From: Methanospirillum stamsii
GTDB taxonomy: Archaea > Halobacteriota > Methanomicrobia > Methanomicrobiales > Methanospirillaceae
DNA: 64,000 bases
Direction of reading: 5' to 3'
Assembly (NCBI RefSeq): GCF_003173335.1
Contig: NZ_QGMZ01000001.1
Coordinates: 1-64,000, forward strand
In this document: piece after piece, positions 1 through 64,000 of the stretch
How positions within the stretch are numbered: the first letter of the stretch is position 1
Layout of the letters: each line of letters opens with the position of its first letter
Notes under the pieces: model-generated
What the model was told of the DNA's origin: nothing
Seen by the model: the letters and a program-made list of their open reading frames with translations, nothing else
Databases searched by the model: none
Made by a program: the position numbers and the translations under genes

Positions 1-1
1 G

Positions 2-100
2 GAGTTAGAAGAATTAAAAGAGAATGAGGGGATTTATCGTTATGCGTCAGCGGGAATCAAGGTCTTAATGGATCCGGTTTTTCATGGAAAAAGGAGATGA
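2..100 (+). CDS. C-terminal end of a gene cut by the window edge
   Basis: An open frame enters from the left edge and ends at TGA, giving 32 residues that finish in HGKRR. No motif identifies the family. It is followed by more than 300 bp without a convincing intact gene, so it is probably the last gene of its transcript. The product cannot be named from this fragment. Confidence 0.45.
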   Translation, partial: ELEELKENEGIYRYASAGIKVLMDPVFHGKRR

Positions 101-230
101 GGTATGCGGTTTTCTTACTATTTTTTCTCATCCTCCAATAATTAGTCAAGATCTTTATAAATTTTCAAGATGAAACCACTTCCATCCTGGTTTCTGACAA
201 GTTGTTATCCAGTATCCAGATCTCTTCACA

Positions 231-287
231 TTAATACTGGGTAACGATTTCCCCCTTTGAATTCATTCTGATAATTCCAATCTCCAT
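231..287 (-). pseudogene. Possible AbrB-type antitoxin N-terminal remnant
   Basis: The gap at 101-434 holds no complete gene. On the minus strand an 18-residue ORF begins MEIGIIRMNSKGEIV and stops at once. This resembles the swapped-hairpin start of SpoVT/AbrB-type antitoxins, which typically continue IVIPK. The codons after the stop do not clearly restore the family. The call rests on one short motif and could be coincidence, although several toxin-antitoxin remnants lie elsewhere in the window. Confidence 0.25.
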
Positions 288-434
288 ACACAATCAGTAT
301 AAAACTATCTTCCATATCACAATACATCATTCACATTCCGGAGAGTAAAATTCTATTATACTAAACAGACTACGGCTTTTAATTAAACCTTCTTTGAAGA
401 AACATTCATACTTTTACTCTGCCAATTATTTTAT

Positions 435-599
435 ATGGAATATGAGGGTGACCCACAGGAGAATATCGGTAAGCCATATGAACGGGGTATGCTACCATAC
501 GGAGGAGGTGTTGGTAAGGGTGGACTTATCGCCTTTGTTGTTACAAAAAAAGAGTTCGATGACAAGATGCGTCGATTAGATGAGGCAGGTGTTTGTTGA
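435..599 (+). CDS. Small ORF coupled to a PIN-domain gene, putative antitoxin
   Basis: A 54-residue ORF begins at ATG 435 (MEYEGDPQENIGKPYERG) and ends TGA at 597-599, inside the first codons of the PIN gene whose TTG start is at 593. The 7-nt overlap is the usual arrangement of a VapB-like antitoxin before a VapC-like toxin. It contains a glycine-rich stretch (GGGVGKGG) and a charged C-terminal helix (KKEFDDKMRRLDEAG). No known antitoxin fold is recognisable, so the role comes from context alone. Confidence 0.45.
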   Translation: MEYEGDPQENIGKPYERGMLPYGGGVGKGGLIAFVVTKKEFDDKMRRLDEAGVC

Positions 600-1051
600 A
601 ACCTGTTTTCCTCGATACCTGCATTTTTTTTGAATGTATTAAGGATTCGAAGAAAAAGACCATAATCAGCCATGCAATTCATCTTGGGTTTCCTCTAGTA
701 ACCTCAATTACCGTTATGGGGGAAGCAGTGGACCAAATGAGAAAGCGTTCAGTTAGATCGGAGCTCATCCTTTCCTTCATCAATCTTTATGAAGAATGGA
801 ATGTTGCCACCCTTTATCCTGATCAAGTTGTGGCACGTATCTGCAATTGTATGGCCAATCATGAGATAGATTTCCGGGTGGAAAAAACAGATCGTGTACA
901 TATGGGATATGCTATGTCGAATGGCTGTACCTATTTTTTAACTTCTGATAAAAATCTTATTAAATACCGAATACCTAAATTACTTGAAAATGCTGGGTTC
1001 TTTAAGCCTGAAACTCTCACCCTCGAAGAATTTACGGAGCATTTGAATTAA
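593..1051 (+). CDS. PIN-domain protein, putative VapC-like ribonuclease
   Basis: This 152-residue protein begins FLDTCIFFECI, matching the first PIN motif (hydrophobic strand followed by a catalytic Asp). A conserved-type central acidic residue lies in the VMGEAVDQM region, and a late segment HMGYAMSNGCTYFLTSDKN matches the third and fourth PIN motifs (final Asp in TSDKN). PIN proteins are Mg-dependent RNases, often toxins. It overlaps the small upstream ORF by 7 nt, which supports a toxin-antitoxin pair. The TTG start is inferred from that overlap. All acidic motifs appear present, so it may be active. Confidence 0.7.
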   Translation: MLKPVFLDTCIFFECIKDSKKKTIISHAIHLGFPLVTSITVMGEAVDQMRKRSVRSELILSFINLYEEWNVATLYPDQVVARICNCMANHEIDFRVEKTDRVHMGYAMSNGCTYFLTSDKNLIKYRIPKLLENAGFFKPETLTLEEFTEHLN

Positions 1052-1123
1052 CTCCGTTTAATTCCTATTATGCATTCCTGGTAGAACTTGCCCGATAAGT
1101 TCACTCCGGATTTTTTTGAATTA

Positions 1124-1439
1124 ATGATTAGCCCAATAATCGGAAAGGTCTTTCAAAATGCGATGGACAAAACGATCCGTCATGTGAAGGGGTCACAACA
1201 GTAATTATTCGCTGTGCTTCTATAAGCAGGATCATTCTGATCACATGGAAAGATGACAAACAAGTATTCCGAATTACCAGAAAACATAGATTCATGAATA
1301 GATTTGGGAAAAATTTAAGGCTTTAACTCTTCATTATCGGAAAATACTCGCGATTCGCGATATTGCCATAATGGAGACAGAGGTATCTGGGAAGAAAACC
1401 CGGTTTGAGATCCTGGTGCCACAGGAAGGGTTCAGTTAG
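1124..1439 (+). pseudogene. Decayed histidine-kinase ATPase domain
   Basis: Three frames together recall the C-terminal HATPase_c region of archaeal histidine kinases. First comes GKVFQNAMDKTIRHVKG, an N-box like the intact EKVLYNLVDNSVRHGE at 37.3-38.9 kb. It is followed in another frame by ILITWKDDKQVF and then RFGKNLRL, a degraded G-box. The third segment is KTRFEILVPQEGFS and a stop, the usual kinase end. Internal stops and frameshifts separate the pieces and no upstream sensor domain remains. The alignment was made by eye against the intact kinase in this window. Confidence 0.65.
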
Positions 1440-1530
1440 GAGAGCAAATCTAGTAATAGTTCATTTTAGTCACGGCAATTTCATATTTCAATATTGAACA
1501 AGGGTTGGGTACCTCTAGATTGAATGCTGT

Positions 1531-2790
1531 TTATGGACCGGGTTTTTTACAGAGTTCAAGGTATCGTTCCATGTGAAAAACCATTGAAAGCGGGATGTTT
1601 AAAAGCGAACCGTCACGATGAACATTAGAAAGGGAAGTCCTAATGGCAATCTGCGGCTTATACCGGTCCATATACACCCTGAGGCTCTTAGCCTTGACAT
1701 TCACTCCAGCTTTCACTTCGACAGGAATTATTGCAGTACCATCGGAAAAAATAAAATCAACTTCAGCTGTCGCTTCTGATGTCCAGTAATAGATTGAATC
1801 GGGAATTATCGATGAAAGTTGCTGAAGAACATACTGTTGAGTTAATGCACCGTTAAACTCCTCAAAAACCTTATTTCGTTCCAGAATAACCTGAAAGGGG
1901 AGTTGGCTCATGACCCGGAGCAAACCACCATCAAGATGATAAATCTTAAAATCATGAAGATCTTCATATGCTTTCATAGGCATCGCTCCCTTTGTGATTC
2001 TTCCAACCCGTCTGATGAGCCCACAATCCAATAGCCATAATAACGCATCTTCATATTCACGAGCTCTGGCACCACTCCTTACAAACCTATAAAGGAATTT
2101 TTTATTCTCCCTTGCAAGTTGTGAAGGAATACTATTCCAGATAAACCGAAGCTTTGGGACCATCGAACGGGGTGCATGTTTCGAGAAATCCTGTTGGTAC
2201 GTATCTAAAATACTTTTTAACGTTATTTCAACCTGGAAAAAATCATGCTGTTCAATCCAGGTATTCAACGCTGCGGGCATTCCTCCTATGATAAAATATT
2301 TTTTCAGGTAATCGTCCAATTTCTCTATGAGAGGTAGAGGAAGCGGCTCTAATCCGCTATTTTGTAGAGATAAAAGTAATTCATGTTCATCATTAGCAAG
2401 AAGAAATTCATGGAATGTCAGGGGCTCGAGTGTCAGAATGTCTACTTTTCCGACAGGAAATGATGTGCCCTCATGAAGTGCAATTCCAAGTAATGATCCT
2501 GCAGAGCAGATTGGATATTCAGGTGCTTCTTCTGCAAAATATTTTAGAGATGTCAGGGCTCGTGGGACTTCCTGAATTTCATCAAATATCAGGAGGGTAT
2601 CCTCGGGAATAATTTTTTTCCCGTGAAGTGCTCCGAGATATTCAATAATTCTATGGGGATTAATGGAACCTTCGAATAAATCAGACATCGTTGGATTATT
2701 TTCAAAATTAATATAGAGAAAGTCTTTAAAACCAGTCCTTCCTAATTCCTTCAGGATCCAGGTTTTTCCTACCTGTCTTGCTCCTTTCAA
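1531..2790 (-). CDS. AAA ATPase with DUF4143, probably N-terminally frameshifted
   Basis: The 419-residue frame carries a Walker A motif GARQVGKT at its start, a Walker B motif TLLIFDEIQE near residue 70, and a C-terminal DUF4143 nuclease-like region with EVDFIFSDG and PVEVKAG. Such ATPases are common, poorly understood archaeal and bacterial proteins. The natural start is probably ATG at 2857, which begins MERLLLQSLHSWRN, but that reading is one base out of frame with the P-loop. The shift lies in a nine-base homopolymer at 2807-2815. Either the gene is broken, or translation starts internally at TTG 2790, or the base run is misread. Confidence 0.75.
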   Translation of the reverse strand: MKGARQVGKTWILKELGRTGFKDFLYINFENNPTMSDLFEGSINPHRIIEYLGALHGKKIIPEDTLLIFDEIQEVPRALTSLKYFAEEAPEYPICSAGSLLGIALHEGTSFPVGKVDILTLEPLTFHEFLLANDEHELLLSLQNSGLEPLPLPLIEKLDDYLKKYFIIGGMPAALNTWIEQHDFFQVEITLKSILDTYQQDFSKHAPRSMVPKLRFIWNSIPSQLARENKKFLYRFVRSGARAREYEDALLWLLDCGLIRRVGRITKGAMPMKAYEDLHDFKIYHLDGGLLRVMSQLPFQVILERNKVFEEFNGALTQQYVLQQLSSIIPDSIYYWTSEATAEVDFIFSDGTAIIPVEVKAGVNVKAKSLRVYMDRYKPQIAIRTSLSNVHRDGSLLNIPLSMVFHMERYLELCKKPGP

Positions 2791-2936
2791 AATTAATGGG
2801 AGACGGTTTTTTTTTGTTTCGCCAGGAATGAAGACTTTGTAGTAATAATCTCTCCATGATGTGCTCTAGGTACTAAGAGACATCACATATACATAAGGAT
2901 GATTGAAAGAAAGATCACATATTAAGTAATGAATAA

Positions 2937-2985
2937 TGTGAATAATGATCACAATAAATCAAGGAATAATGTGTAATTAATCACA
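2937..2985. promoter_or_regulatory. Two TGTG/CACA palindromes, possible operators
   Basis: TGTGA-N7-TCACA at 2937-2953 and TGTG-N8-CACA at 2970-2985 start 33 bp apart. Related half sites (ATCACATA) lie nearer the ATPase gene at about 2883 and 2913. They sit in a very AT-rich gap between the ATPase start (2857) and the small ORFs ending at 3026. A dimeric repressor acting on the ATPase promoter is one reading. No regulator is identified. Confidence 0.35.
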
Positions 2986-3025
2986 TACTTGGCAAAAAAA
3001 GATAATTATTACCGGATACTATCTT

Positions 3026-3181
3026 TCATTCTGGCGATAAAATTTTTAATATCATCGATTTTGCATGAAACCGTGTAACGTCACCATCACCTGTGGTACT
3101 TTCCGAAGTAATTATTTCAAAATCACGGAAAAATCTGTCAATATCTGAATAAATTGTGAGAATTCTTGTTTGGTGATCCAT
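3026..3181 (-). CDS. Small ORF, 51 residues, function unknown
   Basis: The ORF starts at ATG 3179-3181 and reads MDHQTRILTIYSDIDRFFRD, ending KILSPE. Its start overlaps the stop of the upstream 37-residue ORF by one base (TAATG), which suggests translational coupling. No family is recognised. The pair resembles small antitoxin or toxin operons in arrangement only. The ORF could be chance in AT-rich DNA, although its composition is protein-like. Confidence 0.35.
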   Translation of the reverse strand: MDHQTRILTIYSDIDRFFRDFEIITSESTTGDGDVTRFHAKSMILKILSPE

Positions 3182-3294
3182 TACGCACCGATTATTCTTT
3201 TTCTAAAACGATATCTCATTGGTTCAAGATCCATATAGGACAAACTTACAAATGTAATATCCGACCACAAATAAAAAAGGATATCGAAAATCAT
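3181..3294 (-). CDS. Small ORF, 37 residues, first of a coupled pair
   Basis: This short frame starts MIFDILFYLWSDI and ends in a basic tail, RYRFRKRIIGA. Its TAA stop shares one base with the ATG of the following 51-residue ORF. The hydrophobic N terminus and basic C terminus could suit a small membrane-associated peptide, or the C-terminal remnant of a longer lost gene. No function can be assigned. Confidence 0.25.
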   Translation of the reverse strand: MIFDILFYLWSDITFVSLSYMDLEPMRYRFRKRIIGA

Positions 3295-3469
3295 AATGGA
3301 AGGGTTAGTTAAATTTCTCCAGAATTTATCTCTTTTTACATATTGAAGTTAATGTACATTTCACCCTTGTAGTATTTGAAATAAATAAAGATTTCAGAAG
3401 TGATGTGTTTGCCGGGTGATTTGGTGCTTTTAAAAAAAACCTGAAGAAGAATAACTTAAAAAATTAGAT

Positions 3470-4039
3470 TTATTGGGCCTGAACCTGCTGGACCAACGGC
3501 TGTGTGGGTGTTACATTTACCGTCTGCACACTCTGGCTTTGAACCGGAGCAGGAGCCGGAGTTGCCGGAACCTGTGATACAATAACCGGAGTTGTGGTGT
3601 TAGTTACCGGAGCAGTAACAGCCGGTCCTCCTACAGTAAGGTTTATCGCAGAACTTGCACCAGGCTGATATGTAGCAGTCTGGTCAGCGGTTTTATCATT
3701 AATTTTGAAAGTAATTGCCGGAACACCATTTGCAAAATCATTTTCTCCGGTCATCACTATCAACCGTTCATCAAAGGTTCCCATACCTCCAAAACTACCT
3801 GCCTGAGTCATGGTAATTGATCCCTGAAGGGTTCCGTTGACATAGGCAGTAATTACTGATCCTGCCGGAGCAGGAGAACCCTGAATAGCAACTGTCCCAT
3901 AAAATTCACACGGAAGCTGGGGTGAAGATGCAGATACAAGGCCACATAATGCGATACATACACCGGCAGCGAGAAGAGCCGGTATCCAGAGAGAATATTT
4001 GGTTGTCATAATATCATGAAAAAAAGGGATATTTCCCAT
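3470..4039 (-). CDS. Secreted single-module surface protein, last gene of the operon
   Basis: The 189-residue protein has a signal peptide (hydrophobic stretch about residues 16-36 ending VSA) and one beta-rich module starting LPCEFYGTVAIQGSPAPAG. The same module type recurs in the two upstream genes. A Pro/Thr/Val/Gln-rich low-complexity tail (about residues 135-189) could extend through a cell wall or carry glycans. It is the last gene of a four-gene minus-strand operon, starting 8 bp after the preceding stop. An internal ATG at 4009 would give a more typical signal peptide. No membrane anchor is seen at the C terminus. Confidence 0.75.
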   Translation of the reverse strand: MGNIPFFHDIMTTKYSLWIPALLAAGVCIALCGLVSASSPQLPCEFYGTVAIQGSPAPAGSVITAYVNGTLQGSITMTQAGSFGGMGTFDERLIVMTGENDFANGVPAITFKINDKTADQTATYQPGASSAINLTVGGPAVTAPVTNTTTPVIVSQVPATPAPAPVQSQSVQTVNVTPTQPLVQQVQAQ

Positions 4040-4047
4040 TTCTGGTT

Positions 4048-6480
4048 TTACCAGCCGGAGTAATCATCCGGCAGGATTACGTTACTTATAGATTCCACGA
4101 TATCATCGAAATACATGAAATCAGCACGGTCTGAAGACATTAAATCCAGGTTCGTAATTGATCCGGGAGTAAACGGATACGTATCACTCCAGGGAGCACT
4201 GGATAATGGGTTTTTCACTTCCGCTTTGTACCAGTATTCATATTCCTGAGGCTTTATCCAGAATGAAATCGGATCACGCTGCTCGATAGACCCGTATGGT
4301 ACATCAACCGTCAGCATATCTTTTTCAACCGGGTTTCCATATTCGCCAAAGGTGAGAACAGAAACAGGATTTGTCGGGTTTGAAAGATCAATGCCTTCAC
4401 GGGTAGCCATGACCCGGTCACCGACCCGGAGTGGATACCCATTAAACTCAGCCTTTCCATAGAAATGCTGGGGTTCCCATGCTGCAGGAGTCGGAGTTGG
4501 TGTCGGGGTTTGTGGAACTGTCGGAAGTGGTCCGGCCCAGAGATGAACGGTCCGGGATATTCCACCTTCGTAGGGAATTTCCCGTGTTTCGTTCAGATAC
4601 GTAATCGTTTCATTGTCATCGGTATTCTCATTGATGAGCCAGGCCTGAGTATACTGCGGCCATCCATCATCCTTTACCCAGAAGGTTATCTTTGCATCAT
4701 CTGGAAGGCATTTTCCCTGGATGGTCAGTTTATCTGCCCAGCTGCTGTTCCCACTACCAAAGTAAGCTGCAGAAACCATTGTAAATGGATTTTCCGGACC
4801 TGATACATCATATCCATCAATCCGTGCCTCAATCTGCCCACCAACTCTGATGTTTGGCTGGCAATTGTGGCAGACTCCTTCAGCATCCAGGAATTCTGTG
4901 CCATCAGTAATTCTGACATCTCCCTGGATGCTCATCGGAATTGAGGGAATACCGGCACACTCAGTCGGAGAAGGAGTTACCGGAATGGGTGGAATTTCTT
5001 CTGGCGAATTTTTCAGTACTGCCAGACGAAGAATTGTTTCCTGTCCTGGCTGATAAGGAACCGTCCAGAGATAAGACCCGTCATCCTGAAGAATGTAAGC
5101 CCTGCTCATCCGGTTATACTGATCAGCTACATAAAACTCAATTTCAGTGCCTTCCGGAATTCCCTGAACCTGTAATTTTGGAGAGAATGTACCAATCTTT
5201 CCAAAAACTCCTTTTGCAGTCTTGATTGGATTGAATTGTCCGGATAATTCATATCCCGGAGCTCTTGCTTCTACCGTGCCTCCACTTTGAATCGGAGTTC
5301 CATAAATCTCAATCGTCCCTACAAAGGTCTGTGGAACTGATGGAACTGCAATCGGAGTCATTGTTGGTTTCGGAGTTATCGGCCCGACTACGATATAATC
5401 TTCTTTGGATTCGGTTGAATCCAGACCAACTGCATCAGCAACCGTCAGATTAACCGAATATTTCCCATCCTTATCATACGTATGAACAGGGTTTTGTGCG
5501 GAATCTCCAGTGCCATCTCCAAAGCTCCAGGCAAATAACGTAGGACTGCCTGAAGATTTATCGGTAAACTGAACTTTCAAAGGTGCCTGCCCGGTCACAG
5601 GAGTTGCAGTGAAATCTGCCTTGAGTATTCCCCCGGAACCGGATGCCGTAATGTACTGTTCTTTGATGATAGATGCACTGCCATCAGTGTTTGAAACAGT
5701 AAGAGTGACGGAATACGTTCCAGGCAGCATATACTGATGAACCGGGTTAGAGATGGTATCAGTTGTTCCATCACCAAAGTCCCATGACCAGAGGGTTGGC
5801 CCGCCGATGGAAAGATCAGTGAAGGTTACCGTGAGTGGCACCATTCCGGATAATGGATCAGCGATAAAATCAGCTACCAGCGGTGACACTGAAGATACCG
5901 GTGGTTCAGTTACCACAGGATTCATCATCTCCGGAAGCTGGGGAGGCATGTCACTAATTGCCGGCTCTGAAATTTTGGATTCAGTTTTGTCATCCACAAT
6001 AACCGGATCAGAAACAATCTCTTCTCCGGTTTTTTCTGTGCTTTCTTCTGGGACAATTTCTGTCGTTTCAGCAGGAATGGATGTGACTGAAGGCGCTTCT
6101 CCTCCAATTGAAAGATCGAGATTAAGACTAATTCCAGGCTGGAAAGTTGTTTCCTGCCAGGCTTTCTGACCATCTATCCAAAAGGTTACCTTCGGACTTC
6201 CTCCAGATAAATCACTGTCTTCTGCGACAATCTTGAGTCGTTGATCAAAAGTTCCCGGCCCTCCATACTTTCCTGCTTCTTCAAGCACATACCGGCCTCG
6301 TTCTGCATCATTGATCTTTGCTGATAAAATAGTCCCTACCGGTGCAGGGGAGCCGTCAATGGTTACAGTTCCGTAAAACTCACAGGGAAGTGCCGGAGCC
6401 CCGGCAGAACAGACAAGTACTGAAGAAAACAGGAGGAGTGTAGCCAGTGCCGTCAGGGCGGCTACTGTTCCTGTATTCAT
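4048..6480 (-). CDS. Large secreted protein with repeated surface modules and two PKD domains
   Basis: The 810-residue protein has a signal peptide (residues 1-26) and then a module starting LPCEFYGTVTIDGSPAPVG. A Ser/Pro/Glu/Val-rich linker precedes two PKD domains (about residues 205-370) with WSWDFGDGTTD and FAWSFGDGTGD. Three divergent copies of the first module follow, starting near FVGTIEIYGTPI, SIQGDVRI and HFYGKAEFNGYPL and separated by Pro/Thr linkers. PKD domains are extracellular beta-sandwiches used in protein or glycan contacts. It lies 6 bp after the upstream gene and is probably co-transcribed. There is no C-terminal anchor, so it may be held in the sheath or S-layer by contacts. 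Confidence 0.8.
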   Translation of the reverse strand: MNTGTVAALTALATLLLFSSVLVCSAGAPALPCEFYGTVTIDGSPAPVGTILSAKINDAERGRYVLEEAGKYGGPGTFDQRLKIVAEDSDLSGGSPKVTFWIDGQKAWQETTFQPGISLNLDLSIGGEAPSVTSIPAETTEIVPEESTEKTGEEIVSDPVIVDDKTESKISEPAISDMPPQLPEMMNPVVTEPPVSSVSPLVADFIADPLSGMVPLTVTFTDLSIGGPTLWSWDFGDGTTDTISNPVHQYMLPGTYSVTLTVSNTDGSASIIKEQYITASGSGGILKADFTATPVTGQAPLKVQFTDKSSGSPTLFAWSFGDGTGDSAQNPVHTYDKDGKYSVNLTVADAVGLDSTESKEDYIVVGPITPKPTMTPIAVPSVPQTFVGTIEIYGTPIQSGGTVEARAPGYELSGQFNPIKTAKGVFGKIGTFSPKLQVQGIPEGTEIEFYVADQYNRMSRAYILQDDGSYLWTVPYQPGQETILRLAVLKNSPEEIPPIPVTPSPTECAGIPSIPMSIQGDVRITDGTEFLDAEGVCHNCQPNIRVGGQIEARIDGYDVSGPENPFTMVSAAYFGSGNSSWADKLTIQGKCLPDDAKITFWVKDDGWPQYTQAWLINENTDDNETITYLNETREIPYEGGISRTVHLWAGPLPTVPQTPTPTPTPAAWEPQHFYGKAEFNGYPLRVGDRVMATREGIDLSNPTNPVSVLTFGEYGNPVEKDMLTVDVPYGSIEQRDPISFWIKPQEYEYWYKAEVKNPLSSAPWSDTYPFTPGSITNLDLMSSDRADFMYFDDIVESISNVILPDDYSGW

Positions 6481-6486
6481 GATACC

Positions 6487-9400
6487 TCACACACCAATGG
6501 CTGCCAGTGTTCCTGGCGTCTCCATGTACAACCAGTATCCCTTCGATGGGAAGAGATAGGTGTTTTCACCTTGTCCACCGTTCACGATGGTAGACTCCCA
6601 CTGCTGATGCTGTGCATCATATCCACGAGTGTAAATCCATCCATCCTTCACAGATTTCAGGGTGTCCTTTGCTGTTGCCGGAGTGCCACCGGTAAATCCG
6701 ATTGCTGCCCATCCGCTTGGAAGGCTTCGGGTCGGTGGAGCACTGACCGGATCGTTCTTGAATTGCAGATTAATGGTATATGGAGTTACTGAATAGATCC
6801 AGTATCCATACAGCGGTGTGATTTCAGTTCCGGTCAGGACCTGGTCCCAGTACTGCTTGTATGGATCATATGCCCAGATTGCATGTCCTCCGGTTGGGAC
6901 ATCCTTGAAGACCACACTGGCATTGCTGGTGGCATCAGAGAGTGTCCGTGCCACTGAAATAAAGTTCCAGCCACTGAAGAGCTGAACTTTCGTCGGATCA
7001 TATGGTCCGATGGTCGGAGTCGGTTGTGGACCACCAATAACCGTGATATAATCGGTCTTGGTTTCACGATCCATTTCATCTCCGAGGGTGACTGTCAGAG
7101 TAACCGTGTACTTTCCACCAAAGGTGTACGTATGTGACGGGTTCTGAACTCCTGCGGAGGTATAGCCGTCACCAAAGTCCCAGAACCAGTTCGTTGGTTC
7201 TCCGGTTGACTTGTCAGTAAACTTAACATTGAGAGGGGAAGCCCCTGAAGTCGGGCTTCCGATGAAGTCTGCGGAAATTTTTGGCTCTCTTACCGTGATG
7301 TAATCGGTCTTTGTAACCGTATCCTCAAGACCTTCTTTGTTCATCACCGTGAGGGAAACGGTGTATACACCGTCATCTGAATAGGTGTGTTTTGGATTGA
7401 CTTCGGTTGAGATTGTTCCATCACCAAAGCTCCAGGACCACTGATTCAGATCCTTTCCGACAGACTTGTCAGTAAATTGGACTTCCAGGGGTTTTCCACC
7501 CTGGGTCGGGGTTCCACTAAAGTCTGCAGTCGGAACACCGTCATTTACAATCGTGAGCGGAAGGACAATGTACTTGTCATCCACAAGACGCTCATCAAGG
7601 AAGTCAGTTATGGCTTTAACAGCCTTTTCACCTTCATAGTAACCCTGTCCTTCAAGTGGGAAGAGCTTGCTCCACTCATCAGGATAAGAAGTTACCATCC
7701 AGATACGGTTTCCTTCAATCGGTGTCCGGACATCAGTCTCCTTTACCATGTCAAACTTGTGGTTGTACATCGGGTGCTGGAGTATGATGCTGTATTCACC
7801 TGGCTTGAGGTCACAGAGGCTTATGTAATTGAGCAGGTTTATCTCAAAGGTATCATCACAGTAGACCGGAATTCTGGCATTGACATACTTGTCATTACCT
7901 ACTTTCTCCTTTCCGAAGATCCACATGTTGATCTCTTTGGTTACATTCTCACCATCACCGGTGTGTGGGAATCCACAAGCAGTTCCGGTCAGCATGATTG
8001 CATCCTGGTCGGTCCAGCTGCATCCGTTCGGACAGCATCCTACCGGAAGTTCCACGATTTGCGGATCGAGGACTGCATCAAAGCAGGGTTCTTCGAAGAT
8101 GATTGTACGTGATGTAGTTGCTGCACAGGCACAATCCAGACAACATGCATTGATTGGCTGGCTTGCTGCGAAGATTGTGTAAGTTGCCGGATTAATTGGT
8201 GCCTTTTCAGTCTTCCAGGTGTATGACCAGGTGCCGTCACTCTTTACCGGAACTTCAATTGCTGTGAACTGGTCGGATTCTTCCTTGCAACCAAGCTCAA
8301 CCATGTCAAGACCCGGCTGTATGATGTTTTCTTCTGCATCCGGAGTCTTCCAGCCGAGGAGATCATTACCGCAACCGTTCTGACATGGTCCGGTCATGAA
8401 GAGGTAAACTTTATCGCTGTCGGTGTTTGTACCGGAGAGCGTGACATCATTACCAAGGTAATACGGAGCTTCCTCCTTGATGTCCATGGTTACAACTCCC
8501 TTGTTAACCTTAACCATTCCATCTCCGTCAATTACTGATTCAGGAGTCTCTTCAACACTCTGAACATGTATACGGTATGAACGGTCAGGTGCAACGTCGG
8601 AGCCTACCGTGAATTCAACTACCTGGTAACCGGTTGTATTTGTCAGAACCTTTGCGTAGTAATATACACCGTTTGCATAGACATTTGATGCCCATGGTTT
8701 GTCATCGGTTGGGACAACATCCCTGATGTTTCCGGTCTTCTCACAACAGTCTGGTGATAATTTTGTGTCACCAATCGGGAATGTGGTTCCGGCAGGATCG
8801 TCAAATGTTATTGTTCCGGCTGAAACACCACTCTGATCTTCACGGATCTTTGGCGGGCGGTCACAGGGTGCACCACTCATCTTTTCTGCACAGCACATTG
8901 TCGGATCTGTTACACCCGGGTCGCACTGCATGATGACAATGATGTAATCCTTGTTCGGCTTTCCACCAACTGTTACGTAGAATGATGAATTTCGGGTAAC
9001 ATCGCCCGGATTGACGATAACATCAACAGATTCGTCAACAATATTCAGAGAAGATGTACTGGTTTCTGTTTTTCCAACTATAACACCGTAAAAATTGTCG
9101 TAATTTTCTTTCAGATTGTTCAGATCAACTACTGCGGAAAATCCATACTCACCATTGATATACCGGCGTTTTCCATCGGAATTCAACGCTCCGGTATTCC
9201 ATCCGGATGAGTTGTCATCATTCTCCGGCCAATACCAGCTGTCTGCATCTACGGCCAGATCCTTGATTGAAATGTCAACATCAGGAATTCCGCTGAGAGT
9301 ACCTCTGAGATTTAAATAATTTTCACTGGAAACGTTAGAATATCCATTGATATCGATGATTCCCAGATCTTCTACAGGAAGTCCTTCTCCACGCTGTTGA

Positions 9401-10155
9401 ATTACAGAGTCAAGATTTGTATCAATTCTGAAATTTGCAAAGTCTCCGGATGAGATTTTTCCTCCGGATGCGATATACTGTTTTTCATTCTGGTTCCAGA
9501 CACGGAATGCAATTGAGGGATCGTTTACTACAAATGCAAGATCGCCTGCATTCGCTCCATCCCACTGGTACCAGTTTCCTAACTTCCCGTCAAAGGTTGC
9601 CGGGTTGATATAATATGAATGAGCACTGGTGATTGAAATCGCACTGTAACTTCCAGTACCTGATTTCCAGGCCACCATGTTGCCTGAACCTAAGGTCTTG
9701 GAGATGTCAAGTCCCTGCTCACCAAGGAATACATCCCCGCCTTTTGGCACGACTGTGAGCATATTTAAGGCTGCACCGGATACATGAAGGTCAAGTGCAC
9801 GGTTAACTCCCCGTTCATAGAGGATAGTTTCTTCACACTGAACTCCGTTCACGTAAAACGAAACCGGTTCACCTTCAAGAGTCTCATCAGCTCCTGCCTG
9901 AACCATCATCGGCTGTGAGTCGCTCCCGTAGACACCATCAGAAATCACGGTAGCAGTTCCGGCGACGGTTTCGTTCAGCATTGCAGTTACAACTAATCCG
10001 GGAGATGCCGGATCGTCATCAATGTAGAGCGTTCCAGTAAGGAACATCGGAACCAGTTGTTTGATCTCTACATCTTCAGCTGCAGTCAGAGACATACAGG
10101 AAAAGAGGAGAAGGATTAACAGACTGAATCCTATTCCTTTCATCGTGATATTCAT
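6487..10155 (-). CDS. Giant secreted DUF3821-like/PKD surface protein
   Basis: The 1222-residue protein has a signal peptide (about 1-26) and an N-terminal module (FLTGTLYIDDDPASPG) like those in the downstream genes. A DUF3821-like region starts near VFLGEQGLDISKTLG. A long cysteine-rich central region with CC pairs precedes two PKD domains (WSWSFGDGTIS, WFWDFGDGYTS). The C-terminal domain has two SGWNFISVA/SGWAAIGFT repeats. Its layout matches the upstream gene, indicating an old tandem duplication. It starts one base after the upstream stop, so the two are surely co-transcribed. A structural envelope role is inferred. The many cysteines suggest disulfide-stabilised folds outside the cell. 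Confidence 0.82.
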   Translation of the reverse strand: MNITMKGIGFSLLILLLFSCMSLTAAEDVEIKQLVPMFLTGTLYIDDDPASPGLVVTAMLNETVAGTATVISDGVYGSDSQPMMVQAGADETLEGEPVSFYVNGVQCEETILYERGVNRALDLHVSGAALNMLTVVPKGGDVFLGEQGLDISKTLGSGNMVAWKSGTGSYSAISITSAHSYYINPATFDGKLGNWYQWDGANAGDLAFVVNDPSIAFRVWNQNEKQYIASGGKISSGDFANFRIDTNLDSVIQQRGEGLPVEDLGIIDINGYSNVSSENYLNLRGTLSGIPDVDISIKDLAVDADSWYWPENDDNSSGWNTGALNSDGKRRYINGEYGFSAVVDLNNLKENYDNFYGVIVGKTETSTSSLNIVDESVDVIVNPGDVTRNSSFYVTVGGKPNKDYIIVIMQCDPGVTDPTMCCAEKMSGAPCDRPPKIREDQSGVSAGTITFDDPAGTTFPIGDTKLSPDCCEKTGNIRDVVPTDDKPWASNVYANGVYYYAKVLTNTTGYQVVEFTVGSDVAPDRSYRIHVQSVEETPESVIDGDGMVKVNKGVVTMDIKEEAPYYLGNDVTLSGTNTDSDKVYLFMTGPCQNGCGNDLLGWKTPDAEENIIQPGLDMVELGCKEESDQFTAIEVPVKSDGTWSYTWKTEKAPINPATYTIFAASQPINACCLDCACAATTSRTIIFEEPCFDAVLDPQIVELPVGCCPNGCSWTDQDAIMLTGTACGFPHTGDGENVTKEINMWIFGKEKVGNDKYVNARIPVYCDDTFEINLLNYISLCDLKPGEYSIILQHPMYNHKFDMVKETDVRTPIEGNRIWMVTSYPDEWSKLFPLEGQGYYEGEKAVKAITDFLDERLVDDKYIVLPLTIVNDGVPTADFSGTPTQGGKPLEVQFTDKSVGKDLNQWSWSFGDGTISTEVNPKHTYSDDGVYTVSLTVMNKEGLEDTVTKTDYITVREPKISADFIGSPTSGASPLNVKFTDKSTGEPTNWFWDFGDGYTSAGVQNPSHTYTFGGKYTVTLTVTLGDEMDRETKTDYITVIGGPQPTPTIGPYDPTKVQLFSGWNFISVARTLSDATSNASVVFKDVPTGGHAIWAYDPYKQYWDQVLTGTEITPLYGYWIYSVTPYTINLQFKNDPVSAPPTRSLPSGWAAIGFTGGTPATAKDTLKSVKDGWIYTRGYDAQHQQWESTIVNGGQGENTYLFPSKGYWLYMETPGTLAAIGV

Positions 10156-10156
10156 C

Positions 10157-13100
10157 TTACTCCCCTCCGAGTAGGATTCCTTCGGTATTCATCTCAATAA
10201 GATACCCAACCGTTGGATCCATCATCTTGTCATCATCCACTCCCCTGATAATCGGGTACTCCCACCGCTGGGTTACCGGATTGAATGAAAGTGTCTTGTT
10301 CCAGGTTTCTCCCAGGGATGCAAGGGCAACATTGGCTGGTGTCGGCTGCATGGCCATGATACCAATACCGTTCCAACCAACTCCAAGATTCCGGGTGAAT
10401 GCTCCTCCGTCAATGTACGTCGGAGTGATTATGACCGTGCCGGCATCAGCCTTCCAGACTCTGAGTGCTTCGAGCGGAACTACCGGATAATCATCCATTA
10501 CCGGTACCCATTCGTTACGCTCATTGTCAAATGCCGCATATGGAACTTCTCCGGATTCTATTCCGGCGAAGAGTTCACTGACTGTATTATAATCTTCAGT
10601 TACCGCTTTTGGAACTGAAACATGGTTCCAGCCCTGGGTAACTTCAAACTGACTTCCGGTTCCGATGGTAATGAAATTATCAATTACCAGGGTGTCAGAA
10701 CCTCCGTTGTTCGTTACCGTAAGTGAAACGGTGTAAATTCCCGGAACGGTAAAAGTGATTACCGGGTTCTGTTCTGATGAGGAACCGACAACTTTTCCTT
10801 CACGGATAAGTTCCCAGAGCCAGGAGTCTACAACTCCGGTGGATTCATCGGTGAACTGAACCTGCACCGGGAAGGAGTCAGAGGATGTCGGTTCTGCAGA
10901 GAATCCTGCTACCGGTGCATCGTTTAAGACAGTAATAATCTGTTCTGCAGGTAATACCGAACCAATTTCATTACCAATATTGAGAGTTACCGTGTAATTT
11001 CCAGGTTCAGCATATGCATGTGAAGGGCTTTGCAGTGATGAACTTGCATTATCACCAAAGTTCCACATCCATGCTGATGGATTTCCATTAGACAGATCTG
11101 TGAAATTCACTACATCATTTGCAAAAACCTTTGCAGGAGTATAGGAGAATTTTGCAGCTGGACCATCTGCAACCCTGATATAATCATTCTTAACAGTCTT
11201 ATACAGTTCATCCCCATTCAGGGTGAGTGATACTGCATACCTTCCAGTATTTTCATAAGTATGTGCTGGATTCTGTTCAGTAGAAGTTGCACCGTCACCA
11301 AAGTCCCAAGCCCATGAAGTTGCTTCAATAGTACTGATGTCAGTGAAACGGACGGTTAATGGTTTATTACCATAAGTCCGGTCTGCTTCAAAGTCCGCAC
11401 CACCACAAGGCCTGTCAGTTATGTTAATCTGGAGATGAACATAGTTATCATCAACATCCGGATCGTCAAGTCCTCGAAGAAGGGCAGTTAATACTTCAGT
11501 TCCAAGTTTGTATCCCGGACCTTCTACCTGAACGAGTTTCCTCCAGTCATCATCATAGAAGTACTGAGATTCCGGATCCGGAGTTTTTGTTATCGAACTT
11601 GCCCCCACATGAGTAAGGAAATCATCATTTGGATTACCTACTCCATTGCCATTTACGGTCTCATTGAAATTTTCAACAGGTCCGATGTCAGGGAAGCCAG
11701 ATAGAATCCACCTCTTTTGTTGTTCAACTGGGTTTGCCCAGATTTTTGGATCCAGCTGTGTTTCTAAGATAACATCAAACTGATGGTTGTATCCGGGATC
11801 CTGTACGACAATATCATAAACACCAGGATCAATTTCACAGAGCAATACTCCGGCTTCTTCCATCGCTTTTGCAAGATTATAGGAGTACGTACCATCACAG
11901 TTGACCGGAATTTGAGTATTGATATATTTTGCACTGCCTATCTTGCCCTTTCCAAACATCCAGAGACTTAATTCCTTATCTGCATTACCAAGAGATGTTC
12001 CATTTACAAGTATTGGATGGGCATCAAGAGTGGTACCACAGGGATAACCCGGACAACAACATCGTAGAACATCATCTGCCAGAGCCGTGAGTTCAGGACC
12101 TTTCAATGTTATCTCTGCTACTGCAACGACATCACAATTTGGACAATCCTCAATTGTACAAACTGCTCCACCACAGGAAACACAGGTCGGACACCAGGCC
12201 TGATTACTCAAAGCCCAGATTGTATAGGTACCCGGATTCATTGCAAGATACTTTGTCTGCCAATACAGTGGATTTCCAGATGCATCCTTATTCACAAATA
12301 TCCAATCAAAACCTTCAATCTGTGGAACACTTACTGGAACTACTTCCGGACCCATTCCAATCATTCGTGCTTTTGTCAGGTCAGGAGTAAGACCACCACC
12401 ACACTCCGGCTGACATGGTCCGGTCATATATAGATACGTCGTAAGACTGTCTGAATTCAATCCGGCAATTTTGAGAGTATCACCAAGGAATGCTTCTGTA
12501 ATCGGAGTGTTTGTTGCATCAGAGGACTGTGAAATCTGAACTGATATATCACCCTTCTGAACAGTTAATTCGGTTTCATCAAAGATGTGAACTCCATTAC
12601 ATTCAGGAGCACGTTTCTGAATGTGTACAGTAAAGACAGGATTGTCATCTGCTTTCCAGACTGTATTGTCAACATCAATATCTATTGTTGCCTGCCCACT
12701 ACAATCGGTTGTGATGCTTGCATAATAGAGTACGCCATCATTAAACTCGGTCGGGACTACTTCCCTGAAGGTCTTTCCTTCACAACAGGAAGGGTATACA
12801 ATTTCACTTCCAATCGTATACGGACCACCAACCGGATCAAATTTTAATGCGACATTCAGGGTATCATTGACAAACCACGGCGGACGATCACACACTTCCC
12901 CAGTCATTTTCCGTGGACATTCAATGATACCAATGATATACTCGGTTTCGGGTTTTCCAACAACTGTTGCAGTTGCCGTCTCCGTTCTTTTAATTGCACC
13001 CGGGTTTACCGTAACTACCACACTCTCCGGAACTAATCCCAGATTTGTTGTGGTTGACTTTGCTCCACCAACAACTGCATAATTGTCAATAATGTTGTTA

Positions 13101-13918
13101 GCCCAGCAGGTGACTGAAACTGCATATGTCCCATCAGGAGTATACAAAAGTCCCGTTGTTGGATCAATTGCATCCGTGTCCCAGGTCTGCCACTGATGAG
13201 TATTTGTCAGGATATTGATATCCTTAACAGAGATCACCGGATAATTCGGATTACAATCAGGACAATTACATCCTCCTGCATCCGGACCGAGAAGAGACTT
13301 GTAATCTTTCCCATTCGAACCTACGACATTAATATCAAAGATACCAGCGTTTGCACCATTGGTACGTTCCTGGATGTGGTACAAATTAGTCTTGATGTTA
13401 AAAACCAGATCCGTTCCAAGGAAGACCTGACCGGTTCTGTTGACTTCCGGACAGATAGTATCAGCCGGAACAAGTTCGATGTGTGGAATTGCAACGTAAT
13501 ATGCTACTACAGGCTGACCGCCATTCATGATAGGCATACCACTTGCCTGATCACAGAGGTAAAAAGCACCCTCCATGATTGCATCATTCAGGGTGTAATC
13601 TACCTGGTTTACAAAGTAGTCAGTTTCACTGCCTGCTGCAATCGTAAGATATCGATCCGCAGGAGTTGATCCTACTTCAGCAACACTCTTCCACCATCCG
13701 ACATAGTTTACCGGAAGACCGGTGTTCGGATTAATAAGCGCATTCGAAATGTCCAGACCAGTCTCTCCGATGAATATATGCGTCCCTTGATCTACAAGAG
13801 GAACCGGAATATTCATCCCGGCTGCTGATCCCGGACTTATGAGCATCAAACTGACGCTCATCAGAACCAAAAGCCAAATCTTACTGTTTCGTTCAGATTT
13901 TTTTCCATCTCTTTCCAT
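10157..13918 (-). CDS. Giant secreted DUF3821-like/PKD surface protein, first gene of the operon
   Basis: The 1253-residue protein has a signal peptide after a basic start (about residues 1-34). A DUF3821-like domain follows (THIFIGETGLDISNALI), then a long cysteine-rich middle with CNCPDC, CCCPGYPCG and several CC pairs. Three PKD-type domains (about residues 840-1110) include WAWDFGDGATS and WMWNFGDNASS. The C-terminal region has a QGWNHVSVP/VGWNGIGIM repeat. Order and spacing of the domains parallel the next gene. It leads a four-gene operon and is preceded by a long GC-rich leader. A major envelope or sheath component is plausible. No enzymatic motif was seen. Confidence 0.82.
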   Translation of the reverse strand: MERDGKKSERNSKIWLLVLMSVSLMLISPGSAAGMNIPVPLVDQGTHIFIGETGLDISNALINPNTGLPVNYVGWWKSVAEVGSTPADRYLTIAAGSETDYFVNQVDYTLNDAIMEGAFYLCDQASGMPIMNGGQPVVAYYVAIPHIELVPADTICPEVNRTGQVFLGTDLVFNIKTNLYHIQERTNGANAGIFDINVVGSNGKDYKSLLGPDAGGCNCPDCNPNYPVISVKDINILTNTHQWQTWDTDAIDPTTGLLYTPDGTYAVSVTCWANNIIDNYAVVGGAKSTTTNLGLVPESVVVTVNPGAIKRTETATATVVGKPETEYIIGIIECPRKMTGEVCDRPPWFVNDTLNVALKFDPVGGPYTIGSEIVYPSCCEGKTFREVVPTEFNDGVLYYASITTDCSGQATIDIDVDNTVWKADDNPVFTVHIQKRAPECNGVHIFDETELTVQKGDISVQISQSSDATNTPITEAFLGDTLKIAGLNSDSLTTYLYMTGPCQPECGGGLTPDLTKARMIGMGPEVVPVSVPQIEGFDWIFVNKDASGNPLYWQTKYLAMNPGTYTIWALSNQAWCPTCVSCGGAVCTIEDCPNCDVVAVAEITLKGPELTALADDVLRCCCPGYPCGTTLDAHPILVNGTSLGNADKELSLWMFGKGKIGSAKYINTQIPVNCDGTYSYNLAKAMEEAGVLLCEIDPGVYDIVVQDPGYNHQFDVILETQLDPKIWANPVEQQKRWILSGFPDIGPVENFNETVNGNGVGNPNDDFLTHVGASSITKTPDPESQYFYDDDWRKLVQVEGPGYKLGTEVLTALLRGLDDPDVDDNYVHLQINITDRPCGGADFEADRTYGNKPLTVRFTDISTIEATSWAWDFGDGATSTEQNPAHTYENTGRYAVSLTLNGDELYKTVKNDYIRVADGPAAKFSYTPAKVFANDVVNFTDLSNGNPSAWMWNFGDNASSSLQSPSHAYAEPGNYTVTLNIGNEIGSVLPAEQIITVLNDAPVAGFSAEPTSSDSFPVQVQFTDESTGVVDSWLWELIREGKVVGSSSEQNPVITFTVPGIYTVSLTVTNNGGSDTLVIDNFITIGTGSQFEVTQGWNHVSVPKAVTEDYNTVSELFAGIESGEVPYAAFDNERNEWVPVMDDYPVVPLEALRVWKADAGTVIITPTYIDGGAFTRNLGVGWNGIGIMAMQPTPANVALASLGETWNKTLSFNPVTQRWEYPIIRGVDDDKMMDPTVGYLIEMNTEGILLGGE

Positions 13919-14100
13919 GTTTCACCACTCCATCCCAACGGATATGCCCTAAAGGACGGTTTTTTCTAAAACCCGGACTCATAGCGAGCGGGAGTCAGAA
14001 CCCCCCTTGGGAACCGCTTATCCTGATTTTACCCATCTCACAAAGAACTGTTTGCGTTTTGAGCCCCCGTTCCATGATAATATACATCATATATATTATT
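13919..14100 (-). promoter_or_regulatory. Promoter and long GC-rich leader of the surface-protein operon
   Basis: On the minus strand an AT-rich TATA-like stretch (ATATATGATGTATATTAT, about 14078-14097) is followed by roughly 150 bp that is much richer in G and C than its flanks. The leader can form small hairpins: CCC-AAG-GGG near 14008-14018, and GACTC with GAGTC arms around 13976-13997. The start codon follows at 13918. Such a long leader is unusual in this window and could fold as a regulatory or mRNA-stabilising 5' UTR. No known riboswitch consensus was recognised. Confidence 0.4.
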
Positions 14101-14129
14101 GTCAATATAAATATTTCCATTATTTCTCG

Positions 14130-14172
14130 AAAAAATAAAAAAAAAATGGAACTCATCCTGTTATACAGGATG
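14130..14172 (-). terminator. Hairpin plus T-tract terminator after the multi-PKD gene
   Basis: About 20 bp after the stop of the 14193 gene, minus-strand CATCCTGT and ACAGGATG form a perfect 8-bp stem with a 3-nt loop (14154-14172). A run of T residues follows at 14131-14146. This resembles an intrinsic terminator and separates the gene from the downstream surface-protein operon. Confidence 0.7.
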
Positions 14173-14192
14173 TAAAAAGAAAGAAAAGTTGA

Positions 14193-17100
14193 TTAAGTTA
14201 CAGTAATGCGAGCCGAATATGAATCACTCATATACGAGTTCTTTACCGTAAGCCGGGCCGGATAAATTCCTTTTTGAGAGTACTGATGTTCCACCGGACT
14301 CCAGTCACCTGAAGTGAAAGTATCAATATCTCCATCACCATATTCCATCACCCAGGAAAGAATTGATCCGGATGATGTATCCGTGAATTTTACTTTCCGG
14401 TCAGCGAGGTTTTCAGTTGTAAAACCTGCTTTTGCGGTCGGATTTTCAATGGTAATTTCCTGGGTAACTGAATCTGATCCCGCACTGTTTCCGGCAGTTA
14501 AAGTGACCTCATAGGTGCCATAATCACTGAAGAGATGTTCCGGACTCTGGGTAGATGATCCAAGACCATCATCAAAGGACCACTGCCATGAGTAGATCTC
14601 ACCCTTTGAGGTATCAGTGAACTGGACCTGAAGCGGATTAACGTCATTCAGTTCATAGGTGAATGCAGCCGCCGGAGGATTAACCGGAGGAACAGCAATC
14701 GACTGGGCAATTGTGTTTGTCTTATTAAATTCATCTGTGACGGTAAGACTTACTTCATACGTTCCGACTGAGGAATAGGTATGTTTTGGACTCTTTTCAG
14801 ATGATCCAAGAGTATCGCCAAAAGACCATGCATAGCCCAGTGGAGTTGCACCATAACTCTGGTCAATGAATTGAAGCGCCAGAGGTTCATTGTCAACTTT
14901 TGCATAGGTAAACCCGGCTACCGGATCAAAGAAGATCTGATCTGATGCGAATGTTCCAAAGTAGGGAATATAAATCTCTTTTGAGATTGTCCCGGAAATT
15001 TCACAGGCGGTAGATTGTACTGTTAAAGTGATAGTGTAATTCCCTGGTTCTTTGAACATATGAGTTGGAGCTCGTTCTACTCCGGCAGGTGATCCATCTC
15101 CAAAGTCCCAAAGCCATTTGTCAATAACACAGGGTTCACCTAAGGAATCATATGCTATTGATGTATCCATGAACTTATACGAGTACCCGTATGTTCCATT
15201 CCGGTCAATCATATCATAGGTAAATCCAGGTGTAACTTCTGAACCTGATGGCGGGTAAACTGTTACGTCATTGGAGTTTTCGGTCCACCCCATACCATCT
15301 TTGAGAATTACCATTACCCATGGAGAATACGTTCCCGGATACTGGTATGTGTGATTTGGTCTTTGTTCAAGAGATGTTCCTGGATAATACATACCATCGC
15401 CAAAGAACCACAACCACTGGGCCACGTAATCCTGTGACTCTTTATCAGATTTTCCATTTACAGATAGATCTGCATTGAATTGCACATCAAGAGGGGCATC
15501 TCCAGAAGCTGGTTTTGCCCAGACATTTGACAGTACAGCAGTATTTAGAATCCATACATTATACGAATCATATTGATCCGAATCTGGTTTGATCAAAGAT
15601 TCATTTACTCCATGTACGTTCGAACTTTTCAGATGGACTGTGTAAAGACCCGGTGCAGTAAATTTGTGAACAGGACTTCTGAGTGAAGATGAAGAATTAT
15701 CTCCGAAATCCCATTCCCAAGAGTCTTCCCATGAATCTGATTCATTACTCCAGAATTGAATGGGATCACCAACAAAGCCATAAGCCCAGGTGTTTACTCC
15801 TGCAAAATATTCATCAAACGGATTTTTATTCATCATTTTCATATCCGGATGAGGAATATCATCAGGGAATACTTCCAGTTCTCTTTCTATTGGATCTGGA
15901 TTTAATCCATCTTTAGAAGCTGCCAGAGTTACTGTGTATTTGCCGGTTCCCGGGTAAACAACACGAGGAGTAAAATCATTTGAAGTTGCAGGCTCTCCAC
16001 CTTCAATAGTCCACGTAACATCCCAATCTGCAGTAATTCCTAGGGGTATAAGCACAATACTATATGGAGATTTGCCATAATCCTGTATCCAGGTGAAATT
16101 TATTCCTTCATTTGATGGTTCATATGCATGAACCATATGCTCTTTACTGTCAACTGCATTTGGTTGTACATTTTCAGACGAGTATTCCTGTTCGCCATGT
16201 TGCACAAATAACCTGACAGTATAATCTCCTGCTTCAGTATACAAATGAGTTGGATTCTTCTCATGTGAAGAACCTCCATCACCAAACGACCAGGTATAAT
16301 TTGGAATTACCAGATTGGCTAGGAGATCAGGATCCAGCACTGATTGATCAATAAAGGAGACATTAAGAGGTACGGTACCATTTTCTGGAACTGCAGCGAA
16401 ATCAGCTGTTGGATACCGCTGTACACCTACATTTATGAAATCAGTCTTATTTTCATAGTCTGTTTCACCATGTTGATCAATGATACTCAGGTTTACCCAG
16501 TATTTACCAGTATATGGAATCTTAAACTGTGGATTATGCTCAGTTCTTCGTTCACTAGTCCAAGTACTGTTACCTATAGTCCAGTTATATGCTAACGGAC
16601 CCTCTCCAATACTCTGATCAATAAGAGTAAAGTTGAGGGGAGCAAGACCTTCCCGGACAGATGAACTGAAGTTCGCTACCAACCCACCAGGATAGACCTG
16701 AATATTTTCTACCGAAGTTTCATCGCTTTCTCCGTACCAGTTTTCAACGTATGAAGTAATATTGTATATACCGGGATCGGAGAGGAGGAATACAGGATTT
16801 TTTTCCGTACTGCTGGCAACGTGTGTTCCAGTAGAATCATATACATCATATTCATAACTGAGGGACACATTTGACATCGTATAATTAACCATACTCTTGG
16901 ACTGGTCAATTACACTCACATTCAAAGGCCCGACTCCAGCCATTGGAACTGCCGAGAAATTCGCAATAGGCATTACATTGTCCGGAGGGATTTTAAATGT
17001 CTTACTAATGGTCGTATAATTACCATTCGCTCCCACCGTGAGGTTAATATCATAATAAACAACCTCCTTCGACATATTCATGGTGAACTGACTTTTTCCG

Positions 17101-17720
17101 GTTAAATTTTTTTCTTCGCCAGTCTTTTTATTTGTTCCTTTCCACCACCATTCGGTAACATTCAATTCAGGATCAATCTTCGAGTATGAAAGATCATAGA
17201 ATGTCACTGTACCATTTGGATCCAGAGCCCTGTCATCATAGGCGGCTTTTGGCATCATACGAGCAGTAATATTACCACATGGACCATACTTATAGAAATC
17301 AACCGTCAAACTAGAACTGTTAAGGCCGGTTTGATTTGCTGCAATAAGCTGAACTGTAATGGGATCTCCAGCGGATAGAGTGGTATCATAAGTAACATTA
17401 CGCTTACTTGGATCAAATATTGGAGATCGTACTACTCCACCAATCGTCCAATTCCATGAACCTATTGTATCCGTACCATTCCATGATGAAATATCATTAC
17501 AATACAGAATATCATTACAGGAGTAATTTGCTGATAAAGCTCCTGAATGATTTCCACTAAAAAGCGTCATACCAGCCTGATTCTTTACCGTGAAATTAGC
17601 TGATACTGCCGCAGTACCTGGCTGGAAAAATAATACCAGGAGAAGAAGCACCCCGAGTATTACAATTGCCCCGTTTAGGATTTCTTTTCTGAAAAGAAAT
17701 CTCCTATCATCCGATTTCAT
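14193..17720 (-). CDS. Secreted protein of about eleven PKD-type domains
   Basis: The 1175-residue protein has a basic N terminus and one hydrophobic signal segment (about residues 16-38, ending GTAA). The rest is an array of PKD-type beta-sandwiches. About seven keep the WxFGDG signature or a close variant (YTWSFGDGGSS, WEWDFGDNSSS, WLWDFGDGSPA, YAWSFGDTLGS, WQWSFDDGLGS). Three or four more are divergent. The chain would be an extended rod of roughly eleven beads. No catalytic motif or C-terminal membrane anchor is visible. It lies alone between a terminator and a 290-bp AT-rich gap. An adhesive or structural envelope role is inferred from the architecture. Confidence 0.8.
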   Translation of the reverse strand: MKSDDRRFLFRKEILNGAIVILGVLLLLVLFFQPGTAAVSANFTVKNQAGMTLFSGNHSGALSANYSCNDILYCNDISSWNGTDTIGSWNWTIGGVVRSPIFDPSKRNVTYDTTLSAGDPITVQLIAANQTGLNSSSLTVDFYKYGPCGNITARMMPKAAYDDRALDPNGTVTFYDLSYSKIDPELNVTEWWWKGTNKKTGEEKNLTGKSQFTMNMSKEVVYYDINLTVGANGNYTTISKTFKIPPDNVMPIANFSAVPMAGVGPLNVSVIDQSKSMVNYTMSNVSLSYEYDVYDSTGTHVASSTEKNPVFLLSDPGIYNITSYVENWYGESDETSVENIQVYPGGLVANFSSSVREGLAPLNFTLIDQSIGEGPLAYNWTIGNSTWTSERRTEHNPQFKIPYTGKYWVNLSIIDQHGETDYENKTDFINVGVQRYPTADFAAVPENGTVPLNVSFIDQSVLDPDLLANLVIPNYTWSFGDGGSSHEKNPTHLYTEAGDYTVRLFVQHGEQEYSSENVQPNAVDSKEHMVHAYEPSNEGINFTWIQDYGKSPYSIVLIPLGITADWDVTWTIEGGEPATSNDFTPRVVYPGTGKYTVTLAASKDGLNPDPIERELEVFPDDIPHPDMKMMNKNPFDEYFAGVNTWAYGFVGDPIQFWSNESDSWEDSWEWDFGDNSSSSLRSPVHKFTAPGLYTVHLKSSNVHGVNESLIKPDSDQYDSYNVWILNTAVLSNVWAKPASGDAPLDVQFNADLSVNGKSDKESQDYVAQWLWFFGDGMYYPGTSLEQRPNHTYQYPGTYSPWVMVILKDGMGWTENSNDVTVYPPSGSEVTPGFTYDMIDRNGTYGYSYKFMDTSIAYDSLGEPCVIDKWLWDFGDGSPAGVERAPTHMFKEPGNYTITLTVQSTACEISGTISKEIYIPYFGTFASDQIFFDPVAGFTYAKVDNEPLALQFIDQSYGATPLGYAWSFGDTLGSSEKSPKHTYSSVGTYEVSLTVTDEFNKTNTIAQSIAVPPVNPPAAAFTYELNDVNPLQVQFTDTSKGEIYSWQWSFDDGLGSSTQSPEHLFSDYGTYEVTLTAGNSAGSDSVTQEITIENPTAKAGFTTENLADRKVKFTDTSSGSILSWVMEYGDGDIDTFTSGDWSPVEHQYSQKGIYPARLTVKNSYMSDSYSARITVT

Positions 17721-17949
17721 TGCATAATCCCCATTATAAATACGATCCTTCTCTTGATCAGGATAATTATAGTAATTATTGGATATGATATATAGATTAT
17801 GGAATATAGTTGAAAAGATATAATCGAAAATCTGTATTTAATATTCTGAATTATTCTAATTATCAAAAAGAAAGAAAAATTTAACTTTTTTAGCCCCTAA
17901 AAGGGAAAATATTAAAGTGTACATCAAATTTTATTTTTTAAAACGAATC

Positions 17950-18008
17950 GTGCGCTTTTCATTCACTTATTTATTCAATAAAAATCCAAAAAATACAAAA
18001 AAATTAGA
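17950..18008 (-). terminator. T-rich termination region after the NHL gene
   Basis: Immediately after the stop at 18013 the minus strand runs through several T tracts (A runs on the plus strand at about 17989-18003). No strong stem was seen. Oligo-T stretches of this sort terminate archaeal transcription, so this likely marks the end of the NHL transcript. Confidence 0.4.
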
Positions 18009-18012
18009 AGGT

Positions 18013-20286
18013 TTAAACCGCACCAGTAACGGTAAACGTTCTGTCACTAAACTTCTGCACTCGTGAATTCCGGGCATCTAACACATATACATTTCCTTCT
18101 TTGTCCACCCCAATGCCACGGGGAGTATCAAATTCACCAGGACCAGAACCATAAGAACCCCACTCGGTCAGATATTTTCCATCCGAATTGAATTTGATAA
18201 CTTTCTCATTGCCCGTATCAGTTACATAAATATTTCCGGCTACATCTACGGTCACCCTGAATGGATAGGAATATCCTACCGAATCTGAATATTTTGTTAC
18301 AAAGGAAGTCAGGAACACACCCCCGGAATTAAATTTCTGGATTCGTTCATTGTATGAATCAGCTACATATACATTATCTGATTCGTCCACGAAGAGACCC
18401 CGGGGATCATTAAATTGTCCAGGATCACTTCCTTCAAAGCCCCATGATCCCAGGTAGACACCATCTGGTGAAAATTTCTGAATACGATTGTTATACGTAT
18501 CAAGAACATAGACATTTCCCAAACTGTCAACACCGACATCAGAGGGATAATCAAATTCTCCAGGTCCGGTACCTGACGTACCCCATGAATCAAGGAATAT
18601 TCCTTCAGAATTAAACTTCTGAATCCGGTCATTTCTCATATCTGCAACATACACATTGCCAAAACCATCAGCACATACCCCATAGGGTCTGTTGAACTGT
18701 CCGGTTTTTTCCCCATAAGATCCCCATTCAGTTACACATATTCCATCAGATGTGTATTTCAGGATCCGGTTATTGCCACTATCAGCGATGTAAATATTCC
18801 CAACATTATCAATCGACAATGCATATGGATTATAATAGTTATATGGTCCGGGAACACCAACCATCATTTGGAAGATGCCAACCGAACTAAATTTCGATAC
18901 TCTGCTGTTTTCAGTATCTGTAACATATACATTTCCTACACCGTCTACACAAATTCCAACCGGATAATTAAATTCAACCAGTCCATTTCCTGTTGAACCC
19001 CACTCATCCAAAAATTTTCCATTTAAATCAAATTTCTGAACACGACTATTACCGGTATCCATCACATATACAATACCAGAATTATCTACACTTATATCAT
19101 AGGGATAATAAAACTCACCAGAACCTGAACCCTTAGTCCCCCAGCTTGAAAGATAATTCCCGGATAAATCAAACTTCTGAACGCGACTATTACCGGTATC
19201 CATCACGTAGACATATCCAGGGTTATCAGCACTTACTCCATAGGGATAAAAAAACTGACCAGGTTCCGATCCATATGATCCCCATTCATTCAGGAAAACG
19301 CCGTTAGAATTAAACTTCTGAATCCTGGAATTCCCAGTATCTGCTACATACACATTCCCGGACCCATCAACGCTAATTCCAAATGGCGAATTAAACTGCC
19401 CAGGTTCAGAACCTATTGATCCCCATTCATTCAGGAATTTTCCATTGGAGTCAAATTTTTGAACACGGTTGTTTCCTATTTCTGTAACATAGATATTCCC
19501 CTTACTGTCAGCATCAATTCCGACAGGATACATAAAGTTACCCTGATTTTTACCATAGGTTCCCCATCCGGTCAAATACGTACCTGTAGGACTGAATTTC
19601 TGGATACGGCAATTGTCGGTATCTGTAACATAAATATTTCCAGATCCATCAACACAGGATTTGGCTGGATACATCAGCACAGATCCTGAACCCCAGGTTG
19701 AATTAAAATACTTGGCAGAAATGACTCCATCAGGATTTGAAACTTCAATCGAGTATCGGCCCGGATCCAACCCAGTCAGATTGAATGAAGTGGTGATATT
19801 CCTGGAATTGACATATGTAATCGGATTGATATTTTTCTGACGGTATACACCATTGGTCAGGTTTGTTGTGACACCGCGTTTAAAATTAGATCCAACAATA
19901 CTCACTGATTGAGATGAGGAACTATTAAGCCCAAAATTTGGAGAAACTGAGTCAATCTTTGGAATAACAAGTCTGGGTAATGTCTGTGCAGTTATTGCAG
20001 AATTGTTTTCCAGTACCTCATCTACCCACATATTTTCTACAGTTACTCCCTGTTCCGGAAATCTCCTGTCATCCAATATGTGATGTCTGGATAAATTTTT
20101 GTCAAGACAAAAGAGGGATTCTATATCTCCTGGAACAAATATTACCATTGAGATGTTTTCGATTTCATCCGGACTACTATAATTCCAATTATTATCAGAA
20201 TTGTTTATCTGCTCCCCATTACAGGTTATAAAAATGCAGAAAATTAATAGACTTATCAGTACTATTTTCTTCATTACACCCACCAA
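18013..20286 (-). CDS. Secreted NHL beta-propeller protein with IPT/TIG-like domain
   Basis: The 757-residue protein has a signal peptide, and ATG 20274 (MKKIVLISLL) is the better start. An N-terminal region precedes an IPT/TIG-like fold near IDSVSPNFGLNSSS. Twelve NHL repeats follow from about residue 205 to the end, each of the form GNVYVADTGNSRIQKF. Twelve repeats would fit two six-bladed propellers or one large ring. Repeats 4 and 5 are nearly identical, so the array has recently expanded. NHL propellers bind proteins, RNA or glycans. The signal peptide places this one outside the cell. No catalytic residues were recognised. Confidence 0.82.
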   Translation of the reverse strand: MVGVMKKIVLISLLIFCIFITCNGEQINNSDNNWNYSSPDEIENISMVIFVPGDIESLFCLDKNLSRHHILDDRRFPEQGVTVENMWVDEVLENNSAITAQTLPRLVIPKIDSVSPNFGLNSSSSQSVSIVGSNFKRGVTTNLTNGVYRQKNINPITYVNSRNITTSFNLTGLDPGRYSIEVSNPDGVISAKYFNSTWGSGSVLMYPAKSCVDGSGNIYVTDTDNCRIQKFSPTGTYLTGWGTYGKNQGNFMYPVGIDADSKGNIYVTEIGNNRVQKFDSNGKFLNEWGSIGSEPGQFNSPFGISVDGSGNVYVADTGNSRIQKFNSNGVFLNEWGSYGSEPGQFFYPYGVSADNPGYVYVMDTGNSRVQKFDLSGNYLSSWGTKGSGSGEFYYPYDISVDNSGIVYVMDTGNSRVQKFDLNGKFLDEWGSTGNGLVEFNYPVGICVDGVGNVYVTDTENSRVSKFSSVGIFQMMVGVPGPYNYYNPYALSIDNVGNIYIADSGNNRILKYTSDGICVTEWGSYGEKTGQFNRPYGVCADGFGNVYVADMRNDRIQKFNSEGIFLDSWGTSGTGPGEFDYPSDVGVDSLGNVYVLDTYNNRIQKFSPDGVYLGSWGFEGSDPGQFNDPRGLFVDESDNVYVADSYNERIQKFNSGGVFLTSFVTKYSDSVGYSYPFRVTVDVAGNIYVTDTGNEKVIKFNSDGKYLTEWGSYGSGPGEFDTPRGIGVDKEGNVYVLDARNSRVQKFSDRTFTVTGAV

Positions 20287-20385
20287 TAAATATAGAAAAT
20301 GATATATAAAAATAGATAAATGTTTCGATTATGTGTAATTTTTTGATAATTATCAAATTAAAAAAATTGAAACAGGAATAAAGAT

Positions 20386-23300
20386 TCAGGGACCAAAGAA
20401 CAATACCGAATCTGCTCCTGTACTCATCGGAACGGTAATGTCACCCATAACAACCTGACTCTGGGAAAGATCATTCCTGGACCATAATGATACCGTGTAT
20501 GTTCCTGACTGGGCATAGATATGTGGAGGAGGATACTGTTCACTAGAGGTTGCACCATCCCCAAAGTCCCATTTCCACTTATTTGCACCACCTAAGGATT
20601 CATCATAAAATGTTACAGTATTACCATCACCTGACTTAACAGAAAATCCAGAAATTACAACACCAGGAAGGGGTTCATTATTGAGCCGGATAGTATAATC
20701 TTTATCAACTGAAGATATCACAAATGGTGAATCAGTTGATTTCTCTTCATTATTTACGGTAAGATTCTTTACTCTGGCTCCTGCAGTCGGGTTGAACGTG
20801 AATGAAAGTGAACTGCCTGGATCTGCTGAAAAAACTCCTGAAGGATTGATCCAACCAATTCCATCAGATGATGCGTTAATTGTAAAGCCATTTGCAGATA
20901 CAACAAAATTTGATGGAGCAGATGACCCGCTTATTCCTTTAACGATAACCGGATGATTGCCAAGAGTATTGTCAACAGTCTCCGGGAATGTTGCATTGAT
21001 TATAGTAGCTGATTCGACCACATAGGAGACAACTGAACCATCAACTGTCACATTATTTAATGCTGGAACTGTGTCAAAACCTGTTCCGGTAATAGTTACC
21101 GGGAAAGAAGTAGTGTGGTTGTTCTGTAGACAGCCCCCAGGATTCAGATTTGTTATCACCGGAAGAGCCGGATTAATGGTGAACTGGATATTGTTATTAC
21201 TAAACTGACCTCCCTGGTTTACACTGACATTCCAATAACCGATACTGGAAGTGGGAGGAAGGTAAAGAGGTGTTGTCAGGTTATTACCGGACAGGATACC
21301 TGTAAATGTCAGATTCGACTGACCAATCTTTGTCAAGTTAATGATTGCCCCGGTTGCAAAATTATTCCCGGTAAGATTGACTGGAAAAGTGCTGCCAGCC
21401 AGACCTGAATTTGGATAAATCCCGGTTACTTCCGGTTTGAGTGGGGCAGTAATGTTAAACTGAATGTTATTATTACTGAATAAACCATCCTGTTTGACTG
21501 TAACATTCCACAGACCTCTTTCTGCACTTATAGGTAGGTTAAAAGAAACAGTAAGGTTGCTTCCTGAAAGCATACTGGGAAATGTCAGATTTGACCGGTT
21601 TAAACGGCTTAAATTGATCTGTGCACCGTCCTTAAAGTAACTGCCAGTAATATTGAAAGATACATCAGTCCCTGCTTTACCTGTATCTGGAAAAATTCCG
21701 GATACCACCGGAGGAACAGGGGCAGTTACATTGAATTGAATATTATTATTGCTATATAATCCACCGTGATTAACAGTCACATTCCACAGGCCTTTTTGTG
21801 CAAGTAACGGTAAATCAAAGGAACCGGTTAGATTTGGCCCAATTAATATTCCGAGTGATGTGATATTTTTCTCAATACCACTGGTAAGATTAATGATTGA
21901 ACCATTTCCAAAATTACTGCCGGTTACAATGAAAGGAACATTTCTTCCGACACTTCCATGGTCAGGATTTATTCCGTTGACAACCGGAGGAACAGGGGCA
22001 GTTACATTAAACTGGACATTATTATTACTATACCTGCCACCCTGACTTACTGTCACGTTCCAGAGACCCTGTTTTGAACTTACAGGTAAGTCAAGAGAAC
22101 TGGTAAGATTAGTTCCGGATAGGGTGCCTGTTGTAGAAATGTTAGTCGCATCATTCCGACTCAGGTCAATTTTTGCCCCATTCGTAAAATTATCCCCGAT
22201 CAGTTTTACTGGTATTATTGAACCGGCAGAGCCAGTACCAGGAATAATACCCAATACATACGGAGTTATTGGTGTTTTTATTTCAAACTGAATGTTATCA
22301 TTACTAAATTTTCCACCCTGGTTTACACTGACATTTCGCATGCCTGCAACGGCGGTTGAAGGTATTGTAAAAGAACCGGTAAGATTAGTTCCGGACAAAC
22401 TTCCCGTTGTAGTAATGGTCGCCTTACCAGTGCTGGTAAGGTTTACCCGTGCTCCGTTTGCAAAGTTGCTTCCAGTCATATTGAAATGAACATCTGAACC
22501 AATATGACCAGAAACAGGATTAATGGATGTAACAACCGGAGCAGGTGAAAGGTGTAAGACACCCACCGCATAATGTTGCATGGCAGGACTAGAGCCATAA
22601 GTCCCACCCCATGTCATGGTATGATAGGTATAATCCCAGGTATCATGGAGGATGACAGTATTAGGTGTGGAATACCCCACACCTAGCATGGTATGTCCTT
22701 GTACTTGAATAAGGACTGGATAACCAGCATCTATTTCTGCCTTATACTGATCGTAGGTAAATCCTTTGGTATTCCCTCCGTACCCATAAATATACTGATT
22801 ATAATTTGTAAGCACTGAATACCCACGAGACTCAGCAAACAGTTTCATCCCATGAATACCATCTCGTCCTTTTACAGATTCATTACCGGTATAATCATAC
22901 AAAGGAGAGCCATCTTTGTTATAATAAAAAGTAGTGCTTCCATCAGAATTCCTCCAGTTCTGATACTGATTGGTTCCCATATAATCACCGATGCAATCTA
23001 AAGGAGTATGTTCTGACCAGGCACTGTAATAAGGATCAGTCGTAGATCCATATGCAGAATAATAGTCATTTTTATGCCCTTTGGAAACACGCCCATCAAG
23101 ACCCAGTTGTGAGGCACTCAGTGGACATTGTCCCTGACTTTCAAACGAAGGACCCCATACCGAATTGTTCAAGGGGAAAACTCCTCCATTAGTCGGACCA
23201 ACATAAAAATTAGGATACCCGTTCCGATCAAAATAACCAAAATACATCGCTGCAGAAGTAGCCGAACAGCCATATGACCAGTCCAATGCAGGAACATCGG

Positions 23301-23550
23301 TTTTGTTCACCATTATGGCTGATATTTCAGCAAGAATCGGAACATTTGCATCTCTTATCCACCCTTCGGGGGGGAGACCCGGACCTATCTCACGTTCATC
23401 AATGAGATTGCCATTATCATAAAATTGCGATTTTAGCGTCGAATCATTAGCATCCAGATCAGCATAAACACAAGGGATGCATAAACAAGAGACCAGAATA
23501 AAGAGAACAATGATCCCCCTGACCATCGACGGAGAGAAACACCAAAACAT
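20386..23550 (-). CDS. Secreted C39-like cysteine peptidase with IPT/TIG repeats and PKD domain
   Basis: The 1054-residue protein has a signal peptide (residues 1-31). Its N-terminal domain has the papain-like hallmarks of peptidase C39-type folds: nucleophile Cys in YGCSATSAAMYFGYF, His in QVQGHTMLGVGY, and an acidic residue in HDTWDY. Six IPT/TIG-like repeats follow (about residues 335-830), most ending NVTVxxGGxxSNNN(I/V)QF. Next come a beta-rich segment and a PKD domain (WKWDFGDGATS). The last ~170 residues closely resemble the end of the neighbouring papain-family protein. Extracellular proteolysis or processing of wall proteins is plausible. Substrate and self-processing are unknown. 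Confidence 0.78.
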   Translation of the reverse strand: MFWCFSPSMVRGIIVLFILVSCLCIPCVYADLDANDSTLKSQFYDNGNLIDEREIGPGLPPEGWIRDANVPILAEISAIMVNKTDVPALDWSYGCSATSAAMYFGYFDRNGYPNFYVGPTNGGVFPLNNSVWGPSFESQGQCPLSASQLGLDGRVSKGHKNDYYSAYGSTTDPYYSAWSEHTPLDCIGDYMGTNQYQNWRNSDGSTTFYYNKDGSPLYDYTGNESVKGRDGIHGMKLFAESRGYSVLTNYNQYIYGYGGNTKGFTYDQYKAEIDAGYPVLIQVQGHTMLGVGYSTPNTVILHDTWDYTYHTMTWGGTYGSSPAMQHYAVGVLHLSPAPVVTSINPVSGHIGSDVHFNMTGSNFANGARVNLTSTGKATITTTGSLSGTNLTGSFTIPSTAVAGMRNVSVNQGGKFSNDNIQFEIKTPITPYVLGIIPGTGSAGSIIPVKLIGDNFTNGAKIDLSRNDATNISTTGTLSGTNLTSSLDLPVSSKQGLWNVTVSQGGRYSNNNVQFNVTAPVPPVVNGINPDHGSVGRNVPFIVTGSNFGNGSIINLTSGIEKNITSLGILIGPNLTGSFDLPLLAQKGLWNVTVNHGGLYSNNNIQFNVTAPVPPVVSGIFPDTGKAGTDVSFNITGSYFKDGAQINLSRLNRSNLTFPSMLSGSNLTVSFNLPISAERGLWNVTVKQDGLFSNNNIQFNITAPLKPEVTGIYPNSGLAGSTFPVNLTGNNFATGAIINLTKIGQSNLTFTGILSGNNLTTPLYLPPTSSIGYWNVSVNQGGQFSNNNIQFTINPALPVITNLNPGGCLQNNHTTSFPVTITGTGFDTVPALNNVTVDGSVVSYVVESATIINATFPETVDNTLGNHPVIVKGISGSSAPSNFVVSANGFTINASSDGIGWINPSGVFSADPGSSLSFTFNPTAGARVKNLTVNNEEKSTDSPFVISSVDKDYTIRLNNEPLPGVVISGFSVKSGDGNTVTFYDESLGGANKWKWDFGDGATSSEQYPPPHIYAQSGTYTVSLWSRNDLSQSQVVMGDITVPMSTGADSVLFFGP

Positions 23551-23670
23551 AATCCATATTATTTTGTATTATATATATTACTTTTTAAATTATAAGGACT
23601 GATTAAAAAAGATACTGTTTAATTAAATGTATTATCAAGAATTTTTAGTCCAAAAAAAAATTTTGGAAAA

Positions 23671-25680
23671 TTACACATTCGAAAACGTGTAACCTTCTTT
23701 CATAGGTACTTCGATACTACCCTTAACAACCTGGCTCTGGGAAAGATCACTCCTTGCCCATAACGATACCGTGTATGTTCCAGCCTGTGCATAGGGGTGT
23801 AAGGGAGATTGTTCACTAGAGGTTGTACCATCCCCAAAGTCCCATTTCCATTTATTTGCATCGCCCAAGGACTTATCACTGAATTTCACAGAATTACCTC
23901 CACCAGACTCTGCAGCAAACGCTGCAATTACAACACCCGGAAGCGGTTCATTATTGAGCCGGATAGTATAATCCTTTTGAACATTCTGTAAAGTATAGGT
24001 CAGATCAGAATTATATGTAACAGGAGTCCCATCGACGGTCAGGTTCTTTACCCTTGCTCCTGCAGTGGGATTAAAGGTAAACGTTTGAGATGCTCCTTTT
24101 GCTACTTCTACCGTCCCGGATGGATTAATCCAGCCAATTTCATCAGACTGTACATCAAGAGTATATCCTTCACCGGGCGTATATGCTACTTCAATAGCGT
24201 AAAAATAATTATTCCAGTATATCCCACTTCCAGCATAATTCATATTCATTTTTAACCGGAATATCCCATTTGGACGGTTTGCATTGCTGCCCCAGCTGTT
24301 CAGGACCTCCCAGTACCGCTCATCAGGATTCGAACTGGTATCATTGTACCCTACAAGAAGGACTCCATGACCGCCTGCATCGGTTGCTGCACCATTATAG
24401 GGATCCGGATCCCAGATAACTGATTCAGCCTGATCTCTCCAGAAATCAGAGAATTCACTCCATGCCTCAATTGTTGGAAGCCGGAATCCATAATAAAGAG
24501 CCTTGTTTGCATCAATCTGTGCCTTTAAATTCGCAATCGCCTGATCCTGAGTAACAGTATAGGTAGGGACCAAGTAAGAAGAGATAGAAGTAATTGGATA
24601 ATTCGGATTGGTTGCGATATACTGTGCAGGCATTTTTGTTCCGGCTGAACAATCCCCACCAGGACAGGCATTTGCATCATGATAGGAAGCATTCGTATTT
24701 GACCAGGGGATAACCTGATCATATAAGGGATTGCTGTAGAAATCAACAAATTTCGAGGCACTTCCTCCTTCACATGCCCAATTATCACCAACGCCGTTAT
24801 TCAGATTTGAATTCACATATTGTATCGAAAGACGATCTTTTACACCATTCTGGACAGTATGAGCAGTCTCAATTACTCCGGTAGAGGCCCAAGCCCAGCA
24901 ATTACCACAGGTCCCCTGATTTCGTTCAGAAGGTACATAGGGAACATTCACAAGAAGACTTTTTGAATCTTTATCCTGGGTAACCGGTGCATTTGGAAGA
25001 GCCTCTGAATTAAGCATTTCCATAAGTTCTTCCCGCATCTGTTCAGGAGTCTGATGCATAATTCCATATTCTGTGAATTGTTGATCATCAGTTAAATCCT
25101 GGCTTGAAATCTCCGGATTAGACATATCCGTTTCATATGGGATCTGTTTACTTACCGTTTTATCTCCAATTGTTACCGTTACATTCATTACTCCCTGCCC
25201 AGGGGATAATTCCGGAATAAAATTAATCGAGCCTGAATCTACTCCTGTAGTTTTAACGCCTGAAAAGCGGAAAGCAACATTACCAGACTCTCCAGCTGCA
25301 TTACTCTCCTGTGCAAGTGAGAGGGAAAGAAGACCGTTAGAAAAATCTGAATATACATTTGATGGAACTGCAGCTCCATTCACTACTAGATCTCCCGAAA
25401 ATGCAGAAATCTTACCATCATCAGTAGTGAAAGGATACAGAATAAATCCATCAGTAATCCCGGATTTCGTATCTGATTCTGTAATAAAAGATAAATCAAA
25501 ATCAGCAACAATACTCTCCCCATCAGTAAATCCGGTGTATTCAATCACTACCGGCATATCCTGATAAAGCACATCCGGATATATCGTAAGAGAATCAGCG
25601 GCTGAAAGCGTAATAACCATCGATATGATTGTCAAGATAACTAGAACCCATCCCCATAACTTATTCATTGTCACACCCAA
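23671..25680 (-). CDS. Secreted papain-family (C1A) cysteine peptidase with PKD domain
   Basis: The 669-residue protein probably starts at MNKLWGW (25668), followed by a signal peptide. An N-terminal region of about 190 residues may be a cohesin-like or propeptide segment. The C1A domain then shows the active-site motif NQGTCGNCWAWAST, the catalytic His in GGHGVLLVGYND and the catalytic Asn in VLNSWGSN. A C-terminal beta-segment (GARVKNLTV, DYTIRLNNEPLPGVVI) leads to a PKD domain, WKWDFGDGTTS. This end is shared with the next gene. All catalytic residues are present, so an active secreted protease is likely. Confidence 0.85.
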   Translation of the reverse strand: MGVTMNKLWGWVLVILTIISMVITLSAADSLTIYPDVLYQDMPVVIEYTGFTDGESIVADFDLSFITESDTKSGITDGFILYPFTTDDGKISAFSGDLVVNGAAVPSNVYSDFSNGLLSLSLAQESNAAGESGNVAFRFSGVKTTGVDSGSINFIPELSPGQGVMNVTVTIGDKTVSKQIPYETDMSNPEISSQDLTDDQQFTEYGIMHQTPEQMREELMEMLNSEALPNAPVTQDKDSKSLLVNVPYVPSERNQGTCGNCWAWASTGVIETAHTVQNGVKDRLSIQYVNSNLNNGVGDNWACEGGSASKFVDFYSNPLYDQVIPWSNTNASYHDANACPGGDCSAGTKMPAQYIATNPNYPITSISSYLVPTYTVTQDQAIANLKAQIDANKALYYGFRLPTIEAWSEFSDFWRDQAESVIWDPDPYNGAATDAGGHGVLLVGYNDTSSNPDERYWEVLNSWGSNANRPNGIFRLKMNMNYAGSGIYWNNYFYAIEVAYTPGEGYTLDVQSDEIGWINPSGTVEVAKGASQTFTFNPTAGARVKNLTVDGTPVTYNSDLTYTLQNVQKDYTIRLNNEPLPGVVIAAFAAESGGGNSVKFSDKSLGDANKWKWDFGDGTTSSEQSPLHPYAQAGTYTVSLWARSDLSQSQVVKGSIEVPMKEGYTFSNV

Positions 25681-25959
25681 CTATTGTGCAAAATATTATT
25701 TTAAAAGAATAAAAAACTTATTATATTGATAATTATATGAATATCATAATTTAGAAAGCATATATAAATTCATTTCATCTCAAATTTAAGACATAATCAT
25801 CTAATAAAAAACTCTCGCGGTTTAATATGATTATTCAACCATAAATTTAAAAATAAAGAGTAATTTTCGCTTTTTTATAACCACTAATTCCATTCCGGTA
25901 AAAAAATAGACTATTCATGCTCTATTTGACATAAAAAGGGTTAAACCTGATTCACTCAA

Positions 25960-26030
25960 GGCTCGCTATTAAACTATAGATCTGATCCTTATATTATATC
26001 GAAAAACTTTTTTTGAGTCAATAGCGAGCC
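25960..26030. repeat. Inverted repeat element in an AT-rich gap
   Basis: GGCTCGCTATT at 25960-25970 and its exact complement AATAGCGAGCC at 26020-26030 flank 49 bp of AT-rich DNA. They lie in a 570-bp stretch (25681-26248) with no convincing gene. The element could be a small terminal-inverted-repeat relic or a long-loop hairpin RNA. A related ATAGCGAGC string preceded by GACTC occurs at 13976-13989. Confidence 0.45.
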
Positions 26031-26095
26031 GCTATGAAAGCAGTTATTATTCTAGTTTTTTTGATCTAATCAATAGATATTTTAATTACATCTTT

Positions 26096-26120
26096 CTACC
26101 ACTATCATCAGCCGTGGTAG
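26096..26120. repeat. Hairpin CTACCAC/GTGGTAG
   Basis: A perfect 7-bp stem with an 11-nt loop lies in the gap downstream of the orphan VapB gene. It could end a transcript, but no long T tract follows on either side. Confidence 0.35.
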
Positions 26121-26142
26121 ATTAACGGAACCTTAACAATTG

Positions 26143-26159
26143 TGGTATATATCATACCA
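26143..26159. promoter_or_regulatory. Operator-like palindrome TGGTAT-N5-ATACCA
   Basis: Perfect 6-bp arms are separated by five bases, a geometry typical of a small dimeric regulator. It lies about 90 bp beyond the stop of the orphan VapB gene, where the partner toxin would be expected. No flanking gene clearly uses it. Confidence 0.3.
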
Positions 26160-26248
26160 TTATCTTCTTCTAATGCCAACTAGCGTAATCATTTCCTTTT
26201 TAGCTTTTTTGATTAGATCTATAAGAAATCACACTTCCAGCACAACCA

Positions 26249-26476
26249 TCAGAATGATATTTCTCCCAATGTACTGGACCGATTTTCTTCTGAAGCACTT
26301 TTAATACTCATCGCAAGGTCATCATTTGGTTCATAATTGGAGAGAATATCGGAGAGTTTTCTTCTTTCCGGAATAATCCTAATAATTAGATCAGAAAAAC
26401 TTTCACCGTCATCTTTTTTTAATTGTTTTAACCGAGTATATGCCTCTAAAGTAATGGTAATTGTTTTTGTTGCCAT
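26249..26476 (-). CDS. Orphan VapB-type antitoxin
   Basis: The 75-residue product starts MATKTITITLEAYTRLKQ, the ribbon-helix-helix start of archaeal VapB (DUF217-type) antitoxins. DGESFSDLIIRII follows, and the tail is acidic and flexible. VapB antitoxins bind a VapC PIN RNase and their own promoter. The partner toxin should follow directly downstream on the minus strand, but the next 550 bp contain no PIN motif. I chose ATG 26476 because the upstream residues do not fit the family. It is either a solo antitoxin acting in trans or the relic of a broken pair. Confidence 0.75.
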   Translation of the reverse strand: MATKTITITLEAYTRLKQLKKDDGESFSDLIIRIIPERRKLSDILSNYEPNDDLAMSIKSASEENRSSTLGEISF

Positions 26477-26500
26477 ACATACATGATTACACATGGACAT

Positions 26501-27064
26501 AAAAATCTATCATGAACATATGATAATATAACAGGAGAAAACATTGAATATCTTCTTATTATCCGGGTATAATCATAAAAAACCTAATTTATTTTGGATT
26601 TATGCTAATTCCCAATAACAGGCAATTAAATAGACCGAATTCTGCTCGATTGAGTCTTCCCCTTCGCCAAACTGCCAGTATAATCATAACAAATCTTCTA
26701 CGAAGGTATGATTGAATTAAAACAGAGATAGAACTTTTCCGTAGCGGAGAATCCCTGATGCTGTGATATTATTTTCATGTGGGATATTGTGAAAGTATAC
26801 GATGGAATTGAACCTTGAGAAATTATCAATAGGAAAATGATAATTACAGATAAGCCAAGTGGTTCTTTTAAATTAACAAAAACACTAAATTATTACAAAA
26901 CAAGAAGGAACAATATGGATGATATCTCTGATAGTTATAATTTATAAATTATTTTCATCCATATTAATTAATCCTTGAAGTACCCTCAATCATCCTCATG
27001 ACAAGTATAAACAAATTTAATGATAATGAGTATCACATTATGGCACTAATCATAAACCGATGAT
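26501..27064. other. AT-rich gap with an 11-bp inverted repeat
   Basis: No convincing gene is present. The only distinct structure is AATATGGATGA at 26912-26922 paired perfectly with TCATCCATATT at 26955-26965, with a 32-nt AT-rich loop. It lies about 100 bp before the nucleotidyltransferase gene. A 37-codon ORF on the plus strand (about 26600-26715) shows no recognisable family. Confidence 0.4.
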
Positions 27065-27436
27065 ATGACAAATCAATTTAATAACAAATTCTTTGATGAC
27101 GATCAGGGATTTTTAATCCCTCCGGATGTAAAAAAAGTAATAATACAATTCACTCATAAAATTTTATCTGAATTTCCCGAAAAAATTGTTAAAATCATTT
27201 TATATGGCTCATATGCCCGGGGGGATTTTCATCAGGGATCTGATGTTGATATCCTGATTTTTACCACTGACGACTCATGGAATATCAAAAAAACGATTAT
27301 GGCCATGGGATATGATATCTATCCGGAATTTGGGATTATGATCTCTGCAAAAGTAATGACTGAAGAACAATTCAGAATGATGAAAAAATTTTTATTTATT
27401 CAACAGGTTTCACAGGACGGAATTGCAGTTGTCTGA
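27065..27436 (+). CDS. Orphan MNT-type nucleotidyltransferase
   Basis: The 123-residue protein carries the minimal nucleotidyltransferase signature ILYGSYARGDFHQGSDVDI (GS-x-ARG followed by DxD). MNT proteins of MntA type neutralise HepT HEPN toxins by attaching AMP to them. No HEPN gene follows within the next 180 bp or precedes it, so the gene is orphan. The catalytic Gly-Ser and both Asp residues are intact. It could still act in trans on a HEPN protein elsewhere. Confidence 0.7.
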   Translation: MTNQFNNKFFDDDQGFLIPPDVKKVIIQFTHKILSEFPEKIVKIILYGSYARGDFHQGSDVDILIFTTDDSWNIKKTIMAMGYDIYPEFGIMISAKVMTEEQFRMMKKFLFIQQVSQDGIAVV

Positions 27437-27621
27437 TAATACAGAAATTACGCTCCTTTTAAATATAACCCTCATAAAAGGTCATTAATGATTTATTCCG
27501 GTCTGTTATTAGGTGGTTGATAAAAAAATCCATATAGAGTTACTTCACACTTAAAAAAAGCCAATCAGATCTATCCTGATTCCCGGAATTAACCAGATAC
27601 ACCATTTATAATATAAATAAT

Positions 27622-27876
27622 TTATGAGAGAAATTCGATTACTTTTTGATCCCATTCCTCTTTCCCGGTTCCCGGAAGTGCTTTTCCATTTGGCATCATA
27701 TTAACAGGCACTTTATCTGCACCAAATTTACTGCTGATTTGTTTCCGGATACAATCATCCTGCTTGCTACCTTTACAGTACAGAACAGTGAATCCTTTAA
27801 TCAAAGGCCAAATCTTCTCATCATCCTTATAAGCATTAAAAAAAGGACACTTTTCAAGTTTTTCACAATCAGCCAT
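27622..27876 (-). CDS. Small cysteine-containing conserved-type protein
   Basis: The 84-residue protein begins MADCEKLEKCPFFNAY and has four spaced cysteines (positions about 4, 10, 34 and 42, the last in DDCIRKQ). A short hydrophilic C-terminal part contains KVPVNMMPNGKALPG. Small proteins with this CPFF...YCxG...C pattern and a VPxxxxPN segment occur in methanogens and delta-proteobacteria near signalling genes, as far as I recall. Metal or Fe-S binding is plausible. The gene stands alone. Confidence 0.6.
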   Translation of the reverse strand: MADCEKLEKCPFFNAYKDDEKIWPLIKGFTVLYCKGSKQDDCIRKQISSKFGADKVPVNMMPNGKALPGTGKEEWDQKVIEFLS

Positions 27877-28010
27877 AATAATACAACAACATGGGTATCA
27901 GTGTTGTAAAGGATAAAATTTTTCATGAACCCGAACTGAATACTCAAAATCAAAAGTGGATGCCCTTTCAGCACAACTACAACAAAAACCGAAGGGTATC
28001 TGCTCGATTA

Positions 28011-29177
28011 TTACTTTTTAAACTCCACATAGATCTCATGATCTCCCCGGATATCCTCGATTATACAAGAATTATGGTTTTTCTGTATAAGCCCGTCAAG
28101 ATATACCTCACATACTTCATACCCGGAATCCGGAGTCCAGGATACTGCAAGAGTAGAAGATTCTAAAACCGTGACCACCCCATATGGAATAGTATTTCCG
28201 CCCGGACCTGGAGCGACTGTCACCTTGAACGATCTTTTTTCTGGCTCCTTAACCTGTAAAAACACCGTATCTGTTGAACACTGCCCATCAGGATTCTCCA
28301 CGATAACATGATATTCTCCGGTCATGAATCCGGAGAGATCAAAAGAAGCAGTAATTATCTTTCCATCAGCAGAGACAATCGTTGGAGTTTTGTTTGAGAT
28401 CCTCATCCCACCAGAATTACCAAGAAGAGACACAACCGAACCTGAAAGAAAACCATTACCCCGGATAGAAATCTCACACAAAGAATCCGAAGTATACAAC
28501 GTCCGGGGATTGACATCTGATATAGCAGGAGGAAGATCATACACGGTAAAATATACGGTATCAACTGAACACTGGGTATCAGGATTTACTACCTGCACAA
28601 GGTATTGGTCGCCTTTCTTCATTCCGGGTGAGAAAACAGATGTAAACTGATTATTATCGATGTTTGTGCTGCTCGTTGTCACAATTTCTCCCGAGGAATT
28701 TACCATCCGTACATACGATCCATAGATGAAATTATCCCCATTAATTGTACATGTAAAGGGTTCTTCATCAATTCTGCCGGATGACGGAATTATTTCTGCA
28801 ACAACGGGAAGATAGGGATAATATACGATGAAAGGAGTTGGACATGAATATCTATTATGTAAACCGGTGATTATGACAAGAGAATACTCTGCATATACCT
28901 GGCCAGTCAGGTCAAATTTTATGGTTATCAGGGAGTCAGAAATTATATTCACCAATGATGACTGAATTGGAACTATCCCCGGGTGTTCCAAAATTGATGT
29001 CCAAATTCCTTCGGTTTCAAACCCGGATCCGGTTACAGTCACCGTAACCTGCCCATTATTATACCCATAATCAGGAGAGATAGAATCAATGATCATAACT
29101 GCAGACACCGGGAGGATAAACATGGAAAAAAATACTGATAACCCAGCTATCAGGAGATATGGAAAGAAGTCATGCAT
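28011..29177 (-). CDS. Secreted IPT/TIG-repeat protein
   Basis: The 388-residue protein has a signal peptide (about residues 5-27) and then three IPT/TIG beta-sandwich repeats. These begin IDSISPDYGYNNGQ, VVAEIIPSSGRIDEE and AISDVNPRTLYTSD, and each ends with a phrase like VENPDGQCSTDTVF. The last ~70 residues (SFKVTVAPGPGGNTIPYG to the end) form a separate beta-domain resembling bacterial surface-protein repeats that bind or stiffen. There is no C-terminal anchor. It is related in style to the exoprotein island at 3-26 kb. Confidence 0.78.
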   Translation of the reverse strand: MHDFFPYLLIAGLSVFFSMFILPVSAVMIIDSISPDYGYNNGQVTVTVTGSGFETEGIWTSILEHPGIVPIQSSLVNIISDSLITIKFDLTGQVYAEYSLVIITGLHNRYSCPTPFIVYYPYLPVVAEIIPSSGRIDEEPFTCTINGDNFIYGSYVRMVNSSGEIVTTSSTNIDNNQFTSVFSPGMKKGDQYLVQVVNPDTQCSVDTVYFTVYDLPPAISDVNPRTLYTSDSLCEISIRGNGFLSGSVVSLLGNSGGMRISNKTPTIVSADGKIITASFDLSGFMTGEYHVIVENPDGQCSTDTVFLQVKEPEKRSFKVTVAPGPGGNTIPYGVVTVLESSTLAVSWTPDSGYEVCEVYLDGLIQKNHNSCIIEDIRGDHEIYVEFKK

Positions 29178-29273
29178 GAGATGAACCAGAACGATTGGAT
29201 AAATAATGATATGAATTAAGCGGTTTTATCTTGAAAAAAGATAGAAAAAGACTCATGAAGGAGCCATCTTTTA

Positions 29274-29579
29274 TTATAGCAATTCCGTCACCGGATCAAG
29301 GAAGGAAAACGATATTATCCGGCCTTGAGTTCTCTGTTGATCCTGGTCTCCGCCATAAACTACAAACGAACGTTCAGGAACCTGCCCTGACAACTTATTC
29401 CTATACTTTATATTCTTAAAATATTCCATAAATATCGTCCTTCCCGCCTTAATCTCCACAGGAATTAATTCAATTCCGGATCTATCAATAAGACAGTCAA
29501 TTTCCTTTCCTCCCTTGTTGCACCAGAAGTAGAGATTACTATCCCTCCCATGATTAAATCTATAACCTAACTTTGCCAC
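29274..29579 (-). pseudogene. C-terminal fragment of a DUF4143 ATPase
   Basis: About 100 residues remain, beginning RFNHGRDSNLYFWCNKGGKE, with IDCLIDRSG and PVEIKAGRTI. This is the nuclease-like C-terminal part of AAA/DUF4143 ATPases. The ATPase part is missing. Upstream sequence toward the transposase shows a stop and only weak similarity. It lies 100 bp from the insertion element, so rearrangement around that element probably removed the rest. Confidence 0.65.
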
Positions 29580-29683
29580 TTTGACTTCATACAGTCAATG
29601 AGATCGTTCACTATCATGATCAAAATTTTTCAGAATTTCATCGGGAAATGATATTTGACAGGTGGCGTTTTTCGACCAAAATT

Positions 29684-31141
29684 TCATGTAACAACCCAAT
29701 TATGGTCTAAAATTATGGTGTTGATGGCATCAAAATTGGAGTGAATGAACTTTTTTGTCTTCCTCATCCACGAATCAATCGTAACTGTCAAATTCGATAG
29801 CGTCGTTTTGATGAATTTCGTTGACGTATGCTTCAGGTCTGGGATCTCAAATCGGATTAGTGAGACAAATACCTGTACGATAAACCCAATGATTAATGCT
29901 CCGTAAATACTGTTATCGGTCCATACGCGTAATGGTTTGATCTCGATCTCGTTCTTGAGAGAGTTGAATATCTTCTCAATCGAGTCCTTCTTCCGATAGG
30001 TCAGAAGGGCTTCAGTAAGTGTCTAATTCTTACTCGATTTCAGGCAGAAAAATCCCTCTCTACCATTGATGAACTTTTCTTCAAGAAACTTGACGGCATC
30101 ATCTTCGGAGAGTTCCATTAGCTTTGTCTGGATAGAGTAATCTACATCCACAAGAAGATTGTTTATTCTGAATCGCTTTGGAAGGGCTTTATTCTTGTCA
30201 ATACTCTCCTGAATGGCCTTTGCTTCTTTTATCTCTCGAACAACTTTTCGAGCTCTGGATTCCAGCTGCTCTTTCTGCAGTTTTTTCGAGAAGTAAAGAT
30301 AGTTTGTACTGTTCGGCTTCTCGATTTTAATTCCGCGAATACCTGATTCCTCATCAATTATCTGAGGATTATAGGTTTCAAACTTCGCGATTATCTTGTC
30401 ATCGCTCTTGTTGAGTTTCTTTCCGGTGATGTACTGGAGATTATCTGCCCGGATCAACTGGATATTATCGACACTGTTCGCTCCTTTATCGAATATCACC
30501 AGAGATCCCTCTCTTAGCCGGTTATTTGACTGCTGATATGTCTTCTTGAAGTGGCTCTGATCATTGAGATTGCCAGGTTCGATTGTCATCCCAATTGGGA
30601 TATTTATCGGGTCTGAAAGTTCTGTAACGCCAACCGTGATCTGTTTTTTATCGGGCCGATGATCACGGCTGTATCCATACTTTCCAAGCCGGGCCTCCTT
30701 GCCATGAAGGACTAGGCTGGTCCAGTCCATGTTGATGTTGGTATGCTCAAAATCGTACCTGGAAAAAAGTACATCCTGGATGTCAGAGATGATTTCTTCA
30801 CGGGTAGAACCAAGGATTTCAAGGACACGGTAAAGCGTTCTTTCGCTGAAGGGGGGGAGGGAAAATTCGTCAAGCACTTCAGGTCGGTTGATCCAGTCGT
30901 GAGACCGTTTTATGCTGAAGTTATCAGTTAATTTGTAGCTGATGAGGGCTCGAAGTAAATCGTTGATATCGATACCCCTTGTCTTGTGTTTCCCGAAAAT
31001 TTCGCGAAAGTTCAGGACTTCATATAGCTTATCAACGAGGAATATGGTGCCGATAGGAAAGGATATATTTTCATTCGGCTCAATTTCATTGGTTCTTAGT
31101 TTTGTTTGCATTTTGGTCGATTCAAACATCACTAAGAACAC
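29684..31141 (-). pseudogene. IS1634-type DDE transposase split by an in-frame TAG
   Basis: The main frame (30023-31141, 372 residues) resembles IS1634/IS4-type transposases: an N-terminal HTH region (DINDLLRALISYKLTDNFS), a DDE core beginning NMDWTSLVL, and KYGYSRDHRPDKKQ. A TAG codon at 30023-30025 interrupts it. The same frame continues for 113 more codons (TLTEALLTYRKKDSIEKIFN, with Glu in the DDE-type YRKKDSIEK motif) and ends TGA at 29684-29686. The TAG most likely replaced a Leu TTG in the family phrase LTLTEAL. The element is inactive unless the stop is read through. Confidence 0.75.
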
Positions 31142-31185
31142 ATATATTTTTAGTTAATGGCAAACTTGGGTTATAATTAAAAAAT
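29684..31185 (-). mobile_element. IS1634-family insertion sequence, approximate limits
   Basis: The transposase fills nearly the whole element. AACCCAA occurs near both ends in inverted orientation (about 29692-29698 and 31165-31171) within weakly matching flanks, so these may be the terminal repeats. The right end abuts the decayed hepT gene at 31193. The left end lies near a truncated ATPase fragment. Exact ends and target duplications could not be fixed by eye. Confidence 0.5.
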
Positions 31186-31192
31186 AACCAGC

Positions 31193-31626
31193 CTAATCAC
31201 ATTCGCGTATAAATTCTAATACCCGAATCCTGAATCTCTCAAACGAGGTGAGATTTTGAGTAAGAATTATATGCAATCTGATCATCAATATTTCCATATC
31301 AGTAAACAACAATATTTCTAAACCTTCATCTGCCTGACTTCTTCACCAAGAGACTTATCAAGGACATGATGTTGTATCAAGGTAGAGAGGATGTCATCTT
31401 CAGATTCAGGGATCCCGAATTTTAAATCTGCATTAATCATTGCACAAATATCAAGAACATTCTCAATTGAATACTCCACCCGTTTATAGATACCATCCTT
31501 CACCAATCCGAGATTTTTAAATATTTTCAGATCTGGCGGGAGATGAGAAGTAACGAGGTCGATACTATCAGCAATTATTGCAAGTATAATTCTCATTGCT
31601 TCTGATCGCAACTTTCCGGTCTTCAT
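31193..31626 (-). pseudogene. hepT: Decayed HepT (HEPN) toxin
   Basis: The open part (31318-31626) is the N-terminal 102 residues of a HEPN toxin of HepT type (MKTGKLRSEAMRIILAIIAD). It ends at MKV and a stop. Shifting frame restores FRNIVVY, a stop, then YGNIDDQIAYNSY, which should read FRN(I/V)LVHRY. The catalytic His of the RX4HXY motif has become Tyr (CAC to TAC) and the next Arg a stop (CGA to TGA). A second shift recovers SFERFRIRVLEFIRECD before a terminal stop at 31193. The original gene was about 144 codons. The RNase toxin is therefore dead, while the cognate MntA gene, overlapping by 4 bp, is open. Confidence 0.72.
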
Positions 31627-32159
31627 GAAAGTGGAACCGCTCCGGTATAATCATCAAGATATGGCCTAAAGGCATCGTAATTTTTTATTGTTTTGTATGC
31701 AAGATCTGAAAGGTATGTAAAATCTTTACAAAACAGAATGATTCCACGAAGTGCATCTTTTTGGATATAAACCGGAAGATTTTCAAAAATCCGGATATCC
31801 AGATCATCAAAAGGTCCTGATAAAGCAATCTCCTTATTAATGCTAATAAGATTTTCCTGACTTCCCTGTATTCCAATTACCAGATCTATGTCAGAATCAG
31901 GTCTAAAATGTCCCAGGGCTACAGATCCATAGAAAATAATAAAATCAATTTTTTGCGACCAGGGCCTTGAAAACAGCCATTCAATACCAGTATCTATCTT
32001 AACAGCAATTTCAGGAGTTTTTGATCTTATTAGATTTATATTAGACTCGATTAATCCATTCTGCATATACCAAAGATCTCCATATGAAAATTCAAGATGA
32101 TGTTTTACATTGAATCGGTTTTCCAATGAGTTAATATTATTTTCAAATAGTTTAAACAT
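31623..32159 (-). CDS. mntA: MntA-type nucleotidyltransferase antitoxin
   Basis: The 178-residue protein has an N-terminal extension of about 70 residues. The nucleotidyltransferase motif follows, IIFYGSVALGHFRPDSDIDL (GS and two Asp residues intact), then a helical C terminus. MntA antitoxins AMPylate HepT on tyrosines. The ATGA overlap with the following hepT indicates an operon. The toxin is broken, so selection for antitoxin activity should be gone or redirected. The intact reading frame suggests recent decay of the toxin or another use. Confidence 0.72.
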   Translation of the reverse strand: MFKLFENNINSLENRFNVKHHLEFSYGDLWYMQNGLIESNINLIRSKTPEIAVKIDTGIEWLFSRPWSQKIDFIIFYGSVALGHFRPDSDIDLVIGIQGSQENLISINKEIALSGPFDDLDIRIFENLPVYIQKDALRGIILFCKDFTYLSDLAYKTIKNYDAFRPYLDDYTGAVPLS

Positions 32160-32353
32160 TAACCCGGAACGACTAAAATTACATCGAATAGTAATTTTCG
32201 ACCTGAGTATTCACCAGTATACCCAAAATAATTATTCATAAAAACCTTTCCTCGATAGAAGGAAGACTAATAAAAAAGTAAGGTAGAGAGATAAATAGAT
32301 AATATGAATAATCTTATTATTTATCAAACATCAAAGGAGAGAACCTGAGTCAA

Positions 32354-32578
32354 ATGATTGAGATTCGATATCTTTATGATCAAAATGGAAATCGGACTGA
32401 TGTTATTATTCCAATATCTGCATGGAGTGAGGATATTGAATTAATTATTAAAGGGAAAATTTCCGAAAAGGAAAAATTTGACCCAACAAAATACATGGGG
32501 ATTATTCATTATACTGGAACTTTTGAAGAACTTGACAGAGAGATCAAAAACATGAGAGATGAATGGGAAAGGATATGA
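32354..32578 (+). CDS. Antitoxin of a VapBC-like pair
   Basis: The 74-residue protein begins MIEIRYLYDQNGNRTDVIIP, and its acidic, helical C terminus (FEELDREIKNMRDEWERI) is suited to wrapping a PIN toxin. The start resembles small antitoxins that place a DUF-type beta hairpin before a toxin-binding tail. Its TGA overlaps the toxin ATG (ATGA). A TTG codon two triplets upstream of this ATG is also possible as a start. Confidence 0.68.
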   Translation: MIEIRYLYDQNGNRTDVIIPISAWSEDIELIIKGKISEKEKFDPTKYMGIIHYTGTFEELDREIKNMRDEWERI

Positions 32579-32961
32579 GATATCTTATTGATTCAAATAT
32601 TCTTATTTATTTTATCACTGCATCTGCCTCTGATGACGTGCTCATAAATATTAAAAAAATACTTATCTCCTCATTTTTTATCTCAATAATAACCAAAATA
32701 GAAGTATTAGGATGGAATAAACACACCCAAGAAAGTTATAGAATGACCAATGATCTCCTGAAATATGGAACAATAATTCCTGTTGATGAAGCAGTAGCTG
32801 CTCACACCATTCGTCTTCGACGAAAAACAAATATTAAACTTCCTGATGCGGTTATTGCTGCCACGGCTATCAATCTATCAGCGACCTTGGTGACAAGAAA
32901 TTGCAAAGATTTTAACTCAATTACAGGAATAGAAATTATTAATCCCTTTAATTCCCAATAA
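32575..32961 (+). CDS. vapC: VapC-like PIN-domain ribonuclease toxin
   Basis: The 128-residue protein begins MRYLIDSNILIYFI, with the first catalytic Asp in LIDSN. It continues with SIITKIEVLGW (catalytic Glu), IKLPDAVIAATAI (Asp) and LVTRNCKDFNS (final Asp). This is the complete VapC motif set of a Mg-dependent RNase. ATG 32575 overlaps the antitoxin stop and is preferred to the ATG four codons upstream. All active-site residues are present, making this the only apparently intact VapBC in the 26-33 kb cluster. Confidence 0.85.
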   Translation: MRYLIDSNILIYFITASASDDVLINIKKILISSFFISIITKIEVLGWNKHTQESYRMTNDLLKYGTIIPVDEAVAAHTIRLRRKTNIKLPDAVIAATAINLSATLVTRNCKDFNSITGIEIINPFNSQ

Positions 32962-33121
32962 AACAATATAATCTGTTAATAAATTACCGAAAATGATCTA
33001 TATTTACTCAGAGAATATGACGAAAAGATAAGATTTTTCAGAATATCAATGGATAGATTTTATCTGGTTAAAGAAATATGGAAAAAATACGAAATTTAAG
33101 AAATAAGAAAGCAATCAGACA

Positions 33122-33967
33122 TTATCCCAGTTCAAACGTAGTAACTCCGAATATCTCATGAACCGGAAGACTTGGAATCATTTTTGTATACATCCGTGCA
33201 GTGCCAAAAACCTCTGTCATCTTTCGTTTTTGTGCCATCAGGACTGCTGCAGTATTCGGTTCAGGGGTGTCGAAAAATATTAGCTCCCCGGGCACCATTG
33301 TGGTCAACCCTTCAAAAATCTCGTCTGCGCTAAGAGGATTATCGGCAAATATTGGACCAATCTTATAACCCTCATAACATTTACGGATAACCCCGTACCC
33401 ATGAATATCCTCATCCTTTCCTAATTTTACCAGTGCTGTTCCTTCAGGCTGACGTATCCAGTTTTCGAGAAATATTTTTCTTTCAGCCGGAAAATGAGCG
33501 GTATCATACCGGAGCAGTGAATCAAAGGGAACCTTGGTTGCCAAGACCAGATCCGGCTGCTCTATCCCGGATGCAATACCCTGCCACCGGATATTCCGGT
33601 ATGCAAATAGCATTCCCATCTTCTCCCGGTATTTCTCCTGCATCTCAAACACCCCGTCAATTCCAAGATTTCTCTCTCCGATATGGGTATTGATTGCCCG
33701 GACCAGATCCCAGCCCACCCCATAATCCCTGAACTGTTCCTTTACGATATAAAACCCAGCAAACGAAAATTCGGCGTCATAATTGACAGCAACCGCAGTC
33801 CCGATTATCTCTTCATCCAGTTCAGCACAGAACCAGCCTGAAGGATCCACCGGGTAATGAGACTGTGCATCATGAAGACCAGGGTTCCAGCCTTCATCAC
33901 GAGCCCATTCAATCGGAATAATTACCTCATCCGGAGTAAGATTTCGAATATGATAGTTCTGATTCAT
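33122..33967 (-). CDS. GNAT-family N-acetyltransferase, two-domain
   Basis: The 281-residue protein has an N-terminal GNAT fold: IIPIEWARDEGWNPG, then GWFCAELDEEIIGTA and FYIVKEQFRDYGVGWDLV, the acetyl-CoA-binding region with Q/RxxGxG-like residues. The C-terminal ~130 residues form a second GNAT-like domain (about GYGVIRKCYEGYKIGPIFAD to the end), as in the Acetyltransf_18 class. Acetyl-CoA-dependent acylation of an amine is the general reaction. The substrate is unknown. It stands alone on the minus strand between AT-rich gaps. Confidence 0.75.
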   Translation of the reverse strand: MNQNYHIRNLTPDEVIIPIEWARDEGWNPGLHDAQSHYPVDPSGWFCAELDEEIIGTAVAVNYDAEFSFAGFYIVKEQFRDYGVGWDLVRAINTHIGERNLGIDGVFEMQEKYREKMGMLFAYRNIRWQGIASGIEQPDLVLATKVPFDSLLRYDTAHFPAERKIFLENWIRQPEGTALVKLGKDEDIHGYGVIRKCYEGYKIGPIFADNPLSADEIFEGLTTMVPGELIFFDTPEPNTAAVLMAQKRKMTEVFGTARMYTKMIPSLPVHEIFGVTTFELG

Positions 33968-34219
33968 AAATCTAAAGAATACATGGATTACCCGGGATAA
34001 TATAGATAATGGAATAATCAGTTATTAAAAAGATTATTGTATAACCAAAGGATTCATATTTAGTTGAGAGTAAAGTAGACTACTTATAATTCAACAATAA
34101 TTACATTCATAATCATTATATTTATAATTATTATTCAGCAGGTAATCTACTGATAATGATCATATCATTTGCTTGAAGCATAACCTTCTATCCAAAGAGA
34201 ATGATAGATACTACATTCT

Positions 34220-35692
34220 ATGATCTCCGATATTTTTCTATTCCTCAATGATTTTATCTTCCCGGTTATATTTATCATAAACATCCTTTTTGCAATAACG
34301 GTTGTTTTTATCGAACGAAAAAACCCGACTGCAACCATTGCATGGCTTATGGCTCTGTTCCTCCTTCCGATTATAGGATTTATTCTCTATCTCTTTGTAG
34401 GCCAGAGTTTTTACCGGGACCGGATGTTCAGAGTCAAGAAGGAAGATGACGAAACGCTTACAGACATCATAGAATCTCAGAAAAATGAATTATTCTCCCA
34501 GGATCTCACTGCATTAACCCGGATTTCCTATCAGTATAAGCGTATGATGTACATGCTGATGGAAAGCAACAAAGCACCGGTCACATTATGTAATTCGGTT
34601 AGGGTCTTTGTTGATGGAAATGAAAAATTCAAAGCTCTTTTAGAGGCCATCCGGAATGCAGAGGATCATATTCACCTGGAATACTATATCCTGAAAGATG
34701 ATGAAATCGGAAATGAGATCTTTGCAGCATTAACCGAACGGGCAAAGGCAGGTGTTACGGTCAGGTTTCTTGGTGACGGTCTTGGTGCAGCAGGGCCCCG
34801 GAAATCTTTTTTTGAACCCTACCTGAAAGCGGGCGGAAAACTTGCATTATTCTTCCCATCGCTTATGAATATCTCACATCCCCGCCTGAATTACCGTAAT
34901 CACCGGAAGATTGCAGTTATCGACGGTAAAACCGGGTTTATTGGCGGATTTAATATTGGGGATGATTATCTAAGCCGTGTTCCCGAATGGGCACCATGGA
35001 GAGACACAGCCGTTCAGATAACCGGACATGCAGTTCTTGCGATGCAGATCCGTTTCTTCCTGGACTGGAACTATGCTTCAAAGGATGATAAAATCCATTA
35101 CGAATCAAGGTATTATCCGGAACAGATTCAACCGGTCTCATCACAAGTCCCGGTGCAGATTGTTTCTGGCGGTCCGGATACCTACTGGAACCCGGTCAAG
35201 GAATCATATCTCAAACTCATCTCACTTGCGACCGATTCAGTATATCTTCAGACCCCGTATTTTATTCCGGATGAAAGTATCATGGATGCTCTCCGAATAG
35301 CTGCTCTTTCCGGAATTGATGTCAGGATCATGATGCCGGCAAAACCGGATCACTGGTTCGTATACTGGGCCGGATATTCCTATATCGAACAACTCCTGGA
35401 TGCAGGTGTCAGGGCATACACCTATGACACCGGTTTTATTCATGCAAAAACAATCGTCGTTGATGAGGTTGCTGCATCTGTCGGGAGTGCTAACTGGGAT
35501 GTCAGAAGTTTCCGGCTGAACTTTGAGACAAATGCAATCATATATGATCACGAGGTTGCACGGGAACTCAAGCAATATTTTATTGAGGATTTACGTGTAT
35601 GCACCGAACTGACACCAGAGCGGTTTGCAGCATTGCCCCGAAAAATAAAAATAAAACAGTCAATATCACGGCTCTTCTCTCCCCTTCTTTAA
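34220..35692 (+). CDS. cls: Cardiolipin synthase, phospholipase D family
   Basis: The 490-residue protein has two N-terminal membrane helices (about residues 8-30 and 38-60) joined by IERKNPTATIAWLMAL, typical of ClsA-type enzymes. Two PLD motifs follow: NYRNHRKIAVIDGKTGFIGG and TGFIHAKTIVVDEVAASVGS, each with HxK(x)4D. Bacterial relatives join two phosphatidylglycerols. In archaea the substrates are ether-lipid analogues such as archaetidylglycerol. The length is normal. It converges with the PHP gene, the 3' ends overlapping by 4 bp. Confidence 0.88.
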   Translation: MISDIFLFLNDFIFPVIFIINILFAITVVFIERKNPTATIAWLMALFLLPIIGFILYLFVGQSFYRDRMFRVKKEDDETLTDIIESQKNELFSQDLTALTRISYQYKRMMYMLMESNKAPVTLCNSVRVFVDGNEKFKALLEAIRNAEDHIHLEYYILKDDEIGNEIFAALTERAKAGVTVRFLGDGLGAAGPRKSFFEPYLKAGGKLALFFPSLMNISHPRLNYRNHRKIAVIDGKTGFIGGFNIGDDYLSRVPEWAPWRDTAVQITGHAVLAMQIRFFLDWNYASKDDKIHYESRYYPEQIQPVSSQVPVQIVSGGPDTYWNPVKESYLKLISLATDSVYLQTPYFIPDESIMDALRIAALSGIDVRIMMPAKPDHWFVYWAGYSYIEQLLDAGVRAYTYDTGFIHAKTIVVDEVAASVGSANWDVRSFRLNFETNAIIYDHEVARELKQYFIEDLRVCTELTPERFAALPRKIKIKQSISRLFSPLL

Positions 35693-36591
35693 GGCCACTT
35701 CTCTTTCTTTTTTTGAAAACCTGCTACCTTGTGCCGATACAAAGACACCAGATGGGAAGTCCTTCTTTTTTGAACCGAATAATGAGCACCCAGCATCGAT
35801 AAAGAGTACGGGACAAAACTCCAGGCAATTACACCGGCAGTAGCCCCCCTGGACATGTATCCACCAGGTTTTCCAATTACGAGATTTTTTCTCTTCTTTA
35901 TTCCATCCAAAAATTCTTCAACCGTTTCTGCCTGAACCGCTGTTATCACATTCCCAACATCTGAAAGAATGTGTGCATCAGAACCGCCTGTGAAGGGAAT
36001 ATCGTGTTCTCCTGCATAAGAAATCGCCCGCTCATTAAGACTTTTTATCATCCCCCCGCATATAACCTCGATACCATCTATATTATCAAGAACTCCGGGA
36101 AGCATCTGTTTTTCAGCACACTTCAGGACTCCCCGGTTAATTCCAAAATATCCGAACGGATGAGCAGCAATCCGAAGACCGGAAAATGGTTTGGCAAGAT
36201 CCAGACACTCCATAACCGGAAGGTTTTCCATAAGACCAGGTCTTTTTTTACTCCTTTCCCGGGAAAAATCCTTAAAAAATTCCTGCATATCCTCCGGAGT
36301 ATAGAAATAAAAAAGCAGATGTGGCCCTTCCAGTGTTTCAAGTTCAGTGCCGGGAATAATCAGGCGGTCAGATCGATTGGATATTGCACAGAGTGAACCG
36401 CTAATCTCGTTATGATCGGTAATAGAAAAACCGATGTCATGTCTGGAGGCATACTTTATAAGCTCCGGAATTCTTGTTAATCCATCCGAATGAGTCGTAT
36501 GCAGATGCATATCAACCGGATAGTAACCTTCTTCTCGAAGCAATCTGAAATCGGGTTTAATGTACCTGATATTACCCTGGTGATCCGGCAT
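35689..36591 (-). CDS. PHP-domain phosphoesterase
   Basis: The 300-residue protein starts with DMHLHTTHSDGLTRIPELIK and continues SITDHNEISG, the metal-binding His residues of the PHP fold. Further ligands follow in RIAAHPFG and FTGGSDAHILSDVGN. Members hydrolyse phosphoesters such as nucleotides or histidinol phosphate. The short length and absence of a polymerase domain fit a stand-alone phosphoesterase. The C-terminal tail is basic. The substrate cannot be read from the sequence. Confidence 0.8.
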   Translation of the reverse strand: MPDHQGNIRYIKPDFRLLREEGYYPVDMHLHTTHSDGLTRIPELIKYASRHDIGFSITDHNEISGSLCAISNRSDRLIIPGTELETLEGPHLLFYFYTPEDMQEFFKDFSRERSKKRPGLMENLPVMECLDLAKPFSGLRIAAHPFGYFGINRGVLKCAEKQMLPGVLDNIDGIEVICGGMIKSLNERAISYAGEHDIPFTGGSDAHILSDVGNVITAVQAETVEEFLDGIKKRKNLVIGKPGGYMSRGATAGVIAWSFVPYSLSMLGAHYSVQKRRTSHLVSLYRHKVAGFQKKKEKWP

Positions 36592-36604
36592 TTTTTAGTA
36601 CCCT

Positions 36605-37207
36605 TTATTCGACTCCCAGATACAATTCATGGGTTTTCATCCACGGAGTAACAAATACTAACAGGACCGGGACAAGTATTCCACAAACTACGCTATTTGT
36701 TACGAACCATCTGAATATTGTGCCTGCTACCTGGGCATGACTGATAATACCTCCGATTTCAAGAGTGTATGCTCCCCAGACTGCTCCGATAAGATTGTTG
36801 ATGATTACACATGAGATGATAAAAATACCGATATCACGCCGACTGATGAGAGCGGTATGAACATGGAAGTGTCTGAATGCCAGGTACGGGATAAGAACCT
36901 GCCATAAATCTGCAAAGGACCAATATAATGAAACACTGAATGGAAGACCACTTAACATTCCTGCACCGATCACACACCCGAAATACGCTGCGCAAATGCC
37001 AATTACTCCAAACCATAACGCACAAACAATCATTATTGCTACAATCAGGTAAAATGCAGATACTCCTGGCACTACCGGATATGAAAAAACGAAATATCTG
37101 GCCCCAAGTGTTTGTATACAGACAAGAAGAAAGAAAAGTGACAGGTAAATTATGAAAGGAGGACGGGCTAATACTGGAGAACTACAACATGAAAAATCCT
37201 GTTCCAC
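36605..37207 (-). CDS. Multi-pass membrane protein, MASE1-like
   Basis: The 200-residue protein has about six hydrophobic helices (starting YLSLFFLLVCIQTLG, FYLIVAIMIVCALWFG and FIISCVIINNLIGAVWG). Charged residues between helices are few. The pattern and a small GVIGICAAYFGCVIGAG segment recall MASE1 sensor domains, which normally precede a kinase or cyclase. Here no effector domain is attached. It lies divergent from a histidine kinase 60 bp away and could sense for it. The assignment is tentative. Confidence 0.5.
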   Translation of the reverse strand: MEQDFSCCSSPVLARPPFIIYLSLFFLLVCIQTLGARYFVFSYPVVPGVSAFYLIVAIMIVCALWFGVIGICAAYFGCVIGAGMLSGLPFSVSLYWSFADLWQVLIPYLAFRHFHVHTALISRRDIGIFIISCVIINNLIGAVWGAYTLEIGGIISHAQVAGTIFRWFVTNSVVCGILVPVLLVFVTPWMKTHELYLGVE

Positions 37208-37269
37208 AAACAGTAGATATGTAAGAAAAGAATATTAACTGTTACCTGAAAACCAGAGGTATCAGTATC

Positions 37270-38928
37270 ATGAAAGAGAGATGGAACACCTGGAGAAAAG
37301 AACCAGTTTCAGGTGCATTTCTCATATCTATCCTGTTTGCACTAATCCTTTTTCCGTACTGGTGGCTTTTAGACCAGTGGTCGCGAACGTTCTTTATCGA
37401 TCATGTAACCCAATTTACCTTTACTTCAACCACATTCATCGTTGTTCTGGCCATTATTGACAGCACTTTTCTCATTCGCTACTACCAGATATTACAGAAG
37501 AATAAACTTGCGCATGCAATGAATGAGATATGTGAAAATGCAGAAAATTGCAGGGCCATGGTAGAAAATGCCCCATTTCCCATAATTGTTACAAAATATC
37601 TTGATAATTCAATCCTCGTGATGAATAAGGAAGCAAAGATATTATTTTTAGAGAATCCTGAGGATAACGTAGAGAAAAAAATCAGTGAAGAATTTTTAAG
37701 CATCATTAAAACCGAACATTTTTCAGATACCTTGCCCGGAAAAAAACAGGTTTTTGGCTATGAAATTTCTTTTGATACAAAAACCAGGGGGACCATATAC
37801 ACATCCCTGTCAGCGAATGTTATCGATTTTCTTGGAGAGAGAGCAATTTTTACCGCTTTTGTGGATATTACCGACCGAATAGCCCTTGAGCGGGAGATCT
37901 TACGAAGAGAAGAAAAATTTTCCACATTTTTCCATGAAGTTCCAAATCCCCTTCTGATACTCTCAGATACCGGACACATACTCGAAGTAAATTCCGGATG
38001 TGAACAATACTTTGGATTGAAAAAAGAAGACATAATAACAAAAAAACTGGATGAATTAATTATTTTTTCAGAGTTCAATCAGGACTCAATTACTCAGCTG
38101 AAAGAAACTAAATTATCTTCCATTGAAACACTCATTGAACTTCCGGATGGACAGAAGAGATATGTTATACTTCATATCCGATTGATCAGTATCAGGAATA
38201 TTACCCATACTCTCCTTTTGATTCAGGATATAGACGAGATAAAAAGGGTTCAGAATGCTATCAGCCAGGCAAATAACCAGCTTTCCATTCTGAATAGTAT
38301 AACCCGTCATGATATCCTGAACAGGATTATGATAATAACTTCATTTGGGCAATTATTAGAGAAAAAAATCTCTGATGAACCGGAAAAACGCTGGATATCA
38401 ATAATCCTGCAATCGGCAGAAGACATTCATACCCTGATAGATTTTACCCGTCAATACCAGGATCTTGGATTACATGAACCAAAATGGCAGGATGTATCAG
38501 AGATCATGCAGAAATCAGGTATTCGTTCACTTCTATCAGACATCTCGCTCCACCTGCCTGATGAATCCATAGAAATTTATGCAGATCCCATGCTTGAAAA
38601 AGTCCTGTACAACCTCGTGGATAATTCAGTCCGGCATGGAGAACGGGTAACTGATATCACCCTTTCGTATAAGAAAAATGGAGATAACCTGGTTCTCAGG
38701 TATGAAGATAATGGGATCGGAATTGATGAAAAAGACAAAAAAAATATCTTTACCAAGGGTTTTGGGAAGAATACCGGCCTTGGATTATTTCTTATCAGGG
38801 AAATTTTAAGTCTTACCAATATTACCATAACCGAACATGGAGAAAAAGACACCGGGGTCAGATTTGATATGAAAATTCCATCCGGAACATTTCGAACAGT
38901 AACAAAGGAAGCAAAGACGGAGTCCTGA
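37270..38928 (+). CDS. Membrane PAS sensor histidine kinase
   Basis: The 552-residue protein has two membrane helices (about residues 14-35 and 50-70), then two PAS domains (about 90-205 and 210-330; the second has FFHEVPNPLLILSDTGHILE). The phosphoacceptor region is SITRHDILNRIMIITSFGQ, with His in the TRHDILN box typical of methanogen kinases. The ATPase domain shows KVLYNLVDNSVRHGE, YEDNGIGIDEKDKKNIF and GFGKNTGLGLFLIREIL. It autophosphorylates and passes the phosphate to a receiver. No complete receiver gene is adjacent. The stop overlaps the possible start of the next gene (CTGA). Confidence 0.88.
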   Translation: MKERWNTWRKEPVSGAFLISILFALILFPYWWLLDQWSRTFFIDHVTQFTFTSTTFIVVLAIIDSTFLIRYYQILQKNKLAHAMNEICENAENCRAMVENAPFPIIVTKYLDNSILVMNKEAKILFLENPEDNVEKKISEEFLSIIKTEHFSDTLPGKKQVFGYEISFDTKTRGTIYTSLSANVIDFLGERAIFTAFVDITDRIALEREILRREEKFSTFFHEVPNPLLILSDTGHILEVNSGCEQYFGLKKEDIITKKLDELIIFSEFNQDSITQLKETKLSSIETLIELPDGQKRYVILHIRLISIRNITHTLLLIQDIDEIKRVQNAISQANNQLSILNSITRHDILNRIMIITSFGQLLEKKISDEPEKRWISIILQSAEDIHTLIDFTRQYQDLGLHEPKWQDVSEIMQKSGIRSLLSDISLHLPDESIEIYADPMLEKVLYNLVDNSVRHGERVTDITLSYKKNGDNLVLRYEDNGIGIDEKDKKNIFTKGFGKNTGLGLFLIREILSLTNITITEHGEKDTGVRFDMKIPSGTFRTVTKEAKTES

Positions 38929-39821
38929 TAATCATCACAGACATTATCATTAACCGGCTTTCTGACAGGGTCCGGATTCTTACCTTTGATGACGGCATTT
39001 CACTTGTTATCTTCTTTGGCCCCCATCACACGTTTTTGTGTGATACCCACTTAGGTCCGGAATCGATGAAAGAAGTCATCCCCTATCTGAATCAGGATCC
39101 GGCCTTTTGTGACCTGGTTATCTTTAATTCACATTCTGACTGGGACCATATCTGGGGAAATTGTGCTTTTTTGGATTCAATAATAATCGGCCATGTTACA
39201 TGCAGAGAAAGAATGCAAGAGCGGGGAGCTTTTGACTTAAACCGACAGTCATCTCTGACCAGGGGGCACGTGACCCTCATACCTCCTGGCCTGACCTTTA
39301 AAGAAGAAATATGCTTTGAAGATGATGACATCGAATTCATCTATGCACCCGGTCATACCATTGATTCATCCATCTGTTATGACCGGAAAGAGCGGATTTT
39401 GTATGTCGGTGACCTTGTAGAAGGTCCTATTCCGTATCTTGATTATGACCGGCTGGATATCTATCTTGAGACTTTGGAGATGCTTCTTATATTTCCCGCC
39501 GATATTATGATTTCCGCCCATTCAGGAATTGTTACAAAGGATTTGATAATCAGGAACATGGAGTATATCAGAGAGGTCATCAAAGGAAATAAGATAGATA
39601 CGAGAACTTTCGGTCAATACGAAGCAGTACACCGGATAAACCTCAATACCCTGCTTATGCTCAGGTATGAAAAACTTGCGAAAAAAATGCTTAAGAATGC
39701 ATATGATTTTTCATCGTTCTGGTCAGTTCCTTCAAATCTGGATAACATCTCTCTGGATGAACTGGAAGAATTAATGAAGAACTACCTCAAAAATCCAGGC
39801 AGTAAACACCTGGGGATTTAA
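38925..39821 (+). CDS. Metallo-beta-lactamase-fold hydrolase with unusual start
   Basis: The catalytic core shows VIFNSHSDWDHIWGN (metal-binding HxDxDH variant), APGHTIDSS and LYVGDLVEGP, the standard MBL-fold metal sites. The open frame extends upstream of the nearest TTG (39036) through a family-like first strand, NRLSDRVRILTFDDGISLV, back to the kinase stop. No ATG, GTG or TTG lies in those codons. The likely start is CTG at 38925, overlapping the kinase TGA, or ATA/ATC just after it with GGAG five to eight bases upstream. Translation is probably coupled to the kinase. The substrate is unknown. Confidence 0.72.
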   Translation: MIIITDIIINRLSDRVRILTFDDGISLVIFFGPHHTFLCDTHLGPESMKEVIPYLNQDPAFCDLVIFNSHSDWDHIWGNCAFLDSIIIGHVTCRERMQERGAFDLNRQSSLTRGHVTLIPPGLTFKEEICFEDDDIEFIYAPGHTIDSSICYDRKERILYVGDLVEGPIPYLDYDRLDIYLETLEMLLIFPADIMISAHSGIVTKDLIIRNMEYIREVIKGNKIDTRTFGQYEAVHRINLNTLLMLRYEKLAKKMLKNAYDFSSFWSVPSNLDNISLDELEELMKNYLKNPGSKHLGI

Positions 39822-39860
39822 GTGCTATACAAATAATTCAGCAGAGAAATTTTCCGGTAG

Positions 39861-39968
39861 GTTTTCTCCGGAGAACTTTTAATTGATGATGAATCAATAA
39901 CTCAATACCTTAAACGTTATCTGAATCCTCCTGATCGAGTATATACAACAAAACCCAGGTGTCAATGA
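39861..39968 (+). pseudogene. Possible response-regulator N-terminal remnant
   Basis: A frame between the MBL gene and the archaellin reads ELLIDDESITQYLKRYL, like the first strand and acidic pair of a receiver domain, then ends TGA without the phosphoacceptor Asp or the rest of the fold. It lies close to a histidine kinase. The stretch is too short for certainty. Confidence 0.3.
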
Positions 39969-40477
39969 TGGAAAAAAATAATGCATTCTCCGGACTTGAA
40001 GCAGCAATTGTTATGATAGCTTTTGTGGTTGTTGCAGCGGTATTTGGATATAGCATGATTAGTATGGGTTTTTTTGCAACCCAGAAAGTTCAGGAAGTTA
40101 CCTATGCCGGAATAAAACAGAGTGCATCAGTTGCGATTACCGACGGACTCATCCGGGGTCAGTACGATGAAACGAACGGCTTAACATCACTCACTTTTAG
40201 TCTTTCGATTCCGGAGACCGGAGAGCCGATTGATCTTTCAAAGATGATATATTTTTATGCCAAAAATAGTGATATGGGAAGTGAGATACCCCTCTCATCT
40301 ATATCACCAAACTCAGGAATTTTACGGGCCGGGGATAGTACCAGGGTCAGACTATCAGGACTTTCAGGACCAAAAGCGGGAGGGTCATTTTCACTTGAGA
40401 TAAAGCCACCGACCGGAGCATCAACCCTCATCCAGAGAACACTGCCATCCGGATTTGATGGAGGATATATATCATAA
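39968..40477 (+). CDS. flaB: Archaellin (archaeal flagellin)
   Basis: The 169-residue protein begins MEKNNAFSGLEAAIVMIAFV, the class III signal of archaellins: a short polar leader cleaved by the prepilin peptidase FlaK/PibD before the hydrophobic helix (about residues 9-30). The rest is a beta-rich outer domain with an Ile/Thr-rich pattern. It forms the archaellum filament. ATG 39968 is favoured because AGGTG lies seven bases upstream. No other archaellum gene is in the window, so it is an isolated or secondary archaellin. Confidence 0.85.
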   Translation: MEKNNAFSGLEAAIVMIAFVVVAAVFGYSMISMGFFATQKVQEVTYAGIKQSASVAITDGLIRGQYDETNGLTSLTFSLSIPETGEPIDLSKMIYFYAKNSDMGSEIPLSSISPNSGILRAGDSTRVRLSGLSGPKAGGSFSLEIKPPTGASTLIQRTLPSGFDGGYIS

Positions 40478-40563
40478 CCGGTTTCATCATCACGATAATA
40501 AAATACTGGGAATCCTTTTTTTTGTAATTGCGAAACTTTATGCAATAATCCCAAAGATGATGA

Positions 40564-41751
40564 TCACGAATATTTTTTACTTATCGTCCGGACAATCTTT
40601 TCAATTGCATCCATACCATGCATGATTTTTCCGACGTCAAGACAATCCATGGTATCTTTTTGAGTATGAATAATCTTTTGAGTAATATCCCATTCTGCAG
40701 CAGTAGTAAATGCCATTGCAGGAATATATTTTAGACTAAATAACATATGATCACCCTGAGGCCAGGGATCTTTTTGGATGACACCCGGATACCTGCCCCT
40801 GACCTTTTCTGATATCTCCACCATATCCGGAGGACAGGAAAAGTATGCAACACTGGAAAGATGACCCGCAAGCCCTATTCCATCAATATTTACTGCAAGA
40901 AGCACGTTTTTTGGATCAAAGGAGGGTGAAGAGAAATAGGTCATTTCTCCAGGAATATTGTAACATTCCTCACCATTAAAGAAGACAAATTCGAGGGGAT
41001 TTTGTGGTGCTCCTCTCCGGAGCCTATCAGCAAGTATCATAAGTGCACTAACCCCTGATGCATTGTCAAGTGCTCCCGGAGTATAATATTTCGTGTCTAA
41101 ATGAGCACAAAGAATTATTTTTTTCCCTTCTCCCGGAGTCCTGCAGATTACATTAGCCGCACGTGCCTGATATGACGCAGTATTCATCATCAAATCTATC
41201 GTGTGGCCTGAATTTTCCAGGAGAATGTTTCCATATCCTGCAGGCACGGTCCCGGAGGGAATATGAAAATCACCATCAATGATTACCGGGATTGCATTGT
41301 TATCAGGACTGATGAACAAGATTGCTTCAGGATTTTTCTCCTCAAGTAACCGGATTATCTCCTGATGACTCTCCGGCTGATAGAATGGAAAATTCTTCGG
41401 CATCAGGGGTTCTATTGCCAGTTCGCCAGAAAGAACAGCGATTTTTCCGGATAAATCACTGCTTTTTAGTTCGTTAAGACTTTTTATTACAATTGCCGGA
41501 GCATTCAGGGAACATGAAGGAGAATGTGGATTTACGGTAATCGGGATACTCTCCTCCTGCAGATTACATGATGCAGCATAATAATTCCAGTTCATGCAGT
41601 CAAACAACTGATAGTTTACCGGATATCCGATACATTCCAGGTGTTTTCCGATATACTCCATTGCCTGACGATTTGATAGTGTACCAACCGGCCTCTCCCC
41701 GATGGTATTACAGAGTGTTTTCAGATGCCCAAAGAGTATGGCCGGATTCAT
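40564..41751 (-). CDS. M28-family zinc aminopeptidase
   Basis: The 395-residue protein has the M28 metal ligands: His and Asp in CAHLDTKYYTPGALDNASGV, Glu pair in FFNGEECYN, Asp in LLAVNIDGIGLAG and His in PQGDHMLFS. It contains a PA-like insert around LEEKNPEAILFIS. There is no clear signal peptide, so it may be cytosolic. M28 enzymes remove N-terminal residues from peptides using two zinc ions. The gene ends 56 bp before the 3' end of the next minus-strand gene, so they may share a transcript. Confidence 0.82.
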   Translation of the reverse strand: MNPAILFGHLKTLCNTIGERPVGTLSNRQAMEYIGKHLECIGYPVNYQLFDCMNWNYYAASCNLQEESIPITVNPHSPSCSLNAPAIVIKSLNELKSSDLSGKIAVLSGELAIEPLMPKNFPFYQPESHQEIIRLLEEKNPEAILFISPDNNAIPVIIDGDFHIPSGTVPAGYGNILLENSGHTIDLMMNTASYQARAANVICRTPGEGKKIILCAHLDTKYYTPGALDNASGVSALMILADRLRRGAPQNPLEFVFFNGEECYNIPGEMTYFSSPSFDPKNVLLAVNIDGIGLAGHLSSVAYFSCPPDMVEISEKVRGRYPGVIQKDPWPQGDHMLFSLKYIPAMAFTTAAEWDITQKIIHTQKDTMDCLDVGKIMHGMDAIEKIVRTISKKYS

Positions 41752-41809
41752 GATAAAAAAAGGGTATAGTTACTGAAATGATTTTCCTCGAATGCAGAGC
41801 ATTACCAGG

Positions 41810-42442
41810 TTAACTTTTCCGGACAGTAAATTCGGCATATTCCATGTCTTTTTCATTTTTCGGATCCCAGATATTTGTCATGGTTGTGCTGGGATAGATC
41901 TTCTGTTTGATTAAATCCCATCCATTTGGCATACTGACGCCTTCCCTGACAACTTCATGTGATGCATCATACACATTGACATGATAAGTTCCGGGTGCAA
42001 AAGGCACTTCTTTAACCTTCTCTGAAATCTCAGCAGACCAGGACATCTGACCGTCATCAGTTTTTGTTACCGGTACTGATATGAGTAAATAATCTGATGA
42101 GATGTTTACCGGCTGATAGGTCTTCGTTCCATCCACGTTATACCTGATTAAATTATATCCTGCTGACTGAGAACTATCGGCTGAATTTGAAAGTTCCAAA
42201 AATTTTACTCTTCCGGATTCATCTTCCTTTGCATAAGCAGACGTTGTATCCCAGATCTTTTTCGGGAATATTTCAACACCGATTTTCTTGCAGTTTTCAA
42301 TCGTCGTCGTTCCCGTAATGTTAAATTTTTCTCCAATCTGGAGATTTCCGATCGGATCAATGGAAATCGTTTGATTTGCCTGGACACCAATTACAATTCC
42401 GGCTATAAGAACTACAATCAGGATAATTCTTTTAAAGAACAT
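41810..42442 (-). CDS. Secreted beta-rich protein
   Basis: I chose ATG 42442 (MFFKRIILIVVLIAGIVIGV) because a signal peptide starts directly there, giving 210 residues. The mature part begins NQTISIDPIGNLQIGEKFNI, a beta-sandwich-like pattern repeated in methanogen secreted proteins (DUF3821-associated C-terminal style). It ends AEFTVRKS. No catalytic motif was seen. It may be a surface component like those at 3-26 kb. Confidence 0.65.
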   Translation of the reverse strand: MFFKRIILIVVLIAGIVIGVQANQTISIDPIGNLQIGEKFNITGTTTIENCKKIGVEIFPKKIWDTTSAYAKEDESGRVKFLELSNSADSSQSAGYNLIRYNVDGTKTYQPVNISSDYLLISVPVTKTDDGQMSWSAEISEKVKEVPFAPGTYHVNVYDASHEVVREGVSMPNGWDLIKQKIYPSTTMTNIWDPKNEKDMEYAEFTVRKS

Positions 42443-42613
42443 TTTCCAACCTTCTGAATTATAAAAACTCAATAGAAGAGTTTTAAATCATTAATGTACT
42501 TCTATCTTTTACGTTTTGTTCCCATAAGTGGTTTCTTATCTTATCAAAATTCTATAGGTAAAAATATAAAAAAAATAATAATACCATTTTCACTGAAAAT
42601 AGTCACAATGAAT

Positions 42614-42633
42614 GCCAAGCAACGTTGCTAGGC
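42614..42633. promoter_or_regulatory. 20-bp near-perfect palindrome upstream of a PKD gene
   Basis: The centre AGCAACGTTGCT is a perfect 12-bp palindrome, extended by GCC and GGC with one A/A mismatch on each side. It lies 58 bp before the PKD membrane-protein start in a very AT-rich stretch. The geometry suits a regulator site or a short hairpin in the leader. Confidence 0.45.
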
Positions 42634-42690
42634 AAAAATTGATATGAAATCTATACATAGTTACTAAAATTAAAAAATTTTCAGGAAATT

Positions 42691-44979
42691 ATGTATGATC
42701 CAAAAAAAAATAACCGGATCAATTCTTTCATTAAAACAAATTTTTTTTTTACAAAAAGAACTGTTTTTTTAAAACACCACATGATTTTATTCTGGATATC
42801 CAGATTTTATTTTAAATTGTCAAAAAATAAAAAACCCTTTTCTATTGATAAACTATTCCTCATAGTTTTTTTTCTTTTGATAATACCCAATTTATTATCC
42901 ATTCCGGCAACGGCTAACCCAATAGGAAATTTCTCACAATTAACTCATTCAATCGTTTTGAACAATATTTCATCTCAGGATAATTCATTGGATTACCAAG
43001 TCATTCAGACATCTGATGAAAAAACTATAACAATATCAGGTCATGTATATACTGGAGATAATAATGATTCATTAAACCCCGCTTCTTCAGTCAGACTAAT
43101 TATTGCTCCATCGTTATACCCGGATAAATTCAACGAAAAGGATATTTTCCAGGAAAAATACAGTGACAATTCTGGTTATTACCAGTTTAATTTCATCCCA
43201 GGTTATATTGACATTATTGAACAGATAATCCCCAAATACTACCATATAATACTGTATCCACCTGATGATTCAAAAGCAGTGACTGCTCGTTCTTCATCAG
43301 GAATAATATCCAGTCCAACATCTATTGTACTTCCCTTTCACAATTCAAAGACATTATTTGAGAATAATAATTTTTGGATCCTTTTTCCGCCGACTGCAGT
43401 CTTTGATATGAATCCTTCATCTGGAATAGGAACCACACCTCTGACTATACAATTTTCTGATATATCAAAAGGAAATCCTACATCAAGAGAATGGAATTTT
43501 GGTGATGGCACTACTTCTTCGTTACAGGACCCAAAACACACCTATACCAATCCAGGAATTTATACGGTAATCTTTACGGCATCTAATGAAGTTGGAAGTA
43601 CAGCCGTTGAGAAAAGAATTTATGCACAAAACCAACCGATACTTAAAATATCACCATCGTCTGGAAAAACGGGAATAAAAGTTAATGCCGATGGAAGTTT
43701 TTCCATAATATCACAAGGGGAAAGATTGACCATGCTCTCCAGGAAGGTTTATGTTGCAGATGTGTTTTTTGATGATCTAAAACTCATTGATGACAATCCA
43801 ATTTCTGATGATGGGTCATTTTCCATTCCCCTCATAATCCCTGACGGAGTAAAATCCGGTCCACACGAGATAACGGTATCTTATGGGAATGAAGAGGTAC
43901 ATGCAACATTTACTGTCACAAACATTCCTCCCGAAGTAAGTATCAGTGCAAATCCATCTTCCGGTAAAACACCACTTGAGGTTCAATTTTCTGCAGAATA
44001 TTCAATGCATCCGGATGATGAAATAAAATCAATCGAATGGGATTTTGGAGACAATACACGCGACATTCAAAAAATAGTTAATCATACCTATCATATTCCC
44101 GGAAAATATCTTGTAAAACTTACTATCACGGGCAATATCGGATTATCCGGAACTGATACTACACAGATACAGGTATTCAATACCCCTCCGATTGCTTACG
44201 CAATGGCAGAACCCATGGAAGGAGCAGGAACTCTTACCTTCAGGTTTGATGGATCCAGATCCTGTGATCCGGATGGAAAGATCACATCATATCACTGGGA
44301 TTTTGGTGATGGTAATACCGAAAATGGACAAACTGTTCTTCATACATTCAAAATCCAGGGATCATATCACGTAATCCTTACTGTAACTGATGAACTAGGA
44401 AGTTCAATAGACGATACTCTTACCGTAAGAACCGTAAACAGACCTCCCGTAGCCATTATCACAATTGACCTGGAAAAAGGAGATGCCCCATTTAATATTA
44501 CCAGCGATGGTTCTGAATCTTATGATCCAGATAATGATAATCTGACATATTCATGGAAATTTGGAGACGGACAAATCGGGACAGGAAAGATAGTTCATCA
44601 TATCTATAAAAATGCAGAAGAATATCCACTTACCCTCACAGTTACAGATACTGGAGGCCTGACTAACAGTACAACAGTAACTATAATTGTTAATTTACCA
44701 TTCCCGCTCCTTTTAATTCTAATTTTCCTGACAGGGACCGGAGCAGCATTGATGTTTTATCGCCATATTCAAAAATCAAATATTAATAGAACATCCGAAG
44801 AAAACAAGGAAACATCAGAAAAAAACACCTCCCCTAAAAAACCAGCTCAATACCCGGATTTAAGTTACGAATTCAAGAGTGGGATCGAATGCACAAATCC
44901 CAATGAAATCAGACATACAGACATTAAAATGGAAATAAATACAGGAATATTAAAAAAAGGTGAAAATAATGAGTTATAG
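42691..44979 (+). CDS. Membrane-anchored protein with four PKD domains
   Basis: The 762-residue protein has a long basic N-terminal region before a hydrophobic segment (about residues 48-75, ending PATAN) that exports it. A carboxypeptidase-like region (TISGHVYTGDNN) follows. Four PKD domains come next, with the signatures REWNFGDGTTS, IEWDFGDNTRD, YHWDFGDGNTE and YSWKFGDGQIG. A C-terminal membrane helix (FPLLLILIFLTGTGAALMFY) is followed by a charged cytosolic tail. ATG 42691 has AGGA five bases upstream. The gene overlaps the next by 11 bp, so the two products may work together across the membrane. Confidence 0.78.
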   Translation: MYDPKKNNRINSFIKTNFFFTKRTVFLKHHMILFWISRFYFKLSKNKKPFSIDKLFLIVFFLLIIPNLLSIPATANPIGNFSQLTHSIVLNNISSQDNSLDYQVIQTSDEKTITISGHVYTGDNNDSLNPASSVRLIIAPSLYPDKFNEKDIFQEKYSDNSGYYQFNFIPGYIDIIEQIIPKYYHIILYPPDDSKAVTARSSSGIISSPTSIVLPFHNSKTLFENNNFWILFPPTAVFDMNPSSGIGTTPLTIQFSDISKGNPTSREWNFGDGTTSSLQDPKHTYTNPGIYTVIFTASNEVGSTAVEKRIYAQNQPILKISPSSGKTGIKVNADGSFSIISQGERLTMLSRKVYVADVFFDDLKLIDDNPISDDGSFSIPLIIPDGVKSGPHEITVSYGNEEVHATFTVTNIPPEVSISANPSSGKTPLEVQFSAEYSMHPDDEIKSIEWDFGDNTRDIQKIVNHTYHIPGKYLVKLTITGNIGLSGTDTTQIQVFNTPPIAYAMAEPMEGAGTLTFRFDGSRSCDPDGKITSYHWDFGDGNTENGQTVLHTFKIQGSYHVILTVTDELGSSIDDTLTVRTVNRPPVAIITIDLEKGDAPFNITSDGSESYDPDNDNLTYSWKFGDGQIGTGKIVHHIYKNAEEYPLTLTVTDTGGLTNSTTVTIIVNLPFPLLLILIFLTGTGAALMFYRHIQKSNINRTSEENKETSEKNTSPKKPAQYPDLSYEFKSGIECTNPNEIRHTDIKMEINTGILKKGENNEL

Positions 44980-45541
44980 TATTGATTTTCAACCAGTCAT
45001 TCCAAGTGCCATAACACAGGCACTTCATGAAGTTGTGGAAGGAGGAAAATCAGATTATCTCGCAGAAACATTAAAATGGTTGATAAAAAGCGGATTGAAT
45101 GATGATGATGCAACCAATCTGCTGATTTCATCGTTATCTAAAAATATTTCACATGATATCAGTCATGGAATTGTTCAGATAACCATCGAAAACCTGGATG
45201 ATAAGATGGAGATCAACACGAAAATTGAAAAACAACTCGATGATTTCTTCCAACATGTTGAAATTATTATAAAATCCGGAGTGATTGATCTCATTTGTCA
45301 GACCTTCTGGTTTAAGGTATCATCTCGGGTCGTCATTTATGATCTCAAAGTTAACCTGGAAAATAACAGAATATCGGCTATAGATTCCGGGATGCTCAAT
45401 GCATATATAACTCTGGCATATTGTGGACTTAAAAAAGAAAATGACAATCCGGATATCTTATTCAAAAATGAAAAAATATTCGAATTGGATCTTTCAAATA
45501 TTATTAAGTTCAGAAACGATGATGATAACAAAAAATCCTGA
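44969..45541 (+). CDS. Cytosolic protein coupled to the PKD membrane protein, function unknown
   Basis: The 190-residue protein starts at ATG 44969 (MSYSIDFQPVIPSAITQALH), with GGTG eleven bases upstream, and overlaps the end of the PKD gene by 11 bp. The first half is helical (YLAETLKWLIKSGLNDDDAT, charged). The second half is beta-rich, around RVVIYDLKVNLENNRIS. No known domain is recognised and there is no signal peptide. Tight coupling suggests it binds the cytosolic tail of the PKD protein or shares a stoichiometric role. Confidence 0.6.
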   Translation: MSYSIDFQPVIPSAITQALHEVVEGGKSDYLAETLKWLIKSGLNDDDATNLLISSLSKNISHDISHGIVQITIENLDDKMEINTKIEKQLDDFFQHVEIIIKSGVIDLICQTFWFKVSSRVVIYDLKVNLENNRISAIDSGMLNAYITLAYCGLKKENDNPDILFKNEKIFELDLSNIIKFRNDDDNKKS

Positions 45542-45580
45542 ATTTTTATTTTCTATTTGAATTACGGATTAAAAAAAAGA

Positions 45581-46084
45581 TTATTTTCCTGAACTTACCA
45601 ATGCTGATCCCCTTTGAAGGGCAATCTTTCCGGTCCTGACAAGTTCGAGTATTCCATAGGGTTTAAGGAGGTCTTCTATTGCGGTTATCTTCCCACTGTC
45701 ACCGGTAACCTCAACCACCAGGGTATCCAATCCGACATCTATAATTTTTGCCCGGAAAATACCTGCTATCTGCATTATTTCTGACCTGGCAGTTCCAGGT
45801 TCTGCCCGGATCTTAATAAGAGCCAGTTCACGCTCAACATGTTCATATTCAGAGACATCAAGAACCTTGATGACCTCAATCAGTTTATTGAGCTGTTTTT
45901 TCACCTGTTCAATCTGGACATCATTTCCGGTAACGACTATCGTAATCCGGCTGGTATCCGGTTGTTCACAATGCCCTACTGCAAGGCTCTCAATATTAAA
46001 ACCCCGGCGGGAGAAAAGACCAGTCACCCGGGATAAAACACCCGGACTATCCTCTACCAGGACACTGAATATATGAGCAGTCAT
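45581..46084 (-). CDS. ilvN: Acetolactate synthase small regulatory subunit
   Basis: The 167-residue protein starts at ATG 46084 (MTAHIFSVLVEDSPGVLSRV), one base after the ilvB stop and with GAGGAGGGG seven bases upstream. I prefer this to an ATG five codons earlier. It has an ACT domain (VLSRVTGLFSRRGFNIESLA) and a C-terminal ALS-associated region. It binds IlvB, raises its activity and mediates feedback inhibition by valine. The length matches archaeal IlvN. It is the last gene of cimA-ilvB-ilvN. Confidence 0.92.
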   Translation of the reverse strand: MTAHIFSVLVEDSPGVLSRVTGLFSRRGFNIESLAVGHCEQPDTSRITIVVTGNDVQIEQVKKQLNKLIEVIKVLDVSEYEHVERELALIKIRAEPGTARSEIMQIAGIFRAKIIDVGLDTLVVEVTGDSGKITAIEDLLKPYGILELVRTGKIALQRGSALVSSGK

Positions 46085-46085
46085 A

Positions 46086-47777
46086 TCACCCCTCCTCATG
46101 TTCAGTGTGGTGCCCGACGATCATTTCACTGATATTTGCTCCGGCTGGAACCATCGGAAATACATTCTCTTCACGCTCAACACGGATGTCAAGAACATAC
46201 GGTCCGGGATGGAGAAGAGCTGTCCGGATTGCTGCTTCAACGTCCGATGCCCGGGTAACTGTCGCACCTTCTATTCCGTATGCCTTTGCAATCCGTTCAA
46301 AATGAACTTCCGGAAGCTCTGTATACGAGTACCGGTGCTCATAAAAGAGCTGCTGCCATTGCCGGACCATTCCAAGAAACTGGTTATTAAGCACGATGAC
46401 TTTCACCGGAATATTATACTGGGCAACAGTCCCGAGCTCCTGGATATTCATCTGAAACGATCCATCACCGGCAAGAACAACAACCGGCTGATCCGGACAG
46501 GCAAAATGAGCACCCATTGATGCAGGAAATCCATATCCCATCGTGCCAAGACCACCTGAACTGATCCACTGCCGGGGCCTGGTGAATTTAAACCACTGGG
46601 CTGTCCACATCTGGTTCTGCCCTACTTCACTGACAATAACCCCTTTATCAGCAAGAATTTTGGCCAGGGTTTTAATTACAAACTGCGGGTACAATTTTCC
46701 GTCAGAATTGTACCTGAGCGGGTGATTCTTCTTCCACCCAGCGACTGTTTCAGACCACTCCGGATGTGGACAGGACTCAGGAATCTTTTTGATAATATCG
46801 GTCAGAACACTTTTTGCATCACCGACAATAGGAACGTCAGGCTGCTTATTCTTCCCTATTTCCGCAGGATCAATGTCAATATGAATGACCTTTGCCTGTG
46901 GAGCAAATGCCTCAATCTTTCCAGTCACCCGGTCATCAAACCTGACACCAATGGAAAAGAGCAGGTCTGACTCGGTAATGGCATAATTAGCATATTCGGT
47001 CCCATGCATCCCGAGCATTCCAAGATTTAACGGATGATCAGTCGGAATACATCCAAGTCCCATGAGGGTGGTTGTTACCGGCATACAAAGTCGTTCAGCC
47101 AGCGTTACCAGTTCTGTCGACGCATCAGACAAAATAACCCCGCCTCCGGCATAAATAATCGGTCGTTTTGCCTGAAGTAACAGATCAACAGCCCGCTGAA
47201 TCATTCTGCTATGACCCTGGCACCTTGGTTTGTATCCCCTGAGCCGTGGCTGATCATCAGGGCCGTCAGTATCCGGCACCATTGCGGTGCTGACATCCTT
47301 TGGAATATCAATAAGAACCGGACCTTTTCTTCCGGTACCTGCAATATAAAATGCTTCCCTGATGATCCGTTTCAGATCACGGGCATCCTGAACCAGGTAA
47401 TTATGCTTGGTAACCGGCATGGTGATTCCGGTAATGTCTGACTCCTGGAACGCGTCATTTCCAAGAAGTGAGGTAGGAACCTGTCCGGTTATTGCAACCA
47501 CCGGAATAGAGTCCATATATGCGGTTGCAAGTCCGGTGACCAGATTGCAGGCGCCCGGACCCGAGGTAGCAAGACAGACTCCGGTTTTCCCGCTCGCCCG
47601 TGCATAACCATCTGCTGCATGAATTGCGGCCTGCTCATGACGAACAAGGATATGACGAATATCTGCATCATAGAGTTCGTCATAAATCGGGAGAACAACA
47701 CCGCCCGGATAACCGAAGATGATGTCTACTCCCTGTTCCTTTAAACCTTCAATCAGTATTTGTGCTCCGCTTTTCAT
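46086..47777 (-). CDS. ilvB: Acetolactate synthase large subunit
   Basis: The 563-residue thiamine-diphosphate enzyme joins two pyruvates to acetolactate, or pyruvate and 2-oxobutanoate to acetohydroxybutanoate. Motifs: FGYPGGVVLPIYDEL (N-terminal), RHEQAAIHAADGYARASGK with the catalytic Glu, and the ThDP-binding VLAGDGSFQMNIQELGTVAQ ending in NNQFLGM. The length is normal. It overlaps the cimA/leuA-like gene by 29 bp and is followed by ilvN after one base, so the operon is tight. Confidence 0.93.
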   Translation of the reverse strand: MKSGAQILIEGLKEQGVDIIFGYPGGVVLPIYDELYDADIRHILVRHEQAAIHAADGYARASGKTGVCLATSGPGACNLVTGLATAYMDSIPVVAITGQVPTSLLGNDAFQESDITGITMPVTKHNYLVQDARDLKRIIREAFYIAGTGRKGPVLIDIPKDVSTAMVPDTDGPDDQPRLRGYKPRCQGHSRMIQRAVDLLLQAKRPIIYAGGGVILSDASTELVTLAERLCMPVTTTLMGLGCIPTDHPLNLGMLGMHGTEYANYAITESDLLFSIGVRFDDRVTGKIEAFAPQAKVIHIDIDPAEIGKNKQPDVPIVGDAKSVLTDIIKKIPESCPHPEWSETVAGWKKNHPLRYNSDGKLYPQFVIKTLAKILADKGVIVSEVGQNQMWTAQWFKFTRPRQWISSGGLGTMGYGFPASMGAHFACPDQPVVVLAGDGSFQMNIQELGTVAQYNIPVKVIVLNNQFLGMVRQWQQLFYEHRYSYTELPEVHFERIAKAYGIEGATVTRASDVEAAIRTALLHPGPYVLDIRVEREENVFPMVPAGANISEMIVGHHTEHEEG

Positions 47778-49263
47778 GATAATCCCTCAGAAGACGGTTC
47801 ATCCCCGTGATGACCGCCTCCACACTGGCCTGGATAATGTCAGTCCTGGCACCGCGTGATGTTATCGTTTGTCCGTCTTTTCTAAGTTTTACGGTAACTT
47901 CTACCATGGCGTCGGTTCCACCGGTAACCGCATCCACATGATACTCTTCAAGCCTGATATCTCCGGCAATCGAAACCGACTCCTGCAATACCCGGAGTGC
48001 CGCATCAACTGGTCCATCGCCGGTTGCAGCTCCGGTTACATCCTTCCCATTTACCTGCATCGTTACTGATGCAGTCGGAATAACATTTGTGCCGCTGACC
48101 ACGGTGTACTGTTTAAGCGAGATGACCGGTTTACACTCAAGCATCATGACCGAATCGGTGATGGCCATGACATCGGTATCAGTAACCCGCCTTCCTTCAT
48201 CACCAAGAGCTTTTATCCGTTTGACAATCTCTTCGAGCTGGCGGGGATTTGGTGAATACCCAAGTTCTGTAAGGGCAGATTTTACCGATGCAGAGCCGGA
48301 GTGCTTTCCAAGAACTATCCGTCGTGTCCTTCCCACAAGTTCAGGAGCAATCGGTTCGTATGTCCGGCTGTCCCGGAAGAGCCCGTGGGCATGAATACCA
48401 CTCTCATGGGTAAATGCCATCGTTCCGACAATCGGTTTGTTGATTGCAAAGGGAACTCCGGTCAGACGAGAAACCAGAATAGACAGAGGATAAATCTTCC
48501 TTGTTGCAATACCGGTGTCTATTTTGTACAGGTGTTCAAGGGCCATGACTACCTCTTCAAACGGGGTATTTCCTGCCCGCTCTCCAAGCCCGTTGACCGT
48601 TACATGACAGCACGATGCACCAGCTTTTAGTGCTGCAAGGGTGTTTGCAAGGGCCAATCCAAGGTCATTGTGACAATGAATACTGAGTGGGGCGAGACAA
48701 AGAGGAGGAATTATCTCTGCTGTCACTTCAGGTGTCAAAACTCCAACCGTATCACAAAAACAGAGCCGGTCTGCACCATGCTCTATTCCTGCTGCATAAA
48801 GAGATCGGAGGAACTCAGGATCTGCCCGTGAAGCATCTTCACCGGAGAGTTCAACAATAAGGCCCCTTTCTTTGGCATAGGAAACAGCCTCCATTGCCAT
48901 TGAAAAGATCTGTTCACGGGTCTTCTGCATCTTTCGTTCAATGTGCAGGTCTGAAACCGGAACGACAAGATGAACTGAATCAGCCCCCGCATCAGCGGCA
49001 CAATCAATATCCTGCGCTAAAGCCCGGACATATGTGCAGCATTCTGCAGAAAGACCAGCCTGTGTAATAAGCCTGATAGCTTCACGTTCTCCTTCTGAAG
49101 CCACGGCTGAGCCTGCTTCTATGACATGAACCCCGATGTCTGATAATGCAGTGGCGATTTCAACCTTGTCAGAAGGTGACAGGGAAACCCCCGGAGTCTG
49201 TTCGCCGTCACGAAGCGTTGTATCCAGGAATCGAAACTTTTTATTACGCAATAAAGCACTCAC
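47749..49263 (-). CDS. cimA: 2-Isopropylmalate/citramalate synthase family enzyme
   Basis: The 504-residue HMGL-like enzyme shows LDTTLRDGEQTPGVSLSP at the start, the metal-binding IHCHNDLGLALANT, and GERAGNTPFEEV. A C-terminal LeuA_dimer regulatory domain is present (about residues 375-500). The family includes LeuA (leucine), CimA (isoleucine via citramalate) and homocitrate synthases. Location upstream of ilvBN favours CimA, which makes citramalate from pyruvate and acetyl-CoA. Sequence alone does not exclude LeuA. Regulation by the end product is expected through the C-terminal domain. Confidence 0.85.
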   Translation of the reverse strand: MSALLRNKKFRFLDTTLRDGEQTPGVSLSPSDKVEIATALSDIGVHVIEAGSAVASEGEREAIRLITQAGLSAECCTYVRALAQDIDCAADAGADSVHLVVPVSDLHIERKMQKTREQIFSMAMEAVSYAKERGLIVELSGEDASRADPEFLRSLYAAGIEHGADRLCFCDTVGVLTPEVTAEIIPPLCLAPLSIHCHNDLGLALANTLAALKAGASCCHVTVNGLGERAGNTPFEEVVMALEHLYKIDTGIATRKIYPLSILVSRLTGVPFAINKPIVGTMAFTHESGIHAHGLFRDSRTYEPIAPELVGRTRRIVLGKHSGSASVKSALTELGYSPNPRQLEEIVKRIKALGDEGRRVTDTDVMAITDSVMMLECKPVISLKQYTVVSGTNVIPTASVTMQVNGKDVTGAATGDGPVDAALRVLQESVSIAGDIRLEEYHVDAVTGGTDAMVEVTVKLRKDGQTITSRGARTDIIQASVEAVITGMNRLLRDYHEKRSTNTD

Positions 49264-49331
49264 TCATAGGATTATACTCCTAAAAGAATGTCGTCTTTAC
49301 AATGCATATAAATTTTGTATGGAAAGAGGAT

Positions 49332-49372
49332 CCTATTTATATGCTGGTGCATAGAAGAGAATGTTTTGGTGC
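49332..49372 (-). promoter_or_regulatory. Promoter of the cimA-ilvBN operon with paired TGGTGC motifs
   Basis: On the minus strand GCATATAAATAGG (49332-49344) is a good TATA box, predicting transcription from about 49312. TGGTGCAT on the plus strand at 49345-49352 abuts its BRE side, and a second copy lies at 49367-49374, 22 bp away. The same motif pair occurs at ilvC. Confidence 0.55.
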
Positions 49373-49419
49373 ATGACGCAGGAGCAACGAATAAAAAATT
49401 GGGCACTAATGAAAGTGAA

Positions 49420-50115
49420 TTATCGTGCCTTTGCCTGCACTCGCGGCTCGATAAGTGTCCAGAGCCAGTCTGCCATCTCGCGAATATTCTTAGTCTGCAC
49501 ATATACTTCTCCAGGACCGGTGATATCAGTGACAAGGAACTCTCCGCTCAAAAGGGTTTCCTTCCATCCGCCAAACTTTGTTACCTGATACTGACAACTG
49601 TCACTGAATGCAACAAGATGATAATTATCAACAATAAGCCGTTCTCCTGCTCCAAGAACATGTTTGTCAATAGCCCCGAATGTATTGATAAAAAGAAGAC
49701 CTTCTCCGGACGTTTTAATCATAAAAAGACCCTGTCCAAAGACACCTTTGGTAAAACCCTGCCATTCTATGTCCAGGTTCACTCCTTTTTCAGATGCAAG
49801 GTACGCTGCTTTCTGAATGATGAATCCTTTTCCGGGAACAACAGTAAGAGTGTCCACATCTCCGAGTGGCGCTGCGGAAAACCCGGCTTTACCAGCCGCA
49901 TTTGTTGCGGTAAATTCATTCACAAAAAAAGACTGCCCTCCGATAAGAGCCAGACCGATTGTTCCAAGCAATCCTTTTTTCCGCATGTGTGTATGCACTT
50001 CAATCGTCGGATGCATCCAGCTCATGGACCCGGCTTCAGCAGTAATCGATTCACCCGGCTTAAGATTTACTTCAAGAAGTGCATATGATGGTTTATACTT
50101 AATCTCATACTCCAT
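49420..50115 (-). CDS. AIM24/TIGR00266-family protein
   Basis: The 231-residue beta-rich protein has the family opening YALLEVNLKPGESITAEAGS, then MSWMHPTIEVHT, LLFINTFGAIDKHVLGAGE and VDNYHLVAFSDSCQY. The family (AIM24 in yeast mitochondria, TIGR00266 in prokaryotes) has a tryptophan-RNA-binding-attenuator-like fold. Its molecular role is poorly known. The length is typical. It lies between the two branched-chain amino acid loci but faces the same way as cimA. The shared gap at 50116-50317 carries the ilvC promoter. Confidence 0.8.
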   Translation of the reverse strand: MEYEIKYKPSYALLEVNLKPGESITAEAGSMSWMHPTIEVHTHMRKKGLLGTIGLALIGGQSFFVNEFTATNAAGKAGFSAAPLGDVDTLTVVPGKGFIIQKAAYLASEKGVNLDIEWQGFTKGVFGQGLFMIKTSGEGLLFINTFGAIDKHVLGAGERLIVDNYHLVAFSDSCQYQVTKFGGWKETLLSGEFLVTDITGPGEVYVQTKNIREMADWLWTLIEPRVQAKAR

Positions 50116-50148
50116 AATGGATTCCTAGCAGATTCAACGATGTAAGAT

Positions 50149-50211
50149 AATATAAGCACTCTGGTCTTTGTCAATTGAAACCTGGTGCGATGAATGCGCG
50201 ATGGTGCACCA
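50149..50211 (+). promoter_or_regulatory. ilvC promoter with paired TGGTGC motifs
   Basis: AATATAAG at 50149-50156 is a TATA-like box. Transcription would start near 50180. TGGTGC at 50183-50188 and the perfect 10-bp palindrome TGGTGCACCA at 50202-50211 lie just downstream, 19 bp apart, suggesting repressor sites or a leader element. The same motif is in the cimA promoter. Confidence 0.55.
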
Positions 50212-50317
50212 CATTTACAGACAGTGGTGGTGAAAAGGGAAAATTATGCTGACTCTGGGGAAAAATGATATCACGTCCACCCCAATGAATGCTAAGATAA
50301 CAAGACAAGAGGCTATC

Positions 50318-51316
50318 ATGTTAGAGAAATATTATGACAAGGATGCCGATATGTCTGCCATCTCATCAAAGACGATTGCAGTCATCGGGTATGGATCCCA
50401 GGGCAGAGGTCAGGCGTTAAACCTGAAAGACAGTGGCCTTAAAGTCGTCATCGGTCTTCGTCCGGGAAAAAGCTGGGACCTTGCAAAGAGTGAAGGCTTT
50501 GAAGTGATGGAAGTTGCCGATGCTGCAAAGAAGGCTGATGTAATCCAGATCCTCATCCCTGATGAACACCAGGGTGCAGTATATCGGGAACAGATTGCAA
50601 AAGGGCTTACCAAGGGCAAGACGCTCATGTTCTCACATGGATTCAATATTCATTTTGGTCAGATTGTCCCTCCCGGCGATGTTGACGTGGTAATGGTTGC
50701 ACCAAAAGGACCCGGTCACATGGTACGCCGTACCTACACCGAAGGGAAAGGTGTACCGGCACTCATTGCCATTGAGCAGGATGTAACAGGAAAAGCAAGA
50801 GCCATTGCACTTGCATATGCAAAAGGAATCGGAGCTACCCGTGCGGTCGTCTTTGAGACCAGTTTCCGTGAAGAGACCGAGACAGATCTTTTCGGAGAAC
50901 AGGCAGTCCTGTGTGGCGGGATGACCTCACTTATCAGGGCCGGATTTGAGACCCTTGTTGAAGCAGGATATGCTCCTGAAATGGCATACCTCGAGGTCCT
51001 GCATGAGACAAAACTTATTGTTGATCTCATCTACGAAGGTGGATTTACCAAAATGAGAAACGCAATCTCTAACACCGCTCAATTTGGTGATCTGACCCGC
51101 GGACCACGGGTTATCGGGCAGGAGTCATACCTTGCCATGCAGGAAATCCTCGAAGAGATCCAGACCGGAGCATTTGCAAAAGAGTGGATGCTTGAGAATA
51201 TGGTAAACCGCCCGGTATTTACCGCTCTGACCCGTGCTGACGAAGAGCATCTCATCGAAGAAGTAGGAAAAGAGATCCGGGCCACCATGCCCCAGTTTAA
51301 AGATCTGAATAAATAA
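50318..51316 (+). CDS. ilvC: Ketol-acid reductoisomerase
   Basis: Starting at ATG 50318 ([15 protein letters not shown]) the product is 332 residues, the usual class I length; the longer frame from 50246 adds an untypical 24-residue start. The NAD(P)-binding motif [21 protein letters not shown] is shown by GYGSQG. The catalytic domain has [11 protein letters not shown] and [14 protein letters not shown] with metal-binding acidic residues, and later [14 protein letters not shown]. It reduces and rearranges acetolactate and acetohydroxybutanoate. The gene has its own promoter and faces away from cimA-ilvBN. Confidence 0.95.
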
Positions 51317-52546
51317 TCATATCTTTTTTAAGGCCTTACAAAGGACCATAAACCGTTCAAGATCCGGCAGAATATCAGATGCACGTTTTCGTATTGATCT
51401 AACACTGTCGTTTCTGAGGTTCATCCCACAGTGAGCCAGGTTATTTCGTAAATCAGAGATCCGAACCCAGATGAGCACCATCTCTTTCCAGTCCGGATAC
51501 TTGGTGAGGATATCAGAATATTTTGTCTTTTCAAATAATTTCTGCTGCATGAGAAGTCCGCCACCAGTCAGGGTCCGGGATACCTGGTGACGAATATCTG
51601 CATCCCTCCAGAGGGTTTCAAGATCCATCAGAATCATAAGAAGCGTAATCAGGACTTCCCTTGCCAGAGTTACGGCCTGCAGATACAATCCTTTTTCAAT
51701 CTGAAACGAGATAAGAACAATCTGTTTTTCAACGTATGCGAACGAACACCGGTCAGGTTCAGGTTCTGCTGCCATACCGGACAGATCCCTCGCAGCAGCA
51801 AGGACCGGGATTAAGGTCGGAGCAAACCGCTCGAGCTCTTCGTTAACCTCATCAATGTCACGGACTATTCCGGATGCAGCATAGAGAGCTTCAACCGGCC
51901 GGGCCAGACGGACAGAATCGCTGAATTGTTTTAAAAGAGTTGCAAACCCGGTCAGCCGGACCGGAGGATTTTTCTCCGTTCCTGACCGGTGAATGGTGCC
52001 CTGGAGATTGTTGAAGAGAGTATACACCGGTTCTGCATCAACATAACTGGTCACTGCCCTGACTCCTGCGATCCAGTCAGGTATCTCCATCATCGGTTTA
52101 AGGTCAACAAACCTGCAAAACCCATCATCCTGCACCTCTGGAGCATATATGATACCGGATATCCGGACATTGTGTACTGATTTAAGGTAGGATGCGGCAA
52201 GAAAGGTCATAAACGGAAGGGAGTGGCATCCTGAAGTAATGTCAAACATAACCTCTTCCTTTTCATGTACTGCATTGCACATTGTGCTGAATATCTCAAA
52301 GAGCTGGGTTTCATCAGTCCCATACGGAATCCAGGTCTTTTTTACCGGAATATTTCTACTTTCAAGGAGTGAGGCCAATCCTGCTGCAGCTGGATCTGAA
52401 AGGAGGAGGGTGATATCTTCCGGATGATAGAGATGATAAATTGCCTCCTGCACGATATCTGTCTCAATACAGGTAGTATCACGACAGTATCGTCGTTTTT
52501 TCAATGAGCCCTGACCAGCAAAAGAGATACACCGCATCTGATTCAT
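51317..52546 (-). CDS. Stand-alone CARF-HEPN protein, Csx/TM1812-like
   Basis: The 409-residue protein has an N-terminal Rossmann-like half with FDITSGCHSLPFMTFLAAS, close to the DITH-xFRSxP motif of CRISPR-associated TM1812/Csx2-type CARF domains, which bind cyclic oligoadenylate. The C-terminal helical half ends with RISDLRNNLAHCGM, containing RNNLAH, an RX4H HEPN RNase motif. Such proteins cleave RNA when cyclic oligoadenylate from type III CRISPR complexes binds. No cas gene or repeat array lies in this window. The start is 51 bp from a divergent glycosyltransferase. The family call rests on motifs seen by eye. Confidence 0.65.
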   Translation of the reverse strand: MNQMRCISFAGQGSLKKRRYCRDTTCIETDIVQEAIYHLYHPEDITLLLSDPAAAGLASLLESRNIPVKKTWIPYGTDETQLFEIFSTMCNAVHEKEEVMFDITSGCHSLPFMTFLAASYLKSVHNVRISGIIYAPEVQDDGFCRFVDLKPMMEIPDWIAGVRAVTSYVDAEPVYTLFNNLQGTIHRSGTEKNPPVRLTGFATLLKQFSDSVRLARPVEALYAASGIVRDIDEVNEELERFAPTLIPVLAAARDLSGMAAEPEPDRCSFAYVEKQIVLISFQIEKGLYLQAVTLAREVLITLLMILMDLETLWRDADIRHQVSRTLTGGGLLMQQKLFEKTKYSDILTKYPDWKEMVLIWVRISDLRNNLAHCGMNLRNDSVRSIRKRASDILPDLERFMVLCKALKKI

Positions 52547-52597
52547 TCATTTATCCACAGGCCTATATGTAATTACATAGTATTCACGGCATGATTC

Positions 52598-53722
52598 ATG
52601 AAAATTGCATTTGTCTATGATGTGCTCTATCCGGAGACCATCGGCGGAGTCGAAAAACGTATTTACGAAATCGGGACCAGGCTTGCTCTCCGGGGACATG
52701 AAGTACACCTTTTTCCCATGTCAATAGAAGGAAATGGGACAATTTTTCGGGATGGTCTTATCATCCACCAGGTCTGCAGACCGGTGGGCCTTTATACCGG
52801 AGGAAGACGATCGGTATTTCAGGCACTCTGGTACACATTTCATCTTTTTCCGGTTCTGTTCAGGGTCAGGGTAGATGTCATCGATTGTCAGAATTTTCCA
52901 TATTTTCCGGTTTTCGTCTCCAGATTAATTGGGTATCTGAAAAAAGAGCGATGTATTATCACCTGGCATGAATGCTGGGGTCAGTACTGGTACCAGTATC
53001 TTGGAAAAGCAGGGCTTATGGGGAGAATCATAGAGAAACTGACTCTTATTCTATCCAACACATCCATTGCCGTATCCCGTCATACTGCAATAAGAATGAA
53101 AGAAGAGGGGTATGACAAAGAAATCAGTATTGTCCCAAATGGAATTACCCTCTCAGAAATTAATCAGGTCATGCCGGATGGAAAACCAATCGACATCATC
53201 TTCATCGGACGGTTTATTCCGGACAAACACCCGGAGATGATTGTAGAAGCGGTCAGGATACTAACCCGCGAATATCCGGACCTTTCATGTATCATGATTG
53301 GGGACGGGCCGATGATGTCCCAAACCAAATCGTTGATCAATCACCATGCTCTTTCGAAAAATATTCAACTTGCAGGATTTATTACAGATTATCGTAAAGT
53401 CCTGGGTATACTTAAGGCAGCACGGGTGTTTGTACTTCCCAGTGAACGGGAGGGATTTGGTATTGTGTGTATCGAGGCAATGGCCTCTGGTCTTCCCATT
53501 ATTACAACCCGGTACCCGCTCAATGCCGCATCAGACCATGTCCTTTCCGGATGCGGGTACTGTGCAGAGCCTTCCCCGGCAGATATTGCCAGAGGAATAA
53601 AAACTTATCTTACCCAGGAACCGGATTATGAATGTATGCGAACTTATGTCAGGGAACATGACTGGGACATAATTTCCCGCTCGCTTGAAGCGTTCTATCA
53701 GTCTGCGATATGTAATAAATAA
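52598..53722 (+). CDS. Glycosyltransferase family 4
   Basis: The 374-residue GT-B enzyme starts MKIAFVYDVLYPETIGGVEK, with the acceptor-side GGVEKR motif. Its C-terminal donor domain has IDIIFIGRFIPDKHPEMIVE, IGDGPMMSQTKSL and SEREGFGIVCIEAMASGLPI (EGFGIVxxEAMA, nucleotide-sugar binding). It transfers a sugar from a nucleotide donor, retaining configuration. It could take part in glycolipid or surface-protein glycosylation. The acceptor cannot be determined. A GT2 enzyme and a flippase lie 6-8 kb away. Confidence 0.85.
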   Translation: MKIAFVYDVLYPETIGGVEKRIYEIGTRLALRGHEVHLFPMSIEGNGTIFRDGLIIHQVCRPVGLYTGGRRSVFQALWYTFHLFPVLFRVRVDVIDCQNFPYFPVFVSRLIGYLKKERCIITWHECWGQYWYQYLGKAGLMGRIIEKLTLILSNTSIAVSRHTAIRMKEEGYDKEISIVPNGITLSEINQVMPDGKPIDIIFIGRFIPDKHPEMIVEAVRILTREYPDLSCIMIGDGPMMSQTKSLINHHALSKNIQLAGFITDYRKVLGILKAARVFVLPSEREGFGIVCIEAMASGLPIITTRYPLNAASDHVLSGCGYCAEPSPADIARGIKTYLTQEPDYECMRTYVREHDWDIISRSLEAFYQSAICNK

Positions 53723-53752
53723 CGAATCTTTTCAGATATCCTGCATGTCCTT

Positions 53753-54079
53753 ATGCCATCGCATCAAATCTGGAGTATGGAAGAGAAGAAATTTTCTCTG
53801 GATGGAAGAGAAGTCACCGGTTATATCATTCCTATCGGCCCGGTAAATCTGGTATTTGCACAAACAAACAAGGGCCTTGTCGGATGTGGCGCTATTGATG
53901 TTATCGCACTAGAAAAATTTAAAATTCCGGCGGTCAAAGTCCGTCCGACAACTGCAGATTCTGTCAGAAATATTGATGACCTGCTAAAAGGCGTCGTTGC
54001 TCTAGCTAATTCTTTTGCAAAAGAAGCAGGAATTGTTCAGGATATTTCAGGAGAAGAGGCACTTAAAAAACTTCTCTGA
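53753..54079 (+). CDS. DUF1805-family protein
   Basis: The 108-residue protein matches the YunC-like DUF1805 pattern: GYIIPIGPVNLVFAQTNKGL, VGCGAIDVIALEKFKIPAVK and VRPTTADSVRNIDDLLKG. The family is small, cytosolic and of unknown role. ATG 53777 (MEEKKFSLDG) is an alternative start nearer the usual family start. A universal stress protein gene follows 54 bp downstream on the same strand. Confidence 0.8.
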   Translation: MPSHQIWSMEEKKFSLDGREVTGYIIPIGPVNLVFAQTNKGLVGCGAIDVIALEKFKIPAVKVRPTTADSVRNIDDLLKGVVALANSFAKEAGIVQDISGEEALKKLL

Positions 54080-54133
54080 ACAAATTTTTATCCGATAGTC
54101 CGGACGGGCACTTTTTTAAGGAAGAATGAGATA

Positions 54134-54604
54134 ATGAAGTGTATGTTTTCCCATATTCTCACCGGAGTCGATGGTTCAAAAGAGAGTTTTCGTGCTTTAA
54201 ACTACGCATTATCCCTGGCTAAAGTGTATAACAGTAAGGTTGATGTCATGTATTCCATTCCTCCACGGGTATATGCAGAACTTGCAGACCGGGAGGTTCG
54301 AATTGAAGAACCATCCGGAGATGTAAAGTTCATCAGTATGTTACAGCAGGAAGAGAACCATATCAGGGATTTAATTCAGGGTGTTGCAGGAGAAGCAGGG
54401 GTTGAAATTGGTTTTCATACCCGTGTCGGAGACCCTGTTGATTCCATGGTTGAGTATGTAACCGGTTCAAAAGTAGATCTCATTGTTGTCGGATCAACCG
54501 GAAAAGGGATGGCTGACCGGCTCATTCTTGGAAGTGTCAGCACCGGAATAGTTCATAAAAGTCCGGTTCCGGTCCTGGTTACAAAACCGGAAGAAGAAAA
54601 ATAA
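54134..54604 (+). CDS. Universal stress protein (UspA family)
   Basis: The 156-residue protein has the UspA fold: HILTGVDGSKESFRALNYAL at the start and VDLIVVGSTGKGMADRLILG. The latter gives the ATP-binding G-x2-G-x9-G(S/T)-type signature, completed by GSVSTGIVHKSPVPVLV. An acidic, partly disordered insert (AELADREVRIEEPSGD) lies between. Such proteins bind ATP and accumulate under stress. ATG at codon 4 (MFSHILTG) is an alternative start. It converges with the DUF4013-like gene after 18 bp. Confidence 0.9.
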   Translation: MKCMFSHILTGVDGSKESFRALNYALSLAKVYNSKVDVMYSIPPRVYAELADREVRIEEPSGDVKFISMLQQEENHIRDLIQGVAGEAGVEIGFHTRVGDPVDSMVEYVTGSKVDLIVVGSTGKGMADRLILGSVSTGIVHKSPVPVLVTKPEEEK

Positions 54605-54622
54605 ATCTTTTCTCCTGAATTA

Positions 54623-55315
54623 TCAGGATATATTATCATAGACATTCGCATTTATCTTTGCGATAAAGACTGACCAGAGTGGTGTCAGAATGAAGGCTGC
54701 AAGCCAGCCGATAATGGGTATTAGTGAAAGTCCGGATAGTATCAGGAACAGGACAGACATCAGAACCCAGACGATTACCCACATGACGATATAACCGCCC
54801 CAGCCAATTCCATCAGATATCCGACTGGTAATGGCTCCGACACTAAAAGCATCAAGGAGTCTTCCGGACCTTGAAAAATGAATAAATGCCATGTTCATGA
54901 TCAAAGAGATCAATAAAAAAACCAGGAATGCAACAAGGATTCCAAGACTTCCAATTAAAAGCCCACTGATCTCAACAATTTTTCCTTCCGCAAGGAATCC
55001 AGCAATGAGCGAAAGCACACCAATTGCACCAAACGCAACCGCAATGATGATAGCCGGAATCAGATAGAGAATTGTGACGATATTCATCTTCCAGCCGTCA
55101 ATGAAAAGTCTGCCATATTCATCAAGTTCCGGAGCAGTGTCTCCCGGAGTTCCATATACTCTTACCAGGTACCCACTTGCAAGTGGGACGAGGTTTAAGG
55201 TTATGAGCTGGATTATCGAAATTACAATCAGGACAATCCATCGTTTCCAGTGATCAATCAATCCGGTTTTTACGTAATCGGATGCATTTGATAAAATAAG
55301 GGAATACGATGCCAT
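54623..55315 (-). CDS. DUF4013-like membrane protein
   Basis: The 230-residue protein has about six hydrophobic helices, starting IVLIVISIIQLITLNL, NIVTILYLIPAIIIAV, VLSLIAGFLAEG and MWVIVWVLMSVLFLIL. A loop contains RVYGTPGDTAPELDEYGRLF, typical of archaeal DUF4013 proteins. Gly-rich helical turns (GLSLIPIIGWLAAFI) may let it pack tightly. The function of the family is unknown. Confidence 0.72.
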   Translation of the reverse strand: MASYSLILSNASDYVKTGLIDHWKRWIVLIVISIIQLITLNLVPLASGYLVRVYGTPGDTAPELDEYGRLFIDGWKMNIVTILYLIPAIIIAVAFGAIGVLSLIAGFLAEGKIVEISGLLIGSLGILVAFLVFLLISLIMNMAFIHFSRSGRLLDAFSVGAITSRISDGIGWGGYIVMWVIVWVLMSVLFLILSGLSLIPIIGWLAAFILTPLWSVFIAKINANVYDNIS

Positions 55316-55378
55316 GATAAAAGTATATTTTCAGAGAGTATAAGGCTATTCATCCGGTTAATTTTAAAATATGCTCAA

Positions 55379-55654
55379 TCATTGAGGATAAACATGTGCG
55401 AAGTTATATCTATGGTATTCCGGGTATGCCTCGAACCCGTCAAGGAATGGAAATTGATTATTTGTCCAATAAATTGAAGGGGTGTAATAAAAAATTACTG
55501 TATTCCATCCTCTATCAAAAAATTTGGCATTACAAAGTTCCTCTCCGTGATGTCTAGACAAACCACCAGGGATTGAATCAGATTCTTCAGTGGTATGCCC
55601 TGCCCCTCCTGACTTTGATGAGGGAAGGGAATGCGATTTCCAGATGTTCTTCAC
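55379..55654 (-). CDS. Short ORF, possible gene fragment
   Basis: The 91-residue frame reads MKNIWKSHSLPSSKSGGAGH, with a C-terminal part rich in aromatics (FYYTPSIYWTNNQFPFLDGF). No domain is recognised. It sits in the 480-bp gap between the DUF4013-like gene and the decayed MntA. The aromatic-rich end looks protein-like but might be the residue of a larger gene. Nothing else is visible in that gap. Confidence 0.3.
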   Translation of the reverse strand: MKNIWKSHSLPSSKSGGAGHTTEESDSIPGGLSRHHGEELCNAKFFDRGWNTVIFYYTPSIYWTNNQFPFLDGFEAYPEYHRYNFAHVYPQ

Positions 55655-55855
55655 ATGAAATGGCTATGCCATGAGATCAGCTGGAGGTATAGAAATGGAA
55701 GGAAGAAAGTAGAAAGAACCTCAGTATTCAATGAATTACCTGGTACATGAGGACGTATCAATTTTTCAAGTAAAAAAAATATTCACTTAAAGTAAAGATG
55801 ATAAGAAACAGTGAACCATATGGGATTTGGAATTCTATCTCAACCCGGAGGCACC

Positions 55856-56153
55856 ATACCAGTAAACCGTTGTTTACTATTAAAGCAAAAACGGGATGCT
55901 ATTATGGTTCTTGCAAAAAAAATATGGAGTATATAATATCAGGGTATGTGGCTCTGTGGCAAGAGGAGAAGATACTGCTTTGAGTGATATTGATCTTCTT
56001 GTAGAAATGGAGCAGGGAAGAAGCCTATTATCACTTGGTGCTTTTCTCATGGATCTTCAGGATCTTCTCGGATGCAAAGTGGATGTTCTCATGGAACAGG
56101 GTCTTAAAAAACGGGTTCTGGAACGGGTTTTAAAAGAGGCAATTCCTTTATGA
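55856..56153 (+). pseudogene. mntA: MntA-like nucleotidyltransferase with frameshift in an A run
   Basis: The intact 3' part (55896-56153) has VYNIRVCGSVARGEDTALSD followed by IDLLVEMEQG, the nucleotidyltransferase core. The N-terminal part in another frame reads LKQKRDAIMVLAKK, as expected before KYGVYNIRV. The two frames join if one base is removed from the eight-A run at about 55914-55922. The expected ATG also appears replaced by ATA (55856). HepT residues follow, overlapping by ATGA. The antitoxin is probably silent, or made from an internal start. Confidence 0.6.
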
Positions 56154-56294
56154 GGGATGATAAAGACCTACTTCAGGACATTTTCGATGCAATCGAAGCA
56201 ATAGAGAAGTATACATCTCTGGGAAATGGTGGTACATGACATTCCTGTTCTGAAAAATAATATCAAAATCCTCATGAGCAAGTTTTCATCATAA
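56150..56294 (+). pseudogene. hepT: HepT toxin with large internal deletion
   Basis: The start overlaps the mntA stop (ATGA) and reads MRDDKDLLQDIFDAIEAIEK, the HepT N terminus, for 29 codons before TGA at 56237. In another frame the sequence continues VVHDIPVLKNNIKILMSKF, the HepT C-terminal helix, and ends TAA at 56292-56294. About 80 central residues, including the RX4HXY RNase motif, are missing. The toxin cannot be functional. Confidence 0.65.
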
Positions 56295-56394
56295 ATCCCC
56301 AAAAAGAGAAAGGACACATAAAGATTGGATCTACAACCAGGCTGTGTAATAATATAAGATTACTACCGATCAATATATTTCCGGATCAAAAATA

Positions 56395-56676
56395 TTATTT
56401 AATATATTCCGGATCGAAAAAGAAATTACACGTACAATGTCCGGCCTGTTCAAGCTCATGCACATGAAATGCACATGGGCAGACAAGAACCTTGTCTTTT
56501 TCTTTATCTCCGGATCGAATACGACACGGGCAGTACCGTTCCCCATACTTTTCTGACATACGGGAAAGACCTTTTATCACTGCATTTCGTTGTTTTGCAT
56601 CAGGATTCAGGACCCATCCCTTCGACCGGGAATACTCGAGAGCCCAGTTTTTAATTTCTTCTTCAGTTTCTGCCAC
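56395..56676 (-). CDS. ftrB: Ferredoxin:thioredoxin reductase, catalytic beta chain
   Basis: The 93-residue protein carries the characteristic cysteine set: RYCPCR (CPC), VLVCPCAF (second CPC) and HCTCNF (CxC). These bind a [4Fe-4S] cluster and form the redox disulfide. The enzyme passes electrons from ferredoxin to thioredoxin. Methanogen versions can work without the variable chain known in plants. The length is normal. It lies alone, about 120 bp downstream of the CofG-PurC gene on the same strand. Confidence 0.85.
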   Translation of the reverse strand: MAETEEEIKNWALEYSRSKGWVLNPDAKQRNAVIKGLSRMSEKYGERYCPCRIRSGDKEKDKVLVCPCAFHVHELEQAGHCTCNFFFDPEYIK

Positions 56677-56798
56677 AGGATCTCCCTTCTATCTCTTAAA
56701 CCCGCACTCACTTCAATATAATGGATCGCAGATGAGAAAAATTCAAAATTTTGGTGAATACCTTTCGGGAGTGAATGATACTCCACCCTATACCGTAG

Positions 56799-58496
56799 TT
56801 ATACCCCGGCTCCCGGAATGATTCGGTTAAGCACATTCCGGTATGCAGTGATAACATCTCCTTTGTCAAACCGGTACACATCCTTGTCAAATGATTCACC
56901 GGTCTTCTTATCCCAGAGCCGCATGGAGTCCATGCTTACCTCATCACCAAGGAAAATCTTTCCCCCTGCTTTTCCAAACTCAAGCTTAAAGTCTACAAGA
57001 CGGATTCCACACTCATCAAAAAACCGGGATAACACAGTATTTACCCGAAGTGCCATCTCCTTCACCTGTTTGAGTTCATCAGCATTTAGAATATGAAGCA
57101 CCTGGATTAGATCATCATTGATCATCGGGTCTCCCCGTTCATCATCCTTGTAATCTGTGGTCACTATAGGCCAGTCAAGAACGGTCCCTTCAGTTACCGG
57201 ATATTTCTTTGTCATTGAACCGGCAGCAACATTCCGGACGATAACCTCAAGAGGAATCATCGTAAGACGCCGGACAATCATGGTATCGGGGGAGTTCATC
57301 CGGATATAATGAGTAGGGATACCCTCCGACTCAAGCATCTTCATAAAAAACTCGGATGCGGTAGCGTTCAGTTTTCCCTTATCAGTAAACTGGTCGTGCT
57401 TGACTCCATTGAATGCAGTCATGTCATTTCTGAAGACGACAATCAATTCATCAGGGTTTTCGCTTGCAAACACTGATTTTGCTTTCCCCTTGTACAGGGG
57501 TTCTGCCGGTATCACGAATGTACCTCTCGTATGTATTTTGTTCTCAAGACAGATGATACGATCCCCAAGTCTTTCATGAAACCATCCTTTCCGGATATAC
57601 TGAGGATAGATACACAGACGTTCACGCAGTGTATATCCGGCGGTTAACGTTACCAGTTCATCAAAAGCAGGCCATGGGTGCTCAGGATTTACATAGTCAA
57701 TTGTCACCGGGGAAATCCCGCCAAGATCAGTAACTCCACATGGCAGAATTTCTGCAGCATCTGCAAGATTGGGAGGAATCTGAATCGCGATATCAGAAGG
57801 AAGAATTTCTTTTGCCATCCGAACCGTATCCTGCATATCCTGAAGGGTTGCACCCGGAAAAGAACTCATATCTGTTCCGGGTTTTGGACAGAAATTCTGG
57901 ATAATAATCTCCTGAATATGTCCATACTTCCGGTGCAGGGCAGCAATAACCTCTAACGATTCCCTCCGGTCAGCGATAGTCTCCCCGATTCCAAGTAAAA
58001 TTCCGGTAGTAAACGGAATTTTCAGTCTTCCGGCATCCTCTATCATGGCAATCCGCCGGCTTGGGACTTTTCCCGGACAGTTCCGGTGAGCAGGAATATC
58101 TGCGGTTGTCTCCAGCATCAGACCCATACTGGCATTCACATCAGACAGATACCTCATCTCATCAGCGGTCATAATTCCGGCATTGGTATGAGGGAGAAGA
58201 CCCAGACGAAGGGCCTCTTCAGCCATGTTATGACAGTATTCAAGGATGGATGAGTACCCGTACCTCTCAAGAAAAGGCATAAATCCTGCCACTTCTTCAG
58301 GATGTTCTCCGAAAGTGAAGAGTGCTTCCGTGCACCCGGCCTCAGCTCCGCGCTTTAGTATTCTCATAACCTCTTCAGGTGAAAGAACACACCCCTCTCC
58401 GGGCGGGCGACGGAAGATACAGTACCCGCACGCATTTCTGCAGACAAAGGTAAGCGGCAGAAAAACATTCCGCGAATACGTGATTACCGGTGACAT
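56799..58496 (-). CDS. cofG-purC: CofG-PurC fusion: FO synthase radical SAM subunit and SAICAR synthetase
   Basis: One uninterrupted 565-codon frame. Residues 1 to about 322 are CofG: VCRNACGYCIF holds the radical-SAM cysteines C19, C23 and C26, and QNFCPKPGTDM and CIYPQYIRKGWF are family-like. Residues from about 333 are PurC: LYKGKAKSVF, MTAFNGVKHDQF, EVIVRNVAAGSM, VDFKLEFG and LGDEVSMDSMRLW. CofG with CofH makes FO for coenzyme F420; PurC makes SAICAR in purine synthesis. Both parts look full length. No stop or start divides them, although an internal start could also make PurC alone. Divergent cofC is 79 bp away. Confidence 0.9.
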   Translation of the reverse strand: MSPVITYSRNVFLPLTFVCRNACGYCIFRRPPGEGCVLSPEEVMRILKRGAEAGCTEALFTFGEHPEEVAGFMPFLERYGYSSILEYCHNMAEEALRLGLLPHTNAGIMTADEMRYLSDVNASMGLMLETTADIPAHRNCPGKVPSRRIAMIEDAGRLKIPFTTGILLGIGETIADRRESLEVIAALHRKYGHIQEIIIQNFCPKPGTDMSSFPGATLQDMQDTVRMAKEILPSDIAIQIPPNLADAAEILPCGVTDLGGISPVTIDYVNPEHPWPAFDELVTLTAGYTLRERLCIYPQYIRKGWFHERLGDRIICLENKIHTRGTFVIPAEPLYKGKAKSVFASENPDELIVVFRNDMTAFNGVKHDQFTDKGKLNATASEFFMKMLESEGIPTHYIRMNSPDTMIVRRLTMIPLEVIVRNVAAGSMTKKYPVTEGTVLDWPIVTTDYKDDERGDPMINDDLIQVLHILNADELKQVKEMALRVNTVLSRFFDECGIRLVDFKLEFGKAGGKIFLGDEVSMDSMRLWDKKTGESFDKDVYRFDKGDVITAYRNVLNRIIPGAGV

Positions 58497-58575
58497 CGTA
58501 CCAGTGCTTTATGCATGGGATCCATATGGTGGTTTTGAGTCAGACAGTTGATGTCGATCCTTTTTTCCATTCCTG

Positions 58576-59238
58576 ATGGCAACGTTTGTTTCAAAGATGC
58601 GAATACCTGTAGTTATACCATATAAACCAATAAACCCAAAGACCCGTCTTTCCTGTATCCTGACAGATGAAGAACGACAGAACTTTGCATATATGATGCT
58701 CCGCGATGTCGTTGATGCGGTGAAAGATGCCGGGTGCTTTCCGCTCATCCTCGCAACCGCACCAGTAGAGCTTGATGATGTACCGGTTCAGATCCTTGAA
58801 GAAGGGCTCAATGAAACTATAAACGGATTTTGTGAGGGAAATGATGACCCTCTTGCTATTGTCATGGCAGATCTTGCTCTTGCAGACCGGTCATCTATCA
58901 TCTCCCTTCTCACTTCAGGAGGGGATCTCGCGATTGCTCCCGGCCGGGGAGGAGGAACCAACGCTATCTATGTCAGGTCAGCAAAGACATTCAAGGCCCA
59001 GTATTATGGAATGAGTTATGAAAAACATGTAAAATATGGTAATGACAACAGCCTGATGATAAAAATTATCGATTCATTCAGGCTGTACTGTGATATTGAT
59101 GAGCAGGACGATCTCATCGAGGTGTTTATCCATAATCAGGGCCATTCCAGGGACTGGCTTGTCGGGCATGGTTTTGAAATTGCCATGAAAAAAAGCAGAA
59201 TCGGGGTAAAAAGGCCCGGTTTTTCTCTTTCAGACTGA
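58576..59238 (+). CDS. cofC: 2-Phospho-L-lactate guanylyltransferase
   Basis: The 220-residue protein reads RIPVVIPYKPINPKTRLSCI, the start of the CofC nucleotidyltransferase fold, followed by AIVMADLALADRSSI (metal-binding Asp) and AIAPGRGGGTNAIYVRS. CofC activates 2-phospho-L-lactate with GTP for the lactyl part of F420. Divergence from cofG, which makes the FO part, supports the call. ATG at codon 8 (58597, MRIPVVIPY) is a likely alternative start. It converges with the DUF296 gene. Confidence 0.88.
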   Translation: MATFVSKMRIPVVIPYKPINPKTRLSCILTDEERQNFAYMMLRDVVDAVKDAGCFPLILATAPVELDDVPVQILEEGLNETINGFCEGNDDPLAIVMADLALADRSSIISLLTSGGDLAIAPGRGGGTNAIYVRSAKTFKAQYYGMSYEKHVKYGNDNSLMIKIIDSFRLYCDIDEQDDLIEVFIHNQGHSRDWLVGHGFEIAMKKSRIGVKRPGFSLSD

Positions 59239-59700
59239 TACAGGGTCAGGAAGCATCATCGCAGTCTTTTCATCAGGAACAACCGGAATATCGATTCCGA
59301 GAAATTCCATGATGACCGCTTCAATAATAATATAAACTTCAGCAGTCTCCCGAAGGCATCCGGTAAGGGCTTTTCCTCCCCTTCCGGCAGATACATGAAG
59401 GTGAATTGCCGGGCCATCATCTCCTGACCGGATAAATCCGGTCCCGATTACTTCATGGGCCAGACCAATATCTTCACGATGAGGATCCGGAGGCAGAACA
59501 TCTTCTTTTGGCCCGGTGACAAGAGTTCCCTTCTTTACCGCTCCGATAAGATGAATAACACCTGACCGGATCTCATTTTCCCGGACAAATGAATTGATAA
59601 TTTTTATCGGATCTTCACCATGTTCAATGTGCAGGTAAAATACCCGGCCTGCTGTTCCGGCTGCATATTTCATACCCACAGGTTGACCCTTAAGGTACAT
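59230..59700 (-). CDS. DUF296/PPC-domain protein
   Basis: The 156-residue protein contains FYLHIEHGEDPIKIINSFVR, IHLIGAVKKGTLVTGP and HLHVSAGRGGKALTGCL, the PCC/DUF296 fold with conserved metal-type His residues (HLHVS and Gly-rich neighbours). In plants this domain is joined to AT hooks; prokaryotic stand-alone versions are of unknown role. The start lies 15 bp from the end of the GT2 gene on the same strand, so they may be co-transcribed. Confidence 0.78.
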   Translation of the reverse strand: MYLKGQPVGMKYAAGTAGRVFYLHIEHGEDPIKIINSFVRENEIRSGVIHLIGAVKKGTLVTGPKEDVLPPDPHREDIGLAHEVIGTGFIRSGDDGPAIHLHVSAGRGGKALTGCLRETAEVYIIIEAVIMEFLGIDIPVVPDEKTAMMLPDPVSV

Positions 59701-59715
59701 CAGGGATGTGGTAGG

Positions 59716-60450
59716 TCAGGTCTTTTTCCCATCACCCGGAATTGCCGGATCAATCCCATAATCCCTCCGGGTATATGAATATTTATCAGAAATGCCTCCC
59801 TGAAGCACAATATAATACCACTCGTAAATTGTCTTCCAGAATCCGAATTCGTGATACCGCCGAAAATCAAATCCGACTTTCATATCCGGGGCAAATTTCA
59901 CTGCACCTTCTTTTCGCATCCGGACTGCAATCTCAAGGTCATCACCGGCATCCATGATCCGATACATCCCGGCACGCAGGAGTGCAGCTTTTCTAAAAGC
60001 AGTATTACATCCGAGTGTATAGTAATACAATCGTGAATGGGCACCAAGCCGAATCAGACCGTTAAAAAGAAGGGCATATCTCCGGTCAGTTTCAGTTTTT
60101 TCAATGGGAATTACCGGACCGAAAGAAAGGACCACATCCGGATTTGAGAATGCCCCGATTGCTTCTTCCACCCAGTTCGGCGCAACAATGCTGTCAGCAT
60201 CGGTTGTTGCAACCAGGTCGTACTGTGCCCGGAGAAACCCGTCATTTCTTGCTCCAGCCACCCGGGAGGACTCCTGGATAAAGACCTGGTCTGCATATTT
60301 TTCTGCAATATCGCGGGTTTTATCCTTTGAACCTCCATCCACGACTATGAGTTCATACCGGTCACGGGGAATGGTCTGGTTTGTCAGTGCAATAAGGCTT
60401 CTTTCGATACGTTTTTCTTCGTTATATGCGGGAATTACAATCGATATCAT
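59716..60450 (-). CDS. Glycosyltransferase family 2
   Basis: The 244-residue GT-A enzyme begins MISIVIPAYNEEKRIERSLI and has the donor-binding ELIVVDGGSKDKTRDIAEKY. The metal-binding DXD-like motif is VATTDADSIVAPNWVEEA, and GDDLEIAVRMRKEGA follows near the active site. Processive or dolichol-linked transfers are common. The gene is divergent from a flippase-like membrane protein, 117 bp apart. Together they suggest glycolipid or glycan export. Confidence 0.85.
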   Translation of the reverse strand: MISIVIPAYNEEKRIERSLIALTNQTIPRDRYELIVVDGGSKDKTRDIAEKYADQVFIQESSRVAGARNDGFLRAQYDLVATTDADSIVAPNWVEEAIGAFSNPDVVLSFGPVIPIEKTETDRRYALLFNGLIRLGAHSRLYYYTLGCNTAFRKAALLRAGMYRIMDAGDDLEIAVRMRKEGAVKFAPDMKVGFDFRRYHEFGFWKTIYEWYYIVLQGGISDKYSYTRRDYGIDPAIPGDGKKT

Positions 60451-60567
60451 AAAGCAGAAAATTACCTAAGTCAGATAGAATACTTATATACTGATATCCC
60501 CTTACATAGAAGGTTTACCAATAATACCATTTCTGAACATAAATTTATCATCTGGAGCTGAAAAATC

Positions 60568-61638
60568 CTGAAACTCTCATCCCGCACCCTGTTTGCTATC
60601 TCATTACTCTTTAGTTTCTCTGTAATAGTGCTGGTTTTTGCGACAACATTTACCGAAGAGACCATCGGTTACATCCTTTCGTTTAATATTTTCTTTCTCC
60701 TTTTAGCGATAGGATTCCGAATTCTGGCCCTGATACTCTGGGGACTAAGGATTGTTCTGATGTCCCGGTCACTTGGTTACCGAGTAGGTCTCTTATATTC
60801 TCTGAATATGGTATTAGCTGGGCTCCTTGCAGGAACGATTACTCCGGGTCAGGCTGGCGGTGAACCGGTGAGGGTGCATGAACTCTTCAGGGCCGGAGTA
60901 AAGATTGGGGATGCAACTGCGGTTGTCATTATGGAACGGGTTCTTGATGGAATTATTCTCACCATCATGGGAATTATCATCATGCTCATGACAAGAGAGA
61001 TGTGGAGCACTTTTAGCACCAGTCTTATCATCCTCATCATTGTTGCCTGGGTATTTCTCATGAGTTTTCTCTTTATCCCCTTCCTTGCAATCAGGTACCC
61101 ATCCAAAATGAAATACCTCATCCTCCGTTTCATTTCATGGATAACCGGAAAACTTTCAAAGACAAGACTTTCATCATCCAGGATCTGTGCCTGTGCCGAT
61201 ACAGAAATTGATAATTTTTTTGAGAGCATCACCCGGTTTACCGGATCATCCGGATGGGGGCTTATTGCAGGGGGAGGAGCAACGGCTCTCTTCTGGATTA
61301 CCGAATTTTTGGTAGCCTCAGTCATCCTGATGGGCCTTGGACTTGAGCCGTATATCGTCCTCTCATTCTTCTTCCAGATCCTGATAGCAATTATCATGAT
61401 GATACCAACAACACCCGGATCATCAGGTATCACAGAATTATCCACATCATCCCTCTATGCTCTTATCGTTCCGGCCGGAATGCTCGGAATATTTGTCCTG
61501 CTCTGGCGGTTTGTTACATTTTACCTGAATATTATCCTGGGGACGATAGCAGGCATGTTTATCGTCCACCGGGAGATTAAAACCAGGGCAGATAATAATG
61601 AAGAAGAACAGGAAGAAGCAGAACCAGAGACTAAGTAA
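60568..61638 (+). CDS. Flippase-like membrane protein, LPG synthase TM/AglD family
   Basis: The protein has about eight membrane helices. The family motif TPGQAGGEPVRVHELFRAGV lies near the middle, followed by AVVIMERVLDGIIL and TTPGSSGITELSTSS. The annotated-type GTG at 60628 would cut the first helix (LFAISLLFSFSVIVLVFATT). The frame is open upstream to CTG 60568, two codons after an in-frame TGA, with GGAG ten bases before it. No ATG, GTG or TTG lies between. The family includes AglD-associated and MprF-like flippase domains. A glycan-lipid transport role is inferred from the adjacent GT2. Confidence 0.78.
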   Translation: MKLSSRTLFAISLLFSFSVIVLVFATTFTEETIGYILSFNIFFLLLAIGFRILALILWGLRIVLMSRSLGYRVGLLYSLNMVLAGLLAGTITPGQAGGEPVRVHELFRAGVKIGDATAVVIMERVLDGIILTIMGIIIMLMTREMWSTFSTSLIILIIVAWVFLMSFLFIPFLAIRYPSKMKYLILRFISWITGKLSKTRLSSSRICACADTEIDNFFESITRFTGSSGWGLIAGGGATALFWITEFLVASVILMGLGLEPYIVLSFFFQILIAIIMMIPTTPGSSGITELSTSSLYALIVPAGMLGIFVLLWRFVTFYLNIILGTIAGMFIVHREIKTRADNNEEEQEEAEPETK

Positions 61639-61656
61639 AAGAGGTGACGAAGAAAT

Positions 61657-62376
61657 TTAAATCCGGTTTGCTGCCACAGATGCAGAAACAGGGGATTCTG
61701 ATACCGGGAACGATGCCTTTTCCCACCGGTCAAGGACTTCAGAACCCTCAATGAATGCAAGATTGTGCCGGTGTGCATATCTCATTGCATCTTCCTTGGA
61801 GAGGGCATACCCGGATTCATCGTCAAGCATCTCACAAATTGTTATGGTTGGGTTAATTCCCGCCATTTCGGCCATGGCAACTGAGAGTTCGGTCTGACCA
61901 TGCCGCTGGGAAAGGAGCTTTTCTGCTGCAATCAGGATGGGCATGTGTCCGGGAGTCCGGAACTGCTCCTTGAAAGATGGTCGTTCTCCACTCAGAACCG
62001 CCTGAACTATTTCTGCGATAGAGGTCACCGTCTTTGTCCGGTCACGGTCAGTAATTCCGGTAAAGGTATCGCGGTGATTTACCCATAGTGAGAAGGACGA
62101 ATTATTAGAAGGATCGTACGGGATGTCTCCGAGTTTTTCGACCATGGCACAATTCCGGAGGACTTCCCGTGCAAAGGGAAGACCTAAGGTTTGTGCTGCA
62201 AGGAACGGAATTGCAGTGCAGATAAGCCCACCGGCTTCATTTCTCATCCGGCAGATATCCGGAGCGGTTATCATATCCGAACGGATGGCGAGATCTGTTT
62301 CACGTTCACGGTCATCAAAATCATACAGCAGGACCATTTCACCCTGCCTGAGTGCAGAATATGCGTCAATATTCAT
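61657..62376 (-). CDS. ribB: 3,4-Dihydroxy-2-butanone 4-phosphate synthase
   Basis: The 239-residue protein has the RibB core: MVLLYDFDDRERETDLAIRS with acidic metal ligands, NEAGGLICTAIPFLAAQTLG, FTGITDRDRTKTV, and RTPGHMPILIAAEKLLSQRHG with the conserved His. It converts ribulose 5-phosphate to the four-carbon precursor of riboflavin. Its ATG overlaps the ribK stop by 4 bp. Length and single-domain structure fit archaeal RibB, without the GTP cyclohydrolase part. Confidence 0.92.
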   Translation of the reverse strand: MNIDAYSALRQGEMVLLYDFDDRERETDLAIRSDMITAPDICRMRNEAGGLICTAIPFLAAQTLGLPFAREVLRNCAMVEKLGDIPYDPSNNSSFSLWVNHRDTFTGITDRDRTKTVTSIAEIVQAVLSGERPSFKEQFRTPGHMPILIAAEKLLSQRHGQTELSVAMAEMAGINPTITICEMLDDESGYALSKEDAMRYAHRHNLAFIEGSEVLDRWEKASFPVSESPVSASVAANRI

Positions 62377-63038
62377 AATGTCACCTCTATTGATACTTCA
62401 TCCCCGTCTTCAAGAGAGAACCTCTTTCGAAGCCCTTCAGGGGAGATAATTTCAAGGAGTTCTTCCGGGTAATGAGTCCGGCCAGGAATGACAATTCCAC
62501 ACGGAACATCCCGAAAAAAACAGGGCAGACATTTAACATTCCCAAATGTCCTGCCTTCTGATTCAAACCCCTGGGCTATCTTCCAGTCAGCTCCGGAGAG
62601 TCGTTTTCGCTGGAGTGTTGAAGTCTGATGTAGTCTGACGTTCAGGGTTCCGGGAAAGGGAGTAAACCCAAGTAATCCCTGAAACTGATCAGTGTACTTA
62701 GGAAGGCTCATATAATATGCACCTTCACCAAGTCCGGACTGGACTATCCCGCAAAGAATAATGGTCTTTTCCTGTCTGCCAAACAGCCGGTAATAATCAC
62801 AGTATTCCTGCCGGAGTGCATCTTCTCCGGTATTTGTAATGGTTACCTGTTGTCCGTCGGTTCCAAGCACCCGGGTTATCAGTTGCTGCTGCTCTAACGA
62901 GCGTAATCTTCGGGATGCGGTCTGGGGACTAAAGCCTAATTCGGATCCAAGACTTAATGTTTTGAGGAAAACAGGAGCATTCAGACCACCCATGAGGGCA
63001 ATCCGTTTGATACATTCCAGATCCTCCGGAGCAACCAT
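62373..63038 (-). CDS. ribK: CTP-dependent riboflavin kinase with N-terminal HTH
   Basis: The 221-residue protein has a winged-HTH of about 85 residues (SLGSELGFSPQTASRRLRSL). The archaeal riboflavin kinase domain (about 95-221) follows, with GEGAYYMSLPKYTDQFQGLL, GFTPFPGTLNVRL and IVIPGRTHYPEELLEIISP. It uses CTP to make FMN. The HTH probably regulates riboflavin genes, so the protein may be both enzyme and repressor. It forms an operon with ribB. The start is 174 bp from a divergent YkgJ-type gene. Confidence 0.92.
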   Translation of the reverse strand: MVAPEDLECIKRIALMGGLNAPVFLKTLSLGSELGFSPQTASRRLRSLEQQQLITRVLGTDGQQVTITNTGEDALRQEYCDYYRLFGRQEKTIILCGIVQSGLGEGAYYMSLPKYTDQFQGLLGFTPFPGTLNVRLHQTSTLQRKRLSGADWKIAQGFESEGRTFGNVKCLPCFFRDVPCGIVIPGRTHYPEELLEIISPEGLRKRFSLEDGDEVSIEVTL

Positions 63039-63212
63039 ATAATATCATATCTGGGATGGATCCTATTAATGTGTTTCCATATATGGAAGAGATCCCACAA
63101 ATGGAAGGTGAGGTATCACTGGTCATCGGGGAGATTCAGATTTTACTTTGAAAAGATAATAGATATGGAGTAGTTGTAAACGTCTGGATAAAAACGCTGA
63201 TCCGGGATAATA

Positions 63213-63503
63213 ATGAAAGATATTTGCAATAGATGTGGGTATTGCTGCAGTTACATGGCCGATGTTTTTGGTATTGTGGAGCAGACGGGCCCCTTTGAAT
63301 ACCGGATACAGTATCTTATAACCGGAGTAGAGCAGATTGTCACCATCGATCCGGATAAAAAAGATCTTTTTACCAATACGACCATCCACGATAAACGTCC
63401 ACTTGCATGTCCCTTTCTCCGATTTGATGGTGATAACCTTGCTGTCTGCACCGTTCATCAAACAAGAACGGATCTCTGCCGGATGTATTTTTGTGGGAGA
63501 TAA
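63213..63503 (+). CDS. YkgJ-family cysteine-cluster protein
   Basis: The 96-residue protein begins MKDICNRCGYCCSYMADVFG, the CxxCxxCC motif of the YkgJ family, with further cysteines in RPLACPFLRF, AVCTVHQTRTDLCR and YFCGR. These probably bind zinc or an Fe-S cluster. The family is widespread and of unknown role. The length is at the short end for the family. The minus-strand 63534-63656 ORF runs toward it. Confidence 0.82.
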   Translation: MKDICNRCGYCCSYMADVFGIVEQTGPFEYRIQYLITGVEQIVTIDPDKKDLFTNTTIHDKRPLACPFLRFDGDNLAVCTVHQTRTDLCRMYFCGR

Positions 63504-63533
63504 TCTAAATTCTTACTCCCACCCGACCCCGAG

Positions 63534-63656
63534 TCAGTTGAGCTGCTGCTCCAGATCTCCAGCATGCCAGACATCGTCAGCATCATAATATCCTTCAAGA
63601 ATATGCCAAAGGTTCAGACAGAGCGGGCAGCGGATCTTCTTCTGCTCCGGATCCAT
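63534..63656 (-). CDS. Small ORF with a CPLC zinc knuckle
   Basis: The 40-residue frame reads MDPEQKKIRCPLCLNLWHIL and ends DLEQQLN. The CPLC pair and His nearby resemble half of a zinc ribbon. An open frame extends about 30 codons upstream without a start. The product is plausible as a small conserved protein but unproven. Confidence 0.4.
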   Translation of the reverse strand: MDPEQKKIRCPLCLNLWHILEGYYDADDVWHAGDLEQQLN

Positions 63657-63801
63657 CAGAAATTCATCCGGACGGAGAGAATCCCTACTCCATACTATAA
63701 TGCTATTGCCCGAGAATCCGGATGAGGATACCGAAATCTCCTTTTGCAGAGATCAGATTCACAGGAGATTGATAACATATCAGAACTAATAGGAATATAC
63801 T

Positions 63802-63963
63802 ATGACTGGCGAAGGAATTACGAACGCCCCCGCTGCCCTAAAAGATCCAGTCTCGTACCCGATACCTCCCAGTTCAAGCCTTACCAACCGGATTTATGGG
63901 GTATTTCAGATTCAGGACGAATCAGTAATTGAAGAGATTGCTGAAAGTGACATCCTTGAATAA
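63802..63963 (+). CDS. Small ORF, 53 residues, function unknown
   Basis: ATG 63802 follows AGGA at 63791-63794 with seven bases between, a good ribosome site. The frame reads MTGEGITNAPAALKDPVSYP and ends with an acidic helix, SVIEEIAESDILE. No family is recognised. Pro-rich and acidic halves look protein-like. It may be the first gene of a transcript leaving the window. Confidence 0.4.
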   Translation: MTGEGITNAPAALKDPVSYPIPPSSSLTNRIYGVFQIQDESVIEEIAESDILE

Positions 63964-64000
63964 TATCAGAGACTTGCCCTCCGGCCCAGGGTAATTGTTG

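Follow-up and report, generated by a model that had tools for sequence, protein, structure and literature searches.

The four-gene operon A-B-C-D of Methanospirillum stamsii may encode a second, detached and disulfide-rich S-layer system acting together with the sheath, most likely as its end and spacer plugs, a reading to which we assign a probability of about 0.45. The four genes lie on the minus strand between positions 3470 and 13918 of the window analysed here (64,000 nucleotides of contig NZ_QGMZ01000001.1) and are separated by only 1, 6 and 8 nt (Table 1), exactly as given in an earlier note on this DNA. That note spoke of giant secreted proteins, a term that does not suit D with its 189 residues. 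The window genes upstream of the operon encode more secreted PKD, NHL and protease proteins.

Table 1. Features of the A-B-C-D operon (positions within the window).
Feature	Position	Strand	Remarks
Gene A, anchorless S-layer paralogue	10157..13918	-	1253 aa, 27 Cys; DUF3821, Cys-rich core, 3 PKD, GWN repeat
DUF3821 domain of A (residues 44-278)	13085..13789	-	Pfam E 1.4e-40
GWN repeat region of A, C-terminal	10160..10666	-	alignment; nothing above Pfam cut-off
Gene B, anchorless S-layer paralogue with N-terminal module	6487..10155	-	1222 aa, 22 Cys
Module copy B1 (residues 35-127), N-terminal to DUF3821 of B	9775..10053	-	module profile
DUF3821 domain of B (residues 138-349)	9109..9744	-	Pfam E 1e-46
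B-type Cys-rich core (co-occurrence marker, alignment A3 row 1)	7546..8265	-	alignment/profile
GWN repeat region of B, C-terminal	6490..6993	-	alignment; nothing above Pfam cut-off
Gene C, secreted (predicted)	4048..6480	-	810 aa; 4 modules + 2 PKD, Pro-rich linkers
Module copy C1	6100..6387	-	module profile
Module copy C2	5014..5334	-	module profile
Module copy C3, longest copy, with inserts	4531..4938	-	module profile
Module copy C4	4132..4473	-	module profile
Gene D, secreted (predicted)	3470..4039	-	189 aa; one module + Pro/Thr-rich tail
Module copy D1	3626..3913	-	module profile

Judged by their profile matches, A and B are members of the DUF3821 S-layer superfamily; neither C nor D is an S-layer paralogue. 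DUF3821 scores 139.9 bits in A and 160 bits in B against a Pfam cut-off of 23, and the NF041431 profile matches B at E 1e-91 (308.7 bits) and A at E 4e-59 (201 bits), both below its curated cut-off of 600 bits, which two other genes of the operon's own genome pass. The two proteins share 29% identity over ~1,200 aa (E 4e-115) and each combines DUF3821, PKD and a C-terminal GWN repeat region, which confirms them as paralogues. PKD domains number three in A and two in B, and C too has two. The window's A corresponds to a fusion of two JF-1-type genes, its first ~1000 aa being of the A1 type and its C-terminus of the A2 type. Both A and B exceed the main S-layer protein in size, and their cysteine content (2.15 and 1.80 per 100 aa, respectively, versus 0.11) is 16-20x higher, which fits the disulfide-rich character claimed for the set, the bonds themselves being presumed. 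A hydropathy scan agrees with the reported lack of a C-terminal hydrophobic anchor in all four proteins, the best internal 19-residue hydropathy being at most 1.26 in each; anchor loss alone is not diagnostic, because the main-type S-layer paralogue L002 also lacks an anchor. The entry L147_SLP, a wrongly labelled adjacent ORF, was left out of these comparisons. A and B are enlarged, Cys-rich S-layer paralogues without a membrane anchor, which probably form a hexagonal lattice of their own, hardened by disulfide cross-links.

PKD and similar beta domains are frequent in adhesins, and the PKD, module and GWN proteins of the operon could in principle be a surface adhesin set mediating cell-cell or syntrophic contacts, with which the secreted proteins encoded upstream would agree. 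The DUF3821 S-layer core, the conserved Cys pattern and the lack of an anchor to keep an adhesin on the cell make such a role very improbable. The clear S-layer paralogy of A and B could also suit an alternative or condition-specific S-layer, in which they take over from the main S-layer protein during some growth state, C and D serve as accessories and nothing links the set specially to the sheath; S-layer paralogues are numerous, with 17 matches in genome G000 and 14 paralogues in M. hungatei JF-1 (PMC11641113). The distribution of B-type genes bears on this possibility, as discussed below.

B and D each carry one copy of the beta module and C carries four, as originally counted, and each of the six copies is recovered by a leave-one-out profile built from the other five (E 6e-17 to 8e-6 in a 3000-protein search; reversed copies used as a control gave E 90 or worse). 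Its sequence gave no match in Pfam or NCBIfam and none of significance in the PDB (best E 0.28 over 22 residues), and the check for a known catalytic family (Pfam and NCBIfam for D; PDB) found none. It can be called uncharacterised as far as sequence databases are concerned, but secreted proteins of the order often contain it, a search having found it in 61 of 150 genomes, and its predicted fold (pLDDT 90.4) resembles transthyretin-like domains, though no match of the fold search was decisive and the best by Foldseek was to a pilotin (E 3.6e-3). A role as a sheath-specific domain is ruled out, 43 of the 61 positive genomes belonging to families without the sheath protein SH. Gene C encodes a protein with a conserved C-terminal tail and no transmembrane anchor, in which Pro-rich, presumably flexible linkers join two PKD domains and the four modules of putative transthyretin-like fold (model pTM 0.39). 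C and the single-module D may be elongated partners that bind or space A/B layers through the module they have in common with B.

The operon is conserved genus-wide, its A-B-C-D order being kept in five Methanospirillum-genus loci (L142-L146, the last from the L007 genome); it is found also in L008 and L009, in L010 with A cut, and in genome G047 of a different genus. In JF-1 (G150) the operon lies at ~484.7-495.3 kb, with 71% (B), 76% (C) and 66% (D) identity to the window. If the JF-1 mch gene (PF02289, 516.6-517.6 kb) is read as Mhun_0444, B would fall at about Mhun_0425, and the A-type and B counterparts would be the adjacent paralogues Mhun_0424 and Mhun_0425, numbers which we infer rather than take from the annotation; B also has the N-terminal extra domain published for Mhun_0425 (PMC11641113). 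Both proteins were detected in sheath preparations, less abundant than the S-layer and sheath proteins, in material that also contained the main S-layer protein (PMC11641113). The finding is thus only partly new, the sheath association of A-type and B proteins in JF-1 being already published. The earlier statement that no description as a system exists holds for the four genes together, for C and D no mention having been found in the literature searched, but not for A-type and B, which are known as sheath-associated paralogues in M. hungatei.

A search of 232 genomes of the order found the B-type core in 28, and in raw counts that ignore ancestry these are 28 of the 53 SH-positive and 0 of the 179 SH-negative genomes. 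The marker was the Cys core alignment A3, with up to 11 candidates scored, and SH was detected with profile A4. Two other markers were set aside: the long C block, for which only G000 and G047 of 150 genomes gave long matches, and B with PKD and GWN (A2), since GWN and PKD are widespread and only 5 candidates per genome were scored. Lineage effects are possible because the counts are uncorrected for ancestry and because the module, though not specific to the sheath, likewise goes with SH within family f1 (18/18 SH-positive versus 0/16 SH-negative among the genomes listed). Eight of the 27 SH-positive genomes that are at least 90% complete have no B-type match, so that the operon set would be unnecessary for some sheaths. 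In a phylum sample of 256 genomes, profile A4, from which Methanothrix-type SH may be too distant, matched families f1 and f10 only, and the B-type core at 1e-40 was found in none outside f1. The strict nesting of B-type genes inside SH-positive genomes, and the occurrence of the JF-1 counterparts in sheath preparations that also contained the main S-layer protein (PMC11641113), make a condition-specific S-layer improbable. Together with the S-layer paralogy these observations support an envelope or sheath role, though not the suggestion that the set is the sheath layer itself: the sheath is made of SH protein, unrelated to A-D, and the nine matches of profile A4 in G000 include none of the operon genes.

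In 24 of 26 loci the gene after B is C-like and carries the module; the other two loci are cut by a contig edge. C carries a membrane anchor in 12/12 loci of seven other genera and in 0/10 loci of g1, g6 and g39 (Methanospirillum, Methanofilum and genus g6), and an anchor-free C throughout these ten loci is expected of a structure detached from the cell. The main rival to the plug reading is that B tethers the S-layer to the sheath, as published for Mhun_0425 (PMC11641113): B would enter hetero-hexamers of the main S-layer protein, its N-terminal module would bridge the 4 nm between that layer and the sheath, and C and D would add further cross-links. Densities joining S-layer caps and sheath, the mixed hexamer model and the presence of Mhun_0425 in sheath preparations (PMC11641113) argue for such a tether, as does the restriction of B-type genes to genomes with SH. 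It does not account, however, for the A-type proteins, which have no module, or for C having lost its anchor, and co-assembly with the main S-layer is only putative; moreover the N-terminal module is absent from 14 of 27 B-type ORFs and hence inessential to the B-SH link. We regard the tether as rather unlikely.

The likeliest product of the operon in Methanospirillum would instead be a multilayered, hexagonal end or spacer plug closing each cell compartment in the sheath. The PKD domains of A, B and C fit the suggestion that the PKD proteins detected in a sheath preparation may include those of the plugs (PMC6242892). Against a plug counts the detection of Mhun_0424/0425 after a 0.1 N NaOH wash (PMC11641113), because M. 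hungatei plugs are released by 0.1 M NaOH according to the passage of PMC6242892 that cites Patel 1986; released plugs could still pellet. A match of three S-layer paralogues to the three wavy plug layers in JF-1 was set aside, the window and L007 having two. It is plausible, if tentative, that a disulfide-hardened, membrane-free S-layer system arose by S-layer gene duplication, C and D connecting its layers, that its ancestral version in related sheathed genera is held to the cell by an anchored C, and that the anchor was lost as the structure became the detached Methanospirillum plug. To our knowledge, plugs are not known from other B-type genera.

The protein composition of archaeal plugs was given as unknown in three papers from 2018 to 2024 (PMC6242892, PMC11576556, PMC11641113), one of which reports that comparative genomics was unable to tie any additional protein to the formation of sheaths or plugs (PMC11576556). 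A-D are good candidates for these long-sought plugs at the ends of the protein tube, and the SH-restricted B-C gene pair, with its switch between anchored and free C, provides named candidates for filament end closure and layer linkage. The nesting of B-type genes within SH-positive genomes, the B-C pairing, the genus-dependent anchor switch and the cysteine enrichment combined with anchor absence in A and B are new in this analysis.

Among known systems, A and B are most like Mhun_0424 and Mhun_0425, S-layer paralogues with DUF3821-type Ig-like domains and adjacent numbers from sheath preparations; that account (PMC11641113) covers two genes, and C, D, the shared module, the operon and the co-occurrence with SH are absent from it. 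The sheath protein SH/MspA (Mhun_2271) is likewise secreted and cysteine-bearing and occurs in the same organisms as A-D, with no homology seen. The module model aligns to transthyretin-like and carboxypeptidase regulatory-like beta sandwiches, as well as to the FimD usher C-terminal domain and the S-layer protein SlaB, at Z 5.7-7.3 and with no sequence match, values below 8 that may mean a shared arrangement only. The DUF3821 and Ig-like core of A and B is homologous to that of the main S-layer protein Mhun_2263/Mhun_2513 (NF041431, MEMAR_RS02690 family S-layer glycoprotein), whose architecture is like that of the H. volcanii S-layer (PMC11641113). Compared with this protein, A and B are ~1.4x longer, Cys-rich and devoid of PGF-CTERM, with PKD and GWN added in both and the module added in B.

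Genes A to D lie head to tail with intergenic gaps of 1, 6 and 8 nt, and the next upstream gene is set off from A by 274 nt. A and B encode anchorless relatives of the S-layer proteins. Each has a match to NF041431, an S-layer family of NCBIfam (A, E 4e-59, 201 bits; B, E 1e-91, 309 bits), with a score under the 600-bit cut-off of that family, which two other genes of the same genome (L001 and L002) pass. L001 ends in a PGF-CTERM-like segment, a motif assigned here by eye, PGF-CTERM being the name given for the anchor of Mhun_2263 (PMC11641113, available text); L002 (G000:C4), a main-type S-layer paralogue, has no such anchor, as has been reported for Mhun_2513. Cysteine content is 2.15 and 1.80 per 100 residues in A and B, and 0.11 and 0.12 in L001 and L002. 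In a midpoint-rooted tree of 26 core segments the A1, A2 (the two kinds of A-type gene) and B proteins of the Methanospirillum group cluster with 98/98 support, and the main S-layer proteins are separated from them with 100/100.

Features of the operon and of its upstream side in the window
Feature	Position	Strand	Content
Gene A	10157-13918	minus	DUF3821 and PKD (Pfam)
Gene B	6487-10155	minus	DUF3821 and PKD (Pfam)
Gene C	4048-6480	minus	two PKD (Pfam)
Gene D	3470-4039	minus	no Pfam match
Run upstream of A	14193-25680	minus	more secreted proteins: 8-PKD protein; NHL-repeat protein; TIG/PKD protein with C39-like peptidase match; papain-like C1 peptidase with PKD
ORF	30023-31141		weak DDE transposase match

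Gene A is composite. Compared with an A1-type protein (genome G154) it shares 55-81 identities per 100 residues to about residue 1000 and then none, whereas against the A2-type protein of M. hungatei JF-1 it shares 21-46 per 100 up to the same point and 73 directly beyond. The A protein of locus L007 changes from A1 to A2 in the same way. Read from these identities, gene A fuses two S-layer paralogues that stand separately in tandem in JF-1, consistent with a deletion between tandem genes.

B, C and D are linked by a module of about 95-135 residues, present in one, four and one copies respectively. Each copy is recovered by a profile of the other five (E 6e-17 to 8e-6 in a search of 3000 proteins), the reversed copies that served as control scoring E 90 or worse. 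The predicted fold is a seven-stranded beta sandwich (pLDDT 90.4, pTM 0.83), and three such beta domains are predicted in residues 380-810 of C, with low-confidence linkers between them and a disordered tail. A Foldseek search with the module returned no match at E 0.001; the solved folds closest to the model include transthyretin-like and carboxypeptidase-regulatory-like domains (Z 5.7-7.3), a likeness that may reflect a common arrangement only.

A genome scan gave 80 loci, of which four (L007-L010) are relatives of the operon, the others having been set aside as matching mainly the PKD region. The order A-B-C-D is kept in L007, L008 and L009, the last from Candidatus Methanofilum arcanum (Methanospirillaceae), and in L010 with A cut; it also occurs in the Methanospirillum loci L142-L146 (L146 being from the same genome as L007) and in G047, a genome of another genus. 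The full C block is found in 9/12 genomes of the genus, those without it (G151, G152 and G157) being 67, 90 and 88% complete. In other Methanospirillum genomes (L148, G150:C1:472000-484000; L149; L150) the upstream side of the operon holds further large S-layer-like and PKD ORFs, some of them rich in Cys, with lengths of about 750-1137 aa. Several Methanospirillum genomes also carry a second cluster made up of three large ORFs and ending with the GWN region, the C-terminal repeat of A and B (G000:C32:46314-54103; G150:C1:2708016-2714811).

The pairing of B with C extends further. Twenty-six loci were surveyed, representing 26 of the 28 genomes with B (L008 taken as G155, G231 left out); most were picked for earlier matches to both genes, so the sampling was not blind. 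In 24 of them an ORF with the module lies -28 to +33 nt downstream of B, and in the remaining two the contig breaks off 386 and 106 nt past B. In L010 (G159) the order is likewise B, then a module-bearing ORF. Of the C-type proteins, 22 are complete; a strong hydrophobic segment at the C-terminus (hydropathy 2.7-4.2) and a short tail occur in 12/12 from genera g2, g5, g7, g10, g12, g37 and g38, and a strong segment in 0/10 from Methanospirillum, Methanofilum and genus g6 (g1, g6, g39); no such segment was found in the 11 B-type proteins tested. Of 27 B-type ORFs, 13 carry the N-terminal module: every one from g1, g6, g39, g12 and g37, 1/3 from g5 and 1/2 from g38, and none from g2, g7, g10 and g40.

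The distribution of B follows that of the sheath protein SH. In JF-1 (G150) a 377-aa ORF, some 9 kb away from the main S-layer gene, has cysteines at 257 and 271; its length and C271 (both in PMC6242892) and Cys257 (PMC10593813), as given in the available text of these papers, fit MspA/SH. With an alignment of this ORF and 13 relatives (A4, threshold 1e-10), SH was found in 53/232 genomes and 13/40 genera of the order, and the Cys-rich B-type core (A3, 1e-40) in 28/232 and 11/40; at most 11 candidates per genome were scored with A3 and 10 with A4, and absences rest on these first-look candidates. All 28 B-positive genomes fall within the 53 (Fisher p, uncorrected for ancestry: genomes 9e-22; genera 3e-8; genera within f1, the family of Methanospirillum, 0.006). 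B is present in 19 and missing from 8 of the 27 SH-positive genomes whose completeness is 90% or more. The genera of f1 without SH are also without B, and if Methanoregula, in which SH was lost (PMC11576556, available text), is among them, this joint absence would amount to a shared loss. Across 256 genomes sampled from the phylum, B was found at 1e-40 in no genome outside f1, and 13 genomes from family f10 have SH and lack B. Since the module also tracks SH within f1 (18/18 SH-positive versus 0/16 SH-negative among those listed), some of the pattern could stem from a change in the secretome of the whole lineage. SH copies with an in-frame stop are among the matches in G160, G153 and G157, suggesting decaying duplicates.

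The JF-1 operon is 71, 76 and 66% identical to that of the window in B, C and D, and upstream there are an A2-type gene (1297 aa) and an A1-type open frame (1104 aa). About 21 kb beyond the operon lies a gene for methenyl-H4MPT cyclohydrolase (PF02289); taking this as Mhun_0444, one of three such genes (PMC4704411, available text), and counting genes back, we infer that JF-1 B is close to Mhun_0425. Mhun_0424 and Mhun_0425 were detected in sheath preparations (PMC11641113, available text); this was the only paper returned by a search of the available literature for Mhun_0423 to Mhun_0427, with nothing for 0423, 0426 or 0427.

The hydrophobic N-termini of A-D suggest that all four are exported. 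A and B should fold as S-layer-like chains, predicted to be hardened by disulfides, and, having no anchors, should assemble away from the membrane; C and D, which have a module in common with B, should act as connectors or spacers of the A/B layers. We tentatively favour, at a probability of about 0.45, that the A-D set forms the end and spacer plugs. This reading draws on four points: plug layers are described as S-layer-like but larger, with no constituent named for them in the available text of PMC11641113; that of PMC6242892 names PKD proteins as possible plug proteins; every membrane anchor is missing in the plug-forming genus; and the abundance of Mhun_0424 and Mhun_0425 is below that of the main layers. 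That B instead links the S-layer to the sheath is the less probable reading, and draws on the density between the two and on the extra domain of Mhun_0425; both assignments could be true. That domain, an additional N-terminal Ig-like one in the available text of PMC11641113, matches B.

What the first reader, a model, noticed from the sequence alone, without database searches (positions are those of the whole stretch)
56799..58496. CofG and PurC fused in one frame
The fusion links an F420-chromophore radical SAM enzyme to purine synthesis with no stop between. Both halves keep their catalytic motifs. FO derives from a GTP-descended precursor, so a link between purine flow and F420 is conceivable. 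I do not know of a report describing this bifunctional protein.
Basis: partly seen in the sequence, partly recalled or inferred. Interest (0 to 1): 0.65.

Follow-up and report, generated by a model that had tools for sequence, protein, structure and literature searches.

The report
CofG–PurC fusion with internal PurC start
In one branch of the methane-making archaeon Methanospirillum, the gene for a cofactor F420 enzyme (CofG) has run together with its operon neighbour, a purine-synthesis gene (PurC); the fusion was already reported in M. hungatei in 2011, but sequence conservation indicates that the old PurC start signal is still kept inside the fused gene, so it probably makes both the fused protein and free PurC.

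Summary
Window 56799-58496 (-) is one open frame of 565 codons: full-length CofG (TIGR03550, 451 bits) followed by full-length PurC (TIGR00081, 237.5 bits). Each is the only copy in the genome. It is not an assembly error: the same open fusion occurs in 7 of the 12 Methanospirillum genomes held, which form one clade. The sister clade has cofG and purC as separate genes that overlap out of frame (ATGA). The fusion is not unreported: Brown et al. 2011 (PMC3261824) described it as Mhun_1253 and found it in no other archaeon. New here: (i) it is clade-wide and derives from an ATGA overlap, by a net +1 nt between the Shine-Dalgarno motif and the start codon; (ii) a second, phylogenetically separate fusion lies in another genus (G173, one MAG); (iii) the ancestral PurC start (GAGGT, 6 nt, GTG) persists. 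Eleven consecutive codons over it have invariant third positions in all seven species (next longest run 4; dS 0 there against about 1.4 elsewhere), while amino acids vary. Most likely the gene makes two products: a 63-kDa CofG-PurC and a 27-kDa free PurC. No metabolic channelling is needed to explain the fusion. Dual expression is inferred, not measured.

The parts
56799..58496 (-). Fused CofG-PurC open reading frame, 565 aa plus stop, 63.4 kDa
   Evidence: open in 7 of 12 Methanospirillum genomes
57537..58496 (-). CofG part (residues 1-320), 7,8-didemethyl-8-hydroxy-5-deazariboflavin synthase radical-SAM subunit
   Evidence: TIGR03550 451 bits, NF004884 436 bits
58419..58442 (-). CX3CX2C radical-SAM cluster motif (residues 19-26, CRNACGYC)
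   Evidence: sequence; Pfam Radical_SAM 58 bits
57504..57536 (-). Codons 321-331: 11 consecutive codons with invariant third position in 7 fused species, spanning the PurC translation initiation region
   Evidence: dS 0.0 against about 1.4 in both flanking domains
57522..57526 (-). Shine-Dalgarno-like GAGGT, complementary to the 16S 3' end GGATCACCTCCT
   Evidence: all 7 fused genes; 16S tail
57513..57515 (-). Internal GTG (residue V328), predicted start of free PurC; its GTGA is the counterpart of the ATGA overlap of split relatives
   Evidence: invariant in 7 of 7
56799..57515 (-). PurC part (SAICAR synthetase), 238 aa, 27.0 kDa if started at the internal GTG
   Evidence: TIGR00081 237.5 bits, SAICAR_synt 263 bits; closest solved relative 2yzl/2z02
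58576..59238 (+). cofC (2-phospho-L-lactate guanylyltransferase), divergent neighbour 79 nt from the cofG start; genomic context, F420 pathway
   Evidence: TIGR03552 168.9 bits against cut-off 105

Best explanation
This is a natural gene fusion of two operon neighbours, clade-wide in part of Methanospirillum, in which the downstream gene has kept its own translation start. Ancestrally cofG and purC formed a conserved operon with an out-of-frame ATGA overlap and a Shine-Dalgarno motif in the cofG tail. A net one-nucleotide insertion between that motif and the purC start brought cofG into the purC frame and removed the cofG stop. Ribosomes starting at cofG now make a 63-kDa CofG-PurC protein, which is the only evident source of CofG. 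Ribosomes starting at the retained GAGGT/GTG inside the gene make free 27-kDa PurC. Free PurC would let purine flux exceed the smaller need for FO and could co-assemble with the fused subunits. Shown: the fusion, single copy, clade distribution, the mutational step by comparison, the retained element and its nucleotide-level constraint. Inferred: actual internal initiation, stoichiometry, co-assembly and the selective reason.
For: Fusion is open in 7 of 12 congeners; the sister clade is split with ATGA overlap. Fused Methanospirillum form one clade, support 100/99, as do the four split ones, 100/100. Split 'GAGAGGTATGCT ATGA' (GAGAGGAATGCA ATGA in one genome) against fused 'GAGAGGTACATYC GTGA' shows a net +1 nt with motif and start retained. 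All 7 fused genes keep GAGGT, 6 nt, GTG; 16S ends GGATCACCTCCT. Third positions are invariant at 11 consecutive codons (next run 4; 0 of 20,000 permutations reached 10); fourfold sites are identical in 104/104 comparisons against 49% elsewhere; dS 0.0 against 1.4, while dN there (0.119) is not lower than in CofG (0.089) or PurC (0.075). The first 9 purC codons are also third-position invariant in the split species. The internal GTG lies where split relatives start PurC. AlphaFold2: two confident domains, with only residues 326-330 under pLDDT 50.
Against: There is no ribosome profiling, N-terminal proteomics or blot. Shine-Dalgarno use varies in archaea, and many window genes show no clear motif. 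The invariant stretch begins about three codons upstream of GAGGT and runs three codons past GTG, slightly wider than motif plus start. Seven species are a small sample, and the junction was examined because it was the junction. No unusual local openness of the RNA was seen around the GTG.
Confidence: 0.78

Rival explanations
1. Only the 63-kDa bifunctional CofG-PurC protein is made. The junction conservation has another cause (a regulatory site, or chance), and the fusion is either neutral or serves co-regulation or channelling between purine and F420 synthesis.
For: The open frame is kept in 7 species although single-step routes to a stop exist (e.g. AGA to TGA at codon 324). Both domains are intact and confidently folded. 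Brown et al. suggested a regulatory domain or co-regulation.
Against: dS of 0 over a good start signal at the homologous PurC start position, with amino acids free to vary, is not expected if that signal were dead. No conserved RNA fold was seen. CofG and PurC share no intermediate (established pathways).
Confidence: 0.15
2. A programmed +1 frameshift at the retained GTGA, stimulated by the upstream GAGGT, ends some CofG molecules at the old TGA. The gene then yields free CofG as well as the fusion.
For: GTGA is invariant in 7 of 7, and a Shine-Dalgarno motif lies 3 nt upstream of the putative shift codon, as in prfB (own knowledge).
Against: There is no slippery codon (TCC to CCG or TTC to TCG re-pair poorly) and no slow A-site codon in the zero frame. 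The element is explained by the start signal alone.
Confidence: 0.04
3. Sequencing or assembly error that lost a stop or frame.
For: Related genomes with a single base fewer at this place are indeed split.
Against: Seven species, including two single-contig genomes, share it; also published for M. hungatei Mhun_1253.
Confidence: 0.01

Closest known systems
Mhun_1253 of Methanospirillum hungatei (Brown et al. 2011, PMC3261824)
   Same: Same CofG-PurC fusion; the window gene is the counterpart in another Methanospirillum species (89% identical to G150, a single-contig congener of 3,544,738 bp that I take to be JF-1, and to L064, labelled M. hungatei M59).
   Different: The paper treated it as unique to M. 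hungatei and as one protein; it did not discuss the overlap origin, the internal start or the clade distribution.
Internal in-frame translation of Cas11b from cas8b in Haloferax (PMC11899642, 2025)
   Same: Works alike: one archaeal gene, an internal start with a Shine-Dalgarno-like motif, and a C-terminal part made as a separate protein; [quoted passage not shown]
   Different: Here two unrelated metabolic enzymes are fused and the nested product is a complete enzyme; no experiment yet.
FbiC / CofGH fusion (FO synthase of actinobacteria; NCBIfam NF006687)
   Same: CofG fused to another enzyme.
   Different: FbiC joins the two FO-synthase halves; here CofH is separate and the partner is PurC. 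The NF006687 cut-off is not met (360 against 1018 bits).
PAICS (PurC-PurE fusion of animals)
   Same: PurC in a fused protein.
   Different: The partner there is PurE and PurC lies at the N-terminus.

Membership tests
CofG (TIGR03550) | Full-length match above the curated cut-off | tested here: met
   451 bits against 213.35, profile 1-321/322
CofG (TIGR03550) | Radical-SAM CX3CX2C motif | tested here: met
   CRNACGYC at residues 19-26
CofG (TIGR03550) | FO synthesis together with CofH, encoded in the same genome | tested here: inconclusive
   Two CofH genes above cut-off elsewhere in the genome; activity not testable here
PurC / SAICAR synthetase (TIGR00081, PF01259) | Full-length match above the cut-off | tested here: met
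   237.5 against 189.9 bits; Pfam 263 bits
PurC / SAICAR synthetase (TIGR00081, PF01259) | Substrate-contacting residues (GKAK lysines, RN-AAGS, DFKLE, SR-WD arginine, C-terminal arginine) | tested here: met
   Motifs present in the sequence and in alignment to solved archaeal PurC; residues as listed in PMC3261824, matched by motif
PurC / SAICAR synthetase (TIGR00081, PF01259) | SAICAR synthetase activity | not testable with these tools
   Needs an assay; only purC in the genome
CofG-PurC fusion (Mhun_1253 type) | Both complete enzymes in one open frame, orthologous locus | tested here: met
Gene with internal in-frame translation start | Start signal at the domain boundary conserved at nucleotide level beyond protein constraint | tested here: met
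Gene with internal in-frame translation start | Separate C-terminal product detected and abolished by start-codon mutation | not testable with these tools
   needs blot or N-terminal proteomics

The most novel reading that the evidence does not exclude
A fused metabolic gene in an archaeon encodes two proteins, the CofG-PurC fusion and nested free PurC, with the nested start kept under strong nucleotide-level selection since the fusion arose from a translation-coupling overlap; PurC oligomers would mix fused and free subunits and so set the CofG:PurC ratio.
Probability: 0.6. Interest if true: 0.55.

Novelty: new variant of a known kind. Interest (0 to 1): 0.42.

Why it matters
The fusion itself is known. 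What would matter is a natural evolutionary series from overlapping neighbours to a fused gene that keeps the inner start. It shows that a fusion need not mean one product, and it gives a clean test of internal in-frame initiation in archaea, where experimental proof was claimed as a first only in 2025 (PMC11899642). It also warns that annotation shows only the long protein, and that 'fusion implies functional link' is weak here because the operon and its overlap already explain it.

Tried and rejected
A conserved RNA fold at the junction: no consistent structure across the seven sequences, and no unusual openness around the GTG. An internal promoter: no conserved TATA-like stretch about 25 nt upstream of the GTG, where codons 313-320 vary. 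A single origin of the Methanospirillum and G173 fusions: rejected by the AU test, p = 0.0002, with the caveat that G173 sits on a long branch. Further in-frame hits in other Methanomicrobiales: all carry a stop between the genes, except G173. A phylum sample of 393 genomes showed no other open fusion at E <= 1e-125. Literature on Mhun_1253 beyond the 2011 paper: none found in the library. A survey of Shine-Dalgarno motifs before window genes was not informative.

Full report
Observation. The stretch 56799-58496 on the minus strand is one open frame of 565 codons, ATG to TAA, with no stop at the junction. The first part is CofG (TIGR03550, 451 bits; residues 6-314 match almost the whole profile) and the second is PurC (TIGR00081, 237.5 bits; Pfam SAICAR_synt 263 bits over residues 334-558). 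The nearest solved relatives of the second part are archaeal SAICAR synthetases. The radical-SAM motif CRNACGYC and the usual PurC substrate motifs are present. The genome (3.74 Mb, 99.9% complete) has no second purC. It has no second cofG above the curated cut-off; the two weaker CofG-like hits are CofH genes. The calculated mass is 63.4 kDa.

Real, and clade-wide. The organism is a Methanospirillum: the named relatives found by the fusion protein are Methanospirillum or Methanomicrobiales MAGs. Of 12 genomes of this genus, seven, including the window's own, carry the same uninterrupted fusion at 83-89% identity. Four carry separate genes, and one contig is cut before the junction. In a tree of concatenated CofG and PurC, the fused genes form one clade (support 100/99) and the split ones the sister clade (100/100). 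Across all 232 Methanomicrobiales genomes held, the only other uninterrupted case is G173 from another genus of the same family. It does not group with the Methanospirillum fusions (AU test p = 0.0002), so it looks like a second event; it rests on one 78%-complete MAG. A sample of 393 genomes of the phylum showed none further at E <= 1e-125.

Already reported. Brown and co-workers (Biol Direct 2011, PMC3261824) noted that the predicted PurC of M. hungatei, Mhun_1253, has an N-terminal CofG-like domain. They found the fusion in no other archaeon, noted radical-SAM genes just before purC in several others, and proposed a regulatory domain or co-regulation. No other paper in the library mentions the locus tag.

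How it arose. In every locus fetched with enough flank, purC follows cofG on the same strand, with 30-271 nt between the aligned parts, so this is an old operon. In split Methanospirillum the junction reads GAGAGG(T/A)ATGC(T/A)ATGA: the cofG stop TGA overlaps the purC ATG, and GAGAGG sits just upstream. In the fused species it reads GAGAGGTACATYCGTGA, or GAGAGGTTCATCCGTGA in one. The spacer has six bases instead of five, and the start is GTG. The one-base difference puts cofG in the purC frame; neither enzyme lost more than the last couple of residues.

What is kept. The 16S rRNA of this genome ends GGATCACCTCCT, which pairs with GAGGT. In all seven fused genes GAGGT, six bases and GTG are preserved at the place where split relatives start PurC. 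Synonymous sites in this gene are near saturation between species: fourfold sites agree in 49% of comparisons, median dS is about 1.4 in both domains, and only 21% of third positions are invariant. Yet codons 321-331, which span the motif and the GTG, have eleven invariant third positions in a row. The next longest run is four, and 20,000 permutations never exceeded nine. Fourfold sites there agree in 104 of 104 comparisons, and dS is zero. The amino acids in the same stretch vary (dN 0.119, against 0.089 in CofG and 0.075 in PurC). The constraint is therefore on the nucleotides rather than the protein. A retained start signal explains it; a conserved RNA fold or promoter was looked for and not seen. 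The same start region is conserved in the split species.

Mechanism. CofG has no stop of its own, so CofG should be made as the 63-kDa fusion (barring frameshifting or proteolysis). Internal initiation at the GTG (57513-57515) would add free 27-kDa PurC. A plausible reason is that purine synthesis needs far more enzyme turnover than FO synthesis, so the inner start keeps the amounts independent (inference). An AlphaFold2 model on 34 sequences gives two confident domains (mean pLDDT 87, pTM 0.59). The only segment below 50 is residues 326-330, at the junction, consistent with two domains on a short hinge and no predicted fixed interface. That both products are made has not been measured.

Comparison. 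As an anatomy, the nearest case is Mhun_1253 itself.

Verdict. The fused frame is confirmed and real, but known since 2011. The added value is the clade distribution, the step by which it arose, a probable second fusion, and strong comparative evidence that the inner start is still used.

Noticed in passing
L082 (G173, genus g37): junction near bases 2446-2493: A second uninterrupted CofG-PurC fusion in another genus, apparently independent, with GAGG, 6 nt, ATG at the junction (possible internal start as well); one MAG only.
   Followed up: partly
window 58497-58575: cofC and cofG-purC are divergently arranged with a 79-nt spacer, so a shared divergent promoter region is likely.
   Followed up: no
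window 57512-57515: The GTGA tetranucleotide, counterpart of the ATGA stop/start overlap of split relatives, is invariant in all fused genes; a +1 shift there would end CofG at its old stop.
   Followed up: partly
G000:C34:22035-23066 and G000:C10:57339-58364: The genome has two CofH-type genes above the curated cut-off (492 and 410 bits) but only one CofG.
   Followed up: no
window 56395-56676 (-): The gene just downstream of purC is a ferredoxin-thioredoxin reductase beta-chain-like protein (FeThRed_B), also weakly similar to an FtrB double-selenoprotein family below its cut-off.
   Followed up: no
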